In this document: positions 1 through 64,000 of the stretch, piece after piece
How the letters are laid out: every line of letters begins with the position of its first letter
Position numbering within the stretch: the stretch's first letter is position 1
From: Aminobacter aganoensis
Lineage (GTDB): Bacteria; Pseudomonadota; Alphaproteobacteria; Rhizobiales; Rhizobiaceae
NCBI RefSeq assembly: GCF_014206975.1
Contig: NZ_JACHOU010000002.1
Coordinates: forward strand, 434,001 to 498,000
DNA length: 64,000 nt
Direction of reading: 5' to 3'
Made by a program: the position numbers and the translations under genes
The notes under the pieces: model-generated
The model's input: the letters and a program-made list of their open reading frames with translations, nothing else
The model's database searches: none
What the model was told of the DNA's origin: nothing

Positions 1-242
1 TTGCCGTCCCAGATAAAGCCGTAGCCGTGCGTGTTTCTTTGGAACGGCCAAATCAGGCATTCATCGCCGACATACGGGACAACCACTTCCCTGAAAAAAC
101 GCTGTGATGCGCCCTTCTCAGTCCCCGTGAATTGCAGCGGATCGCCGTGCGTCCTCCATCGACCATAGTGGAGGCGACACCATCCACGAGAAAGATGTCG
201 CTTGCCGCAACCGGGAATCGAGCATATTCGGGAATTAGCCAT
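1..242 (-). CDS. HNH-type endonuclease, N-terminal part (runs off window)
   Basis: The first 80 codons of a second copy of the HNH-type protein encoded at 1753-2352 on the other strand. The proteins begin identically (MANSRICSI), then share a GCGK..H..GWC..HY.RW zinc-binding-like segment and the phrase VPYVGD.CLIWP. The 27 bases from the ATG are identical to the other copy, and both start codons follow a GAGGT ribosome binding site. The catalytic HNH core would lie outside the window. Free-standing HNH genes of this type are commonly mobile homing endonucleases in phages. Its start faces 339-1656, so the two copies form an inverted pair around two phage genes. Confidence 0.8.
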   Translation of the reverse strand, partial: MANSRICSIPGCGKRHLSRGWCRLHYGRWRTHGDPLQFTGTEKGASQRFFREVVVPYVGDECLIWPFQRNTHGYGFIWDG

Positions 243-338
243 CTGACACCTCATTCGTGTTGGCTTGGTTAGGGCTGAGGCGGTGTTGCAAGCACCAAAT
301 CAGCCCGCTATTGATAGCATTTTCAGTGTTTTTTTCAA

Positions 339-827
339 TCACTTACGCAGTTCGAGCCGGCTGATCAGGCCGTACTGCTTGAAGCCGATCTGCGCCAAAA
401 GACGCGACGTGACGGCCGGGTCATCGGCAATAATCGCCGTGGTGCCGCAATGGACCTCGACAACGGCAGGATTGGCTTCGGCCCATCCGACCATGCCCTT
501 CATGAGGCCTATCGCATCGCGCGGGTCCGCATGTTCATTGACCAGCCAGAACAGGTCGGTTGCCATCAGCCTGTTGCCGATCGAGTACACGCGGGTCAGT
601 GTGCCAAGGATCAGCCCGTCAATGCTGGCGCCGCTATCGACAACACAGACCCAACATGCGCCGCCGTGCTTCTGGCCGTGGCGCTGGATCGAGGCCAGGA
701 GAAGCCGCTTCGCTTCGGGCTCATCGATCTCGGCGATGCCGGTACGAGCGTAATGCGTCTTCATGTACGATTGCTGCAAAAGACGCACGATTGCCGGAAT
801 ATCAGAGAATGTCGCCGGTCTGATCAT
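339..827 (-). CDS. GNAT-family N-acetyltransferase
   Basis: 162 residues starting MIRPATFSDIPAIV, the typical beginning of a GNAT fold (beta1-alpha1). A central strand reads VCVVDSGASIDGLILGTLTRVY and the C-terminus VTSRLLAQIGFKQYG resembles the last GNAT helix and strand. GNAT enzymes move an acetyl group from acetyl-CoA to an amine; the substrate here is unknown. The chosen ATG lies four bases after the stop of the internal virion protein gene, so the two are probably translated together. GNAT genes next to internal-protein genes are common in short-tailed phages. Upstream in-frame ATG codons would overlap the neighbour and lack a ribosome site. Confidence 0.75.
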   Translation of the reverse strand: MIRPATFSDIPAIVRLLQQSYMKTHYARTGIAEIDEPEAKRLLLASIQRHGQKHGGACWVCVVDSGASIDGLILGTLTRVYSIGNRLMATDLFWLVNEHADPRDAIGLMKGMVGWAEANPAVVEVHCGTTAIIADDPAVTSRLLAQIGFKQYGLISRLELRK

Positions 828-831
828 AGTA

Positions 832-1656
832 TTACCATTTAATATCGATGTCATACATCTGTTCGACGAACGACAATTGCTTGTCTCGAAGCGCCTTTGC
901 CGCATTGAGTTGCTGCGTCCTCTGCGTCGCGTCGAGAGCTGTATTTGCCATTATTGACTGCTGCGACCTGTTGAACATGTCCTCCATCGAAGTTAAAAAC
1001 TGCGCCGCCGCGTTGCGATCCGACGAGTTGAGGTTGAGCGTCGCGATCCTCTGCTGCAGATCGCGGTCAAGCTTGTTCTCGGCGGTTCGAAAGCCGATGT
1101 CCTTGTCGACCAGCATGGTCTGAAGCGCGCGGTCGGCGGCGGCGAGACCCTCACGGGATGCGATGTCGCGGATCTGCTGGCTTTCCGCCGCGGTGATCGA
1201 CGATGCCTGCATCTCGCGCTGCAGTGTCCGGTCGAGGCCTGCCTGGGTACCAGCGAAGGCCTGCGCATCGTTCTGCGCTGCCATCGAGTATTCGAAGTTC
1301 CGGGCGTTTTCGTTGCGGGCAAAATCCTGCGAGGCATCCTGAGACGCGATCGGCAGCACGTTCTTGATCACGGCATCCTGCGCGGCGCCGACGGCCATGG
1401 ACGAGTTCAGCAGGCCGCGCCGGTTGGCCGATTTGAGGCCTTCGGTGCGCGCCATTTGGTTGAGCTTCGAGTCCTGCGACGACAGAGCCGTCACCTTGTC
1501 GGCAACGCTGTCATTGACCTGCTGAGGGGCAATCGACGGCATGGCCTCGCTGTCGCCCTTGGCAGCGTTCCACTGGTCGAAGGTCTGCCCGCCCGCCTTG
1601 GCGGCGTCGAACAGCCCGGGAGCCTTGATCGGTTTGGCCATCAATAGTGCTGCCAT
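832..1656 (-). CDS. Probable internal virion (ejection) protein
   Basis: 274 residues, rich in Ala, Gln and Asn, almost entirely predicted helix. It starts with a short hydrophobic MAALLMAKPIKAPGLFDAAK and continues with long heptad-like stretches such as ADRALQTMLVDKDIGF and LDRDLQQRIATLNLN. I find no enzymatic motif. Its position downstream of the tail genes and its helical, Ala/Gln-rich composition suit an internal head protein that is ejected with the DNA in podoviruses (compare P22 gp7/gp20 or T7 inner-core proteins); this is inference. The ATG at 1656 is preceded by a good GGAGG. The gene is flanked by two inverted HNH genes. Confidence 0.55.
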   Translation of the reverse strand: MAALLMAKPIKAPGLFDAAKAGGQTFDQWNAAKGDSEAMPSIAPQQVNDSVADKVTALSSQDSKLNQMARTEGLKSANRRGLLNSSMAVGAAQDAVIKNVLPIASQDASQDFARNENARNFEYSMAAQNDAQAFAGTQAGLDRTLQREMQASSITAAESQQIRDIASREGLAAADRALQTMLVDKDIGFRTAENKLDRDLQQRIATLNLNSSDRNAAAQFLTSMEDMFNRSQQSIMANTALDATQRTQQLNAAKALRDKQLSFVEQMYDIDIKW

Positions 1657-1752
1657 CGCAACCTCCTGATCTTTGTGGTACAAATAGCGAACCCGCCGAG
1701 CGTTGGCGCGCTGCGACGGGTTCTAACCAAGCCAACCTGTCATGAGGTCGAA

Positions 1753-2352
1753 ATGGCTAATTCCCGAATATGCTCGATTGCAGGGTGCGGCAAGCCGCAT
1801 AACGCTCGCGGATGGTGTCAGGCGCACTACCGCCGATGGCAGCACCATGGGGATCCGCTAGGGGGCGGCACGCCCAACGGCGCGCCTATGCGCTACTTCC
1901 GCGAGGTCGTCCTACCCTATGTGGGTGATGACTGCTTGATATGGCCGTATTACCGAGACGCCGCCGGCTACGCTCAAGTCAACGTTCAATTCGCCGATGA
2001 GCCACGCAGGCCAGTCCACGTTCATCGGCTGGCCTGCGAACACGTAAACGGACCACGTCCATCGCCTGATCACGAAGCGGCTCACAACTGCGGCAAAGGC
2101 CTTTTCGGATGCGTCGCCCCACTTCACACCCGATGGGCGACGCATGCTGAAAATATGGCTGACATGGTCGCGCACGGCACAAGTCACAAAGGCCAACGGC
2201 ACCCCATGGCCAGATTAACCGAAGATGACGTTCGGGCCATTAGATCGATGAATGGCAGCGCCAGCCATCGAACTATCGGGGCGCAGTTTGGCGTCAGCAG
2301 AGAACAAATCCGCGACATTCTCAACCGAAAGAAATGGTCGTGGCTCGCATAG
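1753..2352 (+). CDS. HNH-type homing endonuclease
   Basis: 199 residues from the ATG after GAGGT. N-terminal zinc-binding-like segment C..AGCGK.H.ARGWC.AHYRRW, then a central HNH region: VHVHRLACEHVNGPRP followed by DHEAAHNCGKGLFGCVAPLH, where the paired His and the N in HNCGKGLFGC are typical. The C-terminus has a small helix-turn-helix: LTEDDVRAIRSMNG, then TIGAQFGVSREQIRDIL, usual for DNA-recognition tails of phage HNH enzymes. It lies on the plus strand inside a minus-strand virion operon and has an inverted paralogue at 1-242. It probably acts as a selfish nuclease. No host gene disruption is visible at its insertion point. Confidence 0.88.
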   Translation: MANSRICSIAGCGKPHNARGWCQAHYRRWQHHGDPLGGGTPNGAPMRYFREVVLPYVGDDCLIWPYYRDAAGYAQVNVQFADEPRRPVHVHRLACEHVNGPRPSPDHEAAHNCGKGLFGCVAPLHTRWATHAENMADMVAHGTSHKGQRHPMARLTEDDVRAIRSMNGSASHRTIGAQFGVSREQIRDILNRKKWSWLA

Positions 2353-2436
2353 GCTTCAACGGATTGGGCGCGACCATGCGCGGCTCCTTTCAGTGAGCGA
2401 TAGGCCATTCGCGGCCGATGTCAGGAAATTCTAGGA

Positions 2437-2646
2437 TCAGTCCTTGGACTGCTCGCGCTCGCGGCGTTCAAGCTCGCGTTCGATGGCCGCCCGGATAAGG
2501 TCGAGGCGATCCTCGCCATCTTTCAGCAGCGAATCCATCCGCGCCTTTGCCCCTTCGGGCAAGGTCAGGTTGATGTTCTCGCGCCAAAGCTTCTTTCGTC
2601 CCACATCGCAGTCGAAACACACCGAAGCGCCCCGAGTCAAATTCAC
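2437..2646 (-). CDS. Small ribbon-helix-helix-like regulator
   Basis: 69 residues. The middle, ENINLTLPEGAKARMDSLL, has the strand-then-helix pattern of ribbon-helix-helix repressors such as Arc and CopG, followed by a charged helix (DLIRAAIERELERREREQ). The start has an AAGGTG ribosome site. It is divergent from the secreted protein gene at 2699, and the 52 bases between the two start codons hold most of two copies of an 18-bp near-palindrome. I infer autoregulation and control of the divergent gene. The position beside the tail fibre genes recalls the P22 immI region with its Arc and Mnt repressors. It could also be an antitoxin. Confidence 0.6.
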   Translation of the reverse strand: MNLTRGASVCFDCDVGRKKLWRENINLTLPEGAKARMDSLLKDGEDRLDLIRAAIERELERREREQSKD

Positions 2647-2648
2647 CT

Positions 2649-2712
2649 TATCATGTACACGATATTGATTTTTTGGCAGCAGTCGCCATTATCGTATCAT
2701 GTACACGATATT
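2649..2712. promoter_or_regulatory. Paired operator repeats in divergent intergenic region
   Basis: The sequence TATCATGTACACGATATT occurs twice without mismatch, at 2649-2666 and 2695-2712, 46 bp apart. Each copy is almost a perfect palindrome centred on TGTACA (TATC-A-TGTACA-C-GATA). The right copy covers the start codon of the secreted protein gene; the left copy ends 3 bp from the start codon of the RHH-like gene. This is the usual layout of an autoregulated ribbon-helix-helix operator. Binding by the 2437-2646 product is inference. Confidence 0.65.
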
Positions 2713-3046
2713 TCGAGCACTCTTGACGCTTTCTCTGCTGTCGTCACCCGCCCTCGCCGGTCGCGAGGACCCGACATGGAACCCGCCAGCCCGCTTTGAC
2801 TTCACATACCCCGGCAGGATGATCATTCGATACATGCCGCAGCGGATGGTCGTCGAAGAGTGCCATCGCCTTTCCAAGGGGCAGCGCGAACGGGCGATGG
2901 ACCAGCGTGGCTGCGCCAAACGGCTATCCCCCAAGGTCTGTGTCGTGGTGATCGTGGACAAGACCTACAAGCGGGCAACCCCGAGCGCGGTTCTTCGGCA
3001 CGAACGCGGTCACTGCAATGGATGGCCCGGCACCCACCCAGACTAA
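2699..3046 (+). CDS. Small secreted protein with HExxH motif
   Basis: 115 residues. Residues 1-20 are a clear signal peptide (MYTIFRALLTLSLLSSPALAG, cleavage probably after ALA). The mature part has four Cys and a C-terminal HERGHCNGWPGTHP, which fits HExxH plus a further His eight residues on, as in zinc metallopeptidases. Similar small secreted HE..H..GW proteins occur in phages and plasmids of alphaproteobacteria, but I know no demonstrated function. The start codon lies inside an operator repeat and no ribosome site precedes it. The gene is antisense to the tail operon and its last four bases overlap the convergent gene at 3043. It may be a lysogenic conversion gene. Confidence 0.6.
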   Translation: MYTIFRALLTLSLLSSPALAGREDPTWNPPARFDFTYPGRMIIRYMPQRMVVEECHRLSKGQRERAMDQRGCAKRLSPKVCVVVIVDKTYKRATPSAVLRHERGHCNGWPGTHPD

Positions 3047-3717
3047 CTCGGTGAGAACGAAGCGACTGTAACCGCATTCAAGCCATTGGTGCTTTCAAAC
3101 GGCGAATAGGAGATGGACCGGGCCGCCTCCTGCGGCATCATTAAATCCCATCCCCAGCTGTGGCGTCTTTGCAGCGCGCCATCAAAGAGGATTTCATCGC
3201 CTATCTCGGTGAGATTAGTCCATGTGATGGCATCATTGCGACCGCGTTTGACGTTCCCCACGATCAGACCATTGGATGGGACATCGAGGCTCACCGTGCC
3301 TGAACCGCTCGTCGCGCCGCTCGTTGCGAATGCGGATGACAGGTCGTACCCAATGACCCTGGCCACGACTATGGCGGTCGGGAGAGAGTTCCACGAAACC
3401 ACTACCGTGCCAGAAGTTCCGCTAGGTTGGGCGCTGAAGATTGCCGCTCCTGAGGCAGAACCTCCGCCACTGCCCGTTGTTCGTGCAACGTGCCTCGTGG
3501 CGGGCACACCGCCAATCGTTGCGGTAGGCGTCGTGCCAGGGTCCGTTGGTGTACCGTCATGATGGGCAAACAATAGCACCCAGCTACCGGCAACGGCTGG
3601 CCCCCACTCAACGTCCGAATGAGGAGCCGCCAGCGTCGAGCGAACATCTGTCTGGGTGATCGAGCGCAGAACCCCGGACGCGAACCCGGCCACGGGGCCT
3701 GTCATGCCGGGGATCAT
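3043..3717 (-). CDS. Probable tail/virion-associated protein
   Basis: 224 residues from an ATG that overlaps the previous stop (ATGA). Rich in Gly, Ser and Thr with alternating hydrophobic residues, suggesting a beta-sandwich: GSWVLLFAHHDGTPT, GTVVVSWNSLPTAIVVARVIGYD. No known domain recognised with confidence. It follows the fibre gene in the tail cluster, so a fibre tip or receptor-binding accessory role is inferred from context. It is the last minus-strand gene before the divergent RHH module. Confidence 0.55.
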   Translation of the reverse strand: MIPGMTGPVAGFASGVLRSITQTDVRSTLAAPHSDVEWGPAVAGSWVLLFAHHDGTPTDPGTTPTATIGGVPATRHVARTTGSGGGSASGAAIFSAQPSGTSGTVVVSWNSLPTAIVVARVIGYDLSSAFATSGATSGSGTVSLDVPSNGLIVGNVKRGRNDAITWTNLTEIGDEILFDGALQRRHSWGWDLMMPQEAARSISYSPFESTNGLNAVTVASFSPS

Positions 3718-4904
3718 GGCTTTTTCACCACTTGCGAGGACACGGCAAAATGGGTCGTGGTGATGCACCGGATCGTCAGCAGATACCACTTGGTGCTGTC
3801 GCAATCGGTGATCGTCGGGACGTCGCCCAGAAACTGGTTGCCGAAAGTGATGGTGCGGTCTGTCGTATCGTTACCCTGGATGAGGATCGTGCGGTAGGTG
3901 CCGGGCTGACCGTTGGTCGGATTGCCGATGGCGCGGTTGCCAGCGGCGGTCAAGGTGCGGTTGATACCGGCATCCCAGTCAACGGCAACGGTAGCGGCAT
4001 CGCTCAGCGCCACGGAAGCCGAAGCAGTCTCGATCAGGTCTGCCGCAATGTACTTGTCGGCGGTCGCGGCATAGACCTCGGCATCCGTCGCCTTTTCAAC
4101 GATACCCTTGGCCGTCGTTGACGCATCGAGGCCGGTCGGAACCACGCCAAATGCCGTTCCTGTGCCGAGGGTCTTGCCCGTCAGCGTCTGCGTGCCGCCG
4201 ACGGTGACAGCGCTTGCCGAGTTGGTTCCGGCCGTTGTGATGCGCAGATCACCGGTGCCAAGGGTCAGGACGCCGCTGGAATGGGTCAGGACGACGTTTG
4301 CGGCCGCGAAATCGATCACGGCGCCGGAGGCGAGGAAGAGATCACTCCAGGCGGTTCCCGAGACACCGAGCGCAGCGCCATCATTCGCCGCTGGCTTGAT
4401 CGGCCCATCGGCAAAGCTGTAGCCGTTCGTCGTCGCCCCGGCGAAGGCAAGCGCATTGGTGCTGTGGGTGATCGTGACATCGCCGACACCGAAGTTAACG
4501 GCGGTAGATGCGGCGAGCAGCAGGCTCGCATCGAAGCTGTAGCCGCTCGAAGCGCCGGCGAATGCCAGGGCGTTCGCGGAATGGGTCGCGGTGACGTCGC
4601 CGGCATTCCAGTTGATGACCCCACCCGAGGCAAGGAACAGATCCGACCAGGCTGTACCGGATGCACCGAGCGCGCCACCATCATTGGCCGACTGGAGAAA
4701 GGCCCCGGTGGATGTCATTGTTCCGGCAGCAACGACATTGCCGTTCTTGTCGACATAGAACCTGTCGGAGCCGCCGATCTGCAACGTCAGAAGCCGCGAT
4801 CCCGCCGCCGAGGCGGAGTCCGTGGCATTCATCTTGATCGCGTGATAGGTCGTCCCTGCGTCGTTCCACAGGTCGGTCAGCGAATGGATATAGGCGTCAG
4901 CCAT
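3714..4904 (-). CDS. Tail fibre-like protein with internal repeats
   Basis: 396 residues, beta-rich and repetitive. The N-terminus includes LQIGGSDRFYVDKNGNVV, seen in many phage fibre proteins. Two long repeats follow, each with GTAWSDLFLASG then a ..THS.. segment and ALAFAGA, spaced about 100 residues. A segment with GTQTLTGKTLG and the phrase ATDAEVYAATADKYI, common in phage fibres, leads into a C-terminal domain. It probably forms part of a trimeric fibre with a replaceable tip. Four-base overlap with the next gene indicates coupled translation. Confidence 0.75.
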   Translation of the reverse strand: MADAYIHSLTDLWNDAGTTYHAIKMNATDSASAAGSRLLTLQIGGSDRFYVDKNGNVVAAGTMTSTGAFLQSANDGGALGASGTAWSDLFLASGGVINWNAGDVTATHSANALAFAGASSGYSFDASLLLAASTAVNFGVGDVTITHSTNALAFAGATTNGYSFADGPIKPAANDGAALGVSGTAWSDLFLASGAVIDFAAANVVLTHSSGVLTLGTGDLRITTAGTNSASAVTVGGTQTLTGKTLGTGTAFGVVPTGLDASTTAKGIVEKATDAEVYAATADKYIAADLIETASASVALSDAATVAVDWDAGINRTLTAAGNRAIGNPTNGQPGTYRTILIQGNDTTDRTITFGNQFLGDVPTITDCDSTKWYLLTIRCITTTHFAVSSQVVKKP

Positions 4905-4910
4905 TGAGTT

Positions 4911-5006
4911 TCAGCCTCTGAGATAATCGGGAATGGCGCGTAGAAGTGCGCCGAGTAGATTGAGCCAGAACCGCAGGCCCTTGGCGGGCTCCTTGGGCGC
5001 GCTCAC
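4911..5006 (-). CDS. 31-residue membrane peptide
   Basis: A very short gene starting at GTG, whose bases overlap the stop of the upstream gene (GTGA). It encodes MSAPKEPAKG followed by a single hydrophobic helix (LRFWLNLLGALLRAI) and PDYLRG. Tight coupling and a sensible peptide argue that it is real. Small membrane peptides in this place could be holin-like or a membrane anchor; there is no direct evidence for either. Confidence 0.45.
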   Translation of the reverse strand: MSAPKEPAKGLRFWLNLLGALLRAIPDYLRG

Positions 5007-5434
5007 AGCTTCGCAGCCGTCAGAAAAAGCGTGTCGACCATCTCGTCCGCGAGCCCGAGTTCGATCGAGAGCGCCCAGAGATATGGATGCCCTCTCGAGA
5101 TGTAAGTCGCCTTCCGCCACCAGATACGAACAGGTTCGTAGGGATAGGCTTCGATCAGCGCATTCACGCGGCCAAGCAGGATGCCGTTGTCGTGCTGGTA
5201 GAGCGCGATCTCGGCCTGTGCAGGCGAAACCCGATCTGGAATTCGGACTACCGGGCCCTCGACATCATGCACTGCAAGTACATCGGTTAGATCGGATTCG
5301 CTCTTGATAGGGGTGACTGGCGTCCCCTTCGGCACGCTCTCGACGTAGCCCCTGGCTTTGCTTGACCAGATGCGAGCGTCTTCCCCCACCGACCAATACC
5401 AGTTCTGTGGTGTGTAAACGGGAAGATCAAGCAT
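5003..5434 (-). CDS. Hypothetical tail-region protein
   Basis: 143 residues starting MLDLPVYTPQNWYWSVGEDARIWSS, which resembles short phage proteins found after tail fibre genes (often a W..G....V.SS..G.YV pattern). The second half contains RVSPAQAEIALYQHDNGILLGRVNALIEAY, like the region seen in proteins that cap or assemble fibres. No enzyme motif. It overlaps the fibre gene upstream by 8 bases and the 31-residue peptide downstream, so all three are likely co-translated. Confidence 0.55.
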   Translation of the reverse strand: MLDLPVYTPQNWYWSVGEDARIWSSKARGYVESVPKGTPVTPIKSESDLTDVLAVHDVEGPVVRIPDRVSPAQAEIALYQHDNGILLGRVNALIEAYPYEPVRIWWRKATYISRGHPYLWALSIELGLADEMVDTLFLTAAKL

Positions 5435-6755
5435 ACTGCCCGCCCGTTGCAGTCGTGCCGGCCACGTTGCCGGGGAAGTAGTTGGCGCCGCCGCCGAAGG
5501 TGTTGACCACTGCGTTCAGCGCGGCATTGTAGCGCTTCCCTGTCGCGGCACCCGAGAACGTGGCGCTGAAGACTGTGGCGCCAGATCCGTTCGATGCATC
5601 AATGAAGGAGACGCCCCATGCCGGCGTCCCGGTGATCGTGATCGTCTGCCCCGACAGGACCAAAGCTCCGTAATTCAGCAGCCAGTGGTAGTTGGTTGCG
5701 CCACTAATCGTGTAGCCAGAATTGACGTTGACCGTGCCGCCCGTATTGATCTCCAGATGGGAGCGAGTGCAGGCCGCAAAGGCCATGTTGCCCGAGATGT
5801 TCAGGACGGCATTGTTCTGGACAAGGATGCCCTGCCCGAGCGAACTAGCTGCCGAGTTTTGGACCTGAAAGCCGCGAACGCTGAGGATCGACGCATTCGA
5901 GACGGAAAACGCGCCATAGGCGTTGTGCGAGATGACGCAGTTCGCCGGGGTTGTGGTATCCCCGGCCAACGTTACCTGGCCGCCGAAGAACGGCGTGTCG
6001 ACCGATATCGAGCCGGTGTACGTCCCTGTCCTGACCTGGATTGTCACGCTGAAACCGCCGAGATCGAGCGTCTTGGCGACATCAATCGCCTTCTGGATGG
6101 TCAGGAACCCGCCTCCGGATGAATCCACAAGTCCGGTATTGCTGTCTGATCCGTCCGTTCGGACATAATAGGTGCGGTTGGCGGTCAAGACCTCGCGGGC
6201 CGTCGCCCATTCCGGCGCGGTCAGGGCTGCGTTCTGCCGCAAGACCTGAAGGGCTGTGCCTTTTGCCAGTTTGACCAGGGTATCCGCCCCGGTTGCGTAG
6301 AGCATATCGCCGGCAACAAGGGCCAGGCCTTCAAGTGTCTCGATTGTCGGATAGGATGCCCATTCCGGTGCCGTCGCCCCGGCGTTCATCCGCATATGCT
6401 GTAGCGCGGTGCCTTTGGCGAGACGCGCCCAAGTCGCCGCTCCATTCGAATAGATCAGATCGCCAGCAACAGCTGTTCCCAATCCGGCAAGGGCCGTGAG
6501 ATCGGTATCAAGGGGCTGATACGCTGCCGCAATCGCCGCCGGCGTCAGAAAGTCCGTGCCGGCCTCAAGATTTACGCCCGCCTTGAACGCCGCTTCGTTG
6601 GCAAAAGTCAGGAACGACCGGCCGTATGGCGTGGTCGTCAGCGCCGCGATGTCGGTCAGGTTCTGGTTGAGCGGCTGATAGGTGCCGGGAAGACCCCCTT
6701 CCAGTTCCTTCAGCCTTGCCAGAACCTTGATCAGTTCGGCGCGCCAGAATGCCAT
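5427..6755 (-). CDS. Tail spike/fibre with right-handed beta-helix
   Basis: 442 residues. Residues 1-30 are an Arg/Leu-rich helix likely to attach to the tail. Two near-repeats of LAKGTALQ..R.NA..TAPEWA (about residues 112-190) form a stalk. From about residue 200, RTYYVRTDGSDSNTG and FLTIQKAIDVA open a typical parallel beta-helix of the pectate-lyase fold, with many short N/V/S-rich rungs (VNVNSGYTISGATN). Such domains bind or cut surface polysaccharide. No catalytic residues can be assigned. Directly follows the tail tube-like gene. Confidence 0.82.
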   Translation of the reverse strand: MAFWRAELIKVLARLKELEGGLPGTYQPLNQNLTDIAALTTTPYGRSFLTFANEAAFKAGVNLEAGTDFLTPAAIAAAYQPLDTDLTALAGLGTAVAGDLIYSNGAATWARLAKGTALQHMRMNAGATAPEWASYPTIETLEGLALVAGDMLYATGADTLVKLAKGTALQVLRQNAALTAPEWATAREVLTANRTYYVRTDGSDSNTGLVDSSGGGFLTIQKAIDVAKTLDLGGFSVTIQVRTGTYTGSISVDTPFFGGQVTLAGDTTTPANCVISHNAYGAFSVSNASILSVRGFQVQNSAASSLGQGILVQNNAVLNISGNMAFAACTRSHLEINTGGTVNVNSGYTISGATNYHWLLNYGALVLSGQTITITGTPAWGVSFIDASNGSGATVFSATFSGAATGKRYNAALNAVVNTFGGGANYFPGNVAGTTATGGQYA

Positions 6756-8621
6756 CTAGCGCACCAGCCCGCGCATGGCGAAGTTGATCGTCGCCGAGGA
6801 AAGGGTGTGCTGGCGCTTGTCGGACTCTTCCGAAACCAGGGTCGCGGCAAAGTTCTCGCCGAACCCGTCGATATGGGCTTCGAAACGGCCTTCGGTCGCC
6901 TGCGTCCAGTCGATGGCGTCGTATAGCCCGGTGGTGATGATCGGCGAGCCAGCATCGATCGACTGACCTGCTGTCGATCCGCCAAGGCCCCGCGCATAGT
7001 CGATATCGAAGGTATGCCCCAAGGTGATATCGTCCGGGGTATCGATGTCGACCGAGAACTTCTTGAACACCTTGCGCTGCGTCGGGCTGCCGATCGAGTT
7101 GAACGGCAGTCTGACATAGGCCTGGATCGCGGCCCCATCGAATGAGAGCCCACGATTGAGCTCGTAGACGTAACCGTCGGTCGATCCGACGAAGAGCCGG
7201 TCGCCGGCACCGGCCGAAACTTCGCCCGAACAGGCACAAAATGCGGTGATCGGCAGATTGAACGGCAACGTCTCCGGTGCCTTGCGGCCGATATAGACCG
7301 TGACGCCTGTCCCATCATCGAAGAACAACTTGTATTGGTCCTTGGCCTTGACCCTCATCGAGGCCGCGGCGCGGACGCCGGCATCGCGCTTGGCCCGGAT
7401 CAGGGGCTCGATGAGCTGCGTCAATGTTCCAGCCCGCCAGTCGCCATAGGCTGCAGTCGAGCCCAGATCACGGACACCGGCGTCGTCGAGGAAGAATGGC
7501 CGATCCATCATCTGGATACTGCCCTCGGCGCCGCCGCTGCTGTCGCTGATCGGCAGCATCTGGAAATCGCTTGCATCGTTGCCGGCGACGTACTCGATGC
7601 GGTTCTGGCCGAAGATCACCAATGAGGCAGCGGCTGCCGAAAGCATGCCTGTTGTGGCATCGCCAAAGGTGAATTCGCCCGCCCCTGTCGTTGTGATGTA
7701 TTGCAGCGGTTCCCCGATGCTCGAAAACAGCACCGACCCCGAGAGGAAGCCCAGAAACAGGTGGTTCTTGTACTGGGCGATGTGCGTTGGGCGGTCGAAC
7801 TGTGCCCGCATGATGACGACATCACCGCCACGGGTAAGGATGCGGTCGCCGTCGCGCTCCAGCACGTTGATGGTGTCTTCGAGGATGCCGGCCTGCGTTC
7901 CGGTACGGATCGGCGACAGCGAGTCCCCTGTCCATTCGAACGCGGTCCCCTGCCCGTTGGAGAAGTAGAGCGCGGGCTGTCGAGCGGCGCCATAGAAATT
8001 ATGGACCACGAAGCTGTATTTGCCGCCAGACGAGATCACCACGGCATAGTTCGGCGAACCAGTAGCTGAGCCCGAATCGCTCGTGACGGTTTCTGTCTGG
8101 AATGTGCCGTTCACATTCGACAGCACCAGAAAACCGGTCGCGGTGCCGTCCCAGGCGCCGGAACTCATGACTACGCGCTCGATTGTGCCGGTGGCCGTCG
8201 ACGTGCCGCCTACCAGCACCTCGCCCTCGAAGAATTCCGCAGTGCCTGCCGTGAAATCGACGATCTGGCCGAATGTGACCTCCTGCCAGCCGGCGGACGT
8301 GTCCCGGTGCATCTTGCCCGCACCGTCGATGCTGTCACGGAAGGCGTAGATGTTCCCGGCGAAGACATAGACGCCACGAACCGGCCCCGTCCCGGGCACG
8401 GCCTGAATTGCTGCCCGACGGGCTGCAATTTCGACAGGATCGCTGCTGTCGGATGGTCTCGGCCGGCCGTCGAAGCGCTCATAGCCACCATGACGGGTAT
8501 AGCCGGCAACGTCGGGCTCATAGTTGATCGCCGCGATGCACTGGCCGGCCGGAATCGCCAGCGGCGGCGTGACGAGGTTCAACCCGCCGCGAAGCAGGAA
8601 TGTCGTGGTCTGCTGCGACAT
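6756..8621 (-). CDS. Tail tube/hub protein, P22 gp10-like position
   Basis: 621 residues from an ATG that overlaps the previous stop (TGATG). Starts MSQQTTTFLLRGGLNLVTPP and has many short beta segments with D/G turns typical of beta-propeller-like nozzle proteins: FVVHNFYGAARQPALYFSNG, IGRKAPETLPFNLPI, DRLFVGSTDGYVYELN. P22 gp10 and related proteins of this size form the distal part of the tail tube. Its place between the adaptor-like gene and the fibres supports this. Family assignment rests on context and general features, not on a catalytic motif. Confidence 0.68.
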   Translation of the reverse strand: MSQQTTTFLLRGGLNLVTPPLAIPAGQCIAAINYEPDVAGYTRHGGYERFDGRPRPSDSSDPVEIAARRAAIQAVPGTGPVRGVYVFAGNIYAFRDSIDGAGKMHRDTSAGWQEVTFGQIVDFTAGTAEFFEGEVLVGGTSTATGTIERVVMSSGAWDGTATGFLVLSNVNGTFQTETVTSDSGSATGSPNYAVVISSGGKYSFVVHNFYGAARQPALYFSNGQGTAFEWTGDSLSPIRTGTQAGILEDTINVLERDGDRILTRGGDVVIMRAQFDRPTHIAQYKNHLFLGFLSGSVLFSSIGEPLQYITTTGAGEFTFGDATTGMLSAAAASLVIFGQNRIEYVAGNDASDFQMLPISDSSGGAEGSIQMMDRPFFLDDAGVRDLGSTAAYGDWRAGTLTQLIEPLIRAKRDAGVRAAASMRVKAKDQYKLFFDDGTGVTVYIGRKAPETLPFNLPITAFCACSGEVSAGAGDRLFVGSTDGYVYELNRGLSFDGAAIQAYVRLPFNSIGSPTQRKVFKKFSVDIDTPDDITLGHTFDIDYARGLGGSTAGQSIDAGSPIITTGLYDAIDWTQATEGRFEAHIDGFGENFAATLVSEESDKRQHTLSSATINFAMRGLVR

Positions 8622-9334
8622 CAGGCCAGCGTGTCGCCGAGGCTCATGCGCGGAAGCTGGTCGCGCTCGAGGTTGCTGAATTTCTCCGACTGGCGCATCC
8701 GCCAAAGCGGGATCTGCGTCGGGGCCTCGTCATGCGTGCCGAGCAACATCAAAGCGATGTCGACGATGACGTCATGGAAACGGGTCGGCAGCTCCGGGAT
8801 GTCCGCATCGGCGGCGAGAACCTGGGTGTCCTTCCGATACCTGCCCCGGATCGTGTAGACCTTGTCCGGGGTCCACGACAGAACGATCTTGCTGTCGGGC
8901 GCAATGGCGAACATCGAGGGCTTGCCCTCGCTCTGCGTCCCGCGAAGCTGGGTCCGGTAGAACCATTCCCAGTCACGGAAGATCAGCGCGCCCTCGTCCG
9001 CAACACCAATCGACGGATCATAGATCGTGATGCCGCTGTCGACGTCGTTGGACGAATAGATCCAGTCCGCAAAGCGGGTGATCGTGCTTGCAGTCGCCAG
9101 ATCGTTGAAAGCCGAGTAGGCGTAGCGCTGCTGAGACGCCACGGTCGGGCCGTAGAACTCTGCCTGCATCCAGAGCCACGTCGAATGGGCGTTCTGGATC
9201 TGCCGCCAGGCGTCATCGACCCACCGCACGATCTTGGCCAGACGGTCGACCTGGCCAACAACGGTAGTCGGTTTGACCCCGGAGACTGTGCCAGACTCCG
9301 AGGCAACGCGCTGGCAGAGGGCAAGATAGTTCAT
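8621..9334 (-). CDS. Head-tail adaptor/DNA stabilisation protein (P22 gp4-like)
   Basis: 237 residues beginning MNYLALCQRVASESG, then VDDAWRQIQNAHSTWLWMQ, a pattern very common in phage adaptor proteins of about this length; also LSWTPDKVYTIRGRYRKD. These dodecameric proteins sit under the portal and close the packaged head. It follows the capsid region and precedes the tail tube-like gene with a 1-base stop/start overlap. Well supported by length, order and characteristic W-rich N-terminus. Confidence 0.75.
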   Translation of the reverse strand: MNYLALCQRVASESGTVSGVKPTTVVGQVDRLAKIVRWVDDAWRQIQNAHSTWLWMQAEFYGPTVASQQRYAYSAFNDLATASTITRFADWIYSSNDVDSGITIYDPSIGVADEGALIFRDWEWFYRTQLRGTQSEGKPSMFAIAPDSKIVLSWTPDKVYTIRGRYRKDTQVLAADADIPELPTRFHDVIVDIALMLLGTHDEAPTQIPLWRMRQSEKFSNLERDQLPRMSLGDTLA

Positions 9335-9340
9335 GATCGA

Positions 9341-9799
9341 TCAGCCGAGGATCGAAAACGGGTGCGTCGGCACCAGCGTCGGATTGATCGGCTCGTTGTT
9401 CGGCCCCTTGTCGTACTGGACCTTGTTGGCATTCTTGAGCACTTCGACGACCTCGGACGGCACATCGACCGCAATGCCGCGCTTGATCAGGTAGACCTTG
9501 CCGTTGACCCCGACCGGAACCGCTTCCTTGCCGGCGGTGCTGCCGGGGATGTCCTGGTTCGGGATCATGATCTTGATCATCTTGGCCGGCGCACCACCAT
9601 CGGCCTGGGGCTTGGCGGTCTGCGCCTTGGGCGCCTGATCGTCGGCAACCTCGATATGGTCCTTGTCATAGCCGACGGCAGCCATCGCGGCCTTGATCGC
9701 GGCCGAGCCCTTGCGATAGTCGATATCGAGCCCGAGGGAGACGGTTGCGAACTGCGCAAGCTGCGTTGCGGTCGCGTCGTCAATGCGGATCTGTTTCAT
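9341..9799 (-). CDS. Hypothetical virion protein
   Basis: 152 residues with an N-terminal helical part (TATQLAQFATVSLGLDIDY, KAAMAAVGYDKD), an Ala/Pro/Lys linker with QAPKAQTAKPQADGG, and a C-terminal beta part ending in KVQYDKGPNNEPINPTLVPTHPF. I recognise this general type from capsid clusters of short-tailed phages but cannot name a function. Its start overlaps the stop of the 70-residue gene upstream, so the genes are coupled. Perhaps a head decoration or connector component; inferred from position only. Confidence 0.55.
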   Translation of the reverse strand: MKQIRIDDATATQLAQFATVSLGLDIDYRKGSAAIKAAMAAVGYDKDHIEVADDQAPKAQTAKPQADGGAPAKMIKIMIPNQDIPGSTAGKEAVPVGVNGKVYLIKRGIAVDVPSEVVEVLKNANKVQYDKGPNNEPINPTLVPTHPFSILG

Positions 9800-10008
9800 T
9801 TTTCGGCTCCCTTGGCGCGCTTGGTGGGGGCGTCGACACGGACGGCGTTCGCCTCGTCGATCAGTTTCAGGACCGAGTTGAACGCCTTTTCGGCGCCAAT
9901 GGCCTGCTGGACGACGTTGGCCGCCTGCTGGATCATGGCTTGGGCTTCGCGACCTTGCGCGCGAACGGCTTCGAGCTCGCGCTCGACATGCGATCGATCG
10001 ATCATCAT
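9796..10008 (-). CDS. Small helical capsid-region protein
   Basis: 70 residues (MMIDRSHVERELEAVRAQ...), nearly all predicted alpha helix with heptad spacing and a Lys/Arg-rich end. Tandem ATG codons at 10008 and 10005 make the exact start uncertain, and no strong ribosome site is visible. The stop overlaps the next gene. Function unknown. Confidence 0.5.
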   Translation of the reverse strand: MMIDRSHVERELEAVRAQGREAQAMIQQAANVVQQAIGAEKAFNSVLKLIDEANAVRVDAPTKRAKGAEK

Positions 10009-10061
10009 GGGGTGATGGACCTTGGAGTTTGGGCGGCTCGGGATTGAGCGGCCGGGGAATG

Positions 10062-10089
10062 GGCCGGGCGAGGTCTGCACCGCCCGGCC
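10062..10089 (-). terminator. GC-rich hairpin after capsid-cluster gene
   Basis: Nine-base perfect stem GGCCGGGCG/CGCCCGGCC with a 10-base loop, starting 7 bases after the stop of the gene at 10096. No T-run follows, so it may be an attenuator or mRNA-stabilising hairpin rather than a full terminator. Confidence 0.45.
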
Positions 10090-10095
10090 TTGGTC

Positions 10096-10569
10096 TTAGG
10101 ACAGGGCCACGGAACCGGTGTTCACGACGACGTTGCCCACAAGAGCTTCATCGAAAAACACAACCAGGCTTTCTGCCGGGGCATTCAGCGTGGCAATCGT
10201 GTTGGTACCGTTGAACGTCGCGCCGCCACCAAGGGTGAGGGTGTGCGCCGCCGTGCCCGACGCCGACGTATCCGTGACGGTGAACAGGCCAGGCGACGGG
10301 GTGAAGGTGGCCGCAATCACGACAGTCGCGTGATTGAGCCGGAGGTTCTTCACGCCGGCGGTCACGGCGGCGGTTGCGGTGAGTTCCTGGGAAAACCCAG
10401 TCGCGTCGGCCGCCCGGTTGATCTCGGCGGCAGTGGCGGTGACCGCCGTGCCGCCGACGTAGTTGAAATCGCCGTTGACCAGCGCCTTGAGAACATCCGC
10501 GAGGTCTTTGAGCGACCCGTTGCGGATGGCCTGAATGGCCTGGTTGGCGACAGTGTTGGTGAGAGCCAT
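10096..10569 (-). CDS. Hypothetical virion protein, beta-rich
   Basis: 157 residues. N-terminal helix (NTVANQAIQAIRNGSLKDLADVL) then beta-rich repeats with Ala/Thr: GGTAVTATAAEINRAAD, TLTLGGGATFNGTNTIATL. The phrase AEINRAAD followed by a beta domain is common in phage capsid-associated and decoration proteins. It sits just downstream of the 184-residue gene and major capsid gene, so a head decoration or head-fibre role is likely; this is inference. Confidence 0.55.
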   Translation of the reverse strand: MALTNTVANQAIQAIRNGSLKDLADVLKALVNGDFNYVGGTAVTATAAEINRAADATGFSQELTATAAVTAGVKNLRLNHATVVIAATFTPSPGLFTVTDTSASGTAAHTLTLGGGATFNGTNTIATLNAPAESLVVFFDEALVGNVVVNTGSVALS

Positions 10570-10584
10570 GATTGAGCCCTCCCC

Positions 10585-11139
10585 TTACTGCTCGCCGCGC
10601 CATGCAGCATAGCGAAGCAGCTTGGCCTCGGTGGCGATCGCCGAGCCGATGGTGAAGCCCTTGGCGTCGCCGCCAAGAGTACCTTCATACCGGGAGATCG
10701 CCGAGGTACCGGTGGCCGAAGCCGCCGCCGTGGTGATCGCGCAGTTATGGACGACGTTGGCCGTCACCGTGGCATCGTTGATGCCGGCGGTGCTGTCGCT
10801 GTCGACATAGACGTTTTCGGAACCGAACGTGCCGACCAGCGAACCCTCAAGGAGCTCGATGAAGCCGGCAGCGTCGCCGCCAGCCCAGGTGCCGGAATAG
10901 AGCAGCACCTGGCGGACAACACCGGTGGCGGCGGAAGTCGCCCCCTTGATCTTGTCGCCGGCCGTGATCTCCTTGGTGCCGCCCGAAGTGAACGGGACGA
11001 CCCAGGAAAGATACGCGATGGTGTACGGCGTGCCGTCGGTCGCGTTGTAGAGGTGGACACATTCCGGCACGAAGCCGAGTTCGATGTTGAGGGTGGCGCC
11101 GTTGCCGACCGCGCACCCAAAGACGGGCTGACCCTTCAT
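10585..11139 (-). CDS. Hypothetical capsid-associated protein
   Basis: 184 residues, beginning MKGQPVFGCAVGNGATLNIELGF. Beta-rich with Gly and Thr, for example GTWAGGDAAGFIELLEGSL and DSDSTAGINDATVTANVVHN. It lies immediately after the major capsid gene, a place often taken by capsid stabilisation or decoration proteins. I do not recognise a named family. Confidence 0.55.
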   Translation of the reverse strand: MKGQPVFGCAVGNGATLNIELGFVPECVHLYNATDGTPYTIAYLSWVVPFTSGGTKEITAGDKIKGATSAATGVVRQVLLYSGTWAGGDAAGFIELLEGSLVGTFGSENVYVDSDSTAGINDATVTANVVHNCAITTAAASATGTSAISRYEGTLGGDAKGFTIGSAIATEAKLLRYAAWRGEQ

Positions 11140-11172
11140 GGGATCGATCCTTTCAAGGATTGGGGAGAGGAA

Positions 11173-11190
11173 GCGGGGCCGGAGCCCCGC
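11173..11190 (-). terminator. Hairpin after major capsid gene
   Basis: Seven-base stem GCGGGGC/GCCCCGC with a 4-base loop, 10 bases past the capsid gene stop, followed on the minus strand by a pyrimidine stretch (TTCCTCTCCCC) without a true T-run. A partial terminator here would raise capsid output over downstream genes. Confidence 0.5.
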
Positions 11191-11199
11191 CGATCAGCA

Positions 11200-12201
11200 T
11201 CAGAGGGCGGTCGAGGCTGTCTCAAGCCTTGCCATCCACAACTGGTTCAAGATCAGCGCCAGGTGCCAGAACTTGTAGCCGGCATAGCCACGCTGGCCGA
11301 GCGGGTCGTCCTTGGTCTTCTGGCCGACAGGGATGATCGAGGGCGAAACCGAGCCCTGACCGCGCAGGGGGACCATGCCCCATGCTTCCTTGCCGAAGAA
11401 CAGGACCGGGTAGACATCGGCGGACGTGCCCGAGGTCGACAACATCGTGACCTTGGCGCCGCCGGCATCGGCAAAGGCGCCGAGATCGGCCGACAGCATG
11501 TAGCGGACGGTTTCCACCGAGCCGATTTCATGGGGCGAGATCACCGAGCGGCGGCCGTATTCCGCGACCGGCAGGAAGCCGGGCATGTTGCGGATGTCGG
11601 AGTCGAGATCGGTATGGCCGACCGCGATGTAACCGCCTTCCACCGGACGGGTCGCGTAGTTCGGCGAGCCGTCCAGAACGTTGGTGATCTTCATGGCCTT
11701 CTGGGCTTCGAGAGCACGGATGACCGCACGCTGCTTGGTCAGCGAAATCGCCGTGTTGACGTCGGTGCGCTGGGTGCCGTTGGCATAGAAGACATTGGTG
11801 CCACCACGAAGGGCTGCGTAGTTCAGCGCTTCCTGGGTGCGGCCGATGTTCTCGCCAAGCTGCACGGTGATGTCGTTCAGTACCGGGTCTTCGTGGGTGT
11901 CCTCGATGACGTCGGTGACTTCGGCGACCATGCCGTACTGCGACAGCGAGCCCGCGACGTCTTCATAGCGGAAGGACGTCGAGGAAGGGGTGACGCCTTC
12001 CTGCAGCGGGATCGTGGATGCCTCGAACGGCACCGGGCGGCGGAACTTGATGTTCACGCCCTTGTTGGCCGGCATCGGCTTGATCAGCGGGCCGGTCTTT
12101 TCCAGCACAAGCTGGGGCTCGGCATGCTTGAGCATCTGGCGCTCAGCATACACGGTGGTGCGCTGGGAAATCCCAGGGCTGGTGGAGGTATTGATGCTCA
12201 T
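11200..12201 (-). CDS. Major capsid protein, N4gp56 family
   Basis: 333 residues. The N-terminal part with TTVYAERQMLKHAEPQLVLE, then GVNIKFRRPVPF and EGVTPSSTSFRYEDVAGSLSQYG, matches the N4-gp56 type of HK97-fold coat protein found in many short-tailed phages. Further typical parts are RTQEALNYAALRGGTNVFYA and the C-terminal QKTKDDPLGQRGYAGYKFWH. It is preceded by the scaffold gene and followed by a hairpin. A QKTKDDP motif like its C-terminal one recurs in the 84-residue protein at 18541. Confidence 0.9.
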   Translation of the reverse strand: MSINTSTSPGISQRTTVYAERQMLKHAEPQLVLEKTGPLIKPMPANKGVNIKFRRPVPFEASTIPLQEGVTPSSTSFRYEDVAGSLSQYGMVAEVTDVIEDTHEDPVLNDITVQLGENIGRTQEALNYAALRGGTNVFYANGTQRTDVNTAISLTKQRAVIRALEAQKAMKITNVLDGSPNYATRPVEGGYIAVGHTDLDSDIRNMPGFLPVAEYGRRSVISPHEIGSVETVRYMLSADLGAFADAGGAKVTMLSTSGTSADVYPVLFFGKEAWGMVPLRGQGSVSPSIIPVGQKTKDDPLGQRGYAGYKFWHLALILNQLWMARLETASTAL

Positions 12202-12226
12202 TGCAACGATCCTTCGAGCGAAGCGC

Positions 12227-13225
12227 TCAACGGGTCAGGCGTTCCTGGGCATCGAAGGCATCCCAAATAGCCTTCGCATCGCCCTCTTCGGGGATACCGG
12301 AGACAGTCGGCCGGCCGACCTTCCCTTGCGGTGAGGCCGAGCCTTGGATCTGGCGCTGGCGCCTGTCGTCGAGCTTGGGTTGGGGAGCGGGCTGCGGTGC
12401 GGGGTCCGGCGTTGGCGCCGGGGTGTCCTTGACCAGCCCGAGATGCTTCTTGAAACCTTCCACGACCTTGATCGCGGCGTCGCTGTCGGCGATGACGTTG
12501 GCGTTCTGATGAGCGGCTTCGCGAATGGCGCGGGGTTGGTCTTCAACCCAGGCGACAAAGGCACGTCCGTTCTTGTTCAGGACATCCACATAATCGGGAT
12601 GGACGGCGAGAAGTCTGTTGGTTTCGGCGTCGACCAGATCGTTTAGCTCGGACTGGGCGGATTCGAGATCGGCCTTTTCCGAAGCTGAAAGTCGGTCAAC
12701 CTTCCCGTCAAGCTTTTCCAGCGCCTTCGAAAGGGGCTGGGCAATGTCGGGGTAATCTTCCTGGATGCCGGCGATTTCATCGCGGGCGTTTCCGATGTCG
12801 CGGCTCGGCTTGTCCTGAGCGGCGTTGATCTTGCGCTGGAGCGCGCTGATGCGGCCCGATGCGGACCTGCTGCGCTGCTCGAACTTGGCCCGCTCGGTCA
12901 CGGCCTGCTCGTAAGCGGCGCGCTGTTCCGGCGTGGCGTTGGCCCAGATGTCCGGTTTCGGCGCTTCCGCGGCCGGCGCATCGGGCTTGGGGGTATTCTC
13001 GTCGACGGCAGCGGCTGGTGCGGCTTCCGCCTCTGGCTCGGGATCATCTTCGACGGTCTTGGCCGCCGGGTTGTCCCTTGCGTTTTCTTCTGCCTGGATT
13101 TCGTTCCAGAGCTCGGCCTCGTCCTTGACCGTATCGGCGAGACGCGGATCGATCAGGCTGAGGTCATCCGCCGTGATGGCGGCAGTTTCGGCGGCGGCTG
13201 GCGCGGCCTGGGTCTGTTCAGTCAC
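12227..13225 (-). CDS. Capsid scaffolding protein
   Basis: 332 residues with a very acidic, Ala/Pro-rich N-terminal half (KTVEDDPEPEAEAAPAA) and a long coiled-coil middle (SASGRISALQRKINAAQD, ALEKLDGKVDRLSASEKAD). The C-terminus contains VVEGFKKHLGLV and a basic QPKLDDRRQRQIQGSAS. This acidic/coiled-coil/basic-tail layout and its place directly before the major capsid gene are typical for internal scaffold proteins that leave before or during packaging. Overlaps the preceding gene by four bases. Confidence 0.8.
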   Translation of the reverse strand: MTEQTQAAPAAAETAAITADDLSLIDPRLADTVKDEAELWNEIQAEENARDNPAAKTVEDDPEPEAEAAPAAAVDENTPKPDAPAAEAPKPDIWANATPEQRAAYEQAVTERAKFEQRSRSASGRISALQRKINAAQDKPSRDIGNARDEIAGIQEDYPDIAQPLSKALEKLDGKVDRLSASEKADLESAQSELNDLVDAETNRLLAVHPDYVDVLNKNGRAFVAWVEDQPRAIREAAHQNANVIADSDAAIKVVEGFKKHLGLVKDTPAPTPDPAPQPAPQPKLDDRRQRQIQGSASPQGKVGRPTVSGIPEEGDAKAIWDAFDAQERLTR

Positions 13226-13407
13226 TTCTTGGCCTCCGATCCGACGGCGTCGATTGCCTTCTTCATTTCGGCCTGCTTTTTCATCGCGGCCTTGAGGCGG
13301 GCCGGATCGGCCTTGACCTTCTCGGCGTTGATCAGGGTGCGGAGGTCATCCTCGGCTTCCCACTCCTTCATGTCGGCCGAACTAGGGCCGCAGATGCCTT
13401 TTGCCAT
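13222..13407 (-). CDS. Small hypothetical protein
   Basis: 61 residues, MAKGICGPSSADMKEWEAED then a Lys/Ala-rich helix (RLKAAMKKQAEMKKAID). Between portal and scaffold genes; stop overlaps the scaffold start (ATGA). Highly charged and helical, perhaps a portal or scaffold helper. Not recognised. Confidence 0.5.
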   Translation of the reverse strand: MAKGICGPSSADMKEWEAEDDLRTLINAEKVKADPARLKAAMKKQAEMKKAIDAVGSEAKK

Positions 13408-13421
13408 TTCTGGGTTCCTTC

Positions 13422-13631
13422 TCAGTACGGCACGTTGGTGACGATCTCGGGCTTGGGCTTGTCGCTTCCGAGAGCGAGAATTTCGCGCAGGGCCTTGATC
13501 CTGCCGCGCTCGATGTCGGTTTCGGATGCGTTGAGGTGGGCGCCTTCAAGCCTGTCACGGCTGGCCTCGACCGCCTTCTCGGCATGGTCGCGCACCGCCT
13601 GCCATGTGGCGCTGTTCAGATCGATCGACAT
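13422..13631 (-). CDS. Small hypothetical protein
   Basis: 69 residues (MSIDLNSATWQAVRDHAEK...), one long helix with RIKALREILALG near the end. Its pattern, a start with SATW..V..HA...I....L followed by D..RG.I..LR.IL.L, is shared by many small phage proteins found near portal genes. Function unknown. Confidence 0.55.
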   Translation of the reverse strand: MSIDLNSATWQAVRDHAEKAVEASRDRLEGAHLNASETDIERGRIKALREILALGSDKPKPEIVTNVPY

Positions 13632-13637
13632 GTGGAT

Positions 13638-13886
13638 TTAGGCCTGACGCCAGCCATCGAAATGATGGCGTAGTTCGGCGCGTGAGTAGACCAGCCCTTT
13701 TGGGTCCTTCCACCCACCAGAAGTTCGAAACTGCGCTCTGCTGGCGGGCACCATGCGGAAGTTCTGATCGAAGCCGGCTGGCCGGATGTATTCGAAGACC
13801 ATCCCCTGTCCTGACCCCTTGAATGCCTCGATAGTCATTCCGCCACGCGGCTTCATGGGCAGTTCCAACATTGGCGCTAGTTTCAT
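13638..13886 (-). CDS. Small hypothetical protein
   Basis: 82 residues, start overlapping the portal stop (ATGA). Contains FEYIRPAGFDQNFRMVP and FRTSGGWKDPKGLVYSRAE; aromatic and basic, mostly beta. Conserved-looking but not recognised. Likely made together with the portal. Confidence 0.5.
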   Translation of the reverse strand: MKLAPMLELPMKPRGGMTIEAFKGSGQGMVFEYIRPAGFDQNFRMVPASRAQFRTSGGWKDPKGLVYSRAELRHHFDGWRQA

Positions 13887-16258
13887 ACCGCTGATCCCTC
13901 GGGAGCATCGCCGCCGGCCGAGATGTAGCCGCCGCTGCCCTTCGGCTCTTCGCCGCGAGCCCGGGCCGACTTTGCGTTGACTGCCTCAACGGCTGCTTCT
14001 GCGGTAAACACACGTTCCTTGGAGTCGATGGTCTGTCGATGCATCTGCATCCGCGCATCGATCTGGTCCAAGGTGATATTGCCCTGCTGCGCCAGTTTGA
14101 TGAGTTCGGTCTCTTGCTGCAGGAGAGCAATCCGCTCCTTGGATTCGTTCTCCATGTTCGAAATGGCGACCGTGGCGTCGAGCTTGGCGAGTTCCAGATC
14201 ATGCTGCTGCTGCGCAAGGTCGGCCTTCTTCGCCTCGGCCTGGGCCACGGCATCGTTTGCCGCTGCCTGCGCCATGATGGCGTCGATCTCGGTGTCGGTC
14301 AGCACGACGTCTGCCGACGGGATCATCAGCGCCTGGAACAGCTTGCGCAGGATTTCGCGGTTCTTGAGCATCGGGCCATAGATCGGATGGCCGCCAAGCT
14401 GCGTCGCCACCGCCATCAGCGTCTGGGCCTGCATCTCGCGCACCAGAAGGACCGAGGAACCGCGGGCATCGACGTCATAGTCGCCCTTGATCTCGTCCTT
14501 CGGATTGAACTGCATGTTCCAGTCGTAGAAACGACGGATGTCCGGCGTTGTGACGTCGTCATCGAAGTTCTTGACGATGCGGCGGAAAACCACGTTCGCC
14601 GAGTTCATCAGAAGCGCCATGCCCTGCACGGTTTTCGTCGTGTTGCCCTGCTCGCCTTGGGCGATCTGAGGCATTGCCGTCATGTCGTCGATGAACTGCT
14701 TCGACAGGGCGATGATGTTGGCGAACTTCGCCTGATTGTTCGGAATATCGAAGGTTTCGAAGACGCGGTGTCCAGTCGGGACGCCTTCCTTCGCCTTCCA
14801 GATTTTCGTTCCGCCACCGATGGTCCAGTCGCCGTCGGCCGGTTCGACTTGGCTGGTGGCGACAACGATCTGTGGCCCGGCGCTGTTGCCGGCATTGTCC
14901 ATCATGGCGCGCCACGAGGCATTGAGCGACTTCTGCGGATCTCGCATCACATAAGGGACGCCATAGCCGAAGACCGAGCTTTCGTCCTTGATCAGGTTGA
15001 ACACCGAATAGAGGCATTCGCCCGAGTCATAGGGATAGATCGCGAACTTGAGCAGTTCGCCGTCGCAGAACCAGACGATGGCGTTGAGGGTGTCGAGCGG
15101 ATCGGCATCGGCCAGGTCTTTGACCGTCGCATCGTCACCCATCGCAAGGGCAAGATCCTGCATGTCCTCGGCGCTCAACTGCCCGGAATACTCCCAGACG
15201 TGATAGAGGCCGCTCGTCACCTGCTGCTTGTCGCCGGTGATATCGCGGATCGACGCCAGATATGACGGTGCCGGCGCTTTGGGCTTACCGGCCAGCAGGC
15301 GGCGGATGGCGCCCTTGTCGAAGCCAGGCAGGCGCGCGAGTTCGCGCAGCTTCTTCTGGTTCATCAGGTGCCGCTCGAGGTTGCCCTCGCCGTCCTCGAT
15401 GTTGCGGACGTCCATATCGGGGAAGAACGACCAGATGTCGACGTAACGCATTGCCGGCTGGTCGCCGTTCGACATCTGCAGCTTGTAGGCGTCGGCCATG
15501 ACCGGCTTGCCGTCAAGCCCGATCTGCGGCGTGCCGTCGGGGTTCCTGGCCGGCTCCTTCTGCATCTGCCAGCCCTTGCGGACCCGGTCGCCGGTCACTG
15601 GCCCCTTGGTGACGCCAGTACCGAGCTTGCTCGCATCCTCGATCTGGTCACGCTTGACCGCGTGGTAGCTCGATTCCTTGAGCTGGTCGTCGATCTCGGC
15701 GGCCATCAGGTCGCAGCGGCGGCCGCCTTCTTCGATGATGCCCTGAAGCTCTTCGGCCTTCTGCTGGGCAATATCGGCCTGCGCCTTGAGTGCTGCAGCC
15801 TGCGGATCGGCACCCTGGCCTTCCTGCTGTGCCGCTGCGGCCTCGTCTGCCTTCTTCTTGGCGTCGAATGCGGCACGCTCGGCCTGTTCAGATGCTTTGG
15901 TCAGGCGCGGAACTGGCGTCGGCTGGATGCCCCAGTTCTTGTCGTCGGTCGGGAACAGCAGATCCATGAGGCGCGCCGACATCGCGTCGGTCTTGGGCCG
16001 CGTCAGGTTGATGAACAGCTTCGACTTCTTCGATCCCGGGGCATTCAGCTTCCGCTGGGTGTCGGCATCATAGCGGCCATGATACTGGGCGAGGTCTTCG
16101 AGCCAGCGATCCTCAAGGGACTGGCGCTGCGCGATGCGCTTGGTCGCCATGTTCTCGAAACGACCGATGATGCCACCCAGGCGCTCGGCAAGCTTCTGGC
16201 GCTCAAGCTCCGGGTTGGGCTGCTGTTCGCCCTGCTCGATGATCTCTTCGTCGGCCAT
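13883..16258 (-). CDS. Portal protein
   Basis: 791 residues. N-terminal part with RQSLEDRWLEDLAQYHGRYD and KLFINLTRPKTDAMSARLMDLLFP, the pattern of podovirus portals; an Ala/Gln-rich coiled segment (about 140-175); a core with YRLSP-like VWEYSGQLSAEDM and VFGYGVPYVMRDPQKSLNASWRAMMDN, where YG.P...RD.Q...N..W..M.DN is characteristic of portals of this class; and a long helical C-terminal barrel (ELAKLDATVAISNMENESK). Portals form the dodecameric DNA entry ring. It overlaps the terminase nuclease gene by one base. Size fits P22/N4-type portals (700-800). Confidence 0.92.
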   Translation of the reverse strand: MADEEIIEQGEQQPNPELERQKLAERLGGIIGRFENMATKRIAQRQSLEDRWLEDLAQYHGRYDADTQRKLNAPGSKKSKLFINLTRPKTDAMSARLMDLLFPTDDKNWGIQPTPVPRLTKASEQAERAAFDAKKKADEAAAAQQEGQGADPQAAALKAQADIAQQKAEELQGIIEEGGRRCDLMAAEIDDQLKESSYHAVKRDQIEDASKLGTGVTKGPVTGDRVRKGWQMQKEPARNPDGTPQIGLDGKPVMADAYKLQMSNGDQPAMRYVDIWSFFPDMDVRNIEDGEGNLERHLMNQKKLRELARLPGFDKGAIRRLLAGKPKAPAPSYLASIRDITGDKQQVTSGLYHVWEYSGQLSAEDMQDLALAMGDDATVKDLADADPLDTLNAIVWFCDGELLKFAIYPYDSGECLYSVFNLIKDESSVFGYGVPYVMRDPQKSLNASWRAMMDNAGNSAGPQIVVATSQVEPADGDWTIGGGTKIWKAKEGVPTGHRVFETFDIPNNQAKFANIIALSKQFIDDMTAMPQIAQGEQGNTTKTVQGMALLMNSANVVFRRIVKNFDDDVTTPDIRRFYDWNMQFNPKDEIKGDYDVDARGSSVLLVREMQAQTLMAVATQLGGHPIYGPMLKNREILRKLFQALMIPSADVVLTDTEIDAIMAQAAANDAVAQAEAKKADLAQQQHDLELAKLDATVAISNMENESKERIALLQQETELIKLAQQGNITLDQIDARMQMHRQTIDSKERVFTAEAAVEAVNAKSARARGEEPKGSGGYISAGGDAPEGSAV

Positions 16259-17001
16259 CAGTAGCCTGCGTCCGAATCCGCGATCACAGAGCCGCCCCCG
16301 ACGGTACGGTCAGGAACCTGCACAGAGGCGATCTTGCTCCATGTCGCGATGAGGTAGCGCATTGCATCCATAGCGTGATCGAATTCCTTCACGATCTTGC
16401 CGTGCTCATCGCGGCGGTAGAGCTTGTATTCGGCCTTGAGGTTGACCAGCGTCGAGAAGACCTTGAGCCGGCCGGTTTCGAGTAGCGCCCAGACCTCATA
16501 GAGCCCGCTTTCCACGGCATTGACCGCGTTGACGAGGTCGAGCCCCTGCCCCTTATAATCAGCGATCAGTTGCTCGCCGTCGCGTTGAGAGCGGCCGCGA
16601 GCCGCAGGATCGATCGCGCCCTTGATCCAGATGCCACGCGCCTTGATGGCTTGGGCATGGATCACTGGAAGCTGATGGCCGCGATAATGCTCGGCATAGA
16701 GGTAGATCGTGCCATCGGCGGGGTCTTCGGCGCCCCAGATCGCCGCGGTGCATTTCCAGCCCACATCGAGTGCGTATGCTCGCTTCCAGAAGCGCGGGAT
16801 CGCGAACGGGGCGACCTCGATATCATCGAGATCAACGGGGTAGATCGCCCCAGCACCCATCGACGGGATACCCTGCGAGCGCGCCTTGCGCATATGCGGC
16901 GGGTAGCTGCTGAGCAGTTCGGCTTTGGTCTTTTCGTCCAGGTGCGGGACGTCATCCCAGGCCGCCTGGACGAGGTATTTCGAAGCCGTGATGGCGGGCA
17001 T
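16258..17001 (-). CDS. Large terminase, C-terminal nuclease half
   Basis: 247 residues from an ATG sharing one base with the stop of the SPRY gene (TGATG). Starting YLVQAAWDDVPHLDEKTKAEL, it matches the second half of P22-type large terminases: RNase H-like nuclease with candidate acidic residues D79 (YALDVGW), D131 (GAIDPAARGRSQ) and D208/D212 (FDHAMDAMRYL). The ATPase half is encoded at 18800-19585, separated by four genes. Together they would equal one normal terminase of about 500 residues. Whether the two proteins assemble is inference. An upstream ATG at 17016 is possible. Confidence 0.88.
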   Translation of the reverse strand: MPAITASKYLVQAAWDDVPHLDEKTKAELLSSYPPHMRKARSQGIPSMGAGAIYPVDLDDIEVAPFAIPRFWKRAYALDVGWKCTAAIWGAEDPADGTIYLYAEHYRGHQLPVIHAQAIKARGIWIKGAIDPAARGRSQRDGEQLIADYKGQGLDLVNAVNAVESGLYEVWALLETGRLKVFSTLVNLKAEYKLYRRDEHGKIVKEFDHAMDAMRYLIATWSKIASVQVPDRTVGGGSVIADSDAGY

Positions 17002-17669
17002 CAGCGGTTCATCCATCGGCCCATGGCGAGCATCTGGCCATTCGGATGAGGGGTATCCACTCCGGCGGAGGCAGCATCCCATGCGGAGAAGCCTTCAGGG
17101 ATGGCATAGACCATGTCCGCATCCTCGAAGCCGCTCGTTACCTGGACTGCTTCACCGAAGCCCAGGAGGTTGATCGTCGGGAAGTACGGAAGGACCGCCA
17201 GTGATGCGAAACTGAACCCGCCGAGACCAAGCTCAGGATTCTGGGTGCCCCCTGCCGTAGCATTCCATGTGCCGCTGTTCTTCCTGAACCAGATCAGCCT
17301 GGCATCGAAATCGACCGCCATGCAGTAGGTGACGCCTTCACCGGGGCCTTCCTGAAACTGCTGGTAGGCATTGGCGAGGTAGAAGTCAGTGCCCGCGAAC
17401 TCGAACCTGTACTGGTACAAGCGGATCGAATTGACCTCGCTCGAAGTGTAGCTAAGGCCTTCGGCCAGAACGAACGTGGAAGGCAGGAAGCCGAAATCAA
17501 CCTCGTAGTCCGGGTCAAACCCGAAATCGAGCGTGAGTTCGAAGTACCATTTGCCCGTCTCGCGCCCGGTGGTTGCCCTGGCCTTTGCGCCATCTACGGA
17601 AGACGATACAGTCCGCCCGCCGTTGGTAATCGTCAGATTTGCGGTCTTGGCCGCCGGGTCCCATCCCAT
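17001..17669 (-). CDS. SPRY-domain-like protein
   Basis: 222 residues. The N-terminal segment TGRETGKWYFELTLDFG and the middle GVTYCMAVDFDARLIWFRKNSGTWN are characteristic of SPRY/B30.2 beta-sandwich domains as seen in many phages (a GKWY.E start and a D....W..KNG..W turn). C-terminal part FFPTINL-like and EGFSAWDAAS. Such domains bind proteins or sugars and may decorate the head or tail. It lies between the two terminase halves and is coupled to the nuclease half. Confidence 0.75.
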   Translation of the reverse strand: MGWDPAAKTANLTITNGGRTVSSSVDGAKARATTGRETGKWYFELTLDFGFDPDYEVDFGFLPSTFVLAEGLSYTSSEVNSIRLYQYRFEFAGTDFYLANAYQQFQEGPGEGVTYCMAVDFDARLIWFRKNSGTWNATAGGTQNPELGLGGFSFASLAVLPYFPTINLLGFGEAVQVTSGFEDADMVYAIPEGFSAWDAASAGVDTPHPNGQMLAMGRWMNR

Positions 17670-17677
17670 GGCACGGG

Positions 17678-18226
17678 TCAGGCCACCAGCGACTTGAGGG
17701 CTTTGAGCTTGGCCTTATAGTCCTTGGCCGCCGTTTTCGCAGCGGCCTCTGCCACCACCAAGACAGCCTCTCGCTCATCGAGCATCGCGGCGCGGACATT
17801 GAGGCCATTCTCCATGGCGGCATTCATATCTGCGGTTTGTTTCAAGGCCTTTCGTTCCGCTGCGATTTCAGCCTTGAGGGCGGCAGCCTTGGCGTCGCGC
17901 TCGACACGGCCGGCTTCGAGCTTGGCCAACTTGGCGTCGATGTCGGCTTCGCGCTTGGTCGCGGCCTTCTCGCGCTCGACAAGGGCGCGTTCCGCATCGC
18001 CGATCTCGGTGACGAGCTTGCAGAGTTCATCGTCCTTGCGACTCAGGGCCTCGGCGCGTGCGTCCAGTTCGGCGCGCTGCTCGGCCAGCGCAGCCCGGGC
18101 TTCGCCAAGCTGGGCTTGGGCATCCTTGAGTTCGGCGAGCTTGGCCGAGAACGCAGCGGGGTCACTGACCAGCGTCATCAGGCCTTCGAGCACGCCGGCC
18201 TCGCTTCCACGGGATCCAGACATCAT
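17678..18226 (-). CDS. Long coiled-coil protein
   Basis: 182 residues, almost entirely Ala/Glu/Lys coiled coil (AALAEQRAELDARAEALSRK, AALKAEIAAERKALKQ), with a short Ser/Gly start. No catalytic motif. Low-complexity helices like this occur in phage scaffold or tail accessory proteins. It is one of four genes between the terminase halves. Function unknown. Confidence 0.6.
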   Translation of the reverse strand: MMSGSRGSEAGVLEGLMTLVSDPAAFSAKLAELKDAQAQLGEARAALAEQRAELDARAEALSRKDDELCKLVTEIGDAERALVEREKAATKREADIDAKLAKLEAGRVERDAKAAALKAEIAAERKALKQTADMNAAMENGLNVRAAMLDEREAVLVVAEAAAKTAAKDYKAKLKALKSLVA

Positions 18227-18231
18227 ATCGA

Positions 18232-18540
18232 TCAGCTCCCGTTGATTGCAGCCAGCTTGTAGCCGGCACCTTGAGGCACGCCATAGAAGCGGGTTTCGCC
18301 AGCACCGAGGCGGTGCCTGTTGTTGACGGCCGTCGGGTTGGCGCCGACAGCGACATGCGCAGCCGCCGAGGCATGAACCATGATGAACGCGGTCTGCGCG
18401 TTGAAGGCGCTGGACTGCGTCGATGTCGCCGGGTTTGCAATCTGCTGCTCGGCGACCGACGGTTCCTTGCCGGCGGCGATCAGGTAGTTGTGCCCGTCGC
18501 GCGCCAGCGTGGCGTATTCGGTGATGTAGATGTCAGCCAT
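18232..18540 (-). CDS. Hypothetical virion protein
   Basis: 102 residues, MADIYITEYATLARDG..., with FIMVHASAAAHVAVGANPTA and LGAGETRFYGVPQGAGYKLA. This sequence type (ITEY..L..DG, a beta core, then GE..FFGV..G) is familiar from small proteins in phage structural clusters and suggests a decoration or minor head protein; the exact role is not known to me. Ends 5 bases before the coiled-coil gene. Confidence 0.6.
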   Translation of the reverse strand: MADIYITEYATLARDGHNYLIAAGKEPSVAEQQIANPATSTQSSAFNAQTAFIMVHASAAAHVAVGANPTAVNNRHRLGAGETRFYGVPQGAGYKLAAINGS

Positions 18541-18795
18541 TTAGGCGACCCTTTCGAGTTCTGAGACATTGAGCGCCTCAAGTGCCCGCTCTTCGATTGT
18601 GGCCATGAAACTGCGCAGCAAATCAGGTGTCAGTTGATCGGTGCCGTCAGGGACAGGAAGCGGGGCAAGGCCGCCGTCCATCCACTTTCCGTTCGCCTTC
18701 CATGCCAGATACGCCCTGGTGCCAAACGGGTCATCTTTGGTCTTTTGGCTTGCCGGGATGAACACGATTTCGATCCTGGTCGTCGGTCGAGCCAT
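18541..18795 (-). CDS. Small protein with capsid-like QKTKDDP motif
   Basis: 84 residues, start preceded by GAGAGGAA. Contains FIPASQKTKDDPFGTRAYL, which closely matches the C-terminal IIPVGQKTKDDPLGQRGYA of the major capsid protein. A second half (LLRSFMATIEERALEALNV) is helical. The shared motif suggests a common fold element or descent from a piece of the coat gene; this is inference. First of the four genes inserted after the terminase ATPase half. Confidence 0.6.
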   Translation of the reverse strand: MARPTTRIEIVFIPASQKTKDDPFGTRAYLAWKANGKWMDGGLAPLPVPDGTDQLTPDLLRSFMATIEERALEALNVSELERVA

Positions 18796-18799
18796 TGCT

Positions 18800-19585
18800 T
18801 CATTTCCTCTCGAATTCTGCGGGCCGATCTTCGTTCGGCATGAACGCCAGCACGGTCTGCGTTAGCCCCTCAAGCGGGGTGAACGTCAGCAAGATCAGGC
18901 CATTCGTGGTCGCTGTTCGCGTCAGGCACTCGCCATAGACGTCAATCGGGCACTCTTCGTCAGGCCATATGACGTGCTGTGCCGTGCCTTCGAATGCGCC
19001 GCGCCCCTGCTGGTAGGACTTGAAGCCAAGCGTCGACCATTTGCCGCTGACGTGTCTGACCTTGATCGTGTCGACGAGGTCCTGGACACCCTGCTTCCAG
19101 CTTGGCAGGCCAATGAGGCGTCCCGGCAACAAGCCGGTTCCGGTGACGGTCTTTCGCTGCCCTTCGAATGTGATCTCGCCAAGCAGCGCCTTTTGCACCA
19201 CGTCGCGAGTGCTTTCGTTGGTCTTGCCGCAGGCCCATGCCCGGATCGGACCATCGAAGCGCCGGCCCTCCCACCAATCGGGATAGAGGCCAGTCAGGTG
19301 GGCGGAGACTTCGTATCCACCCGCGACTGTCTTTCCCACGCGATTGGCGGCAAGGAAACAGCGCTCGCGATATTCAGCACCCGCCCGGAAGAACTCCATA
19401 TGCTTGGCGTATTTGTGCCTGGCGTGGATGATCCGGCCGTCGGGCTGGATCGTGTCCTCGTCAGGGAACAGGGTGTGAAACATGCGCTGCGACTGGCGCT
19501 TCTGCTTCTCTGCCAAAATCGCGGCAATGACTTCTTTCCGCTCACGCGGCAGCGCTCGCAGCGCCTCGGGCGTCAGCGAAAGCAT
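18800..19585 (-). CDS. Large terminase, N-terminal ATPase half
   Basis: 261 residues. Helical N-terminus, then RCFLAANRVGKTVAGGYE (Walker A-like, residues 79-86) and HVIWPDEECPIDVYGE (Walker B, D209-E210), followed by the coupling motif ILLTFTPLEGL, as in P22-type terminase motors that drive DNA into the head. The reading frame stops just after TQTVLAFMPNEDRPAEFERK, where a normal protein would continue into the nuclease domain, which here is a separate gene at 16258-17001. Directly follows the small terminase. Confidence 0.9.
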   Translation of the reverse strand: MLSLTPEALRALPRERKEVIAAILAEKQKRQSQRMFHTLFPDEDTIQPDGRIIHARHKYAKHMEFFRAGAEYRERCFLAANRVGKTVAGGYEVSAHLTGLYPDWWEGRRFDGPIRAWACGKTNESTRDVVQKALLGEITFEGQRKTVTGTGLLPGRLIGLPSWKQGVQDLVDTIKVRHVSGKWSTLGFKSYQQGRGAFEGTAQHVIWPDEECPIDVYGECLTRTATTNGLILLTFTPLEGLTQTVLAFMPNEDRPAEFERK

Positions 19586-19587
19586 GA

Positions 19588-20271
19588 TCAGTGGGCCGTC
19601 TGGCCCTCTTTCCCCGAAACCGCCTGCTCCAACTCTTTGTCGAGCTCGTCGTCCGACATGTCGGCGAAGGTGTGCCTGTGCTCGACCTCGGTCTTGTCGC
19701 GCCAGTCATCCTTGCGGCGGTTTTTCAGCCAGAAGATTGCAGCCGTCGTGTCCGCCGGGATGTGCTTGCGAACCTGGACGACCTCGACCTCTTCCTCGTG
19801 CTGGGCAACCTTGATCTTGATCGCCTGCTCCTCGGTGACCTCGTAGCCGGTCGCCTTCTGGTACAGAGAGCGCTCAACCCGTTCATCTGCATGGGCTTTC
19901 GCGCTTTTTATGGCGTCGCAGAAATCCTCGTGGTCGAGCTTCCAGCGATAGAGCGTTGCCCGATGGATGCCGAAGAAATCCGCCATCTCGTCATCGGTCG
20001 CGCCGAGCAGGCAAAGCTTGGCCGCTTGCTCGGCATATTCCGGCATGTAGCCGCTTGGACGGCCTTGCGGCCTGTCTTCGGTGCCGGCTGGCGCATCTGC
20101 CTGTGCGCGCAGTTCCGCGACGCGAGCGACGATGTTCTCATTTGTTGCCAGCCGCGATGCTGACGAGCGGCCACCCTTGAACCCGGCTTCTGCATAGGCG
20201 ACCGCTTGTGCGATGCCCTGTGCCAGAAGCTTTGCGTATGCCTCGTACTTGGGCTTGGAGAGGGCCGGCAC
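19588..20271 (-). CDS. Small terminase subunit
   Basis: 227 residues from a GTG that shares one base with the previous stop (TAGTG), starting MPALSKPKYEAYAKLLAQG. It holds two helix-turn-helix-like parts: QAVAYAEAGFKGGRSSASRLATN, typical for small terminases, and DDEMADFFGIHRATLYRWKLDHEDF, plus a C-terminal acidic tail (MSDDELDKELEQAV). Small terminases bind packaging DNA and hand it to the large subunit, whose gene begins 2 bases on. Upstream ATG codons would overlap the neighbour. Confidence 0.85.
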   Translation of the reverse strand: MPALSKPKYEAYAKLLAQGIAQAVAYAEAGFKGGRSSASRLATNENIVARVAELRAQADAPAGTEDRPQGRPSGYMPEYAEQAAKLCLLGATDDEMADFFGIHRATLYRWKLDHEDFCDAIKSAKAHADERVERSLYQKATGYEVTEEQAIKIKVAQHEEEVEVVQVRKHIPADTTAAIFWLKNRRKDDWRDKTEVEHRHTFADMSDDELDKELEQAVSGKEGQTAH

Positions 20272-20471
20272 TAGTGAACCCACCCATCGGCGGCGGTCCA
20301 GACAACAGTGCTGTCGGCCGGCATGCGCGGTGGCATCTCGGTATTGCAGACCGGGCAAGGATCGCCGGCGCCGCCACAGCAGTTATCGCCTTCGCCCCAC
20401 GAGACATGAGGATGGTTCTCGCATACCCAGCCAGTGCTTTCGCAGTTGAGGCATTTCGGTTGCGCGGTCAT
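20271..20471 (-). CDS. Small zinc-ribbon protein
   Basis: 66 residues with CLNCESTGWVCENHP and CCGGAGDPCPVCNTE, two CxxC-type pairs that would hold zinc as in DnaJ-like or phage zinc ribbons. This short type (C..C.GTGWVCE.H...PW and C.C.GAG..CP.CN) is widespread in alphaproteobacterial phages, just before small terminase genes. Function unknown. Confidence 0.7.
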   Translation of the reverse strand: MTAQPKCLNCESTGWVCENHPHVSWGEGDNCCGGAGDPCPVCNTEMPPRMPADSTVVWTAADGWVH

Positions 20472-20473
20472 CG

Positions 20474-20734
20474 TCAGGCGCTCGCCACGCTCTTGAGGCT
20501 GTCCCAGATGGACGAGGACGCCTGTGCTGTTCCGGGTGTATCGGCCTGCACTTGGCCTGGCATCTCGAAATGACGCTGCGCTTCTGCCGGCAGGCGATCA
20601 TACATCACGCGGATGCTGCCGCCGTCATAGGCTGGCATCGCCGCAATGATGGGCATGCAGAGTGCGAGCTCGTAAGTCGAGATGTCGGGGCGCGGCTTCC
20701 ACGTCACGGAGAAGATGGCTACAGCGGTGAACAT
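20474..20734 (-). CDS. Hypothetical protein
   Basis: 86 residues, begins MFTAVAIFSVTWKPRPDISTYELALCMP, with IAAMPAYDGGSIRVMYDRLP following. Similar starts with a beta strand plus DISTYELA are seen in small phage proteins before terminase genes, but no function is known to me. Start overlaps the stop of the Gp49-like gene by one base. Confidence 0.5.
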   Translation of the reverse strand: MFTAVAIFSVTWKPRPDISTYELALCMPIIAAMPAYDGGSIRVMYDRLPAEAQRHFEMPGQVQADTPGTAQASSSIWDSLKSVASA

Positions 20735-21072
20735 CAGCCGGCCACCTTCGCCTTCAGCGCCGCGACCTCCTGCTCATGCAGGCGCTGGCGCAGCAGATAG
20801 CCTTCGAGCTGCCAGACCTTGTTGCGCGCATTCTCGCGAGCGATCTTGCGGCCTAGCGCCTCATCGAAGTTCGCCGCGCTGGCGGATGCGCTTTCCCCGG
20901 TGACGATGAAGCTGTTGCGCAGCATGAGCGCGCAGACGGTCAAGGTGGTGCCCGGGAAGACGTGGTATGCCTCGCCGACGATGGCGGAGTCGACCAGATC
21001 AGGCGTGAGGCGCGGCGCGGTCAGCCCCTTGGTCTGGATCTCGGCCTCAATGGCGGTTTCGTCTCGGCTCAT
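20734..21072 (-). CDS. Phage Gp49-like family protein
   Basis: 112 residues. The segment LTVCALMLRNSFIVTGESA, followed by NFDEALGRKIARENARNKVWQLEGYLLRQRL, is the signature of the Gp49/66-like phage family (TVC.L.L.NGF.V.GES..........G...A...A...IW.LEGYLL). The function of the family is not established. ATG at 21072 is preferred because CAGGAG lies at good distance; the ATG at 21078 directly abuts it. Confidence 0.82.
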   Translation of the reverse strand: MSRDETAIEAEIQTKGLTAPRLTPDLVDSAIVGEAYHVFPGTTLTVCALMLRNSFIVTGESASASAANFDEALGRKIARENARNKVWQLEGYLLRQRLHEQEVAALKAKVAG

Positions 21073-21097
21073 CTTCATCTCCTGGAGAGCGAGGGGT

Positions 21098-21370
21098 TCA
21101 AGCGCTATGGTCGGGATTGCGGCCATAGTCAGTCGGGTCTCTCGGGTCGTCCCCGAGATCGTAGCGGCTAACGGTCTTGCCGTTCTCGTTCATGACGAAG
21201 CATATGCCGCCCGTCAGCGGGAGCCGGGGGTCGGGCGATGAGTGTCCAACCGGTTCAATCCAAAGGGTCGGCGGACTCCGCCTGAAGTCGGCCGTGGGGA
21301 CGTAATTCACGATGGGCGATGCGTAGATCGTTTCTTCGCCAGACGGCTGGATATGCTTGATGCTGAGCAT
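21098..21370 (-). CDS. Hypothetical protein
   Basis: 90 residues: MLSIKHIQPSGEETIYASPIVNYVP, then PLTGGICFVMNENGKTVSRYDLG. Resembles small phage proteins with a GG.....VMN..GKTV..Y.LG pattern. No catalytic motif. It lies between the late leader and the Gp49-like gene. Confidence 0.55.
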   Translation of the reverse strand: MLSIKHIQPSGEETIYASPIVNYVPTADFRRSPPTLWIEPVGHSSPDPRLPLTGGICFVMNENGKTVSRYDLGDDPRDPTDYGRNPDHSA

Positions 21371-21409
21371 GTGGATGCGTCCTTGTGCTGGTTCGTGCTG
21401 CTGGGTGAT

Positions 21410-21583
21410 TCAATCGATGTCGCGGAGGTCCGCGATCTGGAATTCGAGGAAGTCGATCATCTCTTCGATCGACATTGCATGCAGCGCCATGCCGATCATG
21501 TTTTCGAGCGCGGCCTTGTTGGCGCGCTTGAGATAATCGGCTGTCGCCTGCTCTGAAATACGGTCAAGGTCGCGGTCGGACAT
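21410..21583 (-). CDS. Small hypothetical protein, first gene after the late leader
   Basis: 57 residues, MSDRDLDRISEQATADYLK..., helical and acidic, ending IDFLEFQIADLRDID. The ATG at 21583 has a GAGGA site. An in-frame ATG at 21640 would add 19 residues (MSKGFRSNHNANSTI) but starts right after a hairpin with no good ribosome site. First cistron of the virion transcription unit. Confidence 0.5.
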   Translation of the reverse strand: MSDRDLDRISEQATADYLKRANKAALENMIGMALHAMSIEEMIDFLEFQIADLRDID

Positions 21584-21646
21584 GGTGTCCTCGCTGATGG
21601 TGGAATTGGCGTTGTGGTTCGAACGGAAGCCTTTTGACATGGGCTT

Positions 21647-21674
21647 CCTCCCACTATCCCCGCAGGGCGGGAGG
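21647..21674 (-). other. Nested GC hairpin near end of leader
   Basis: Outer stem CCTCCC/GGGAGG with an inner CCC.GC/GGGCGGG pairing; no T-run follows. Might be an attenuator or ribosome-access hairpin ahead of the first virion cistron. Confidence 0.45.
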
Positions 21675-21866
21675 GTCAGGACGGGCCGGGCTTGATACCG
21701 GCTACTGCAAGGGGCGGTCACCCTCGATGTGCACTCCGATCCACAAGGTACGGCCAAGACCACAGTCGCCGTTTTTATGGTCATCTGGTTTGCTACGCTG
21801 GCGGGCACACACATACCGCCTCGATAGCCGCTTTGCGTTTCCTTCAACGCCGCCGTCCTGAACTGC

Positions 21867-21975
21867 TTGGGAGCATAGGCACTCACCGAACCGAGCCCTG
21901 TGTCTGACATCAACGCCGTTCGGTCGTGGCTTAACGATGCCGGTCAGACACGTTGCCGTGCTGACGTACTCCCAA
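21867..21975 (-). ncRNA. Candidate structured RNA element in late leader
   Basis: About 109 bases that can fold into one long interrupted stem: outer 7-bp TTGGGAG/CTCCCAA (21867-21873 with 21969-21975), then GCAC/GTGC (21879-21882 with 21958-21961), then a perfect 9-bp GTGTCTGAC/GTCAGACAC (21900-21908 with 21943-21951), CATC/GATG and GCC/GGC inside. Four or more nested helices are unlikely by chance. It could be recognised by the NusG-like protein or RNA polymerase, or act as a protective leader. Strand is assumed from the operon direction. Confidence 0.55.
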
Positions 21976-22119
21976 CTGTGAATTTGGAATTGCTTACGCA
22001 CTTCGTCGGGGGCCTATTGCCTCGACGGGAACGGGTGCTAGACGCTCAACCCTATGGCTGCGTACTGATCAGCAAATCGTCCCGAAGCGGTTATCGCTGA
22101 TATTCGCTGAAAAATCAAC

Positions 22120-22152
22120 ATCTCGTGCATGACCAAATCAAGAACACGAGAT
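22120..22152 (-). terminator. Hairpin directly after NusG-like gene
   Basis: Perfect 8-bp inverted repeat ATCTCGTG/CACGAGAT with a 17-base loop, 8 bases after the stop codon, followed on the minus strand by GTTGATTTTT. It may be a weak intrinsic terminator that separates early from late transcripts; an operator is the alternative. Confidence 0.5.
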
Positions 22153-22160
22153 ATGGCTGA

Positions 22161-22703
22161 CTACGCCGCCTGTATCAGGTCTTCCGGGACAAGGACCGTC
22201 TGATCCTTGCCCAGCATCCTCGACAGGACGAGCTTGGCAAATCCAGGCTTTACCTTGCCTTCCCTGAATGTGGCGGTGATGTTGTCAAACGGCCCGCCTA
22301 TGATCAGAACCTTGTCTCCGTGGATGAAACCTGATCTCGGCCGCTTGCCCTGATCGAATGCACCGTCGGCGCAGAGGTAGCGCAGCTGCTCCACGGCTTT
22401 TTCATCGACAGGCAGGGCTCTATCCGTTCCCGGTGCCCTGACAATGCTGGCGACGTGCCTAAAACGGCGATCATGCTTATTCACGGTCTTGGTCTGCTCG
22501 ATGGATAGCTGGGCGAACAGATAGCCCGGCATGAGCAGCATCTCTGTTTCCTTGCGCTGGCCCTTGGTATGCTTGATCAAGGTGAAGCGCTTGAAGGTCG
22601 GCATGAAATGGTTGATGTCGGCTTCCTTCAGCTCGTCCGCTGCGCGTCTGTCGCCATGGACAGTCGGGCGCACAACATACCAGTTCGGCTTCTGCTCGGT
22701 CAT
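22161..22703 (-). CDS. NusG-like transcription antiterminator
   Basis: 180 residues from an ATG that overlaps the previous stop (ATGA). N-terminal NGN domain: NWYVVRPTVHGDRRAADELKE, then HFMPTFKRFTLIKHTKG and LLMPGYLFAQL, the usual W.....P..E.....L......P.........PL.PGY.F pattern. C-terminal KOW domain about residues 124-176: GFIHGDKVLIIGGPFDNITATF. Family members NusG, RfaH and LoaP bind RNA polymerase and suppress pausing or termination. Host NusG genes sit by rplK, so this is a phage specialised paralogue. It directly precedes the structured leader of the virion operon and probably controls late genes. Confidence 0.85.
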   Translation of the reverse strand: MTEQKPNWYVVRPTVHGDRRAADELKEADINHFMPTFKRFTLIKHTKGQRKETEMLLMPGYLFAQLSIEQTKTVNKHDRRFRHVASIVRAPGTDRALPVDEKAVEQLRYLCADGAFDQGKRPRSGFIHGDKVLIIGGPFDNITATFREGKVKPGFAKLVLSRMLGKDQTVLVPEDLIQAA

Positions 22704-22993
22704 GAATGATCCTTCTGGTATGGGCTCGGGAGTTCTTTGGCGGCGGATCGTTCGATGTTGAGGCGGTGAAGCGCTTCGGCCTCGGAAATCAGGTGGTAGG
22801 CCGCGATCTGCACCGTGTCCCAGCCCTTGCGGAAGAGTTCGAGGGCTGAAAGCGGATTGACCTTGTGCTTCGATGGGCCGCGCCCTCGCGTCTCTTCGAA
22901 ACCTGCGTAGGGGATCAGCGCCATCGGACCTGTCCCCCAAACTGCTCTTTCGACTTCGAGTGCGTCCGAAATGTTGTTTTCGCTACGCTTCAT
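22700..22993 (-). CDS. Hypothetical protein
   Basis: 97 residues. MKRSENNISDALEVERA, then LELFRKGWDTVQIAAYHLISEAEALHRLNIER, which has a helix-turn-helix-like pattern (DTVQIAAYHLISEAEALHRL). Such a short protein could bind DNA, but this is weak evidence. Four-base overlaps with both neighbours show tight coupling to the NusG-like gene. Confidence 0.55.
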   Translation of the reverse strand: MKRSENNISDALEVERAVWGTGPMALIPYAGFEETRGRGPSKHKVNPLSALELFRKGWDTVQIAAYHLISEAEALHRLNIERSAAKELPSPYQKDHS

Positions 22994-23271
22994 CCCTGCT
23001 CTCCCCCTTCATTTCGAATAGCGGAGGCGATGTCTTGGACCGCGCTGTTTGCCCAGTCTTGCGGGGTGGTGTGCCTGAGTTTGCCACCCACCTCGCCAAA
23101 CGTGACAAGCCATTGTTCAGCGATCTGCGCACACCGCTCGCGTTCCTCGGCCTTGGCCTCCATAATCGCCGTGGCGACGTCGGCAATCGCGTCACCTTTC
23201 CAGACGTGGACCGTTGCAATCCGGTCAACGATTTCCTGCGCCTTCTTCTCGATGTCAGCGGGTATGGTCAT
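22990..23271 (-). CDS. Hypothetical protein
   Basis: 93 residues starting MTIPADIEKKAQEIVDRIA, with AIMEAKAEERERCAQIAE, a phrase very common in small phage proteins (ERE.CA.IAE......). No function is known to me for this type. ATG overlaps the stop of the neighbour (ATGA). Confidence 0.6.
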   Translation of the reverse strand: MTIPADIEKKAQEIVDRIATVHVWKGDAIADVATAIMEAKAEERERCAQIAEQWLVTFGEVGGKLRHTTPQDWANSAVQDIASAIRNEGGEQG

Positions 23272-23486
23272 TGGGCTGGGTCTCCGGCGTCGAGATAGCG
23301 AAGTTGCCACGTTGGGTGATACGAACCGCTGTGCTTTGAGCCATCGAGGCGGATAAGCAGGTATGGCCCCCGCGTGCCGGTGATGGTGCCAAATTTGCCC
23401 CGCGCATCCTTGAACGGGTTGTATTCGACGCGCCCGCCCCGCTTGGCGGGGACTCCATAATTGCTCCTGACCCATTCGATGCTCAT
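23268..23486 (-). CDS. Small hypothetical protein
   Basis: 72 residues, MSIEWVRSNYGVPAKRGGRV followed by GTITGTRGPYLLIRLDGSK and HPTWQL, a compact beta-rich type (V.RGGRVEYTG...GTI.G.....L.VRLDG....H.TW.L.Y) seen repeatedly in alphaproteobacterial phages. Likely a small SH3-like barrel. Function unknown. Confidence 0.6.
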   Translation of the reverse strand: MSIEWVRSNYGVPAKRGGRVEYNPFKDARGKFGTITGTRGPYLLIRLDGSKHSGSYHPTWQLRYLDAGDPAQ

Positions 23487-23743
23487 TTCGTCTCCCTGGT
23501 ATTGGAGAGGGCGGCGTGGCGCAGGAAGGCTGCTGTTGCCAAGATATGGTCGTTGCCTTGATTGCGGTTATCGGCCTTGCGGCGCTCCACGAGGGCGTCA
23601 ATCTCTGAGGCGCAGGCGTCTATGGCTGCGCGGGCCTTATCCATGAGGTCGTACCGCATCGGGTGATCTTCGAATGCCCGGTTCCGGCAATTGGGGACCA
23701 TCGGGAACATCGCCCTTGCGACCTTCTCCACCATGTCAGTCAT
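23483..23743 (-). CDS. Hypothetical protein
   Basis: 86 residues beginning MTDMVEKVARAMFPMVPNCRN, a pattern (V...ARAM........W......A..Y...ARAAI.A) frequently found in phage genes. Helical, no motif. Overlaps both neighbours by four bases. Confidence 0.55.
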   Translation of the reverse strand: MTDMVEKVARAMFPMVPNCRNRAFEDHPMRYDLMDKARAAIDACASEIDALVERRKADNRNQGNDHILATAAFLRHAALSNTRETK

Positions 23744-24000
23744 CGTGCCGCCTCCATGTGTGTTCTTGCGATGTCAGTCACCGCATACCGGGAGTCAGAA
23801 CGCCCGCCGGACCGCCGTAGAGGCTCGCCAAACAGCAGCGCGCCCTTGGTCATCAGCCCTTCGACCAGTGAATGGGAAACCTCTGGCCCGTTCGGCTCCA
23901 GCGTCCACCAGACCGTGCGTTCCCTGTCGAAATGGCACCACAGCGCCAAGCCGCCGATGATCTGCTTGAGCAATTCGGATTGAGCCGGGGTCAGGCGCAT
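23740..24000 (-). CDS. Hypothetical protein, possible winged helix
   Basis: 86 residues: MRLTPAQSELLKQIIGGLALW, then VEGLMTKGALLFGEPLRRS and SRYAVTDIARTHMEA. This order (helices, LV..GLL......R.....Y.LT..G) resembles a small winged-helix reader with a C-terminal wing, as seen in many phage orphan proteins. Weak functional evidence. Confidence 0.55.
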   Translation of the reverse strand: MRLTPAQSELLKQIIGGLALWCHFDRERTVWWTLEPNGPEVSHSLVEGLMTKGALLFGEPLRRSGGRSDSRYAVTDIARTHMEAAR

Positions 24001-24227
24001 TGAGCCTTCTCCACGATCTGCAGGCTTTCGCCGCCATAGAGGAAATGCAGGTATGGCAACGACACCGGGACGATTTCAGCAGTGCGGGGTCCAAGTGGAT
24101 TGCTGGCCGGCACCTGCTTCAAGGTGATCGCGCGGATTCCGAACGCGCGGCCGATCATCCGCCAGGAATGGCCGGCGAGGCGCATCCGTTGGGCTTCGGC
24201 AACATGGCATTCCTGCATTTTCGACAT
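23991..24227 (-). CDS. Small helix-turn-helix protein
   Basis: 78 residues. AEAQRMRLAGHSWRMIGRAFGIRAITLKQ fits a helix-turn-helix of the kind A..R.R..G.SWR.IGR.FGI. The rest (LPYLHFLYGGESLQIVEKA) is short and hydrophobic. It may bind DNA. The ATG at 24227 follows AAGCGTC only weakly; upstream in-frame codons overlap the neighbouring gene. Confidence 0.5.
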   Translation of the reverse strand: MSKMQECHVAEAQRMRLAGHSWRMIGRAFGIRAITLKQVPASNPLGPRTAEIVPVSLPYLHFLYGGESLQIVEKAQCA

Positions 24228-24238
24228 GACGCTTACTC

Positions 24239-24721
24239 CTACGCAGCTTTCGAACGTGACTTCGGTGCCGGGCCATAGATGATGCCGAGGCAGGCAACCC
24301 ACTTCGCGCCGGCCGGGATCTGCCTGGTCAGGCTCAGCCGGCGGAACACATCGAGGTTGGCGTCTTCGACCAGCACGGGAAGGTGCGCGTTTTCGGCCAG
24401 CGCCTTCTGGCGCTTGATCAGGAATGGTGGGGTCGGGCCGGAATGGTACGCTGGGGCCGGTAGCCGTGGGCGGGCCCGGATGTCTATAAACTCCTGCCGC
24501 CTGCGAACTTCTTCAATGAATTCCGGCCCGGAGGGGGCAAACTTCTTCGACTGGTCCTTCACGTCGCCAGCCGCGAACCGTTCCGACGCCTCGATTATCG
24601 CCTGATCAGTCTGGCCAGCGCATAGCTTGCCCAGCGTTGCGAACAAGAGCTCGTAGTTCTGGCTTGTCTGGGGAAAGCAGTTCAGCATCTGTGTTATCGA
24701 ATCTTCCGCCTGCTGGTTCAT
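24239..24721 (-). CDS. Hypothetical replication-region protein
   Basis: 160 residues from an ATG with an AAGGATC site. Starts MNQQAEDSITQMLNCFPQTS and contains YELLFATLGKLCAG, IIEASERFAAGDV, AAYHS-like segments and KFAPSGPEFIEEVRRRQEF. This architecture is seen after replication-initiator genes in alphaproteobacterial phages and may be a helicase loader or accessory factor; uncertain. It overlaps the upstream gene by 116 bases in another frame, unusually long. Confidence 0.55.
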   Translation of the reverse strand: MNQQAEDSITQMLNCFPQTSQNYELLFATLGKLCAGQTDQAIIEASERFAAGDVKDQSKKFAPSGPEFIEEVRRRQEFIDIRARPRLPAPAYHSGPTPPFLIKRQKALAENAHLPVLVEDANLDVFRRLSLTRQIPAGAKWVACLGIIYGPAPKSRSKAA

Positions 24722-25556
24722 TTCGCTTGATCCTTCGGGATATGTTGGCTTCGACGGCGGTTTGGTGGCGGCCTGGCGGTGAACCCGAGTGCTGTGCCGG
24801 TGGCGGCGAATGGCTGTTGTTTTGCTTGCGATCGAGCCATGAGACGACAAAGCGCCGCATCCCTTTGCGGGTTTTCCGGCGTGTGGGATTGGCGATCAGC
24901 CAGGAGCGCATGGCACCAAGCTGCTGGATGACATCAACAGCGGGGAATGAGGCTCGCCATTCGGCAACATCCGATTCCGAGACCGGGTACATCTCACCCG
25001 AAACGCATGGAAGCTCGAATGCAGTCGGCGAAGCGACCACGACCGGAGCGGATTTTTCCGGCTCCGGGCAAGAGGATGCGTTAGCATCCGATATATCTGT
25101 ATCTGTATCTGTCTCTTGGGCCGTCACCTCACCGTCACGTGACGGTTGCGTTACGTCACGCGTTACGTTCTCTTGCGTAACGTTATGGTCACGGTCGCGT
25201 TGTTGAACGTCAGATTTAGACTTGATGCGTTCGCGATATCGGCGCTGCCGTTCCTTAGCCCCGTCACTGTCGTATTGACGCTCCCCCCACTTCGCCACCA
25301 TCCCGCCACCGATGCGGCCGAGACTTTCCAAGCCAGCGAGAATAGAACCCATGTCAGCGTCATCACATCGAAGAAAGTAAGCGGCCTCTCCGGTGTCGAA
25401 TTCAAAGCGACCTCCTTCGTTTATCTCTGCAGCGCTTTCGAGAAGCGCGCCCCAAACCCACACCACACGCTCGACTGGCTGCTTTACGCGCACGGCCACC
25501 CGGACGAGTTTTTCGTCACGCATCATTCCTGCGTAATGGCGGAACCACCTGCTCAA
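24606..25556 (-). CDS. Phage replication initiator-like protein
   Basis: 316 residues. N-terminal winged-helix part: MSRWFRHYAGMMRDEKLVRVAV, VERVVWVWGALLESAAEINE and YFLRCDDADMGSILAGLESLGRI, a DnaD/phage-O-like fold in which a chromosome-replication protein reads DNA. A basic segment (KERQRRYRERIKSK) and a variable linker follow; the C-terminal part has the WRASFPAVDVIQQLGAMRSWL motif. In phages such proteins bind the origin and load helicase. The coding sequence may contain the origin, but I could not identify iterons. Confidence 0.65.
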   Translation of the reverse strand: MSRWFRHYAGMMRDEKLVRVAVRVKQPVERVVWVWGALLESAAEINEGGRFEFDTGEAAYFLRCDDADMGSILAGLESLGRIGGGMVAKWGERQYDSDGAKERQRRYRERIKSKSDVQQRDRDHNVTQENVTRDVTQPSRDGEVTAQETDTDTDISDANASSCPEPEKSAPVVVASPTAFELPCVSGEMYPVSESDVAEWRASFPAVDVIQQLGAMRSWLIANPTRRKTRKGMRRFVVSWLDRKQNNSHSPPPAQHSGSPPGRHQTAVEANISRRIKRNEPAGGRFDNTDAELLSPDKPELRALVRNAGQAMRWPD

Positions 25557-25918
25557 GCCGCGATTCCTTGTTCCGTCTGCTGAATCAGCACGACACAGCC
25601 AGGGCCATCCTCAGCCCACTCAAACGAGAGCTTGCGGACGAAGTGGTTGCTGTCGTCTTCGATCAGGCCGTTGGCCTTGAGCGTGTCGAGAATGCACTTG
25701 CCGAGGTTGTCAGCGTCCCGTGCGCGCTTGTCGGGCGCCACGAGGCGGACATAGACAGACACCTGCCCCTTGAGCTTGTTCGGCCGCTGCTGGGCGATCA
25801 CAGCCCATGCTTCACGGCCATAGGCCTTGTAGCGCGGGGTCGGCACACGGCCCCTGCCCTTCACGTTGGTGAAGCAGTCATGCAGCGGGACCGGGAAAGG
25901 CAGTTCAACGCGCGTCAT
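25553..25918 (-). CDS. rusA: RusA-family Holliday junction resolvase
   Basis: 121 residues, start overlapping the previous stop (ATGA). Begins MTRVELPFPVPLHDCFTNVKG (RusA: ..LP.PPS.N...) and contains the key motif DADNLGKCILDTLKANGLIEDDSNH, where D..N..K..LD.L...G...DD... supplies the metal-binding aspartates. RusA dimers cut four-way DNA junctions during phage recombination. Length matches the family (about 120). Works plausibly with the RecT encoded in the rightward operon. Confidence 0.9.
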   Translation of the reverse strand: MTRVELPFPVPLHDCFTNVKGRGRVPTPRYKAYGREAWAVIAQQRPNKLKGQVSVYVRLVAPDKRARDADNLGKCILDTLKANGLIEDDSNHFVRKLSFEWAEDGPGCVVLIQQTEQGIAA

Positions 25919-26163
25919 GCATCCTCCAAACGTCGGAGAACGACGAGCAGGCCCGTTGAGCCAGCATTTCCACATGCAACGCGACGGACGTAGCCACGGG
26001 CAATGAGTTGGTTCAGATACGAATGGAAAGTCCCATAGGCGCGATAGCCAAGATCGGCCGCAACGTGTTTGCGCGGGATCTCAATCAGGTTTCCGACCGG
26101 CGCCAAGCCTGTCAGGTACGAAAGCAGAATCTCGCCGCACGGGGATGGGTGCTTGGCCTTCAT
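25915..26163 (-). CDS. Small winged-helix protein, paralogue of 30848-31081
   Basis: 82 residues: EILLSYLTGLAPVGNLIEIPRKHVAADLGY, then LNQLIARGYVRRVACGNAGSTGLLVVLRRLE. It is clearly related to the product at 30848-31081 (shared LLSY.TGLAPVG, E.PRK, RRLE.A). The layout helix, recognition helix, wing suggests a DNA-binding winged helix. Function unknown. End of a plus/minus strand switch: the next minus-strand gene lies 473 bp upstream. Confidence 0.65.
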   Translation of the reverse strand: MKAKHPSPCGEILLSYLTGLAPVGNLIEIPRKHVAADLGYRAYGTFHSYLNQLIARGYVRRVACGNAGSTGLLVVLRRLEDA

Positions 26164-26187
26164 GCCATACCCCCCCCTATTCCGAGA

Positions 26188-26216
26188 TTGACATATAGGG
26201 CCAATGGTCCTAAGTT
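26188..26216 (+). promoter_or_regulatory. Candidate promoter and operator of plus-strand gene pair
   Basis: TTGACA at 26188-26193, 17-bp spacer, weak -10 TAAGTT at 26211-26216. The spacer and -10 edge contain an imperfect palindrome AGGGCC-AAT-GGTCCT (26197-26211). The palindrome could be the target of the small HTH protein encoded at 26465-26635. The -10 is poor, so this is tentative. Confidence 0.4.
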
Positions 26217-26243
26217 GACTGCGACAAGATCGGAGTTGCAGCC

Positions 26244-26468
26244 ATGAACATTGAAGCCTTCCTCGCCGAACAGCTTGCCCGCCCGATGACGCATCGCGTC
26301 GTCACGACCTACGCCGACGGCAACACCAAGAGCCATGACACGTTCGGCGCTGCTCAGGCTGAGAATTGGGCCGTTGGCGAGCGCCGGAAGATTGGCCGCG
26401 ACCTGACCGACCGTACGACGGGTTCCACCGTTCGCGTGGTATCGGTCGAGGTTGCCGCCCTCGCATGA
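26244..26468 (+). CDS. Small hypothetical protein on opposite strand
   Basis: 74 residues, MNIEAFLAEQLARPMTHRVVT..., containing YADGNTKSHDTFGAAQAENWAVGERRKIGRDL. Starts 28 bases after the candidate -10 and is followed, with an ATGA overlap, by a helix-turn-helix gene. An island of plus-strand genes inside a minus-strand operon. The reading frame has a natural-looking composition. Function unknown; possibly one half of a two-gene regulatory or toxin-antitoxin-like unit. Confidence 0.55.
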   Translation: MNIEAFLAEQLARPMTHRVVTTYADGNTKSHDTFGAAQAENWAVGERRKIGRDLTDRTTGSTVRVVSVEVAALA

Positions 26469-26635
26469 CGCCCGTTGATCTTGAGAGGCGAGCCTCATCT
26501 CTTTTCGGGCCTGACTGGCAGTCCGCACTTGCGCGACGCATCCGCGTAGACCCGCGAACCGTTCGGCGCTGGAAGGCAGGCGACCGCGAAATCCCCGAAT
26601 GGCTGGACGTGATGCTGGAGTTGCTGGAGCGGTGA
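26465..26635 (+). CDS. Small helix-turn-helix DNA-binding protein
   Basis: 56 residues from an ATG overlapping the previous stop. SALARRIRVDPRTVRRWKAGDREIPEW is a good helix-turn-helix with the R.VRRW.AG motif known from phage Cro-like and small regulatory proteins. It stops exactly before the minus-strand methyltransferase stop. Probably regulates its own promoter or the early operon. Confidence 0.65.
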   Translation: MTPVDLERRASSLFGPDWQSALARRIRVDPRTVRRWKAGDREIPEWLDVMLELLER

Positions 26636-27796
26636 TCATGATGTAGCCCTCCGAATTGAGGGCAATCCATAGACATCTATGAATGCCGCTATAACTTCCG
26701 CCGCGGCTTCCGGTACGATCGCATTGCCGCCAACGCGCCAGAGATCCACTCGGCCGGGAAGCCCATCAACCAGAAAGCGAATACCGGATTGGGCGCGCCG
26801 CGCTTTGTCGTCGTGGCAGACGATCCAGTCGGCGTCGGACCAGTAGGTTCCATTTCGAAGCAAAGACCGTTGAGAAGCGGTTCGCCTGAACGCGCTCCCG
26901 ACCTCGCCTTCCTTCCACCCTGCACGTCCGCCACGGTTGGCGTCGGCATGTAGGCTAATGCCGTCGCCGCCAGATAGTCGTTCAAGTTCGCCATGCCGTG
27001 GCCATTCGCCTTGTGCTTCGCCACGTATTCCGGCGAATGAGGTGGAAAGCCGTCCCGAGCCTGTGCTGTCGGCCACATTGATTGCGGTACCTGCGCCATC
27101 TGCCTCGGCAACTGGTCGACCCTGTTCCGGTCGCCTGCTTCCGTTGCCATGCCCGCGCTGTCCTTCCAGTCCCGAGCCGAAGGCGTCACCCAGGGTGACG
27201 CCTGATGCATCTGCGCCGGCAGAGGCTGGCCGCCAGCTCCGAAACTCATGTTCGGGCCACCCTTCTCCCCATCCGAAGCTCTCGGCGTCGACCACGTTGA
27301 TTGCGGACCAGTATTGCCGGTTCCGTTGGTGTGGCGCGTCGACACTGCAAGCCGGGAAATCGACTGACCGGCTGGCGTAGTTTTCTCGCGCCAGATCAGC
27401 GCGGACTCCGTCGAACCAACCGTAGCCAGCCGCTCCCGCAACCTGCTCTCCCATGATGACAGGGGGCCGGGCGGCACGGGCGAGGCGATGTACGTCCGGC
27501 CACAGATGCCTTGGATCATCGGTTCCTTCCCCTTTGCCGGCCGCCGAGAACGGCTGGCAGGGGCATGAAGCGGTCCAGATGGGAGCCCAGTCAGGCCAGC
27601 CAGCAAGTCGAGCTGCGACGGACCAGAGCCCGCCTCCAGCGAAGAGATGGACTTGGGTGAATTTTGCAAGGTCATCGGGCGTCAGTTCCTTGATGGAGCG
27701 CGTGTCGACGACGCCTGGCGCGATCACGCCGTCGTCAATCATTCGGCGGAGAATGTGGGCCGCTGCCGGGTCAATCTCGTTGTAGAGGGCCGTCAT
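26636..27796 (-). CDS. DNA cytosine-5 methyltransferase
   Basis: 386 residues with the C5-methyltransferase motifs in order: motif I VHLFAGGGLWS (52-56 FAGGG), motif IV with catalytic Cys SCPCQPFSAAGKG (79-82 PCQP), motif VI GEQVAG in place of ENV (117-119), motif VIII-like APHQRNRQYW, and C-terminal motif X VGGNAIVPEAAAEVI. The stretch from about residue 170 to 330 is Gly/Ala/Arg-rich and of odd composition, because almost the whole gene is shared with another reading frame (26689-27675). The target sequence is unknown. May guard phage DNA from restriction. The start overlaps the preceding gene (ATGA). Confidence 0.88.
   Translation of the reverse strand: MTALYNEIDPAAAHILRRMIDDGVIAPGVVDTRSIKELTPDDLAKFTQVHLFAGGGLWSVAARLAGWPDWAPIWTASCPCQPFSAAGKGEGTDDPRHLWPDVHRLARAARPPVIMGEQVAGAAGYGWFDGVRADLARENYASRSVDFPACSVDAPHQRNRQYWSAINVVDAESFGWGEGWPEHEFRSWRPASAGADASGVTLGDAFGSGLEGQRGHGNGSRRPEQGRPVAEADGAGTAINVADSTGSGRLSTSFAGIRGEAQGEWPRHGELERLSGGDGISLHADANRGGRAGWKEGEVGSAFRRTASQRSLLRNGTYWSDADWIVCHDDKARRAQSGIRFLVDGLPGRVDLWRVGGNAIVPEAAAEVIAAFIDVYGLPSIRRATS
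26689..27675 (-). CDS. Overlapping protein encoded inside the C5 methyltransferase gene
   Basis: 328 codons without a stop in the +1 frame of the methyltransferase, covering its codons 41-369. The product has a repeated W-x-TP-x-A-x-D pattern (WSTPRASD at 128, WVTPSARDW at 162, PTPTVADV at 244), preceded by SSWESRLRERLATVGSTESAL and TTPAGQSISRLAVSTRHTNG and ended by GPTPTGSSA and NPVFAFWLMGFPAEW. I know proteins with this series of motifs as a frequent phage type encoded with, or inside, C5 methyltransferases; no function is known to me. The motif order makes chance unlikely, but expression is unproven. Confidence 0.6.
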   Translation of the reverse strand: MTLQNSPKSISSLEAGSGPSQLDLLAGLTGLPSGPLHAPASRSRRPAKGKEPMIQGICGRTYIASPVPPGPLSSWESRLRERLATVGSTESALIWREKTTPAGQSISRLAVSTRHTNGTGNTGPQSTWSTPRASDGEKGGPNMSFGAGGQPLPAQMHQASPWVTPSARDWKDSAGMATEAGDRNRVDQLPRQMAQVPQSMWPTAQARDGFPPHSPEYVAKHKANGHGMANLNDYLAATALAYMPTPTVADVQGGRKARSGARSGEPLLNGLCFEMEPTGPTPTGSSATTTKRGAPNPVFAFWLMGFPAEWISGALAAMRSYRKPRRKL

Positions 27797-27987
27797 GCCG
27801 CAGCCCCTTTCCGCTCTATCGATCGGCGATAGTCATCAGCGATGGCGTGAAGGGTTTCGACCTGATACCGCATCCGCTCGCCCTCATGGTCGGGGCGCTT
27901 GTTGCGGCCTTGGCCATGCTGCTCGAGCCATGTCGTCTTGGCCTGGATGATGCCGTTGAGGCAGTCGAGCTTGTCCTGGAGGGTCAT
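27793..27987 (-). CDS. Small helical protein
   Basis: 64 residues: MTLQDKLDCLNGIIQAKTTW, Lys/Arg-rich middle (GQGRNKRPDHEGERMRYQ) and a C-terminal helix. Overlaps both neighbours by four bases. Unrecognised; could be an accessory to the methyltransferase or nuclease. Confidence 0.5.
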   Translation of the reverse strand: MTLQDKLDCLNGIIQAKTTWLEQHGQGRNKRPDHEGERMRYQVETLHAIADDYRRSIERKGAAA

Positions 27988-28736
27988 AGCAATGCCTCCT
28001 GCTTCGGAGCCCGCACGGGCTCAGCCGGGTTCCGCCACTTGTCGTAGTCGGCCTCTATCTGCGGGAAATTGACCGGGTGCTGAGCCCTGAAATCAGGAAG
28101 GTATTGACCGGCAACCCAGCCACCACGCCCGTCCTGGACAAGCCACCGGCCTTGCGTCCATCGAGACATCGAAATCTTGAAGTGGGAGAAGTCCTGCCTC
28201 GTGACGAAGCCGCGCTTTTCGAGCGTGACCACGATCTTGATTGCCCGTATTTTCCAGTCCGTCAGAGCAATGGGGGCACTGGCGCCAGCAGCGACGTCAG
28301 GAACCCATTCGGGCAGATCGAGCCGCCGCGCGGGCGCGAGTTCATGCCAGACTTCGTTCCAGTACTGGTCCGTGGCTGTCGGGAGATCTGGCCATATCGG
28401 CGAGCGGACTACTCCGGGTTCGCGCGGCCGATGGACAACGACAGTGACGCATAGGAGCCGACACAACTCGGCCAGTTCGCGGTTATGAGCCTCGGGAACC
28501 AGCACTGCACGGCAATCGGGCCCCGGCATTGCGACATAGCTTCGACGGCAGTCTTCTGCGGCCTGAAGGATCACCTTGGCATTGAGTTTGAGCTTGGCCT
28601 CGACCCCGATCTGAAAACCGTCGGCGCGGGACAACAGAATGTCGAAACCTCCGGTTTCTGGATAGGCGGTCCAGTTCGCTGGCAAGGCTGCGATGAATGC
28701 TTGGCAGAGGTCGGACTCCTTGGCGAATGTCGTCAT
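27984..28736 (-). CDS. PD-(D/E)XK-like nuclease candidate
   Basis: 250 residues. The N-terminal 60 include GGFDILLSRADGFQIGVEAKLKLN: a D followed by E-x-K (VEAKLK) as in the PD-(D/E)XK nuclease core; a GP..RAVLVP strand follows. The C-terminal third (LEKRGFVTRQDFSHFKISMSRW) looks like a small winged helix. It may cut DNA or be a remnant restriction-like protein. Lies between the CtrA-like gene and the methyltransferase gene, with 4-base overlaps to both neighbours. Confidence 0.55.
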   Translation of the reverse strand: MTTFAKESDLCQAFIAALPANWTAYPETGGFDILLSRADGFQIGVEAKLKLNAKVILQAAEDCRRSYVAMPGPDCRAVLVPEAHNRELAELCRLLCVTVVVHRPREPGVVRSPIWPDLPTATDQYWNEVWHELAPARRLDLPEWVPDVAAGASAPIALTDWKIRAIKIVVTLEKRGFVTRQDFSHFKISMSRWTQGRWLVQDGRGGWVAGQYLPDFRAQHPVNFPQIEADYDKWRNPAEPVRAPKQEALL

Positions 28737-29092
28737 GCCGCCCTCGCCTTCTTCCGGCGATCGACGAGCGTATAGCCCTCGCCCCAGACGGTTTCGATGT
28801 GGAGGTCGAAGGGCTTCAACTTGCGGCGGATGCGGCAGATGAAGACGTCAACAACCCTGTCATAAGGCTCGTCGCTCCGGTTGCTGTAGAGAGCCTGCAT
28901 GATCGCCGATTTGCTGGCGAGTTCGCGCGTCGTCAGAAAGGCATAGATCCGCTTCTCGTAGTTCGTCAGTTTCCATTCGACTGGTATGTGAACGCTGGGC
29001 GGAGCCAGGGCTTCCTCAAGCTGGCGCACCTGCTCCTGCAGCGTTTCGATCTCGCGCCGCTGCCGGATGACGAGATCGTCGACGCCAGTCAT
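28733..29092 (-). CDS. CtrA/OmpR-type DNA-binding domain protein, no receiver
   Basis: 119 residues. Residues 1-30 are a short coiled coil (RQRREIETLQEQVRQLEEAL). The rest is an OmpR/PhoB-type winged helix: LTNYEKRIYAFLTTRELASKSAIMQALY, then YDRVVDVFICRIRRKLKPFDLHIETVWGEGYTLV, very close to the consensus vdvhI..LRkKl....I.TvwG.GY.L. CtrA, the master cell-cycle regulator of alphaproteobacteria, uses this fold but also has a phosphorylated receiver domain, which is missing here. So this protein could bind CtrA-type sites without phosphorelay control; that is inference. Coupled to gcrA-like gene. Confidence 0.82.
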   Translation of the reverse strand: MTGVDDLVIRQRREIETLQEQVRQLEEALAPPSVHIPVEWKLTNYEKRIYAFLTTRELASKSAIMQALYSNRSDEPYDRVVDVFICRIRRKLKPFDLHIETVWGEGYTLVDRRKKARAA

Positions 29093-29640
29093 GCCGCGAC
29101 CTTCCGCAGCAGATCATCAGCCCTGCGTTCGCCCTCGGTGCCGCGACCAACAGACCGCAATGCATGGTGGGCGCAATACGGGCTGTCGAGCACACTGGGA
29201 TGACCGCAGAACAGGTGATCCTCGCCCTTGGCTGCATCATTGACCGCCCAGCGGCATTCGAAGCGGCTGAGATCAGCGAGCGGGACATGACGCGACGCAG
29301 CATCATAATCGGCGCTGCGGATGGCAGGCACTGCAGGTTCCATTCGCTTGACCTTTGCGGATAGCGGGATGACGGCGCTCTTTCGTGGGCTGGACGCTGG
29401 CTTGAGTTTTTTCGCGGGCTTGATCTGGGCTGCTTCGCCTGTGGGGCGGCCGCCAGGATTTGCCCAGAACCCGATTTCGCGCAGGGTCCGGTCCCGGTGG
29501 ACGATGCCGATAATCATGTTGCGAGTGACTTCGGAGCCGCGCTCGCGCGACAGCGCATTAGCGATCTGCGAGGCGCTGAGCTTGTCCCGCAGCTTGCGGG
29601 CGATGAATTCGATCTCATCCGGGGAATAGCTCGGGATCAT
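29089..29640 (-). CDS. gcrA: GcrA-family cell-cycle regulator
   Basis: 183 residues. N-terminal helix-turn-helix: YSPDEIEFIARKLRD..SASQIANALS and TRNMIIGIVHR (GcrA: W...V..L..LW..G.SASQIA..L..VTRNAVIGKVHR). C-terminal part about 127-159: FECRWAVND, then HLFCG and SPYCAHHAL, the sigma70-interacting type C-terminal signature C.WP.G.P....F.FCG.....G.PYC..H. In Caulobacter, GcrA binds sigma70 and methylated GANTC promoters. Here it is a phage copy between a methyltransferase and a CtrA-like domain. Start ATG at 29640 lies three bases past the methyltransferase stop. Confidence 0.88.
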   Translation of the reverse strand: MIPSYSPDEIEFIARKLRDKLSASQIANALSRERGSEVTRNMIIGIVHRDRTLREIGFWANPGGRPTGEAAQIKPAKKLKPASSPRKSAVIPLSAKVKRMEPAVPAIRSADYDAASRHVPLADLSRFECRWAVNDAAKGEDHLFCGHPSVLDSPYCAHHALRSVGRGTEGERRADDLLRKVAA

Positions 29641-29642
29641 GG

Positions 29643-30851
29643 CTATGCGGCCTCCCCACCAAAGAGCGGACCAAAATCCGGAGAAATTGCCTTCTGCGGA
29701 ACCCGCCATTCCGTTTCGATGCGCCTGCGCGACATCTCGGCGTATTCAGGGTTGAGTTCGATCAGCGCCGCGCGCCGTCCGTGGCGCAGCGCGACCAGCG
29801 CCGTGGTTCCGGCCCCGCCGAACGGGTCGAGCACCAGCCCACCTTTTGGACAGCCGGCGAGAATGCAGCGCTCGGCGAGTTCCGGCGGGAACGTGGCAAA
29901 GTGGGCATCGCTGAAGGGCTGCGTGGCGATGTTCCAGACACTAACGGGTGCCGGCTCATAATTGCGAAGGTTGCGGCCGAACCCGCGGAGCGTAGCTTCT
30001 ATGCCTGTGTGGTTGACACCACCAGCATGGCGCGGACTGGCAACGTCCGTAGCGCGAATCTTGGTGCGGGGACCGCCAACGGCCTTCATGGTGCCATTTG
30101 TCTTGGCGCCACCGTTGGCCCTATGTGAGCCTTCCTGGCTTTCGACATCTTGCGACCAGCGTCCGTTGCTGGCTTCAGCAGATGGCTGGCGCACAGCTTC
30201 TGCGTCATAGAAGTAGCGGGCGGACTTCGACAGGAGGAAAATCTTCTCGTGACTGGTCGCCGGACGGTCGCGGATGCTTTCGGGCATCGGGTTCGGCTTC
30301 GCCCAGATGATTTCCGAGCGGACCCACCAGCCATCTTCCTGCAGCGCGATCGCCAGGCGGTTTGGCACCATGCAAAGGTCTTTGGCCTTCAGCGCGCCGC
30401 CGATGGTTGAGAAGGGCTTGTCTCGGAAGGTGCGGTCGTCGTTACCTGTTGCCTTCGTGTCTGCTGCCGAGCGGCCATTCGGGCTGGTGGCGTAGCAGTC
30501 GCCGTAATTGATCCAGAGCGTGCCAGCCGGTTTGAGCACGCGGCGAATTTCGCGGAAGACAGCAACCATGACTGCCAGATGCTCGGCCAGCGTCGGCTCG
30601 AGGCCGATCTGCCCGTCGACGCCATAGTCGCGCAGCCCCCAATAGGGCGGCGACGTCACCACACAGTCGACGGAGTTGTCCGGCAGCAACGCGAGCTGCG
30701 CCAGGCAGTCGCCGACAAAGAGCGTGACGCGCCCGTCGAGGAACCGCCCGTAGGCGTCCATCCAATCATGGGTATCGCCACGCAAGCGCTTGGCCTCTAT
30801 GGCCGCGTCATAGCTCTTGCGGGCGTCGTCGGCGGGATCGTAGTCGCTCAT
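29643..30851 (-). CDS. DNA N4/N6 methyltransferase, beta class
   Basis: 402 residues. Motif IV CVVTSPPYWGLRDYG (TSPPY at 66-70) precedes motif I LVLDPFGGAGTTALVA (342-350), the beta-class order. A TSPPY motif points to N4-cytosine or N6-adenine methylation. CcrM-type enzymes are also beta class but have DPPY, so GANTC specificity is not shown. Other parts: LKPAGTLWINYGD, VRSEIIWAKPNPMPES, and a C-terminal ELNPEYAEMSRRRI. The next genes encode GcrA and CtrA-like proteins. Could protect phage DNA or set methylation marks read by GcrA; inference. Confidence 0.9.
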   Translation of the reverse strand: MSDYDPADDARKSYDAAIEAKRLRGDTHDWMDAYGRFLDGRVTLFVGDCLAQLALLPDNSVDCVVTSPPYWGLRDYGVDGQIGLEPTLAEHLAVMVAVFREIRRVLKPAGTLWINYGDCYATSPNGRSAADTKATGNDDRTFRDKPFSTIGGALKAKDLCMVPNRLAIALQEDGWWVRSEIIWAKPNPMPESIRDRPATSHEKIFLLSKSARYFYDAEAVRQPSAEASNGRWSQDVESQEGSHRANGGAKTNGTMKAVGGPRTKIRATDVASPRHAGGVNHTGIEATLRGFGRNLRNYEPAPVSVWNIATQPFSDAHFATFPPELAERCILAGCPKGGLVLDPFGGAGTTALVALRHGRRAALIELNPEYAEMSRRRIETEWRVPQKAISPDFGPLFGGEAA

Positions 30852-31081
30852 GCCTGTTCAAGCCTTCGAATGACGGTGAAGATTCCGCTGGTGCCGGCGT
30901 AGCCGCGGGCGATCTGGCGGATGCGACGAGTGGAGACCAGTTCGCGGATCAGGACCGCGAACGTCTGGGAGCTTCCGATCTCAAGGTCTTCCATGATCCA
31001 CTTGCGAGGAACCTCGAAGGTCTCGCCAACGGGAGCCAGGCCAGTGAAATAGGACAGCAGGACTGCGGCGCGCGGCGTCAT
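30848..31081 (-). CDS. Small winged-helix protein, paralogue of 25915-26163
   Basis: 77 residues from an ATG overlapping the previous stop (ATGA). AAVLLSYFTGLAPVGETFEVPRKWIMEDLEI, then LIRELVSTRRIRQIARGYAGTSGIFTVIRRLEQA. Same fold and clear similarity to 25915-26163, so the phage carries two copies about 5 kb apart. A DNA-binding role is suggested by the short helix-wing layout only. Confidence 0.65.
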   Translation of the reverse strand: MTPRAAVLLSYFTGLAPVGETFEVPRKWIMEDLEIGSSQTFAVLIRELVSTRRIRQIARGYAGTSGIFTVIRRLEQA

Positions 31082-31572
31082 CCCATCCTCGCGCCGGCAA
31101 AGAAGCAAAGCTGCTTCAAAGAGGTTGGGAGCAGACAGATATGGTAGAGCCCGTCGGGGCTATCCTTGGTCTCGGCATAGGGGATGACATACGAGCGCGG
31201 GCCGGTTTTCGCGGTGATGAAGTCATGGTCGCCCGGGAGAAGCGTGACCTCGTAGCCCGAAGGGCCTTCCTTGACCCTGGTGGCAGGGACGGTGCCACAG
31301 TCCCGATTGGAACAGCACGAAAGAGGATACCTCCACCCGCTCGGGGCCTCATGCGCCTTGGCGTTGGTCGCGGCAAGAACAGCCATCCCAAGCGCTGCGA
31401 TACCAGCTATCCCGGCTCCCCAGCACAGCACATGGAGCACGACGCGAACGGCCGTCGAGCTGCGCACCGGCTCGCCGTCACAGCGCTCATCGATGCATCC
31501 GCACGCTGGCCAGATCGAACAGCCATCGTCCATCGACGTATCGGTTAGGTATGGATAGCCGTTCTGCTTCAT
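31078..31572 (-). CDS. Membrane-anchored Cys-rich protein
   Basis: 164 residues. A Cys-rich cytoplasmic N-terminus (CSIWPACGCIDERCDG), one membrane helix (VVLHVLCWGAGIAGIAALGMAVLAA), then an outside domain AHEAPSGWRYPLSCCSNRDC and YHICLLPTSLKQLCFFA. The outer domain type (H.A.SGW.Y...CCS..DC... and G..HVC..P......CFF.P) is familiar from small secreted proteins of rhizobia and their phages, without known function. The first 86 bases overlap the 61-residue gene; a later start at 31533 is possible. Confidence 0.6.
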   Translation of the reverse strand: MKQNGYPYLTDTSMDDGCSIWPACGCIDERCDGEPVRSSTAVRVVLHVLCWGAGIAGIAALGMAVLAATNAKAHEAPSGWRYPLSCCSNRDCGTVPATRVKEGPSGYEVTLLPGDHDFITAKTGPRSYVIPYAETKDSPDGLYHICLLPTSLKQLCFFAGARMG

Positions 31573-31672
31573 ATGCCGTCCCCTTGTCCGTAGTTTCGAT
31601 GTCGTGTCTGGCCAGTTCGTCGACCTCCTCTTCGGAGGCGTGACGAACGAAAACTTTGCGGAGCGCTGTCAT
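31487..31672 (-). CDS. Small hypothetical protein
   Basis: 61 residues, MTALRKVFVRHASEEEVDELARHD..., ending in NRYVDGRWLFDLASVRMHR. Starts nine bases after the stop of the preceding gene with GCGCTCCTG in between. It shares 86 bases with the start of the Cys-rich membrane protein gene in another frame. The composition is plausible for a real protein; not recognised. Confidence 0.45.
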   Translation of the reverse strand: MTALRKVFVRHASEEEVDELARHDIETTDKGTAYEAERLSIPNRYVDGRWLFDLASVRMHR

Positions 31673-31681
31673 CAGGAGCGC

Positions 31682-32047
31682 TCAGCCGTTGGCCTTCATG
31701 GCTTCTTTCGACGCTTGAACGCGCGCCACCAAATGCGCAGCTTCAGCTGCCAGATCTTCCAGATTGTCATCGCTACCCAGGGCCTTTTCGATCTCGATCT
31801 CGCGCAGCAGTTTCTGGACCTCGCTCTCGCAAAGGTTCAGGTATGCCGACCTGATCTGGTGGTAGAGCCCCGTGTCGCAGGTCTTCGCCCGCTTTGTTCT
31901 GAGATGGTTCAGCGTCCAGAACGGGATGCTGTACCGGCGCGCGATGCGCTTGAGAGCGTTGAGCTGATCGCCCCAGCCCGAGCTCTCCTTTTCGACCATG
32001 CGATTTACATAGCCACCCGCCTTCGTGGCGTAGTCGCAGCTACTCAT
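31682..32047 (-). CDS. Hypothetical phage regulatory-region protein
   Basis: 121 residues: MSSCDYATKAGGYVNRMVEK, then DQLNALKRIARRYSIPFWTLNHLRTKRAKTC, a helix-turn-helix-like DNA-binding pattern with many basic residues, and a long acidic helix with KLLREIEIEKALGSDDNL. I know this general type from alphaproteobacterial phages near the regulatory region. First gene after the intrinsic terminator at 32350, so it begins a new or readthrough unit. An in-frame ATG at 32086 is also possible. Confidence 0.6.
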   Translation of the reverse strand: MSSCDYATKAGGYVNRMVEKESSGWGDQLNALKRIARRYSIPFWTLNHLRTKRAKTCDTGLYHQIRSAYLNLCESEVQKLLREIEIEKALGSDDNLEDLAAEAAHLVARVQASKEAMKANG

Positions 32048-32114
32048 AATCTTTGGCTCCGAATGCTGAGATTTTGTGCACTTCATGCTGCCAGTCCTTC
32101 GCTAGGTTTTGCCC

Positions 32115-32381
32115 ATGAGCGAAGGACGACGAAAGGAACTGGACGACGGCCACGACAGGTGGACCGAAGACGATGCGAAGGACGCTGCTCGATTGCTTGC
32201 GAGGCTGGAGCAGCGGTGTGCAGGGGCTTCGGGAGGCCTTCAAAACACTCCCGAAAAAATTCAAGGGCAGCCGAGCAGGCGCGGACACGCAGCCGCTCAA
32301 GGCGCTCAATATCAGATGGATTTCAGCCGCACTTCGTCCCCGTCGGCTGAAAAACGCGGGGAGGCCAGCGCCAAGCGCTAG
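32115..32381 (+). CDS. Doubtful short plus-strand gene
   Basis: 88 codons, MSEGRRKELDDGHDRWTEDD..., then a helix AARLLARLEQRC. No ribosome site is visible; it lies antisense to the leftward unit and stops within the stem-loop at 32356. The first 35 residues look protein-like, the rest is low in pattern. May be chance. If it is not a gene, 32048-32349 is an intergenic stretch in which I see no clear promoter. Confidence 0.25.
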   Translation: MSEGRRKELDDGHDRWTEDDAKDAARLLARLEQRCAGASGGLQNTPEKIQGQPSRRGHAAAQGAQYQMDFSRTSSPSAEKRGEASAKR

Positions 32382-32392
32382 GGCCTCCCCGC
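32350..32392 (-). terminator. Intrinsic terminator after GapR-like gene
   Basis: An 11-bp perfect stem GCGGGGAGGCC/GGCCTCCCCGC (32356-32366 with 32382-32392), with an inner AGCGC/GCGCT stem, followed on the minus strand by GTTTTT. A strong Rho-independent terminator, 48 bases past the stop of the GapR-like gene. It would separate Cro and GapR-like transcripts from the rest of the leftward genes unless read through. Confidence 0.8.
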
Positions 32393-32440
32393 AATCACCT
32401 GACGCAAGGCGGGGGGTGGGGAATTGCGCCAGGGTGCCGG

Positions 32441-33346
32441 TCATGCTGCCGCCCTCGACTTGGTGCGCTCATTGGCACAGCCGGAGCACAGGACGGACAG
32501 CGACTTGATCTTGCACGATGCCGGGTTCAGACAGCCCGGCTCTTTGACTGGTTTCAGGAAGGCCGGAATTTCGGCCTCAGAGATTTGATTGGCGGCTTGC
32601 TCCGATTTGGCGACTACGGCCTCGGTCTCAACGACCGCCCGCACACCGGCGCCGGCATCAGAACTTGGTTCACTCAGATGGCCGCCGTCACCTGTTAGAG
32701 GCCGGTGGCGGGTAATCTCATGCGCATCAACTTCATCGGAAAGGTCTGCCCCGGAGACTTCGTTGACTTCGGAGGGGGTCGAAGCCTCCGGGGCACTCGA
32801 CGTCGTGGAGGAACGATCCGTCGAGGGGGAAGCAATTGCCGAGCTTTCGTCGCCCGACTGCTCGGCGGAGTCGGCTGGCTCTTGGGTCGGGTTAACAGGC
32901 CGGCCCTGCGACAGAGTGCTTGCTGCGCCTTCGGCTGCATCATGGTCTTCGAAAATGACGCCGTCCTCATCGTGAGGCGGCAGGTCCGTCGCAATTCCGC
33001 TATGGCGCATGTTGATGTTGGCGCCGTTGTCGGAGCGATTTTTCTCAATGTTTTCTACGTGCGCAGGCGCGGGTCGCGCGGGAGCCTTCGAAAGGCCCTT
33101 GTTGAGCGCATTCATGTAGAGGTCGTACATCGCTTCCTGCTCCTGCACTTCGGCAGGATCGGCGTTCAGTTCCTTCCGCTTGTCACGGAACACAGCGCGC
33201 GTGGCCTTGGTGTCGTAGCCACCGCCCTTCATGTCTGCGAACAGGTCTTTGGATTCGTCGCCGAGCTTGCCCTTGGCATCTTCGATTTCCTGCCAGCGGC
33301 GGAAAAAGCCAGCAAACTGCTCAAAGGCGATGGTATCGTCGCTCAT
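32441..33346 (-). CDS. GapR-like (DUF2312) protein with long acidic extension
   Basis: 301 residues. The first 85 match the GapR/DUF2312 pattern: FAGFFRRWQEIEDAKGKLGD, DLFADMKGGGYDTKATRAVFR and ADPAEVQEQEAMYDLYMNAL (GapR: L..F..RIERLEEEK.....DIKD.Y.EAKG.GFD.K..R...R.RK.....R.E....L..YL.AL). GapR clamps overtwisted DNA and helps topoisomerases in Caulobacter. Normal GapR is about 90 residues; here a Ser/Glu/Asp-rich linker and a Cys motif end (CLNPASCKIKSLSVLCSGCAN) are added. Overlaps the cro-like gene by four bases. Confidence 0.8.
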   Translation of the reverse strand: MSDDTIAFEQFAGFFRRWQEIEDAKGKLGDESKDLFADMKGGGYDTKATRAVFRDKRKELNADPAEVQEQEAMYDLYMNALNKGLSKAPARPAPAHVENIEKNRSDNGANINMRHSGIATDLPPHDEDGVIFEDHDAAEGAASTLSQGRPVNPTQEPADSAEQSGDESSAIASPSTDRSSTTSSAPEASTPSEVNEVSGADLSDEVDAHEITRHRPLTGDGGHLSEPSSDAGAGVRAVVETEAVVAKSEQAANQISEAEIPAFLKPVKEPGCLNPASCKIKSLSVLCSGCANERTKSRAAA

Positions 33347-33573
33347 GCCGCCCGCTCCGGCTTGGTGGACGGTGCAGGCTCGAAAAACAGCTTATCCGAC
33401 CACTTAATGCGCCGTTCCGCCGCCGCATCCCTGATGCGTTGCATCTCCTCGAGGGTCGGAGACCCGCCCTTTTCCCATCGGGAAACAGTTGCCTGCGTAA
33501 CACCTGCAATCGCGGCAAACTCGGCCTGGCTGAGGCGGAACACGGTCTTGCGGATATGTCGGATAACGCTCAT
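33343..33573 (-). CDS. Cro-like XRE-family repressor
   Basis: 76 residues with a clear XRE helix-turn-helix: RLSQAEFAAIAGVTQATVSRWEKGGSP. First gene of the leftward early operon, divergent from CI. The predicted start of transcription (about 33573) is at the ATG itself and no ribosome site precedes it, so the mRNA may be leaderless. The same recognition-helix sequence, VTQ.TVSRWE.G, occurs in CI, so both should read the same operators. Confidence 0.88.
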   Translation of the reverse strand: MSVIRHIRKTVFRLSQAEFAAIAGVTQATVSRWEKGGSPTLEEMQRIRDAAAERRIKWSDKLFFEPAPSTKPERAA

Positions 33574-33579
33574 AGCGCA

Positions 33580-33608
33580 TTTATACGCATACGCATACGA
33601 TTAGGCAA
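33580..33608 (-). promoter_or_regulatory. Leftward early promoter with internal operator
   Basis: On the minus strand, -35 TTGCCT (33603-33608), 17-bp spacer, -10 TATAAA (33580-33585). Operator copy 1 (33583-33597) covers the -10 edge and most of the spacer, so repressor binding would block polymerase. Starts the cro-like operon. Confidence 0.7.
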
Positions 33609-33666
33609 GAGGATATGCGTTGGTGTATTTTATTTCCATGTCACCCCTTGATATGCGCTGGCGTAT
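33583..33666. promoter_or_regulatory. Immunity operators 1-3
   Basis: Three 15-bp copies of the palindrome TATGCGTNNGCGTAT type: 33583-33597 (TATGCGTATGCGTAT on minus), 33614-33628 (TATGCGTTGGTGTAT), 33652-33666 (TATGCGCTGGCGTAT). Centres are 31 and 38 bp apart. They lie between the divergent cro-like and CI genes; the third covers the CI start codon. Two further copies lie at 34821 and 34852. Confidence 0.82.
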
Positions 33667-34279
33667 GGAGTTGAAAACAGCTATTCGCCGCCTGCGCACC
33701 GTCGCCAGTTTGAACCAAGGTGAGTTTGCCGATGTCCTCGGTGTAACTCAGCCCACGGTTTCAAGATGGGAGCGCGGGTCCAAGCCGGAGTTCGAGCACG
33801 TCGCGAAGCTGAAAGCCTTCGCCGATGAGCGTGGTATTGACTTTGACCTATCAGAGACAGGCTGGGAAACCGGCTGGACACAGACCGTGAGTATTTTTGG
33901 GTATGTCGGTGCCGGTGCCGAGGTCACACCCATACTTCACGATGACAACCATGGCATCGACCATGCTGAGGTCGACTTCCCTATCCCTGACGGGACAGGT
34001 GCTGTCATCGTTCGTGGCGATTCTCAAATGCCTGTATTTGAGGATGGGGATCTGGTCGGCTACCACAAGGAAGGCCGCCCGCCTCACGACTTGATCGGGC
34101 GGACTTGTATTCTCCGGCTGGCAGATGGGCGCATGTACATCAAAAAACTTCGCCGCGGATCGTCCGATGGGCTCTATACCCTGGTCAGTTCCAACGCCGC
34201 AGATATCGAAGATGTCGTGATTGAGTGGGCTGCTCCATTCCGCTTCCGTATTCCGCGGGAGGAATGGTCACGAATGTAA
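33665..34279 (+). CDS. cI: CI-type prophage repressor (LexA/S24 family)
   Basis: 204 residues if started at ATG 33665; ATGs at 33638 and 33653 are alternatives, none with a ribosome site. XRE helix-turn-helix at 17-40 (LNQGEFADVLGVTQPTVSRWERG). C-terminal LexA-type peptidase: cleavage-site-like VGAG (A83-G84), Ser120 in VRGDSQMPVFEDGD and Lys160 in MYIKKL. All autocleavage elements are present, so SOS induction through RecA is likely. It should keep both early promoters off by binding the 15-bp operators and control its own synthesis by operator 3. Confidence 0.9.
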   Translation: MELKTAIRRLRTVASLNQGEFADVLGVTQPTVSRWERGSKPEFEHVAKLKAFADERGIDFDLSETGWETGWTQTVSIFGYVGAGAEVTPILHDDNHGIDHAEVDFPIPDGTGAVIVRGDSQMPVFEDGDLVGYHKEGRPPHDLIGRTCILRLADGRMYIKKLRRGSSDGLYTLVSSNAADIEDVVIEWAAPFRFRIPREEWSRM

Positions 34280-34301
34280 AAGCCTTGGGAGGGGCGCGCG
34301 C

Positions 34302-34751
34302 ATGGCTTGGGTCGCCGGTATTGGGCTTGGCTTAGTTCTGCTGTTCATGTTTCCCAAGCAGGTTGGGCTTCTCGCGCTTGCCATAGCCGCAATAGGTGGT
34401 GCGACCTTCGCTTACATGTGGGCTGAAAGTAAGATCGACGAATCCGAGCGACTAAAAATCATTGTGACAGTAGAGTACAATACGGTGCGTTGCGCGCCCG
34501 AGCGCCCTATTTATATCGTCTTCAGAAACTCGAACGACAAGACCCTGACGAGGATGTCTTTCGTTTTAGAAGGATACCGACCCGGATACAGTTCATCGGT
34601 ATCCGATGACTTGCTTTTCTCAGACAAGATTATCGAACCCTTGAAGGGTTATGGCGGTTGCTGGATGTTCGACCAACCAACCTACAAAGACCCAATCGAT
34701 GCCCCGTCTCTGGACTGGCGCGTTCGGTTGACCAGCGCTACGTGGGAGTAG
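34302..34751 (+). CDS. Membrane protein next to repressor
   Basis: 149 residues from ATG 34302. Two membrane helices at the N-terminus (WVAGIGLGLVLLFMF and VGLLALAIAAIGGATFAYMW), then a soluble domain with EYNTVRCAPERPIYIVFRNS and LTRMSFVLEGYRPG, beta-rich. Lies just after CI and is probably expressed in the lysogen. Membrane proteins in this place often block superinfection; this is inference. Confidence 0.6.
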   Translation: MAWVAGIGLGLVLLFMFPKQVGLLALAIAAIGGATFAYMWAESKIDESERLKIIVTVEYNTVRCAPERPIYIVFRNSNDKTLTRMSFVLEGYRPGYSSSVSDDLLFSDKIIEPLKGYGGCWMFDQPTYKDPIDAPSLDWRVRLTSATWE

Positions 34752-34820
34752 CCGAGGTCTCCGTCACTTCCAAGTAACCATAAATGCGCATCACCCCGCA
34801 TCGTCGAGCGCAAAATTAAA

Positions 34821-34871
34821 TATGCGTAGGCGTATTTTTGCACTTGCGGTTTATGCGTATGCGTATATATT
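34821..34871 (+). promoter_or_regulatory. Rightward early promoter with operators 4 and 5
   Basis: Operators TATGCGTAGGCGTAT (34821-34835) and TATGCGTATGCGTAT (34852-34866), centres 31 bp apart. The second lies in the spacer of a promoter with -35 TTGCGG (34844-34849), 16-bp spacer and -10 TATATT (34866-34871). The transcript would start near 34878, 28 bases before the first gene, which has a GGAGCGAG site. This places the whole rightward operon under CI control. Confidence 0.72.
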
Positions 34872-34905
34872 CGCTCCATAGGCACACAGCCAACGGAGCG
34901 AGCAG

Positions 34906-35241
34906 ATGACCGAGGACGACCTCAAGGATTTCTTGGAAACGAACAAGGCCGAGATCCAGGCCGCCGTTAAGGTTCGGATGATCGAGAACCTTCTCTCGCA
35001 GAACCAATGGGCAATCAGCGGACAGATCGCAAAGGTGGTCGAGGAGTTCGTGACCGCCGAGATTATTCCCGATGTCAGGGCGTACCTCGCCGACAACAAG
35101 GGGCCCCTCCTTCAAGCTGCCATCGCTGGCGCTGCTGAGATCGGTGACACCCTGTCCAAGGCCATCGTTGCTCGCACCGCTAAGCGTCTCCAACCCGACA
35201 ACTACGAGTTCCGCAAGGTGCTCGAAGCTCTGTTCTCCTAA
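34906..35241 (+). CDS. Hypothetical early protein
   Basis: 111 residues (MTEDDLKDFLETNKAEIQAA...), all helical; GGAGCGAG before the ATG. Contains LSQNQWAISGQIAKVVEEFVTAEIIPDVRAYLAD and a C-terminal KRLQPDNYEFRKVLEALF. First gene of the rightward operon. Similar small early proteins are seen in other alphaproteobacterial phages. Function unknown. Confidence 0.65.
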   Translation: MTEDDLKDFLETNKAEIQAAVKVRMIENLLSQNQWAISGQIAKVVEEFVTAEIIPDVRAYLADNKGPLLQAAIAGAAEIGDTLSKAIVARTAKRLQPDNYEFRKVLEALFS

Positions 35242-35262
35242 CCCTCCATCAGGAGCAAGCAG

Positions 35263-35574
35263 ATGAGCCTCTACAACTTCTGCACCCACCTCAGGAACGG
35301 AAACGACCTGATCATCGTGCCGGATTTCGAATGCCAGATTGAAGTCTCTGTCGGAATCGAAGGCAGCATCCCGGAATACACCGTCGGCGCCATCATCAAG
35401 GATGGCGTTGATCTGACCAGAGGTCCGGATGCCTTCTCCCTGCTGATCGCCAGTCAGGTCGAGAAACATGCGATGCAGGATTGCCGCTTCCTTGACCTCG
35501 TCAACGAGCGCGAAGGCATCGTCTATCGCGGCATGAGCTACAACGACCCGGCTGGATATTGGAGGGCTGCGTGA
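35263..35574 (+). CDS. Hypothetical early protein
   Basis: 103 residues: MSLYNFCTHLRNGNDLIIVPDFE..., beta-rich (IEVSVGIEGSIPEYTVGAI), with AGGAGC ahead of the ATG. No motif recognised. Stop and next start overlap (TGATG). Confidence 0.55.
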   Translation: MSLYNFCTHLRNGNDLIIVPDFECQIEVSVGIEGSIPEYTVGAIIKDGVDLTRGPDAFSLLIASQVEKHAMQDCRFLDLVNEREGIVYRGMSYNDPAGYWRAA

Positions 35575-35789
35575 TGCGCGTCGTCATCGAATATCGCGAC
35601 TTCGAAATCCGCCCGTCGCTGGTCAGCTACATGGCTGCTTCGGACTGGACCTACGCCCACAAGGATTACGACCCGACGCCAGTCTATGCCGATGACGGTC
35701 CGAGCGACAGCCGCTGCGGCTTCGCCGGTTCGATCGACGAAGCCATGGCCGAAATCGACGAGTTCTATTCCGAGCAGGAGGCCGCGTGA
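35574..35789 (+). CDS. Small hypothetical early protein
   Basis: 71 residues, MRVVIEYRDFEIRPSLVSY, then DWTYAHKDYDPTPV and FAGSIDEAMAEIDEFY. This compact beta-then-helix type with an EA...ID....E ending is common in phage and plasmid small proteins. ATG overlaps the previous stop. Confidence 0.55.
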   Translation: MRVVIEYRDFEIRPSLVSYMAASDWTYAHKDYDPTPVYADDGPSDSRCGFAGSIDEAMAEIDEFYSEQEAA

Positions 35790-36181
35790 TGGACACCAAT
35801 GTCATTCAGAAGCGCTTGAATGCTCTCGCCAAGGCGATGATGGCCAAGGGGCTGCGCAATCCAGATGCCAAATTCAACCTGCGCGCCAACGTTGAACCTC
35901 AGGTCTACCTGACTTGGGACAACATCAAGGTAAAATACAACAACCACTACGAGTTTTTCAACGACGCCGACATCACGGCAATGTTGGCAAAGGCTGACGC
36001 GTTCGTAGCCTCCCTGCCGAGCCCCGATGAAGCCCGCATGAATGAATTCATGACCGCGCTTGGCTCGGTCATCGATCTTGGCCGCGAAAACAACATCGAG
36101 GTCGAATTCGTCAATCCGCTGATCGCGACGATGAAGCGGCTGTCGGAGAACGTGCTCACTGACCAGCGGGTGGCGTCATGA
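35789..36181 (+). CDS. Hypothetical early protein
   Basis: 130 residues. N-terminal helix (NVIQKRLNALAKAMMAKG), a beta part (LRANVEPQVYLTWDNIKVKY) and two helices with AMLAKADAFVASLPS, a phrase used in many phage orphan proteins (A...F.A.LPS). Not recognised. Overlaps neighbours on both sides. Confidence 0.55.
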   Translation: MDTNVIQKRLNALAKAMMAKGLRNPDAKFNLRANVEPQVYLTWDNIKVKYNNHYEFFNDADITAMLAKADAFVASLPSPDEARMNEFMTALGSVIDLGRENNIEVEFVNPLIATMKRLSENVLTDQRVAS

Positions 36182-36276
36182 TCGCCCGTATCATCAACAA
36201 CCTCGAACCATTCGAACTCGTCGGCCTCGCCATCATGTTCGCGCTCGTCGTCGATGCAATTGAGGGGTGGATCTGA
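36178..36276 (+). CDS. 32-residue membrane peptide
   Basis: Start overlaps previous stop (ATGA) and stop overlaps next start (TGATG). MIARIINNLEPFELVGLAIM then FALVVDAIEGWI: a single hydrophobic helix. Tight coupling supports a real gene. Role unknown. Confidence 0.5.
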   Translation: MIARIINNLEPFELVGLAIMFALVVDAIEGWI

Positions 36277-36548
36277 TGGCAAACGAGATTGAAGACGGCG
36301 GGCCTGCCTTTGCCGCTCTCGCAGCATCGCCAATGGGTGATGTGCATCACCAAGAAGGCATGAGTTTGCGTGATTGGTTCGCTGGTCAGTTTCTCGCTGG
36401 CGCGGCTACCGACAGCGGCGCCTTGGACGTCAGTGTAGCCGCAGACCAGTACGACATTGACGTCGCTCTTGGCGAGTATTGGGCGAAAGTCGCTCGCGCC
36501 GCGTACATCGCCGCAGACGCCATGCTCAAGGCGAGGAAAAGGCCATGA
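36276..36548 (+). CDS. Hypothetical phage protein
   Basis: 90 residues. GGPAFAAL..., then HHQEGMSLRDWFAGQFLAGA and ARAAYIAADAMLKARK form a pattern well known from phages (GGPAFP.......GM..RDWFA..AL.G.........A..AY..AD.ML..R). No function established to my knowledge. Confidence 0.7.
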   Translation: MANEIEDGGPAFAALAASPMGDVHHQEGMSLRDWFAGQFLAGAATDSGALDVSVAADQYDIDVALGEYWAKVARAAYIAADAMLKARKRP

Positions 36549-38086
36549 ACGCCCCCTTCGTCCGAGGCGCATCGCTGCATGCTGAAACGCCAAGCCGCGA
36601 ACTCTATCGCCCAACACCCAAGACCATGGCCCATGGCGGCATCACGCCTCGTGAAAAGGAGTTGATGGACGAGCACGCCAAGCTTTGGATCGCACGCGCC
36701 ATGCGCACGGCACCGATCGAGCCCGACAAGATCATACCGGCCATCGAAGGCCTCTATGCCGTAGCCGGCCTCAAGAAGCCTCGCATCGTCATTGTTCCAT
36801 CTCCTATGGTCATGGCCTTCGCCTATGGCGCATCGGCGGCGATCTGGCATACTCGGAAGCAGGCGACCGATCAGGCGACCGATCAGGCGACCGATCAGGC
36901 GACCCGTCAGGCGACCGCTCAGGCGACCGATCAGGCGACCGATCAGGCGACCCGTCAGGCGACCGATCAGGCGACCCGTCAGGCGACCGCTCAGGCGACC
37001 TATCAGGCGACCGCTCAGGCGACCGATCAGGCGACCGATCAGGCGACCCGTCAGGCGACCTATCAGGCGACCTATCAGGCGACCCGTCAGGCGACCTATC
37101 AGGCGACCCGTCAGGCGACCGCTCAGGCGACCGATCAGGCGACCGATCAGGCGACCTATCAGGCGACCCGTCAGGCGACCGCTCAGGCGACCGCTCAGGC
37201 GACCCGTCAGGCGACCGCTCAGGCGACCCGTCAGGCGACCGCTCAGGCGACCCGTCAGGCGACCGCTCAGGCGACCCGTCAGGCGACCCGTCAGGCGACC
37301 CGTCAGGCGACCGCTCAGGCGACCCGTCAGGCGACCGATCAGGCGACCTATCAGGCGACCCGTCAGGCGACCGCTGCCGCTCAGGCATGCTTTGACCTAG
37401 CCAACGATCTCGGAATCCAGTGTGCGCGCCGCTGGGGCTATGTCTACCAGGGCGGCAACATGTGGGCGGGATACGATAGCTACCTGACCGCGTGCCGGGA
37501 CATACTCGGGCTCGAATTGACCAGCCATGCCGGCTACGCGTTCTGGGAACAGGCAGCTATACACGGCGGCTTCCGCGTCATGCACGAAGATTTCTGCTTG
37601 GTCTCTGACTTCCCGGAGACGCTGCATGTTGACGAGCAGAACCGCCCCCACGGCGAAACCGGACCTTCGCATCGCTGGCGCGATGGCTGGAGCCTGTATC
37701 ACTGGCACGGCGTTCAGGTCCCTGCCGATTGGATCGAGAGCCGTGAAACCGTGACCCCGGTTGAGGTCCTGCAGGCATCGAACGTCGAGCAGCGCGCAGC
37801 AGGCATGCAGATCATGGGTGCCCGCATGATCCCGGCGTTGAAGCCACGGATTATGGACGGCGACCCGGACAGTGACATCGGCGCTCTGGTCGAGGTCACG
37901 CTCGAAGGTTTCCCCGATCCGGGACGTTACCTGCAGGCCAAATGCCCTCGCAATGGGACCATTTTCGAGGGCGTACCACTCACTTCCGACATCGATGGGA
38001 AACCCATCAGCACCGCCTTGGCCGCACAGGCCTGGCGAGTTGGCCTTGCCCCGTCGGAATACCGGCACCCCCCGAAGCGCACCTAA
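36545..38086 (+). CDS. Large protein with 43 QAT[D/R/A/Y] repeats
   Basis: 513 residues. N-terminal part (FVRGASLHAETPSRELYRPT) and a globular segment lead to a 172-residue tract (about 106-277) of 43 perfect tetrapeptides QAT followed by D, R, A or Y. The C-terminal domain has MWAGYDSYLTACRDILGL, FWEQAAIHGGFRVMHEDFC, HVDEQNRPHGETGPSHRW and YHWHGVQVPADWI, like DUF6745-type proteins, which often carry similar short repeat tracts. The tract is probably helical and might act as a spacer or a variable surface. Repeat number likely varies by slippage. Function unknown. Confidence 0.78.
   Translation: MNAPFVRGASLHAETPSRELYRPTPKTMAHGGITPREKELMDEHAKLWIARAMRTAPIEPDKIIPAIEGLYAVAGLKKPRIVIVPSPMVMAFAYGASAAIWHTRKQATDQATDQATDQATRQATAQATDQATDQATRQATDQATRQATAQATYQATAQATDQATDQATRQATYQATYQATRQATYQATRQATAQATDQATDQATYQATRQATAQATAQATRQATAQATRQATAQATRQATAQATRQATRQATRQATAQATRQATDQATYQATRQATAAAQACFDLANDLGIQCARRWGYVYQGGNMWAGYDSYLTACRDILGLELTSHAGYAFWEQAAIHGGFRVMHEDFCLVSDFPETLHVDEQNRPHGETGPSHRWRDGWSLYHWHGVQVPADWIESRETVTPVEVLQASNVEQRAAGMQIMGARMIPALKPRIMDGDPDSDIGALVEVTLEGFPDPGRYLQAKCPRNGTIFEGVPLTSDIDGKPISTALAAQAWRVGLAPSEYRHPPKRT
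36860..37375 (+). repeat. 43-copy 12-bp coding repeat
   Basis: Tandem unit CAGGCGACC plus one variable codon (GAT, CGT, GCT or TAT), 43 copies, no other base change. The tract stays open in all three forward frames. Low-level order is visible: CGT and GCT alternate in the last third, GAT clusters in the first third. Confidence 0.97.
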
Positions 38087-38106
38087 CCCAATCGAAAGGA
38101 ACCACC

Positions 38107-38457
38107 ATGCGTGAAGTCATCGGAGCACAGGGCGAAGTTACGATCATCAAGATCGATGCGCTGCCCGACAACATGGACACCAAACCGGTCGAGCGCCATG
38201 GAGCCAAGGGCTACATCATCAGCCACAGCGAGCAGGGCCATCATCACTGCCTGTCGGGTGGCGATGTCCTGGAGCGGACCAGCGGCGTCCCCGTCGGCAT
38301 GCAGATCCTTTACGCCGTTCTGGCGGCGCCGCAGCGGTTCTTCCAGGACGCCGCTCATCCGCACGGCGAATACGAACTGAACCCCGGCATCTACGAAATG
38401 CGCATTGCTCGCGAATACGACCCCTTCGCCGAGCAGGCGCGTCGCGTCGCCGACTAA
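38107..38457 (+). CDS. Hypothetical early protein
   Basis: 116 residues. GEVTIIKIDALPD, then KGYIISHSEQGHHHCLSGGDVLERTSGVPVGMQILYAVL and a C-terminal HPHGEYELNPGIYEMRIAREYDPF. The G.HHH.....V beta-rich type, likely a small jelly-roll-like fold, is common in alphaproteobacterial phages after DUF6745-like genes. Good AAAGGAACC site 12 bases before the ATG. Function unknown. Confidence 0.62.
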   Translation: MREVIGAQGEVTIIKIDALPDNMDTKPVERHGAKGYIISHSEQGHHHCLSGGDVLERTSGVPVGMQILYAVLAAPQRFFQDAAHPHGEYELNPGIYEMRIAREYDPFAEQARRVAD

Positions 38458-38473
38458 CCGGAGATCGAGGGCG

Positions 38474-38650
38474 ATGGATAGCGTTCTTGTCCGAGGCGCA
38501 TCGCTGGAACCGACCGAGCGCGAACTCTGGCGCCCGTCAAAGCACGACCAACTCCACGCCCTCGAAATCCTTTTCGCATCCGACATTTCCTCAGAGCTTC
38601 GCAGCGTCCTCATGGATCGCGAGCGAGAGCTTGCTACACGGGAGGACTGA
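38474..38650 (+). CDS. Small protein sharing VRGASL motif
   Basis: 58 residues. MDSVLVRGASLEPTERELWRPSKHD repeats the N-terminal theme of the repeat protein at 36545 (PFVRGASLHAETPSRELYRPT). The remainder is helical. ATG after GGAGATCGAGGGCG. The shared motif may be a common interaction tag. Function unknown. Confidence 0.58.
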   Translation: MDSVLVRGASLEPTERELWRPSKHDQLHALEILFASDISSELRSVLMDRERELATRED

Positions 38651-38652
38651 AT

Positions 38653-39660
38653 ATGAACGCTCATTTCCCGCCTCAGTACGCATGGTACTTCAAGGCCCTC
38701 GCCATGGCTGGCGACTGCGGCGAACTCACCCGCAGCCAGCTTTCGACGCTCGGCATTTCCGAGGGCGACCCGCAGCCAGGGTTCTATCGCAAGCGCACCC
38801 ACAAGGATGGCCCATTCGTCCCGGTTGCGATCTGGAACACCGAGGGCGGGATGGTGGCGCTTGTCGGCGGCACCGCTGCCGATCCGGCCAACGTCTGGTC
38901 GTTCTGTGCTCGTCATCCGATTTCCGAGGCCACCTACAACGCTGTCGATGCTGGCGCGAACTGGCCGGATGCCGATCCGGTCGTCGCTGAACAGATCGCG
39001 CCTGCCGGCCACAACAGCGGCGCTGTCGATGAAGCCGAGGCACTGCGCGATCAGATCGACGCCGCCCGCAAGGGTGTCGACGCCTACAAGGTGATTGCCG
39101 ACGACGAGACGTTGGCCAAGGCGCAGTCGCTTCGTTCCCGGCTCAATGAACTCTCCGGCGAGGCGGATAAGAAGCGCGAGGACTTGAAGCGCCCTCACCT
39201 CGACGCCGGCCGCGACATCGACAAGAAATGGCAGCCCTTGGTGAAGTCGGCCAAGGAAGGCGCGGACGAAATCCGCAAGGCCATGAGCGCCTACGAGACG
39301 GCGAAGCTGCAGCGCCAGCGTGAAGCCGAGCGCAAGGCCGAGGCGGAACGGCGCGCGGCGGAAGAAGCTCGCAAGGCTGCCGAGAAGACCGAAGAGGCGT
39401 TCGACCCGGTTGACGAGCCTGCAACACCCGAGCCCGTCACCTCTGCAGCCCCAGCGCCGATCAAAGGCAGCTATGGCCGAGCGGCGTCGGTCAGCGTCAT
39501 CAATGTCGTGACCGCGATCACCGATCAGGCCGCGCTCTACGAGTTCCTGAAAGACCATCCCGACCTCAAGAACTGCATGTTCGACCTCGCCAAGCGCGCG
39601 GTGGCCAGGGGCCATACCGTTCCGGGCGTTTCGGTCGAAGAACAGGCAAAGGTGGCTTGA
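38653..39660 (+). CDS. Phage protein preceding RecT, coiled-coil
   Basis: 335 residues. N-terminal domain with FYRKRTHKDGPFVPVAIW and GTAADPANVWSFCARHPIS, then APAGHNSG, a long coiled coil (KREDLKRPHLDAGRDIDKKW, KLQRQREAERKAEAERRAAE) and a C-terminal domain (YEFLKDHPDLKNCMFDLAKRAVARGHTVPG). Proteins of this make-up lie directly before recT in many alphaproteobacterial phages and may help recombination; inference from position. Confidence 0.65.
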   Translation: MNAHFPPQYAWYFKALAMAGDCGELTRSQLSTLGISEGDPQPGFYRKRTHKDGPFVPVAIWNTEGGMVALVGGTAADPANVWSFCARHPISEATYNAVDAGANWPDADPVVAEQIAPAGHNSGAVDEAEALRDQIDAARKGVDAYKVIADDETLAKAQSLRSRLNELSGEADKKREDLKRPHLDAGRDIDKKWQPLVKSAKEGADEIRKAMSAYETAKLQRQREAERKAEAERRAAEEARKAAEKTEEAFDPVDEPATPEPVTSAAPAPIKGSYGRAASVSVINVVTAITDQAALYEFLKDHPDLKNCMFDLAKRAVARGHTVPGVSVEEQAKVA

Positions 39661-39661
39661 T

Positions 39662-40756
39662 ATGAACGCTCAGACCGAAGTCCGGCTTCCAACCATCGTA
39701 GGTGGTGGCCATGTCGCGGCGATCGTGCCGCAGACTTTCGAAGAAACATGGCGCATCGCAAAGGCCGTGCTGAAAGGCGGGCTTGCACCGAAGTCGCTTG
39801 TCGGCAAACTCGTCGGCGACGACGCTGTCAGCGCCGTGGCTGTGGCCATTATGTCCGGTGCCGAGTTGGGCTTGAAGCCCATGGTGGCGCTGCGCAGCTT
39901 CACCGTCATCGAGGGCAAGCCCGCTCTATATGGCGACGGGCTGATCAACGTTGTCAGGCAGTCGGGTCGTGTCGCCTATCTCCGCACCGGCTTTGGCCGG
40001 GACAATATCAAGGTCATGCAGGCCGCTGGTGTGCTGCCGTCCGATGAGGACGAAAAAGAGCGCCCCGGTTCGATCCAGACTGCACTCGCCGCAATGACGC
40101 AGGACGAACGCACTTGCGGCTGGTGCGCAGCCAAGCGCAGCGACACCGGCGAGGAAAAGACCGTACTGTTCACCGTCGCCGACGCGAAGCGCGCCGGCCT
40201 CTGGCAGGACAGCCCGACGAAGCCCGGCTATGCGTGGAAGGGCGGTAACAAGGTCTGGGACGAGAACGCCCCGAATACCAGTCCATGGTTCCGATTCCCG
40301 CAGCGAATGGCCCCGTGGCGCGCCGCCGGCTACTGCCTGCGCGAATTGTTCGGCGATGTCCTTGGCGGCATCCACGACGAGTTCGAGGTCCGCGAGATTT
40401 CGGACGCAGAGGAAATGCGCGACGTGACACCGTCGCGTCCGGCAGTGTTGCGGCCACCATCGCCGACAGCATTGATGGCGGAAACCATCGAACACGAGGC
40501 GGTCGAGGAACAGACCGCGACGGAAACGTCCGAAGAATCCGAGCCTGCCGATGAGGACACCGGCACCGACTATGGCGACTACTTCGAGCGGCTGAACACC
40601 GCAATGAACGGCGCGGCCGACGCCGCATCAGTGGAAGAAGTCTGGACCGAGTTCGATCCCGAAGCAAAATTCCAGGATGACAAGGAAAGCCGGGAACTGG
40701 CCGACCTGATCAAGCGCCGCCGCCTCACCGCAGTCCATCCGCTGAACGGGATGTGA
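39662..40756 (+). CDS. recT: RecT-family single-strand annealing protein
   Basis: 364 residues. ETWRIAKAVLKGGLAPKSL, AVAIMSGAELGLKPMVALRSFTVIEGKPALYGDG and a later segment SPWFRFPQRMAPWRAAGYCLRELFGDVLGGI form the RecT core pattern (GLP..A......G.E.G..P..A.........G.....G.). The C-terminus is acidic and ends in a helix, as in RecT/Bet-type proteins. It anneals single strands in phage recombination. No classic RecE exonuclease is next to it. Confidence 0.85.
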   Translation: MNAQTEVRLPTIVGGGHVAAIVPQTFEETWRIAKAVLKGGLAPKSLVGKLVGDDAVSAVAVAIMSGAELGLKPMVALRSFTVIEGKPALYGDGLINVVRQSGRVAYLRTGFGRDNIKVMQAAGVLPSDEDEKERPGSIQTALAAMTQDERTCGWCAAKRSDTGEEKTVLFTVADAKRAGLWQDSPTKPGYAWKGGNKVWDENAPNTSPWFRFPQRMAPWRAAGYCLRELFGDVLGGIHDEFEVREISDAEEMRDVTPSRPAVLRPPSPTALMAETIEHEAVEEQTATETSEESEPADEDTGTDYGDYFERLNTAMNGAADAASVEEVWTEFDPEAKFQDDKESRELADLIKRRRLTAVHPLNGM

Positions 40757-40759
40757 GCG

Positions 40760-41182
40760 ATGGCAAAGAAACCTGAGCGCCCCGTCTTCGCTTTCATTCG
40801 CCGCGGTAACCATCTGGTCCCGGAAATGGACATGGACATCCATGCTCTCGACGGCATCAGCCAAAACCAGCGCGTCCGCATCGAGATCAAGGAATTCCGC
40901 AACGTCGACCGCCACCGCGCCTATTGGGCGATGCTGCAGGAGGTGGTTGACGCCACCGAGTGCGCGCTATCGCCGGAACGACTGCACGAAGTCCTCAAGC
41001 TCGAGACTGGTGTCGTCGACCTGATCGGACTTCCGAATGGCATGAGGGTCGCGATCCCAGGATCCACCAGCTTCGATAAGATGTCGGAAGGCGAGTTCGA
41101 AACCTTCTTCAAGGCTGCCGAGCGCTGGCTTTCCGAAACCTATGGCTACGTCAACGAACGGAAGCGGAGGGCAGCGGCATGA
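40760..41182 (+). CDS. Hypothetical recombination-region protein
   Basis: 140 residues. FAFIRRGNHLVPEMDMD, then QRVRIEIKEFRNVDRHRAYWAMLQEVVD and PERLHEVLKLETG, close to the DUF1367-like pattern (F.....G.L.P......F...... RN...H..Y........). Such genes often follow recT or precede nin-type genes. Possible DNA-binding role, not shown. Confidence 0.65.
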   Translation: MAKKPERPVFAFIRRGNHLVPEMDMDIHALDGISQNQRVRIEIKEFRNVDRHRAYWAMLQEVVDATECALSPERLHEVLKLETGVVDLIGLPNGMRVAIPGSTSFDKMSEGEFETFFKAAERWLSETYGYVNERKRRAAA

Positions 41183-41391
41183 AAAAGCTCGTCTCTGTCT
41201 CGTCATATCTGCGCCAGCCTGCCGGCTACTCCGAGTTCATCAAGACCACCGAGCAGCTTCGGGCCGAAGTCGCGAACTTCGACCATGTTCCGCTCATCCT
41301 CATTGCTGAGCTTGAAACGGCTCTGACCGGTTTCCGTGGCGAGGCTATTGACGTGCCGGCAGGCGCCAGCACAGCGCGGGAGGCGTTCTGA
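41179..41391 (+). CDS. Small hypothetical protein
   Basis: 70 residues: MKKLVSVSSYLRQPAGYSEFIKTTEQL, then LILIAELETALTGFRGE. Overlaps previous stop (ATGA); stop shares a base with the HNH start. Not recognised. Confidence 0.5.
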   Translation: MKKLVSVSSYLRQPAGYSEFIKTTEQLRAEVANFDHVPLILIAELETALTGFRGEAIDVPAGASTAREAF

Positions 41392-41804
41392 TGGCCCGCA
41401 CCGTCTCCGAGTGGATCGGCAAGACCGACGACAGCGCGCCATCCGAGGCATGCAAGCGCCGCATCGTTGCGAAGCAGGATGGCGCGTGCGCTCTCACTGG
41501 CCGACCGTTCACACCGCAGGATCGCCCGCAGTTCGACCACAAGGTGCCGCTGTGGCTTGGTGGGGAGAACCGCGAACGCAACCTCCACGCCATTATTGAC
41601 GAAGCCCACAAGGCGAAGACCAAGGCCGAGGCAACGGTTCGTGCCCAGGTAAACGCGCGCCAGTCCTCGCATCTTGGCCTGAAAGCTCCGCCCAAGCGGA
41701 AAATCGCCTCTCCTCCCAAGCCCCCGAAACCCAAGGCCGACAAGCTGGCGATGCCCAATCCCCGCCTCCTGTTCGCCCCCGCAAGGACTCCCTCCAATGT
41801 CTGA
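41391..41804 (+). CDS. HNH endonuclease
   Basis: 137 residues. KRRIVAKQDGACALTGRPFTPQD, then FDHKVPLWLGGENRERNLHAIIDEAH.AKT: the C..TG....... DH..PL.LGG.N...NL......H..KT pattern of compact HNH nucleases (McrA-like). The C-terminal 50 residues are a basic, Pro/Lys-rich tail (KPPKPKADKLAMPNP). Such small HNH enzymes in early operons may act in packaging or recombination. Different family from the two HNH genes at the left end. Confidence 0.85.
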   Translation: MARTVSEWIGKTDDSAPSEACKRRIVAKQDGACALTGRPFTPQDRPQFDHKVPLWLGGENRERNLHAIIDEAHKAKTKAEATVRAQVNARQSSHLGLKAPPKRKIASPPKPPKPKADKLAMPNPRLLFAPARTPSNV

Positions 41805-42186
41805 GATCAACGACGGCCCTATCTCTGAGATCGATGTAACCGGCTGGGGCGTTTGGATGGGCCACGCCATCCCGATCTCCGTCGCGAGGCACATTGCCGG
41901 GAAGATCAATGACCTGATCGCAGGTGTCCACTCGCCCGCGCTCAGCGACGAGCAGATTGCTCATATGGTGAGCCGCTTCCTAGGTTGGCGTCTTCCTGAC
42001 GACTTCAGCCCCGACGGCGGCATCAGCTTCAAGCGCGACTACAATACGGCCACGCCTTGGCCCTCAAAGCACGAGCCGGTTGGCACCAACCTGTTCGATG
42101 TCAATCAGGCTGAGGCGATGGTGCGACACATGCTTGAAGGCATGCCAGCCGCCACCCGCTCCTCTTCTATGAGGAGTGCGGGATGA
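41797..42186 (+). CDS. Hypothetical protein
   Basis: 129 residues. LSDEQIAHMVSRFLGWRLPDDFSPDGGISF, followed by WPSKHEPVGTNLFDVNQAEAMVRHMLEGMP, a phage pattern known to me from many small genes (M..RFL.W.LP.DF.PD.G..F........P.GTNL....Q...M...ML). Function unknown. Overlaps neighbours. Confidence 0.65.
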   Translation: MSEINDGPISEIDVTGWGVWMGHAIPISVARHIAGKINDLIAGVHSPALSDEQIAHMVSRFLGWRLPDDFSPDGGISFKRDYNTATPWPSKHEPVGTNLFDVNQAEAMVRHMLEGMPAATRSSSMRSAG

Positions 42187-42635
42187 GTGGGCGCACCGAA
42201 GACCGCTGCAAATTCTCGACCTATGGCTACGCCTGTAGCAAGCCTGTCGAGCATGGGCGATATCTGTGCGAAGAGCACGCAACCGCCAAGTGCTCAAGCT
42301 GCGGCCAGCCCGCGACGCACGGTTGCGACTTCTGTGGCCAGTTCGTATGCGGCGCACCCCTCTGCGACGAATGCACCTATGGCACTGACGAGACCAAGTC
42401 GTCGGGCGCGTGGGGCTTCATGAACCATATCCACGTCAGCAAGCCGGAATTCGCGCTCAAGCACAGCCACGCGCGCCTGCTGGCGGCTCTGACGGAGACG
42501 GCAAACGCCATCGGCGAATGGTCTCGCCCGACTGGCGCGAATGGTATGACCACGCCCCGCAACAACCACCCTCTATTGCTGGCGCTGAGCAACGCCAACG
42601 CCGCCATCGCTCGCGCGGAGGGCCGCCGCCCATGA
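42183..42635 (+). CDS. Zinc-binding protein with several Cys pairs
   Basis: 150 residues. RCKFSTYGYACSKPVEHGRYLCEEH, then CSSCGQPATHGCDFCGQFVCGAPLCDEC, a B-box/ring-like set of Cys and His that would bind two or more zinc ions. The rest is helical. Phage proteins with this Cys pattern occur in alphaproteobacterial phages; binding partner unknown. Confidence 0.65.
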   Translation: MSGRTEDRCKFSTYGYACSKPVEHGRYLCEEHATAKCSSCGQPATHGCDFCGQFVCGAPLCDECTYGTDETKSSGAWGFMNHIHVSKPEFALKHSHARLLAALTETANAIGEWSRPTGANGMTTPRNNHPLLLALSNANAAIARAEGRRP

Positions 42636-42886
42636 CCAGTCTCATCCGACGGGTTCTTTGCCGCATTGGGCATCACAGGCAGCTCGACATCATCCAAACG
42701 TTTAGAGCCGCGCAGCACGTCGGTTGCCCCGACTGTCGCAGGCGCTACGCCATCCACCACGGCTTGCGGACGTTCGTCCCTTGGGACAGCGATTTTGCCG
42801 ACCTCTACGAAGGCATGGGCTACGACACTGCCCATGCAACAAATCGGTGGTTTGACTACCTCGATACGCGGGAGCACCGTCCATGA
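42632..42886 (+). CDS. Small zinc-ribbon-like protein
   Basis: 84 residues, MTSLIRRVLCRIGHHRQLDII, C-x-x-C further on in VGCPDCRRRYAIHHGLRTFVPWDSDF. C..G.H and CP.C might form one zinc site. Type common in phage early operons (…RTFVPWD.DF...Y). Overlaps both neighbours. Confidence 0.6.
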   Translation: MTSLIRRVLCRIGHHRQLDIIQTFRAAQHVGCPDCRRRYAIHHGLRTFVPWDSDFADLYEGMGYDTAHATNRWFDYLDTREHRP

Positions 42887-43938
42887 CCCTCAACGCAAAG
42901 GCTCTGGAAGCGGCGCTCGTCAAGATCATCGAAAACGCGCTTGTCGCTGTCCGGTTTGGTCAAGACCCGGTCGAAAATGAACGGCATCTGGCCAAAGTTG
43001 CGGCTCGGCAGTTCATGGGCTCCATCAAGTCCAACCCGGTGGCCTGGACGAACGTTTACAATCTCGACTTTGGCAGCCGGCAGATGGCCGCGATATGGCG
43101 CGAACCTCGCGCTGCTGACGGAGTTCTAGACTCCGTAGACGTTCCGCTCTTCGCCTCCGCTCTCGAAGCCCTTCCCCAGGCAGGGGTAACCGAGGAGATG
43201 GTCGAGACGTTCCGTCGCCCCGGCATGATGGTCTTTCTCGACGGGCGCAACGAACACGGCTCGCACGTCATCCCGTCACTGCCCACGAACATGGAAATTG
43301 ACGGCTGCGAAGGCGATATGCCCGAGTTTGCCGAAGAGATCATCAGTGCAGCAGAAGCTTTGGGCTTCGCGGTTGGGGACTGCGTCTGGACAGAATGGCT
43401 GTGGAATAAGCCCCAGATAGGAGACGAGGGCCGCGTCGAACTCGACGGATATTGGGAGTTCGTTCGGGTCAACCCCGTTGTTTCCCGAGCCCTTGCTGGT
43501 CAGCCTCTCGAAGCAGCCCTTTCCAGCCAGCGAGAAGAGGCGGTGCCGGTCGGGTGGAAGCTTGTCCCTGTCGAACCGACAGAGGCGATGTGCCGATCTG
43601 GAGAAAGCAGCAAAGGCGCCTCGTCTCCCGAGAGTTGGGTGGACGGCTCCTACACGCCAGAAAACGTCGAACTGATCTGGAAGGACATGCTCGCAGCGGC
43701 ACCAGCCTCTCCCGTCCCAGCAGATGCAGGAGAGCCGGCGATCAGGGCGCTGGAGACACAAACAGACAGGCTCATGGACCTGCTGTTCGGGCAGTACAAT
43801 CAGAACAGCAACTACCATTGCTGGGTTCCGACATCGAGAAAGGAGACCAGGCAAAAGCTCCTCGCCGCTCTCATGTCCATGTCGTCACATGGGGACGTGC
43901 TCATCCCCGCCACAAGCAAGGCGAAGGGGAGCGAATAG
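42883..43938 (+). CDS. Hypothetical multi-part early protein
   Basis: 351 residues made of several recognisable phage phrases: an N-terminal helical part, a middle (VDVPLFASALEALPQ) and a typical VPVGWKLVPVEPTEAM segment about residue 222, which occurs in many phage proteins, followed by a C-terminal helix with ETRQKLLAALMSMS. No catalytic motif. Possibly an assembly of exchangeable modules. Confidence 0.55.
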   Translation: MTLNAKALEAALVKIIENALVAVRFGQDPVENERHLAKVAARQFMGSIKSNPVAWTNVYNLDFGSRQMAAIWREPRAADGVLDSVDVPLFASALEALPQAGVTEEMVETFRRPGMMVFLDGRNEHGSHVIPSLPTNMEIDGCEGDMPEFAEEIISAAEALGFAVGDCVWTEWLWNKPQIGDEGRVELDGYWEFVRVNPVVSRALAGQPLEAALSSQREEAVPVGWKLVPVEPTEAMCRSGESSKGASSPESWVDGSYTPENVELIWKDMLAAAPASPVPADAGEPAIRALETQTDRLMDLLFGQYNQNSNYHCWVPTSRKETRQKLLAALMSMSSHGDVLIPATSKAKGSE

Positions 43939-44811
43939 ATGGCGTCCCCTTTTCTGTTGCCAGACGGCAACGTGCAGATTGCGTTCAGTGGCGGTCGCAC
44001 GTCAGGTCGCATGTTGCACGACATCATCCTGGCGAACCAGCCGTGGCCTGCCGATCGGGTGAAGGTCATCTTCACCAACACCGGCAAGGAACGTGAGGAA
44101 ACGTTGGAGTTCGTGCGGGATTGCAGCGTCCATTGGGACGTCGACATCATATGGCTTGAATATCGACTGCGCTGGACCGGCGGCCCTCATGACCCGAAGA
44201 ACAAGGTATTCGACACGAAGGCGCATAGCTTCGATGTTGTCACTTTCGAGACGGCCAGTCGCAACGGAGAGCCCTTCGAACAGCTCGTCCAATATTTCGG
44301 CTTTCTCCCCAACCGCGTTGCCGATTTTTGCTCGCACAACCTGAAGAGCCGCACCGCGCGGCGCTACTGTGTCGTTGAGGGGTGGGAACACTGGACCACG
44401 GCCATCGGCATGCGCTCCGATGAACCGCAGCGTATCCTGAAGAAGCAACCCAAGGAGCGCTACCGCGTCTGGTATCCGCTGAACGGAGCTGGCATCACAA
44501 AACCGGACGTGTCGCTGTTCTGGCTGCTTCAGCCGTTTGATCTGGCGCTCCTGGATGTCGACGGCGTGACCCCTTCAGGGAACTGCGATGGCTGCTTCAA
44601 GAAGTCCGAGCGCAAGCGTGCTGAGCTGGCCCGGAGCGAGTGGCACCGCGCCGAATGGTGGGCCGCCCTTGAGCGCCAGTACGGTGGCACCTTCGACAAA
44701 ACAACGTCGTGGGACGAACTGCGGGGCTACATCAACAGACAGGGCGATTGGCTCTTCCAAGACAACGATGCGTTATGCCAGCGCGACCAAGGGGAGTGCT
44801 CCCCATGGTGA
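43939..44811 (+). CDS. PP-loop ATPase, PAPS reductase-like
   Basis: 290 residues. PP-loop motif IAFSGGRTSGRMLHDIIL near residues 17-27, then VKVIFTNTGKEREETLEFVRD and IIWLEYRL. Cysteines in VADFCSHNLKSRTARRYC and GNCDGCFKKSER could bind metal or Fe-S. Phage members of this adenine-nucleotide alpha-hydrolase group are often labelled PAPS reductase; real substrates are mostly unknown. Relatives such as DndC, TtcA and TilS act on DNA or RNA, so nucleic-acid modification is one option. No partner desulfurase is seen nearby. Confidence 0.8.
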   Translation: MASPFLLPDGNVQIAFSGGRTSGRMLHDIILANQPWPADRVKVIFTNTGKEREETLEFVRDCSVHWDVDIIWLEYRLRWTGGPHDPKNKVFDTKAHSFDVVTFETASRNGEPFEQLVQYFGFLPNRVADFCSHNLKSRTARRYCVVEGWEHWTTAIGMRSDEPQRILKKQPKERYRVWYPLNGAGITKPDVSLFWLLQPFDLALLDVDGVTPSGNCDGCFKKSERKRAELARSEWHRAEWWAALERQYGGTFDKTTSWDELRGYINRQGDWLFQDNDALCQRDQGECSPW

Positions 44812-45131
44812 CGATGACGCCCGCCCCAACGGTCCGCTTTGACATCTTCATTGCCGGCGATCTCGCGCATGCAAAGCAGGTGTGCCGCGAACATTGCCTC
44901 GCCGTCGGCCTGTGCGTCACCGTCGAGCCCGTGGCTTACATCTATACGGGCGGCGAAGAAGCTGGCGTTCGTGTCGGATTAATCAACTATCCGCGCTTCC
45001 CTGCATCACCCGACGAGCTTCGGGACAAGGCCCGCGCTCTCGCCGGTCTTCTCATGGAGCGGCTTTGCCAACATTCCTATTCCATCGTCGGGCCTGAAAC
45101 GACTGAATGGTATTCGCGGAGGCCAGCATGA
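44805..45131 (+). CDS. Hypothetical protein
   Basis: 108 residues. FDIFIAGDLAHAKQVCREHCLAVGLCVTVEPVAYIYTGGEEAGVRVGLINYPRFP resembles a ferredoxin-like beta-alpha-beta fold and is a type known from alphaproteobacterial phages (CR..C...G.CVTV....Y.YTGG.E.GV..GLI.YPRFP). Overlaps the PP-loop gene by seven bases, so coupled. Possibly an accessory of that enzyme. Confidence 0.6.
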   Translation: MVTMTPAPTVRFDIFIAGDLAHAKQVCREHCLAVGLCVTVEPVAYIYTGGEEAGVRVGLINYPRFPASPDELRDKARALAGLLMERLCQHSYSIVGPETTEWYSRRPA

Positions 45132-45571
45132 CCGCCCCTGACCAAGTGGAGAGGCTGCGCGGGCTTATCGAGCGCGTCGAAGCCGGGGAGATCAAAGCCC
45201 TCAGCATCAAGCAGCCGTATCCTCATCACATCTTCCATGACGGCAAGGATGTCGAGAACCGCGACTGGCCGACGAAGGGCCGGGGCTGGATCATTATCCA
45301 TGCCGGCGTCTCCAAGTCAGAGCTGGACATGGACGAGCCCCGCGAACGCGAGATGCCCCGTGGTGGTGTGGTCGGCATGGCGCGTATCGTGGATTGCGTC
45401 ACTGAGATGGATAGCCGGTGGTTCTTTGGCCGGTACGGGTTCGTTCTTCGCGATGCCTTTCCTCTGCCGCTGATCCCATGCCGTGGGCAACTCGGCTTCT
45501 TCCGCCTCGAGCCAGACACGTGCACGGCAGTCGCCTCAACCCTCCGCGCCCTTCAGGAGCAAAGCAAATGA
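45128..45571 (+). CDS. ASCH-domain protein
   Basis: 147 residues. IKALSIKQPYPHHIFHDGKDVENRDW, then GWIIIHAGVSKSE and GGVVGMARIVDCVTEMDSRWFFGRYGFVLRDAF: the ASCH pattern (ALSI.QPWA..I..G.K..ENR.W....G...IHA......GAI.G...V..C). ASCH domains are PUA-like and bind RNA or modified nucleotides. Short N-terminal helix added. Next to the PP-loop gene pair. Confidence 0.82.
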   Translation: MTAPDQVERLRGLIERVEAGEIKALSIKQPYPHHIFHDGKDVENRDWPTKGRGWIIIHAGVSKSELDMDEPREREMPRGGVVGMARIVDCVTEMDSRWFFGRYGFVLRDAFPLPLIPCRGQLGFFRLEPDTCTAVASTLRALQEQSK

Positions 45572-45798
45572 AGCTGACGTCGAAACAGCGCGAGTTTCTG
45601 ATACGTGCGCGGCGCGACACACACGCCGACGGCAGCGGGTCGGGGGCGAGGCCCCATGATCGACGCGAGATCTTTACCGCCACAACACTGCACCGGAAGG
45701 GCTTGGTGACGCTCCCGGCGGCATGGACTTTGTTTTCTGGCTGCCGCATCACCGAAGCCGGTCGCGCTCTTATCTCGAAGGAGCAGGACAATGGCTGA
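45568..45798 (+). CDS. Small winged-helix-like protein
   Basis: 76 residues from ATG 45568. LTSKQREFLIRARRDTH, then TLHRKGLVTLP and GCRITEAGRALI: helix, helix, wing order (L...Q...L...........T...L..KGLV......L.T..G). Stop overlaps the next gene. DNA-binding function likely but unproven. Confidence 0.58.
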   Translation: MKLTSKQREFLIRARRDTHADGSGSGARPHDRREIFTATTLHRKGLVTLPAAWTLFSGCRITEAGRALISKEQDNG

Positions 45799-46129
45799 CA
45801 TCGCGAACAGGCTGCGTGAAGGCGTGCGCTGGAGTGGTGCGCATCCTATCGCCGGAGACATAGACGACGCCGATACGGTCATGACCGAAGCAGCCGATGC
45901 CCTCGACGCCAAGGACAAGCGGATAGCCGAACTGGAGGCGGCGCTGCTCATGCACCCCATGGCCGAGCGGATCGCCGATCTGCCCGACTTCATGGTCGCG
46001 CTGTCGGACTGGGGCTGTGTCGACCCCGGCGAGCAGGCTGACACAATCACCAAGTTCCTGAATTCGACCGTCGGGCTGCGCGAGTACCTGGAGGATCAAA
46101 CACAAGCAGGAGGCCGCGATGGCAACTGA
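45791..46129 (+). CDS. Hypothetical protein
   Basis: 112 residues: MADIANRLREGVRWSG, then EAADALDAKDKRIAELEAALL, the widespread phage phrase A...A..I..LEAAL; ends LREYLEDQTQAGGRDGN. Helical. Function unknown. Confidence 0.55.
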   Translation: MADIANRLREGVRWSGAHPIAGDIDDADTVMTEAADALDAKDKRIAELEAALLMHPMAERIADLPDFMVALSDWGCVDPGEQADTITKFLNSTVGLREYLEDQTQAGGRDGN

Positions 46130-46331
46130 ATGCATCCACCTCCTGCGCTCAGATTTCGATGAACGCACGCTCCTTTGCGAATGGCCGGACCAGCATCCTG
46201 AGCGCTTCGAAAACGCACCGATGTGGCTCCTGAAGCTCGTCGGATCAGGGTTGTGCGTTCGCCCTGAGGTCGACTGCGTGAAGTGCCCGGCGTTCCGTCC
46301 CTCTTCCCCATCAGGTGATGCAAATGGGTGA
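46119..46331 (+). CDS. Small Cys-containing protein
   Basis: 70 residues, MATECIHLLRSDFDERTLLCEWPDQ..., with DCVKCPAF near the end, so four Cys that could hold a metal. Type with PE.....P.WL.......V.PE.DC..C..F seen in phages. Overlaps neighbours on both sides. Confidence 0.5.
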   Translation: MATECIHLLRSDFDERTLLCEWPDQHPERFENAPMWLLKLVGSGLCVRPEVDCVKCPAFRPSSPSGDANG

Positions 46332-46512
46332 AACGCTTGCTCGTCTGCTTGGTGGCCGGCCTATGATGTGCGAGGGCTTTGCCTTCACCGACCTCGTTTC
46401 GGGCCGCTCCGTCTACTACTGGCGTGACAGGTTAGGCCGCCCATGGCTGGCAGAAAGCGCTTGGGCGTCATTCCGTGTCCGCCCCTCACCCGACGGTGAA
46501 GCTCATGGATAG
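46318..46512 (+). CDS. Small hypothetical protein
   Basis: 64 residues; ATG at 46318 or 46324. Has CEGFAFTDLVSGRSVYYWRDRLGRPWLAE, a beta-hairpin-rich pattern (F.D.V.G..V....D..GR.W.A......FR). Not recognised. Overlaps the neighbours. Confidence 0.5.
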   Translation: MQMGETLARLLGGRPMMCEGFAFTDLVSGRSVYYWRDRLGRPWLAESAWASFRVRPSPDGEAHG

Positions 46513-46735
46513 GCGGACGCCGGAGCAGATCATCGGATCTGATGCCTTGATGCAGCTCGTCTTCGAGGGCTACGAGGTCGTGCCAGCAGTTGCGACACCG
46601 CAGATGCTCGCCGCTGGCTGGCAGCAACTCAAGCGCGCTCACCTGCCGCGCCTTGGCCCTGGTCCCGGCCTCGTTGAGGCATATGCAGCCATGCTCGCAG
46701 CCGCCCCTGTATCTGCACAGAAGGATAAGGCATGA
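46505..46735 (+). CDS. Hypothetical phage protein
   Basis: 76 residues: DALMQLVFEGYEVVPAVATPQMLAAGWQQLKR and YAAMLAAAPVS. The sequence ..TP.M..AG.............AAMLAA.P is very common in phage early operons. Function unknown. Stop overlaps the excisionase start (ATGA). Confidence 0.6.
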   Translation: MDRRTPEQIIGSDALMQLVFEGYEVVPAVATPQMLAAGWQQLKRAHLPRLGPGPGLVEAYAAMLAAAPVSAQKDKA

Positions 46736-47184
46736 CGCGGGCTCTGCGACAGCATGTGGAAGTCGGGGATAAACTGCCGGCAGAAGTGGCCGTTGATGCC
46801 CCGTTGCGCCTCGATGTGGCTGCCAGGCTCGCTTTCCCCGACGGCTCAATGGGTCCGGCAGGCTTGCGGAAGGAGCGAGACGCGGGCAGGTTGGCAACCG
46901 AAATGATCGCTGGCAAGGAGTATGTCACCTTGGCAGAGATCGCGGCTATGAGGGAACGATGTCGAGGACTTCGAAAGGCGCGCGCCTCGTCTGGCGGGAC
47001 GAAAGCCGGAAAGCCAACGGCTCCCTACGCAACAAGGCCGGCTGGTTCATCCGCGACGGGCAATCCTTCATCAGCGCTTGCGGCGGCACTGGCGACCGCG
47101 AACGCGCTGAAAAAGCGCTCGCAGAACACATCACCGAAAAATACCGGCCGGCCCGCGAGCGCGGACGTGATCCCCATCAAGTAG
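46732..47184 (+). CDS. xis: Excisionase-like protein overlapping integrase
   Basis: 150 residues. APLRLDVAARLAFPDGSMGPAGLRKERDAGRL..EMIAGKEYVTLAEIAAMRERCR is a winged-helix, Xis/AlpA-like pattern (sequence of helix, recognition helix, then a TT...I..M wing). The C-terminal tail (LATANALKKRSQNTSPKNTG, ending VIPIK) fits the type found before integrases in rhizobial phages. The last 226 bases are shared with the integrase gene in another frame. Xis directs excision; position and size fit. Confidence 0.7.
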   Translation: MTRALRQHVEVGDKLPAEVAVDAPLRLDVAARLAFPDGSMGPAGLRKERDAGRLATEMIAGKEYVTLAEIAAMRERCRGLRKARASSGGTKAGKPTAPYATRPAGSSATGNPSSALAAALATANALKKRSQNTSPKNTGRPASADVIPIK

Positions 47185-48209
47185 GCGTCGCGGACGTCGT
47201 GAACGTCTACATGCAGGACGTCGTGCCAACTCATGCATCGCCGTCGGAGGCCGCAAGCCGCTTGGTGGCTATCCTTGGCTTCTTCGGCGGCGACATGCTG
47301 TCGGATGTCAATGGGCAGCGATGCCGCGACTATGTCGACCAGAACCCAAAGAAGGCGGCAGCGCGCCGCCAGCTCGAAGATCTGCGGGCTGCCATCAACC
47401 ATTATTGCGCTGAGGGCTACGTCACCACAGCCCCCAAGATCACGCTTCCAAAGAAGCCCATTGCACGCCACAGGTGGCTGACACGACAAGAGGCTGCCCG
47501 GCTTCTGCTCGCAGCCTGGCGCATGCGTCAGACATGGAAGGGCGAGGAAAGCGACCGCCGCACTGGCCGCCATGTGGCCCGCTTCATGCTGACGGGCCTC
47601 TACACCGGGACTAGATCCGGCGCGGTATGCGGGGCTGCGATGCGACCGACCGAAGGGCAAGGCTTCGTCGACCTCGCCCGCGGCGTCTTCTTTCGCCGAG
47701 CACAGGACGCAGTCGAAACCAAGAAGCGCCAACCAGCCGTTCGCTTGCCCGATCGCCTTGTCGCCCACATGCGTCGGTGGGCAACAACGCCGCTCGAGAT
47801 GAAGACCCGAGGGCGCAGCAAGAGCCAGATCGTTGGCCGCATGATCGCGCATGACTACGTTGTGGAATGGAACGGAAAGCCTGTCCTGTCGATCAAGAAG
47901 GCCTTCAAGTCGGCCGTCGAGGCTGCGGGGCTCGGCTGGTACGAAATGGCAATCGGGAAAGATGGCAAGCCGAAGCGTGTCTTCAAGACCGACGTCACAC
48001 CCCACACGCTGCGGCACACCGCGGCAACATGGCTGATGCAGAACGGCACCGAGCTATCCCTGGCGGCCAGCTACCTCGGAATGACCGAGCAGGTTTTGCG
48101 TGACACCTATTGGCACCACCATCCTGATTTTCAGGCCAAGGCCGCCGCCCTGATCACCGCCAAATCGCCGGAGATGAGGGTCAAGAGCAACGTCGTCAGG
48201 ATGCCCTGA
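46959..48209 (+). CDS. int: Tyrosine-type phage integrase
   Basis: 416 residues. N-terminal arm part (RNKAGWFIRDGQSFISACG), core-binding part about 75-160 (VVNVYMQDVVPTH), catalytic domain with R219 (GLYTGTRSGAV), H349 and R352 (TPHTLRHTAATW) and nucleophile Y384 (RDTYWHHHPD). It catalyses site-specific recombination between phage and host attachment sites. The gene ends 117 bases before the tRNA-Pro fragment, the likely attachment site, and starts inside the excisionase gene. Confidence 0.95.
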   Translation: MSRTSKGARLVWRDESRKANGSLRNKAGWFIRDGQSFISACGGTGDRERAEKALAEHITEKYRPARERGRDPHQVGVADVVNVYMQDVVPTHASPSEAASRLVAILGFFGGDMLSDVNGQRCRDYVDQNPKKAAARRQLEDLRAAINHYCAEGYVTTAPKITLPKKPIARHRWLTRQEAARLLLAAWRMRQTWKGEESDRRTGRHVARFMLTGLYTGTRSGAVCGAAMRPTEGQGFVDLARGVFFRRAQDAVETKKRQPAVRLPDRLVAHMRRWATTPLEMKTRGRSKSQIVGRMIAHDYVVEWNGKPVLSIKKAFKSAVEAAGLGWYEMAIGKDGKPKRVFKTDVTPHTLRHTAATWLMQNGTELSLAASYLGMTEQVLRDTYWHHHPDFQAKAAALITAKSPEMRVKSNVVRMP

Positions 48210-48326
48210 CCGCCCCACAGCTACCCCACAGAAACCTCACAGGAACAGCGGAAATAAACAGGAACATTCAGAGTCAGGAAGAACGGGAAAGGCCGGAATT
48301 CTGCGGTTTTTCTGGCGGCCATACTT

Positions 48327-48372
48327 GTTCGGGACGATGGGGTCGCAGGTTCAAATCCTGCCACTCCGACCA
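48327..48372 (+). other. attR: Attachment site core: 3' part of tRNA-Pro(CGG)
   Basis: 46 bases from the anticodon loop (GTTCGGGAC with CGG) through GATGGGGTC, T-arm GCAGG-TTCAAAT-CCTGC, acceptor 3' strand CACTCCG, discriminator A and CCA. The matching 5' acceptor CGGAGTG, D arm and 5' anticodon stem are missing upstream, so this is a duplicated tRNA end. It marks the phage/host junction. Whether to name it attL or attR depends on convention; the other copy with the whole tRNA should lie left of the window. Confidence 0.88.
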
Positions 48373-48786
48373 GAAAAAAATCCCGACATCACGATCTGCA
48401 AAGCCTTGGCGGCACACCCGCCGGCGCATGCGCGCCACAACTGGGCGCCACCCGTCGCTTTCGCCTGCCACTCGCCACAAGCAAGCCACCATGTCCTGCC
48501 TGCATCGATACAGATGCCGCCGTTGCAGGCAATCCGTTGTTTGGCCAATCAGGCGCGTCTTCTTGAAACCTTCCCACACAACCCAATAGCACAACTCAAT
48601 TCACGCAATGATTGTAGAAGAATTTATATGGATTGTTGGGATATGATACAGTCTTTCTTGAGCATCAGCTACCATCAGTCATCACATTAGCAAATCAATA
48701 ATCTTCTATGTGCAATCTGCTGCTGATCTTGAGCGTCTCCACAGGGTGATGTGAATAGATCTTGGCTATCGCCAAACAGGTGGCAT
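48373..48786. other. AT-rich intergenic stretch after prophage
   Basis: About 410 bases, AT-richer than its surroundings, beginning with a GAAAAAAA run after the tRNA end. No convincing gene. An open frame at 48325-48690 runs through the tRNA piece and has no protein character. Regulatory sites for the TadE-like gene may lie here; none was defined. Confidence 0.6.
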
Positions 48787-49401
48787 ATGGAATATCATAA
48801 TTACTTTGCATACAAACAATGTTCTCGTGACATTCAGGCCTCGCAAAGACGCACGAAGCGGTGTTTGTGGCGCACGTCTCGCCTGCGCGGCAAAGTGGGT
48901 GCAGACGGTTCCAAGCCCTTCACCGAACGGATCGGCCTGAAGGCCAGGCAGGACAAGTCGCTGTCCCGCACCCGGCCACCTGATCGGCAGACCATCATTC
49001 GAGACCAATCCGGCACTTCGGCAATCGAATTTGCAATCGTCGCCCCGGTCTTCATCCTCTTGGTATTCGGGATGATCGCCTACGGCATCTATTTCGGCGC
49101 ACTGCATTCCGTCCAGCAGATGGCAGCCGACGCAGCCCGCACCGCAATTGCGGGTCTTGACGAGAACGAGCGCAAGACACTTGCGCAACGCTACATCGAT
49201 CTCAACGCGGACGGTTACGTCTTCATCGACAGGAAAAAGCTCGTCGTCGAGGTCAAGGACAGCGACAAGGACAGCGAGCAGTTCGTCGTTTCGCTGCGGT
49301 ACGACGCCAGCCAGCTTCCGATCTGGAACCTGCTGCCGATGCTGCCGCTACCGGAAAAGACCATCTCTCGTTCTTCGACAATTCGGGTGGGGGGCATCTG
49401 A
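48787..49401 (+). CDS. TadE-like pilus-assembly protein
   Basis: 204 residues if started at ATG 48787 (AGGTGG five bases ahead); GTG 48751 is an alternative, and the true start could be later because residues 1-75 are basic and unlike the family. From about residue 76, RDQSGTSAIEFAIVAPVFILLVFGMIAYG is the TadE signature: G.A.VEFA...P....... membrane helix, then GALHSVQQMAADAARTAIAG. TadE/TadF are minor pseudopilins of Flp pili. Followed directly by the TadG-like gene; no other tad genes are nearby. Confidence 0.8.
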   Translation: MEYHNYFAYKQCSRDIQASQRRTKRCLWRTSRLRGKVGADGSKPFTERIGLKARQDKSLSRTRPPDRQTIIRDQSGTSAIEFAIVAPVFILLVFGMIAYGIYFGALHSVQQMAADAARTAIAGLDENERKTLAQRYIDLNADGYVFIDRKKLVVEVKDSDKDSEQFVVSLRYDASQLPIWNLLPMLPLPEKTISRSSTIRVGGI

Positions 49402-51165
49402 ATGCGCACGAGCATCATGCAGAAGCTTCACAGCTTCCGACGTTCGACCAGGGGCAACTTTGCGACGATGTTCGCCCTGAGCCTGCCGATCGGCATTGCG
49501 GCGGCGGCATTTGCCGTCGACGAAGGCGCGCTCTACGTCGAACGCCGCGAAGCGCAATCGATCACCGACCTGGCCGCGATCTACGCCGCGGCCAACATCG
49601 CCAAGGCCGATGCTGCGGTGCTCAAGGTTTTCGCCAACAACGGCCAGGGCGGCGTGTCCCTGTCCGGTTCTTTCGACGTCCAGCCGGCGGCGGTCGGCTA
49701 TAGGGAAGTCCGGGTCGAGAAGGGCCGCTACACGCCCGACGCGCTGGTCGAGGCAGACAAGCGGTTCGTCGTCGATGCGACGCCTTACAATGCGGTGCGC
49801 GTCACCTACCGCAAGGACGGGACCACCTACTTCGCCAATCTTGTCACCGGCCAACGCAACATCGTCACCTCGGCGGTCGCCAGCGCGCCCGCGGAAGCGG
49901 CATTTTCCATCGGCTCTCGCCTTGCCAGCGTCAACACGCAGCAAAGCGCCCTGCTCAATCCGCTTCTGGGCGGACTTTTGGGAACCAACCTGTCCCTGGC
50001 GGCGATGGACTACAACGCCCTGCTGGCGACGGACGTGAACGCCCTGCAGTTCGTCGATGCCCTGGCGACCGAAATCAAGGTCAGCGCCGGCACCTACAAT
50101 GACGTGCTGAAAGCCGAAGCCACCGTCGGCCAGATCGTGTCGGCGCTGGCGGCCACGACCAAGGACAAGGATGCCGACGTGGCCCTTGCCAAGCTGCTCG
50201 GCGCCAAGCTGCCCGTGACGCTGAAAGTGCCGTTGTCGCACTTCATCGACCTGGGTCAGGTCGGCAAGCTGGCCCTGGGCCACGGCGCGTCGGCATTCGA
50301 CGCCAAGGTCGGCCTGATGGAACTGATCGGCGCTGCCGCGGCAATCGCCAACGGCAAGAACCAGGTCGCGGCCAACATCGGTGCCGGCGTCCCCGGCCTG
50401 CTGTCGGTCAAGCTGGACCTGGCAATCGGCGAGCCGCCGCAAGGCGGCACCTGGTTTGCGATCGGCGAGGCAGGCAAGATCGTCCGCACCGCCCAGACGC
50501 GCCTGCAGATCGAAGCGACGGTCGGCGGCGCCGGCGGATTGCTCGGCGGCGTGCTTGGCGCCTCCATCAAGCTGCCCGTCTATGTCGAATTGGCCTATGC
50601 CGAGGGCCAGCTCAAGAGCGTCTCCTGCCCGACTGGAAAGCCGGCCAGCGCAATCGTCAACGTGGCCGCCAAGCCCGGCATCGCCGAGGTCTGGCTGGGC
50701 CAGGTCAATCCGGCCGATCTCCGTGTCTTCACCAAGGAACCGACGGTCCAGCCCGCGGAGTTGGTCAACGTCAATGCCGTCGGCCTGATCAAGGTCGAGG
50801 TCAACGGCAGCGCGAATGTCGACATCGGCAACACCACGCCCAAGACGCTCGCCTTCAACAAGAACGACATCGACGACCGCACCATCAAGTCGGTGTCTTC
50901 CAGCAACCTCACGCAGTCGCTGACCAGTTCGCTGATCAAGAACCTGACGCTCAGTGCCGATGTAAGATTGCTGGGCCTGGGGATCGGTATCCTCTTGCCC
51001 TCCGAGGCCGCGGTCAAGAACGCCGTCGCAAACCTGTTGTCGAGCGTCACGGCCCCGGTCGACGGCCTGGTTTTCAACGTCCTTGCGCTGCTGGGCGTCA
51101 AGGTCGGCGAGGCCGACATCCGCGTCCACGGCGTGTCCTGCGGCCGCTCGGTGCTGGTTCTGTAG
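49402..51165 (+). CDS. TadG-like protein
   Basis: 587 residues, starting one codon-space after the TadE-like stop. N-terminal TadG signature RRSTRGNFATMFALSLPIGIAAAAFAVDEGALYVERREAQ (G..A..FAL.LP......G.AVD.......R...Q..AD.AALA). The rest has no von Willebrand A domain visible and is Ala/Val/Leu-rich with repeated beta/helix stretches, so it is longer than and unlike classic TadG in its C-terminal part. Probably an exported protein tethered by its N-terminal helix. Ends with two Cys. Confidence 0.72.
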   Translation: MRTSIMQKLHSFRRSTRGNFATMFALSLPIGIAAAAFAVDEGALYVERREAQSITDLAAIYAAANIAKADAAVLKVFANNGQGGVSLSGSFDVQPAAVGYREVRVEKGRYTPDALVEADKRFVVDATPYNAVRVTYRKDGTTYFANLVTGQRNIVTSAVASAPAEAAFSIGSRLASVNTQQSALLNPLLGGLLGTNLSLAAMDYNALLATDVNALQFVDALATEIKVSAGTYNDVLKAEATVGQIVSALAATTKDKDADVALAKLLGAKLPVTLKVPLSHFIDLGQVGKLALGHGASAFDAKVGLMELIGAAAAIANGKNQVAANIGAGVPGLLSVKLDLAIGEPPQGGTWFAIGEAGKIVRTAQTRLQIEATVGGAGGLLGGVLGASIKLPVYVELAYAEGQLKSVSCPTGKPASAIVNVAAKPGIAEVWLGQVNPADLRVFTKEPTVQPAELVNVNAVGLIKVEVNGSANVDIGNTTPKTLAFNKNDIDDRTIKSVSSSNLTQSLTSSLIKNLTLSADVRLLGLGIGILLPSEAAVKNAVANLLSSVTAPVDGLVFNVLALLGVKVGEADIRVHGVSCGRSVLVL

Positions 51166-51178
51166 CCAGAGGAGCAAA

Positions 51179-51204
51179 CGCCTGCGGGGACAACCCCGCA
51201 GGCG
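51179..51204. terminator. Bidirectional hairpin between convergent genes
   Basis: Perfect 11-bp stem CGCCTGCGGGG/CCCCGCAGGCG with loop ACAA, in the 46 bases between the TadG-like gene and the convergent opp operon. No long T-run on either side, yet position and strength suit a shared terminator. Confidence 0.7.
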
Positions 51205-51211
51205 CGTTCGT

Positions 51212-52828
51212 TCAGGCCGATTGCCGGAACTTGGTCTCGTCGATCGCCGCAGCCATCAGCGTCTTGGTATAGGTCTCGCGCGGATCGCCGAAGATCGCCT
51301 CGGTCGGCCCCTCCTCGACGATCTTTCCCTGCTTCATGACGATGATGTAGTCCGACATCGCCCGCACCACGGCCAAATCGTGGCTGATGAACAGATAGGA
51401 CAGGTCGTGGTCCGCCTGCAGCTTGCGCAGCAGCTCGACGATCTGCTTCTGCACCGACCGGTCGAGCGCCGACGTCGGCTCGTCGAGCACGACGACCTTG
51501 GGCTTCAGGATCATCGCCCGGGCAATCGCGATACGCTGGCGCTGGCCGCCGGAGAATTCGTGCGGATAGCGGTTGCGTGCAGCCGGATCGAGGCCGACCT
51601 CGCGCAAGGCTTCGACGGCACGGGCATCACGCTCCTTGCCCGACAGCGACGGTTCGTGGACGAGAAGGCCCTCGGTGATGATCTGCCCGACCGTCATGCG
51701 CGGAGACAGCGAGCCGAACGGATCCTGGAAGACCAGTTGCAGTTCGCGCCGCAACGGACGCATTTCCGACTTGTCGGCCTTCGACAGGTCCTGGCCACCG
51801 AAGTGGATCGACCCCTCGCTTGGCAGCAGCCTGAGCAGCGCCCGTCCGAGCGTCGACTTGCCCGATCCCGACTCGCCGACGATGCCGATCGTCTGGCCGC
51901 GCTTGAGCGCTACCGAAATGTGGTCGACTGCCTTGAGCAGCATAGGCGGACCAGCGAGAAAACCACCGCCGATCTTGAACTCGACCTCGACGTTGCGCCC
52001 GTCGAGCAGGATCGGTGCGTTGTCTGGCGGTGCGGCCTTGCGTCCGGTCGGTTCCGCGGCCAGCAGCATCTTGGTGTAGTCGTGCTGCGGATTGGCAAAC
52101 AACTCGTCGGCCTTGCCCTCCTCCACCACCTCGCCCGAGCGCATCACATAGACCCGGTCGGCAAAGCGCCTGACGATGCCGAGATCGTGGGTGATGAAGA
52201 CGATCGCCATGCCGAGCTTGCGCTGCAGTTCCGCAAGCAGCATCAGGATCTGCGCCTGGATCGTCACGTCGAGAGCCGTCGTCGGCTCGTCGGCGATCAG
52301 GATGTCCGGATCGTTGGCGAGCGCCATGGCGATCATCACGCGCTGGCGCTGGCCGCCCGACATTTCGTGCGGATAAGACTTCAGGCGGCGCTCGGGGTCG
52401 GGAATCTTGACCAGTTCGAGCAGCCTGAGCGCTTCGGCGCGCGCCGCCTTGGCATCGAGCCCGCGATGCCGCCGTATCGGTTCCATCAGCTGGTTGCCGA
52501 TCGTGTAGAGTGGATCGAGCGAAGTCATCGGCTCCTGGAAGATCATGCTGATCTTGCGGCCGCGGACCTTGTTGAGTTCCGACTTGCCGAGCGTCAGCAG
52601 GTTCTTGCCGCGATAGTCGACCGCGCCCGTGGCCTCGCCGTTGGACGCCAGCAGGCTCATCGCCGCCATCATCGTCTGGCTCTTGCCGGAGCCGGACTCG
52701 CCGACCACCGCCACCGTCTCGCCGGCATCGACGTGAAGGTTGATGCCCTTCACCGCCTCGACGGCGCCGTCGAGCGTGCGGAAGCGGACGCGCAGGTCCT
52801 TGACCGAAAGGATCGTTTCGCCAGCCAT
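51212..52828 (-). CDS. Peptide ABC transporter, fused double ATPase (OppD-OppF)
   Basis: 538 residues with two ABC cassettes. First: [13 protein letters not shown] (Walker A), [17 protein letters not shown] (signature), [13 protein letters not shown] (Walker B). Second: [44 protein letters not shown]. Each half also has the Opp/Dpp C-terminal Cys-free tail. Fused forms such as YejF are frequent in rhizobia. It powers import of oligopeptides together with the two permeases and binding protein upstream. Last gene of the operon, one base after the permease gene. Confidence 0.93.
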
Positions 52829-52829
52829 C

Positions 52830-53948
52830 TCACCTGTCCTTCGGATCGAGAGCGTCGCGCAGTCCGTCGCCGATGAAATTCAGCGCGAACAGCGTCGAGA
52901 CCAGGAAGAAGGCAGGAAACAGCAGCAGCCAATTGGCGGTGCCGATGTTCTTTGCCCCGGCGGAAATGAGCACGCCCCAACTGGTCATCGGCTCCTGGAC
53001 GCCGAGCCCCAGGAACGACAGGAAGCTCTCCAGGATGATGACCTGTGGCACCAGCAGCGTCATGTAGATGACCACCGGCCCGAGCAGGTTTGGAATGACG
53101 TGTCGCTGAACGATGCCGCGCGACCTCACCCCGAGCGCTTCCGCCGCCTGGACGTATTCCTGTCTTCGGATCGACAGTGCCTGGCCACGCACGATGCGCG
53201 CCATGTCGAGCCACAGCACCGCTCCCACGGCCAAGAACATCAGCACGAAATTTCGCCCGAAGAAGACGACCAGCATGATGACGAAGAAGATGAAAGGAAG
53301 CGAATACAGCACATCGACAATGCGCATCATCACCTCGTCGGTCTTGCCGCCCATGAAGCCGGCGGTGGCACCATAGACGACACCGATGACCACCGCGACA
53401 ATGCCGGCCAGGAGACCGATCGCCAGCGAAATGCGGCCAGCCATCAACGTTCGCGACAGCAAGTCACGGCCGGTGTTGTCGGTGCCGAAGAAGAAATATT
53501 GCTGCTTGATCGTGGCGCTCATGACGGCCGACAGACCGTCGGCGGACGTGCTCTCGAGCTTGGCATTGTCGAATGTGTCGGAACGGTCGAGATAGCGGAT
53601 GTTGCGCGCATCCAGCGGCTTCGCCGACGTCACCGTGATGAACACGCGTTCGTCTTCCTGGCGCCACTCCTTGACGTCAACCCGCATGCGGCGGACGGCG
53701 TCGTTCATGGCGGTCTCGATCATTTCCGGCTTTGGATAGGCCGAGAAGCTCGGTGGGGTCCTGACATAGTCGGCATAGATGGTGGTGTACTGGTGCGGCA
53801 CGAAGTACGGGCCGACAATACAGACCACGCTCATCGCAATCAGGTAGAACAGGCTGAACATGGCAGCCTTATTGGCCTTGAGGCGAGCCCAGGCATCGCC
53901 CCAGAGCGAGCGCCCGACGACGGGCGCGGTGATGGCAGTGTCAGTCAT
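52830..53948 (-). CDS. oppC: Peptide ABC transporter permease (OppC-like)
   Basis: 372 residues. N-terminal SLWGDAWARLKANKAAMFSL, the OppC-type entry; first membrane helix, a long periplasmic segment of about 130 residues, FFFGTDNTGRDLLSRTLMAGRISL (the GTD..GRD.LSR...G.R.SL motif), then five helices and the EAA-loop YVQAAEALGVRSRGIVQRHVIPN. Long periplasmic insert fits OppC/YejE. Overlaps the OppB gene by eight bases. Confidence 0.92.
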   Translation of the reverse strand: MTDTAITAPVVGRSLWGDAWARLKANKAAMFSLFYLIAMSVVCIVGPYFVPHQYTTIYADYVRTPPSFSAYPKPEMIETAMNDAVRRMRVDVKEWRQEDERVFITVTSAKPLDARNIRYLDRSDTFDNAKLESTSADGLSAVMSATIKQQYFFFGTDNTGRDLLSRTLMAGRISLAIGLLAGIVAVVIGVVYGATAGFMGGKTDEVMMRIVDVLYSLPFIFFVIMLVVFFGRNFVLMFLAVGAVLWLDMARIVRGQALSIRRQEYVQAAEALGVRSRGIVQRHVIPNLLGPVVIYMTLLVPQVIILESFLSFLGLGVQEPMTSWGVLISAGAKNIGTANWLLLFPAFFLVSTLFALNFIGDGLRDALDPKDR

Positions 53949-54864
53949 AGCGCACCCTCGGATCGAAGAAGGCGTAGAGGATGTCGACGATCAGGTTGAA
54001 GGCGATCGTGAACAGCGCGATCACCACCACCGTGCCCATCACCAGCGTGTAGTCGCGGTTGAGCGCGGCATCGACGAAGTACCGGCCGACGCCGGGAATG
54101 GCGAAGATGGTCTCGACGATGATCGAGCCGGTCAGCAGCGCCGCCGCTGCCGGTCCCGCATAGGACACGATGGGCAGCACGGCGCCCCTGAGTGCATGCT
54201 TGACGACGACCGACCAGTCGGAAAGCCCGAGGGCCCTCGCAGTGCGGATGTGGTTGGACCGTAGCGACTCGATCATCGAGCCGCGCATAAGGCGCGCCAC
54301 GATGGCGATCTGCGGCAGCGACAGGGTTAGAATCGGGCCGATCTTGTTGATCAGGGCGCCGTCGCCCCAGCCGCCGATTGGCAGCAGCTTCCAGGTCAGG
54401 CCGAACAGGAGCTGGATCACAGGTGCGATGACGAAGGTCGGGATCGTGCTTCCGGCGGTAGCCAGCGCGATCACCGAATAGTCCCCGGCCTTGTTCTGGT
54501 TGAGCGCGGCTACGATCCCAAGGATTCCGCCGATGAAAAGGGCGAGCGCGAGCGCCGAGAAGCCAAGCTGGATAGAGATCGGCAGCCCCTTGGCAAAGAG
54601 CTCGGTGACGGTGAAATCGGGGAGATTGTAGCTCGGCCCGAAATTGCCGTGCAGAAGGTTCTTGAGGTAGTTGACGTACTGGAGCCAGAGGGGGTCGCCC
54701 AGGCCGAACTGCGCTTCGAGGTTGGCCTTGATCTCCGGGCTCAGTCCTCGCTCCTGATTGAATGGCCCGCCTGGGGCGATGCGGATCAGGAAGAATGCCA
54801 GCGTCACGATGACGAAAAGGGTGGGAATGGCGGTCAGAAGCCGCCGTATCACATATACAAACAT
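53941..54864 (-). CDS. oppB: Peptide ABC transporter permease (OppB-like)
   Basis: 307 residues. MFVYVIRRLLTAIPTLFVIVTLAFFLIRIAPGGPF is the typical OppB/DppB start; six membrane helices; EAA-loop HIRTARALGLSDWSVVVKHALRGAVLP; end FNLIVDILYAFFDPRVRYD. Forms the pore with OppC. 82 bases separate it from the binding-protein gene. Confidence 0.93.
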   Translation of the reverse strand: MFVYVIRRLLTAIPTLFVIVTLAFFLIRIAPGGPFNQERGLSPEIKANLEAQFGLGDPLWLQYVNYLKNLLHGNFGPSYNLPDFTVTELFAKGLPISIQLGFSALALALFIGGILGIVAALNQNKAGDYSVIALATAGSTIPTFVIAPVIQLLFGLTWKLLPIGGWGDGALINKIGPILTLSLPQIAIVARLMRGSMIESLRSNHIRTARALGLSDWSVVVKHALRGAVLPIVSYAGPAAAALLTGSIIVETIFAIPGVGRYFVDAALNRDYTLVMGTVVVIALFTIAFNLIVDILYAFFDPRVRYD

Positions 54865-54946
54865 GGGCGCCGTACTCCGTTACGCCAGCCAGAAACATTC
54901 CAGCTAGGGTCGCCGCTCCCAGGTGGGAGCGGCGACACGATCAGAG

Positions 54947-56542
54947 TTACTCGACTTTGCTGATGAAGCGGGTCGGGTGAACGTCCATGACGTTTTCATC
55001 GAAGCCCTTGAGCTTGGACGAAACGAGGTTCTTGTAGCTGTAGTAAAGGATCGGAATGAAGCCCGTGTCCTCGAGGACGATGCGCTCGGCTTCCTGCATG
55101 TCCTTCATGCGCTCTTCCGGCTTGCCGCCAGCGGCAGCAGCCTTGTCCATGGCTTCCTCGAACTTCGGATTGTTGTAGACCGAGTAGTTGTTGCCGCTCG
55201 CCTTGCGCGCGACGCCGAGGAAGGTCTCCGGGTCCTTGTAGTCGGCGATCCAGCCGACGCGGGCCGTATCGAAGTCGCCCTTCTGCTCAAGGAACCCGTA
55301 GTGGGTCTTGGTGTCGGTGTTGACCAGCGAAACCTCGACGCCGAGCGGCTTGAGCTGCTCCTGGATGGCGACGGCCGTGTTCTTGTGGTTCTCCGACGTG
55401 TTGTAGCGGATCTCCATCTTCAGCGGCTTGTCGGGACCATAACCCAGTTCCTTCAGGATCTTGGCGGCCTCGTCTTCGCGGTCGATCTGGGTTTTCTCGG
55501 CATAATCGGCAGCGATGGGCGTGTAGCCTTCGATGCCCGGAGGCACCATCGTGTAGCTCGGCAGCATCGAATTCTGCCAGACCTTCTCGGCGATGAAGTC
55601 ACGGTCGATCGCCATCGAAATAGCCTTGCGAAGCTGCAGGTTGGTCCACGGCTCCTTGTCCCACTTCATCGCGTAGTAGTAGGTGCCAAGCTGAGCACCG
55701 ACGCGCAGCTGCTCGCCGAACTTGGCCTTCAAGTCCGCCATCTGCTCGGTCGGGATGTCGTCGTTGCTGTCCAGTTCGCCAGCCTCGAAACGCTTGATGG
55801 CGGTCGAGCGGTCTTCGGTCGGGATGTAATTGACGACGTCGACCTTGACGTTCGCCGCGTCATAGAACTTCGGGTTCTTGACCAGCTTGATGTGATCGTT
55901 GGGCACGAATTCGGCCAGCGTGAACGCACCATTGGAAACCAGGTTGCCCGGCTTGATCCAGTCGGCGCCAAGCTTCTCGATCGCCGCCTTGTTGACCGGG
56001 TAGGCCGCCTGGTGGGTGAGCATTTCGAGGAAATAGGGCGTCGGAGCCTTCAGCGTCACTTCAAGCGTCGAAGCGTCGACAGCCTTCACGCCCATGTCCT
56101 CGAGCTTTGCCTTGCCGGTATTGACCTCTTCGGCATTGACGATGGGGTAGAGCATCGAAGCGTACTCGGCGCCGGTTGCCGGGTCTTCCAGGCGGCGGAA
56201 CGAGTAGACGAAGTCTTCAGCCGTTACCGGGCTGCCGTCCGACCAGGTCGCGCCCTGGCGCAGCTTGAAGGTGTAGACTTTGCCATCGTCCGAAACGGTC
56301 CAGCTTTCGGCCGCACCGGGGATCAGGTTGGCGCCCTGGTCCTGCATCACCAGGCCAAAGAACAGATCGCGCAGGATGTGCGCTTCGTAGACGGTGGACG
56401 TCTTGTGCGGATCCAGCGATTCCGGATCGGCCGAGTTGCCGCGATTGTAGGTCACCTCTGCAAAGGCCGGCATCGAGATCGCGCCGGTAGCCAAGGCAAG
56501 CGTCGTGGCGAACACGGTCGCTTTCAGCATGTTCTTCAGCAT
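54947..56542 (-). CDS. oppA: Oligopeptide-binding protein (OppA-like)
   Basis: 531 residues from an ATG after GGGAGA. Signal peptide (MLKNMLKATVFATTLALATG, cut near AFA). Family-5 binding protein features: NRGNSADPESLDPHKT, LIPGAAESWTVSDDGKVYTFKLR, ATWSDGSPVTAEDFVYSFRR, NPKFYDAANVKVDVVNY, then a C-terminal NPKFEEAMDKAAAAG. Captures peptides in the periplasm for the permeases. First gene of the operon; upstream 56543-56730 has no gene. Confidence 0.93.
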   Translation of the reverse strand: MLKNMLKATVFATTLALATGAISMPAFAEVTYNRGNSADPESLDPHKTSTVYEAHILRDLFFGLVMQDQGANLIPGAAESWTVSDDGKVYTFKLRQGATWSDGSPVTAEDFVYSFRRLEDPATGAEYASMLYPIVNAEEVNTGKAKLEDMGVKAVDASTLEVTLKAPTPYFLEMLTHQAAYPVNKAAIEKLGADWIKPGNLVSNGAFTLAEFVPNDHIKLVKNPKFYDAANVKVDVVNYIPTEDRSTAIKRFEAGELDSNDDIPTEQMADLKAKFGEQLRVGAQLGTYYYAMKWDKEPWTNLQLRKAISMAIDRDFIAEKVWQNSMLPSYTMVPPGIEGYTPIAADYAEKTQIDREDEAAKILKELGYGPDKPLKMEIRYNTSENHKNTAVAIQEQLKPLGVEVSLVNTDTKTHYGFLEQKGDFDTARVGWIADYKDPETFLGVARKASGNNYSVYNNPKFEEAMDKAAAAGGKPEERMKDMQEAERIVLEDTGFIPILYYSYKNLVSSKLKGFDENVMDVHPTRFISKVE

Positions 56543-56730
56543 GATTGTTTCTCCCAAGTGGCCTGTTCCTCGCAAAACAAGGCCTCGCCTAGTTGCGCCC
56601 GAATGCCGGATTTTTCCGGTTTCGTTGAGCGAGCCGGCAGCTCCCTACCGCCAGCGGTGGCTGACACTATCCATGGGAAATTTTTATTTCAACACGACTC
56701 GCACCTCACCTAAAGTCAACTTGAGCGCGC

Positions 56731-58374
56731 TCAAACCAAGCGTCCGATGAAATAACCGAGCGGAGGAAGCACGATGCTGCCTCGTTCGAATTCGCCCGAG
56801 GCGCCAGGAAAATCGAGCGGCAGCAACCCGGAAAGCCGTGCAGGAACCGGCCAATTGGCGGAATCCCTGGCAAAACTGAAAACGCAAAGCAGCCGCTCGC
56901 CATCTGCCTCGCGCACGAAAGAGAGCACGTCGCCATCTGCTTCGAGCAAGGAAATCGAACCGTGGACAAGTGCCGGCAGCCCCCTGCGCGCCGCGAGAAC
57001 GGCGCGGTAGCGGGCCAGGACCGAGCCCTCGTCTCGCTGCTGCCGGTCGACGGCATGGGCGCGATGGCCGGCCGGAATCGGCAGCCATGGCTTGCCGTCG
57101 GAAAAGCCGCCCTGCTCCGACTGGGCTTCCCAGACCATCGGCGTGCGGCAGCCGTCCCGGCCCTTCTGGCCAGGCCAGAACCGGATGCCATAGGGGTCGC
57201 GCAGGTCCTCGAAGGCGAGTTCCGCCTCCTCCAGGCCAAGTTCCTCGCCCTGGTAGATGCAGATCGAGCCGCGCAGGCAGGCAAGCAGGGCAATCGAGAA
57301 CTTCGCCACCGCCTCCGGATCGCCGCCCGGCCGCGTCCAGCGCGTCACATGGCGGGTCACGTCGTGGTTGGAGAACGCCCAGCAGATCCAGCCGTCGGTG
57401 ACAGCCGCCTCGAAGTCGGCGATGCATTTGCGGACATGGGCGGCCGAGAATTTCGGCCCCAGCAGGTCGAAGGTATAGCACATGTCGAGCTTGTCGCCGC
57501 CGGAGGTGTAGGCGGCCACCGTCTGCAGCGAGCGCTCGCCGTCGCCCACCTCGCCGACCGAGCTGCGCCCGTCATACTCGTCGAGCAGCGCCCGGAACCG
57601 CTTGAGAAACGCGAGGTTTTCCGGCTGCGTCTTGTCGAACAGGTGGTCCTGGAATTCGTACGGGTTGGTTTCCTCGTTCTCGCCGGCGATGCTCTTCGGC
57701 AGGGGCGGGTTGTCGCGCAGCCATTTGTCGTGGACGTAGAAATTGACCGTATCCAGCCGAAAGCCATCGACACCCCGGTCGAGCCAGAATCGCACCGTCT
57801 CCAGCAGGGCATCCTGCACGTCGGGATTGTGGAAGTTGAGGTCGGGCTGCGAGGCAAGGAAGTTGTGCTGGTAATACTGCCTGCGCGTCGAATCCCACTC
57901 CCAGCCCGGGCCGCCGAAGATCGATATCCAGTTGTTCGGGGCGCTTCCGTCGGGCTTGGGCGGCGCCCAGACGTACCAGTCGGCCTTGGGGTTGTCGCGG
58001 CTGGCGCGGCTTTCCACGAACCAGGGGTGCTGGTCCGACGAGTGCGACAGCACCTGGTCGATGATGATCTTCAGCCCCAGGCGATGGGCTTCGGCAATCA
58101 ACGCGTCGAAGTCGGCCAGCGTGCCGAACATGGGATCGACATCGCAGTAGTCGGAAACGTCGTAGCCCATGTCGGCCATGGGCGACTTGAAGAACGGGGA
58201 AAGCCAGACGGCGTCGACGCCAAGCGAAGCGATATGCGCCAGGCGCCGGGTGATGCCGGCAAGGTCGCCACTGCCGTCGCCCGTCGTGTCCTGGAAGGAG
58301 CGCGGATAGACCTGATAGATGACGCAGCCGCGCCACCAGTCAGCCGCAGGCGTCGTTGCCGTTTTCCGCACCAT
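56731..58374 (-). CDS. GH13 alpha-glucosidase
   Basis: 547 residues. YQVYPRSFQDTTGDGSGDLAGIT is the GH13 oligo-1,6-glucosidase/alpha-glucosidase start; catalytic Asp in DGFRLDTVNFY, acid/base Glu in SSVGEVGDGERS and third Asp in FSNHDVTRHV; C-terminal beta domain. Hydrolyses alpha-linked glucosides such as maltose or sucrose; QPDLNFHNP follows the family. Lies downstream of the glycogen genes in the same direction (18 bases after glgX), so it may share their transcript. Confidence 0.92.
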   Translation of the reverse strand: MVRKTATTPAADWWRGCVIYQVYPRSFQDTTGDGSGDLAGITRRLAHIASLGVDAVWLSPFFKSPMADMGYDVSDYCDVDPMFGTLADFDALIAEAHRLGLKIIIDQVLSHSSDQHPWFVESRASRDNPKADWYVWAPPKPDGSAPNNWISIFGGPGWEWDSTRRQYYQHNFLASQPDLNFHNPDVQDALLETVRFWLDRGVDGFRLDTVNFYVHDKWLRDNPPLPKSIAGENEETNPYEFQDHLFDKTQPENLAFLKRFRALLDEYDGRSSVGEVGDGERSLQTVAAYTSGGDKLDMCYTFDLLGPKFSAAHVRKCIADFEAAVTDGWICWAFSNHDVTRHVTRWTRPGGDPEAVAKFSIALLACLRGSICIYQGEELGLEEAELAFEDLRDPYGIRFWPGQKGRDGCRTPMVWEAQSEQGGFSDGKPWLPIPAGHRAHAVDRQQRDEGSVLARYRAVLAARRGLPALVHGSISLLEADGDVLSFVREADGERLLCVFSFARDSANWPVPARLSGLLPLDFPGASGEFERGSIVLPPLGYFIGRLV

Positions 58375-58392
58375 CGCAGTTCTCCTTGACCG

Positions 58393-60401
58393 TCACTCGC
58401 CTGGACGTTCGATCGCAAAAATCGCGCTGCGCGCCGGCACGGCGAACTGGTTGTCGACCGGCCTTGTCCCGCTTGCCGCCGGCAGCCACTGGAAGCCGGG
58501 ACGATCCGGCAGCCGAAAGGCGGCGTCGCGCCGCGCGCCGTTGATCATGACGGCGAGCCGGCCTGCCAGGGCAGTTCCGCTTCCAAGCAGCATGGTCAGG
58601 CGATGCCGGTCGGGCTCGCGCCAGTTGGCGTCGGTCATCGACCGTCCCGTTTCCGTCAGCCATTCCACATCGGATACATCCGAGCCATGCCTGGGCGCGC
58701 CGGTCAGGAACTCCACTTCGGCCAGCGCGGGCATCTCGCGCCGGAGCCTCGAAAGGTCGGCGACGAAATCCTCGAGCGCGACGTCCCGGTCAGCCCAGTC
58801 CAGCCAGGTCAGCTCGTTGTCCTGGGCATAGGCATTGTTGTTACCATGCTGGCTGCGGCCGAACTCGTCGCCCGCGGTCAGCATGATCGCGCCGCGCGAG
58901 GCAAACAGTGTGGCCAGCATCGCACGCACGTCCCGACTGCGCTCGGCGGCGATCTCGGGATCCCGGCTTTCGCCCTCGACACCGTTGTTCCACGAGAAGT
59001 TCTCGTTGTGGCCGTCGTGATTGTGCTCGCCATTGGCCTCGTTGTGCTTGCGTTCGTAGCGCACGATATCGGCCAGCGTCATGCCGTCATGGGCGGCGAC
59101 GAAATTCACCGTGCGCGTCTGCGCACCGCCGCCGAAGATGTCGGACGAACCCGCAAGCCGTGTCGCGAGCGCGCCGACCATGCCGCGGTCGCCGCGCCAG
59201 AAGCGCCTGACGTCGTCGCGATAACGATCGTTCCACTCCAGGAATTCAGACGGGAAGCCACCAAGGCGATAGCCGTTGTGGCCGATGTCCCACGGCTCGG
59301 CGATGAGGATGCGGTCGCCGATGACCGGGTCCTGCCGCATGGCCTGGAGCAGCGGTGCATCGGCCCTGAACTCACCACCGACCCGTCCGAGTACGGGCGC
59401 GAGATCGAAACGGAAGCCGTCAATGCCGGCATGGACGACAAAATGCCTGAGACTGTCGAGGATCATCTCCTGCGCCACCGGATGGTCGCAGGCGAGCGTG
59501 TTGCCGGTCCCGGTATCGTTGGCGTAGCGGCCGGGGTCGTCGACCGCGGCGCGATAATAGGCGCGATTGTCGAGACCACGCAGAGAGAGCGTCGGCCCGA
59601 ATTCGTCGCTTTCGGCCGTATGGTTGAAAACGAGATCGAGGATGACGCCGATGCCGGTTGCGTGGAGCGCTGCCGTCGTCGCGCGCAGGTCGTCCATTCC
59701 GCCGGGTGCCAGGCGGGGATCGAGCGCCATGAAGGTGACGGGATTGTAGCCCCAGGAATTGCTGAGCCCCAGCGCCGGCAGGTGGCGCTCGTCCATCGTC
59801 GCCGTCACCGGCATGAGTTCGACAGCCGACACCCCGAGCCGCAGGAAATGGTCGATGACGACCGGCTCGGCCAGGGCGCGGATCGTACCGCGAATCTTCT
59901 TCGGGATGGTCGGATGGGCCGTCGAGAAAGCCCGCACCGGCACCTCGTAGATGAGCCCGCCCGGCGTGAAGGCGGGTGCGGTGGTCGACGCGGCTGGCAG
60001 CCTCGCCGCCACCGCCTTGGGCATCAGGTCGGCGGTGTCGCCGCCCTGGCCTCTTCCCGCCGCCAGCCGCCCGTCATGGCGATAGGCCCTGTCAATTCGA
60101 GCGGCATAGGGATCGACCAGCAGCTTGTCCGGATCGAACCACTGGCCTTCGTCGGGCGCATAGGGCCCGTCGGCGCGGAAGCCGTAGCGCGTTCCCTCGG
60201 GCAAGCCGGCCACCGACAGCGCGAAAACGCCGTCGCCCGCGCGCTGGAGTTCCAGCCTGTCGGTCTCGGACTTGCCGACCGCATCGAACAGCGACACCCA
60301 GATGCGCTCGGCAGCACCGGACCAGGCGGCAAAACGGATGCCGCCTTCGGATACGGTCGCGCCGAACCGCGGCCGATATGCAGCCGCACCGTCTGCTGGC
60401 A

Positions 60402-60402
<1 letters not shown>
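58393..60402 (-). CDS. glgX: Glycogen debranching enzyme GlgX
   Basis: 669 residues. N-terminal CBM48-like domain (RYGFRADGPYAPDEGQWFDP), GH13 barrel with IDGFRFDLAPVLGR (nucleophile Asp), ILIAEPWDIGHNGY (acid Glu), FVAAHDGMTLADIV (Asp), and C-terminal beta domain. It removes alpha-1,6 branches from phosphorylase-limit glycogen. The start shares one base with the pgm stop. GlgX follows pgm in rhizobial glycogen operons. Confidence 0.93.
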
Positions 60403-62030
<1,628 letters not shown>

Positions 62031-63476
62031 TCAGGCATCCCTTTTTGAGAGAAGCTTGCGGTAAAGTGCGGCATATTTCTGGGCGCTGCGGTCCCATGAC
62101 ACATCCGACTTCATTCCCTGCTTCTGGATCGCGGCCCAGGCGGCCGGGTCGGCATAAAGCGCGTTGGCCCTGAGGATGGCGTGGTGGAAATCGCCCGCGT
62201 TCTCCGGCGCAAACTGGAAGCCTGTCGCTACCCCTGCCGTGACCGCAGCCTCGTTGGCGTCGATGACGGTGTCTGCAAGGCCGCCGGTGCGCGCGACGAT
62301 CGGCACGCAGCCGTAGCGCAGGCCATAGAGCTGGGTCAGGCCACAGGGCTCGAAGCGCGACGGGATCAGGATGCCGTCGGCACCGCCCTGCAACTGGTGG
62401 GAAAGCCCCTCGTCATAGCCGATGACGACACCGACCCGGCCACGATGGCGCGCAGCCGCAGCCAGCAATGCGCCTTCCAGACCCGCGTCACCCGAGCCCA
62501 GGATCGCCAGTCGCGCGCCGGAGCCGATCACCGGATCGATGATCGACGCCAGGATGTCGATGCCTTTCTGCCAGGTCAGGCGGCTGACGACGCAATAGAT
62601 CGGGCCGTCGTCGCGGTCGAGCGTCATGCGCTCCTCGATCGCCCGCTTGTTCGCCTTGCGCCCCTTCAGGCTCTTGGCCGTGTAGGTGGCGGCGAGATGT
62701 TTGTCCGTCTCGGGGTTCCAGATGTCGTCGTCGATGCCGTTGACGATGCCGGAGAGATCGGGCGAGCGCAGGTTGATCAGCCCGTCGAGCCCCATGCCGA
62801 AGGCCGGCGTCCGGATCTCCTGGGCATAGGTCGGGCTGACGGTGGTGATCGCCCAGGCCGCCTGCAGGCCAGCCTTGAGGAAGCCGACGCCGCCATAATA
62901 TTCGACGCCGTCGAGCGCCATCGCCTGCTGCGGCAGGCCGAGGCCGGCAAAGATGTTGACGCCGAACTGACCCTGGAAGGCCAGGTTGTGAACCGTCATC
63001 ACCGACGGCACCTGTGTCGCCTCGCCGTAGCGCATGTAGGCCAGCGTCATCGCCGACTGCCAGTCATGGGCGTGCACGATATCGGGCTTGTAATCCTTGG
63101 CCGCGCCGGCGGCGATATCGGCGCCGACACGCCCCAAGGCCGCGAAGCGTCGCCAGTTGTCCTGCCAGTCGGCGCCGGTGGCATCGCCATAGGGACCACC
63201 CGGCCGGTCGAACAGGTGCGGCGCATCGAGCACAAGCAGGTCGAGGCCCGCCACCTCCGCCGCATGCAGCGTTGCCTTGCCGCCGTGCAGGGCGGTGTAT
63301 TGATGAACCGCCTTTTTCTTCTTCAGCGCGCTCATCACGACAGGATAGCCCGGCACCAGGCTGCGCATGCCGACGCCGAACCCCGCGAGCGCTTGGGGCA
63401 GCGCACCGGTGACATCGGCCAGCCCGCCGGTCTTGATCAGCGGGAAGATCTCGGGCGTGACCGAAAGCACCTGCAC
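62031..63476 (-). CDS. glgA: Glycogen synthase
   Basis: 481 residues. [30 protein letters not shown] holds the ADP-glucose-binding [17 protein letters not shown]; and the GT5 C-terminal motif [33 protein letters not shown] (E.CGL..L). Elongates alpha-1,4-glucan from ADP-glucose. Three bases after glgC stop. Confidence 0.96.
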
Positions 63477-63479
63477 CAG

Positions 63480-64000
63480 TTACGACTCCAGCCTGTTGAT
63501 CATGTCCTGGGTAATCAGGCAGATTCCCTTTTCCGAGACGCGGAAGCGCTTGGCGTCCAGCACCGGGTCCTCCCCGACGATCAGCCCCTCGGGGATGTGC
63601 ACGCCGTGGTCGATGACAACGCGGCTGAGCCGGGCGTTGCGGCCGACATGGCAGGCCGGCAGCATCACGACATCCTCGAGCGTGGCGTAGGAATTGATCC
63701 GCGCGCCGGTGAAGATCAGGCTGCGCTTCAGCGAGGCGCCGGAAACGATGCAGTCGCCGGACACTAGCGAAGAAACCGCCGAGCCGCGCCGGCCATCCTC
63801 GTCATGGACGAACTTCGCCGGCGGCGTCAGTTCCGAATAGGTCCAGATCGGCCAGTCGCGATCATAGAGGTCGAGTTCAGGCGTGATGTCGGTCAGGTCG
63901 ATGTTGGCTTCCCAGTAGGCGTCGACCGTTCCGACATCGCGCCAGTAGGCCTCCGCCTCGGTGCTCGAGCGTACGCAGGACTTGGCGAAGCGGTGCGCCA
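63480..64000 (-). CDS. glgC: Glucose-1-phosphate adenylyltransferase, C-terminal part
   Basis: About 173 C-terminal residues, the 5' end lies outside the window. [20 protein letters not shown] is the conserved junction to the left-handed beta-helix; further [20 protein letters not shown], and [30 protein letters not shown] close the protein. Makes ADP-glucose, the first committed step of glycogen synthesis; the beta-helix mediates allosteric control. First of the visible glgC-glgA-pgm-glgX genes. Confidence 0.95.

Follow-up and report, generated by a model that had tools for sequence, protein, structure and literature searches.

Analysis of a prophage in the 64,000-nucleotide stretch of DNA studied here (the window) revealed a gene encoding a 119-aa protein in which an N-terminal heptad helix (residues 4 to 29) is followed by a winged helix (approximately residues 40 to 110) that is supported as being of the CtrA type. 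The receiver domain of CtrA, with its phospho-acceptor Asp, is missing from this protein, and the heptad helix is found there instead. The heptad-helix CtrA variant recurs in many related prophages, and no description of it was found in the literature. It is encoded in a run with genes for a GcrA homologue, a beta-class DNA methyltransferase and a GapR-domain protein; most parts of this gene set are already known singly.

Prophage setting and gene organization

The prophage spans approximately 59.8 kb and is integrated at tRNA-Pro of a host that probably belongs to the Rhizobiaceae. Its left att copy begins 11.45 kb ahead of the window start; the features located within the window are listed in Table 1. 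A first-pass annotation had described three genes in a row, joined by overlaps or tiny gaps, which encode a methyltransferase, a GcrA homologue and a winged helix without a receiver. All three open reading frames are real, and the family assignments are right. The tight junctions are present as well, and the trio represents only a slice of a longer overlapping run downstream of cro. Overlaps of 4 nt join P86 to the methyltransferase gene, the GcrA gene to the winged-helix gene, the latter to P250, P250 to P64, and P64 to the C5-methyltransferase gene. The cro gene likewise overlaps the GapR-domain gene by 4 nt. This GapR-domain gene is positioned on the strand of the trio and was absent from the first-pass annotation; its product passed the PF10073 cut-off (49.1 versus 22.6 bits). 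From the location of these genes downstream of a Cro-like gene that faces a CI-like repressor, we infer that the trio and its neighbors are genes that a temperate phage expresses early in lytic growth, and the earlier suggestion of lytic-growth timing is borne out to that extent.

Searching Pfam and PHROG with P86 revealed no match. In P250, a conserved D-x(n)-ExK pattern, judged by eye in the alignment of its relatives, suggests a nuclease of the PD-(D/E)XK type. The antiterminator scored 56.2 bits against NF033644, under the cut-off of 100. An open reading frame at 26160-26639 (minus strand), which overlaps the end of the C5-methyltransferase gene, was dropped from the chain because Pfam gave no match for it and a plus-strand reading frame (26366-26635) with a PHROG match lies opposite. 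An Rfam scan of the window gave no match at the gathering thresholds.

Table 1. Positions and supporting matches of prophage features in the window
Feature	Position	Strand	Support or remark
NusG/RfaH-like antiterminator	22161..22940	-	PF02357, E 1.3e-10
Putative replication initiation protein	24606..25556	-	phrog_3729, E 2e-7
RusA-type endonuclease	25553..25975	-	PF05866, E 1.9e-9
C5-cytosine DNA methyltransferase	26636..27796	-	PF00145, E 2.6e-11; phrog_363, E 1.1e-62
P250	27984..28736	-	phrog_15779
Receiver-less CtrA-type winged helix	28733..29092	-	PF00486, E 2.1e-11, 44.2 bits (cut-off, 26.2)
GcrA homologue, 183 aa	29089..29640	-	PF07750, E 6.9e-18, 65.9 bits (cut-off, 26.9)
Beta-class amino-DNA methyltransferase	29643..30851	-	PF01555, E 1.3e-45; phrog_67, E 6.8e-76
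P86, function not assigned by match	30848..31108	-	4-nt overlap with methyltransferase start
GapR-domain protein, 301 aa	32441..33346	-	PF10073, E 4.2e-13; domain N-terminal (residues 9-82)
Cro-like HTH protein, first of the leftward genes	33343..33573	-	PF01381, E 2.3e-10
CI-like repressor, divergent from cro	33620..34279	+	HTH_3 and Peptidase_S24
Phage integrase	46959..48209	+	phrog_1, E 1.3e-29; PF00589
Right att copy	48327..48373	.	47-bp repeat of tRNA-Pro 3' part

A CtrA-type winged helix with a heptad helix in place of the receiver

Comparison of the winged helix with 18,950 NCBIfam models revealed CtrA as the best model (41.5 bits; TorR, 32.5 bits). Of the 19 other host-genome places with a PF00486 match, CtrA was again the best (33.6 versus 25.0 bits). 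In the recognition helix and wing, 17 of 27 residues are identical to host CtrA, compared with at most 14 of 27 for the other 18 host proteins. Among the phage relatives this identity to host CtrA reaches 22 of 27, and in one relative (L301) 13 of 16 helix residues and 9 of 11 wing residues are identical. In the tree, a branch with support 99/93 splits CtrA and all phage rows but one from 17 host paralogues; one host paralogue (L078), identical to CtrA at 8 of 16 helix residues, sits among the phage rows. A profile comparison with CtrA over the DNA-binding domain gave a probability of 99.4. These sequence comparisons support a winged helix of the CtrA type and not of the generic OmpR type, and the absence of a receiver noted in the first-pass annotation was borne out by the 119-aa reading frame.

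The heptad positions 4-8-11-15-18-22-25-29 are occupied by L, I, V or M in 62 to 100% of the 18 to 28 filled rows. Within the helix, QLE is invariant and E20 and R23 are nearly invariant. The heptad helix is likely a pairing helix that takes the place of the phosphate switch. The family that joins a conserved heptad helix to the CtrA DNA-binding domain contains 39 relatives from viral contigs, the present protein included, 28 of them at 40% identity or more. Searching 50,697 phage records with two queries of this family gave no match covering 80% of the query. The C-terminal -AA of the protein was considered as a degron and dropped, since other genes here end identically through their GCGGCATGA-like overlaps.

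The GcrA homologue and the methyltransferase

The GcrA family assignment stood, and the start of the gene was moved from 29646, where the codon is ATA, to the ATG at 29640 (the frame reads I-A-M-I-P-S-Y). This start lies 2 nt past the methyltransferase stop and has GGGGAGG upstream. Searches labelled 29089-29646 were run with a query that carried two additional N-terminal residues. The protein has the two-domain build of GcrA, with an N-terminal HTH DNA-binding domain and a C-terminal domain of the sigma70-interaction type (domain roles as given in the available text of PMC7403470). It aligned with GcrA chain 7ye1_G across residues 8-163 (E 8.4e-10). A separate alignment revealed conservation in both halves, with invariant Cys, Phe-Cys, Cys and His columns. 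Its score against the NCBIfam equivalog was 46.4 bits (cut-off, 280), which indicates a homologue and not the host orthologue.

The methyltransferase (402 aa) carries motif IV as SPPY at residue 67 and FGGAGT at residue 344, with approximately 53 residues after it. Host CcrM, used for comparison, has 377 aa, DPPY at residue 46, FFGSGT at residue 231 and a C-terminal domain of approximately 140 residues beyond this SAM motif. The earlier proposal of a CcrM-like enzyme was discarded because of the SPPY motif, the missing C-terminal domain and a family that is common in phages of many other hosts; the score against the CcrM equivalog was 93.9 bits, with a cut-off of 830. S/DPPY/F is termed a hallmark of m4C enzymes in the available text of PMC6712171. 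The methyltransferase need not place m6A at GANTC. GANTC occurs 66 times in the window, compared with 331 expected. This scarcity was rejected as a phage signal because the density in the phage (1.02 per kb) and in the flanks (1.11 and 1.21 per kb) is alike.

Conservation of the gene order

GcrA was found near the methyltransferase gene in 12 of 79 methyltransferase loci, always on the same strand and in seven cases within 150 bp. This adjacency is above random (binomial 6e-10 for uniform placement; 5e-5 when the chance that a random gene is the neighbor is set at 0.1). Seen from the GcrA side, the link to the methyltransferase is weak (within 150 bp in 2 of 79 loci), and 55 of the 80 fetched methyltransferase loci contain none of GcrA, GapR or the winged helix. 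All three components occur within the fetched stretch in L099, L100, L118 (identical to L254) and L310. The order differs in each, and the winged helix of L310 lies on the opposite strand. The exact methyltransferase-GcrA-CtrA order was not found in any other locus examined, an outcome that the first-pass annotation had itself named as a refutation, and the trio was therefore rejected as a conserved cassette. What remains of the tight three-gene unit proposed in the first-pass annotation, which had suggested searching other prophages for the same order, is a recurring methyltransferase-GcrA pair. A 72-aa "transcriptional regulator" that overlaps GcrA in Rhizobium phage RHph_Y1_10 was considered as a second GcrA-CtrA pair and set aside, being of LuxR type by eye.

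Proposed function and alternatives

Three of the encoded proteins have relatives among the chromosome or cell-cycle proteins of alphaproteobacteria (the GapR domain, GcrA and the CtrA DNA-binding domain), and genes of the methyltransferase family are often neighbors of GcrA. We judge the chances about even that these regulators retune host transcription early in lytic growth, with the CtrA-type protein acting as a mimic in trans without phosphorylation. Once repression is lifted, the phage GcrA would recruit RNA polymerase to promoters that carry the mark of the neighboring methyltransferase, using the sigma70-interaction domain it has retained. The CtrA-type protein would pair via its heptad helix and so need no phosphate, and at host promoters under CtrA control it could act in trans, either competing or activating constitutively. 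The GapR-domain protein may help to handle supercoiling in phage replication. The combined effect would be to move the host to a state favorable for phage replication. The system would work in the manner of the host regulators without duplicating the CcrM-GcrA-CtrA circuit.

Searching for TTAA-N7-TTAA with up to one mismatch revealed no site in the window (2.0 expected), and exact sites were absent from the prophage part, left end included, and from the 45 fetched loci of the CtrA-type family. Any CtrA-type action would thus have to be on the host or on other sites. Exact CtrA boxes are not enriched in the host genome (24, versus 27 for a reversed-pattern control). A phage without CtrA boxes is also consistent with a different motif for the CtrA-type protein. 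In that case the regulators would serve the promoters of the phage itself: the methyltransferase and GcrA would mark and activate them, the CtrA-type protein would have drifted to a phage operator, and the host cell cycle would not be the target. The tight coupling to other phage genes, the methyltransferase-GcrA adjacency in several other phages and a weak relative of the antiterminator in 13 of 46 loci of the CtrA-type family point in this direction. However, the recognition helix and wing are near those of host CtrA, most of all in relatives such as L301, suggesting continued binding to CtrA-type DNA; a service to phage promoters is possible and somewhat unlikely.

Less probable still, the CtrA-type protein could partner host CtrA or some other host regulator in a dominant-negative or decoy role and not act at DNA alone. 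The missing receiver would fit this role, and the invariant QLE with E20 and R23 may provide a surface for a partner, over and above simple pairing, but the entire DNA-binding domain, recognition helix and wing included, is kept. It is improbable that the genes are ordinary modification or restriction-modification cargo, with two methyltransferases protecting phage DNA, P250 as the nuclease and incidental GcrA and CtrA neighbors: the methyltransferase matches the type II model PDLC03387 (316 bits), its relatives are common in phages (220 records) and P250 has a nuclease-like pattern, but searches of Pfam, NCBIfam and PADLOC models gave no match for P250, relatives of P250 occur in 4 of 79 methyltransferase loci (L138, L139, L154 and L164), and the GcrA adjacency exceeds random placement.

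A wider version of the preferred reading, the retuning of host transcription, is rather doubtful: rhizobial temperate phages would carry widespread zipper-type CtrA mimics that occupy the host CtrA regulon regardless of the phosphorelay, and here, with GcrA, the methyltransferase and the GapR-domain protein, would stand in for the host cell-cycle circuit as a self-contained unit in lytic growth. CtrA activity is tied to phosphorylation. A self-pairing phage CtrA domain, if true, would show a viral bypass of the phosphorelay and serve as a natural means of separating CtrA binding from phosphorylation. Whether GcrA proteins read marks besides m6A at GANTC can be tested directly on the recurring methyltransferase-GcrA pair.

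Comparison with known systems

In comparison with host CtrA (L072), the phage protein is alike in the DNA-binding domain, recognition helix and wing and differs by the heptad helix where the receiver domain would be. CtrA-type winged helices also occur in the Roseobacter phages RDJL Phi 1 and Phi 2, where they are annotated as CtrA, and in "CzcR-like" or HTH proteins of RDJL3 and of Paracoccus and Rhodobacter phages. None of these phage proteins matched over 80% of either coil-bearing query, and the RDJL3 match begins at residue 17, within the helix. In four annotated regions of those phages, neither GcrA nor a methyltransferase is directly beside the CtrA-type gene; in RcGingersnap, an annotated DNA methylase lies 2.6 kb from it.

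GANTC methyltransferases of sinorhizobial and Paracoccus prophages (PhiLM21_p027 and others) are described near replication genes in the available text of PMC5537653. PhiLM21_p027 and the Paracoccus enzymes carry NPPW/F/Y motifs, unlike the beta-class SPPY enzyme of the present prophage. The available part of PMC12185513 presents the GapR of Erythrobacter phage R34L1 as the first from a phage genome. The present prophage has the domain at the N-terminus of a 301-aa protein encoded directly behind cro. Phage-encoded GcrA is known from phiCbK-like Caulobacter phages, Agrobacterium phage Atu_ph08, some S. meliloti phiLM21-like prophages and RHph_Y1_10 (available parts of PMC3556154, PMC6630229 and PMC12429752; record MN988487). 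In Atu_ph08, a cytosine-specific methylase (gp7) lies two genes from GcrA (gp5) (same sources), and in RHph_Y1_10 an annotated DNA methylase lies 1.9 kb upstream of GcrA; in the regions described, GcrA has no neighbor named as a CtrA-type protein. In contrast to those phages, the present prophage carries GcrA between an SPPY methyltransferase gene and a CtrA-type gene, with GapR upstream.

Organization of the prophage and its gene run

A 47-bp repeat of the 3' part of tRNA-Pro(CGG) was found within the window and again 11.45 kb to its left. The two copies bound a prophage of approximately 59.8 kb, whose gene content includes integrase, RecT-like, terminase and portal-type genes. A gene for a CI-like repressor that combines HTH_3 with an S24 peptidase domain is divergent from a Cro-like gene, with ATGCGTAT repeats in the intergenic stretch between them, and cro is the first of the leftward genes.

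All three genes named in the first-pass annotation, encoding a beta-class DNA methyltransferase (MTase), GcrA and a receiver-less CtrA-type winged helix, are present in the window. The start of gcrA is at 29640 and does not overlap the MTase gene, since the codon at 29646 is ATA. The six junctions from the small ORF P86 to a C5 MTase gene comprise five 4-nt overlaps and one 2-nt gap (MTase-GcrA). The trio is thus a slice of a longer run, P86-MTase-GcrA-CtrA type-P250-P64-C5 MTase. Upstream on the same strand lie cro, GapR, P134 and P164. A single transcript spanning cro to the replication gene can be inferred at best, because GapR, P134 and P164 are set apart by gaps of 354 and 109 bp and a plus-strand ORF lies beyond the C5 MTase gene.

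Features of the prophage region (window positions)
Feature	Position	Strand	Remark
tRNA-Pro(CGG) repeat	48327-48373		copy inside window
GapR	32441-33346	-	
MTase	29643-30851	-	beta class
GcrA	29089-29640	-	183 aa
CtrA-type winged helix	28733-29092	-	no receiver
C5 MTase	26636-27796	-	
ORF with PHROG match	26366-26635	+	between C5 MTase and RusA
Second P86 copy	~25.9-26.1 kb		L003:13502-13729; 43% identical; after C5 MTase
Large terminase, N-terminal piece	18800-19585		apparently split gene, region 16258-19585
Large terminase, C-terminal piece	16258-17082		~1.7 kb with unknown ORFs between pieces

The winged helix is related to CtrA

A scan against 18,950 NCBIfam models ranked CtrA first at 41.5 bits (cut-off 350, set for the whole full-length protein) and TorR next at 32.5 bits. 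Profile comparison with CtrA gave a probability of 99.4 across the DNA-binding domain. PF00486 occurs at 20 places in the host genome, including the prophage gene itself, and the best match among the 19 others was CtrA. Host CtrA and the phage protein have 8 of 16 recognition-helix residues and 9 of 11 wing residues in common; the best helix and wing sum among 18 other host winged-helix proteins was 14/27, and none of these 18 carries VFIC in this stretch. However, the host paralogue L078 likewise scores 8/16 on the recognition helix alone. The nearest named relatives, among the matches listed, came from Mesorhizobium, Rhizobium, Sinorhizobium and Shinella, which suggests a host within or close to the Rhizobiaceae.

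A tree of 96 rows and 96 columns, flagged for few columns and long branches and containing the window protein twice, revealed a split (support 99/93) between 78 rows (54 phage, 14 CtrA, the RDJL CtrA and 9 others including L078) and 18 rows (17 host and one phage). The phage copies were not recovered as a single clade in this tree.

In an alignment (A6) of 28 hand-chosen sequences from family loci plus the window protein, positions 4, 8, 11, 15, 18, 22, 25 and 29 are occupied by L/I/V/M at 62 to 100%, and QLE is invariant. From this pattern we infer that the protein would pair through its heptad helix. Searching with the family alignment A4 revealed 39 loci in viral contigs, self among them, of which 28 are at ≥40% identity, and at least 8 genome-contig loci, weak relatives being counted by search match rather than by a confirmed heptad helix in each. 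Neither the window protein nor that from locus L297 has a match with 80% coverage among 50,697 phage records; matches fall mainly on the DNA-binding domain, the longest being RDJL3 (residues 17 to 109). Eight loci (L279, L285, L286, L287, L289, L290, L292 and L301) carry a tandem winged-helix pair. The second member, with a VESH-type helix, is positioned just before the CtrA type and has host L078 as its tree neighbor; such pairs are perhaps mimics of two host regulators.

CtrA boxes

No CtrA box (TTAA-N7-TTAA) was found in the 64-kb window with up to one mismatch. Exact N7 sites were likewise absent from 45 CtrA-type loci (other spacings, 0 to 1), which held 25 one-mismatch N7 sites (other spacings, 13 to 41). 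These loci amount to 623,751 bases, part of them present in more than one collection. The lack of exact boxes in phages that themselves encode a CtrA-type protein points to a protein that would act in trans or at another motif. The 78 GcrA-anchored viral loci contained 7 exact N7 sites (other spacings, 0 to 3) and no one-mismatch excess (41 versus 34 to 72). Host control of phages through CtrA, as described in PMC9437464, would be consistent with this excess of exact sites.

GcrA and the methyltransferase

The phage GcrA retains both the DNA-binding and the sigma-interaction half, and its score against the NCBIfam equivalog (46.4 bits) is far below the cut-off of 280. In 199 genomes of the family, which as drawn spans 109 genera, the best-scoring non-self matches were 37% (G096) and 43% (G189) identical, with shorter, partial matches reaching 55%. 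Viral contigs yielded many relatives: 264 were confirmed, and the best 80 of these were used. A 97-aa GcrA-like protein (L097:10972-11262, minus strand) has the sigma-interaction-type half only, with a winged helix one gene off; this domain may therefore occur without the DNA-binding half. Among 14 control genomes, the GcrA family search also matched Sulfolobus acidocaldarius, an archaeon in which GcrA is not expected.

The MTase is of the beta class, with an SPPY motif and without the CcrM C-terminal domain. Its relatives occur in 220 phage records, among them phages of Mycobacterium, Gordonia, Prochlorococcus, Pseudomonas and other hosts; to our knowledge, hosts such as these four lack GcrA. 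In PMC6712171, S/DPPY/F is described as a hallmark of m4C enzymes, and PMC2890505 gives DPPY or SPPY as motifs of the beta group. The mark may be m4C or m6A, so that the known reading of m6A-GANTC by GcrA cannot be assumed for this MTase.

Gene neighborhoods in other phages

Components were called with author-set thresholds and HMMs built partly from the same loci. MTase loci were confirmed 244 times; around the MTase in the best 80, less self, GcrA occurred in 12/79 (7 within 150 bp), GapR in 12/79 and a winged helix in 4/79. Counting the near-identical GcrA of L146 and L151 once, 6 of 11 lie within 150 bp of the MTase (binomial 3e-4, assuming a 0.1 chance of a random gene as neighbor). Around GcrA (best 79 non-self loci), the MTase occurred in 12/79 (2 within 150 bp), GapR in 13/79 and a winged helix in 3/79. 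The MTase-GcrA link is thus clear from the MTase side only. The 46 CtrA-type-anchored loci held GcrA in 4, MTase in 3 and GapR in 2, so the CtrA-type protein is usually without GcrA and MTase in its 8-kb flanks. Certain loci appear more than once, either in two sets or in the same one (L111=L207, L118=L254, L149=L232, L275=L288, L276=L293).

MTase, GcrA and a winged helix were all present in L099, L100, L118 and L310. The three-gene order proposed in the first-pass annotation recurred in 0/4 of these; L100 has GcrA, MTase, a 199-aa ORF, C5 MTase and winged helix. GapR, MTase and GcrA lie in one stretch without a CtrA-type gene in L113 (gaps of 27 and 47 bp), L111 and L130, and also in L086, L216 and L217.

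Comparison with described systems

Within the open PMC literature, no description was found of the coil-CtrA family (heptad helix joined to the CtrA DNA-binding domain) or of the trio gene order within the P86-to-C5-MTase run. That literature does cover GcrA, GapR and GANTC MTases encoded by phages, as well as control of phages by CtrA. For Atu_ph08 it names a GcrA gene with a methylase gene two genes away.
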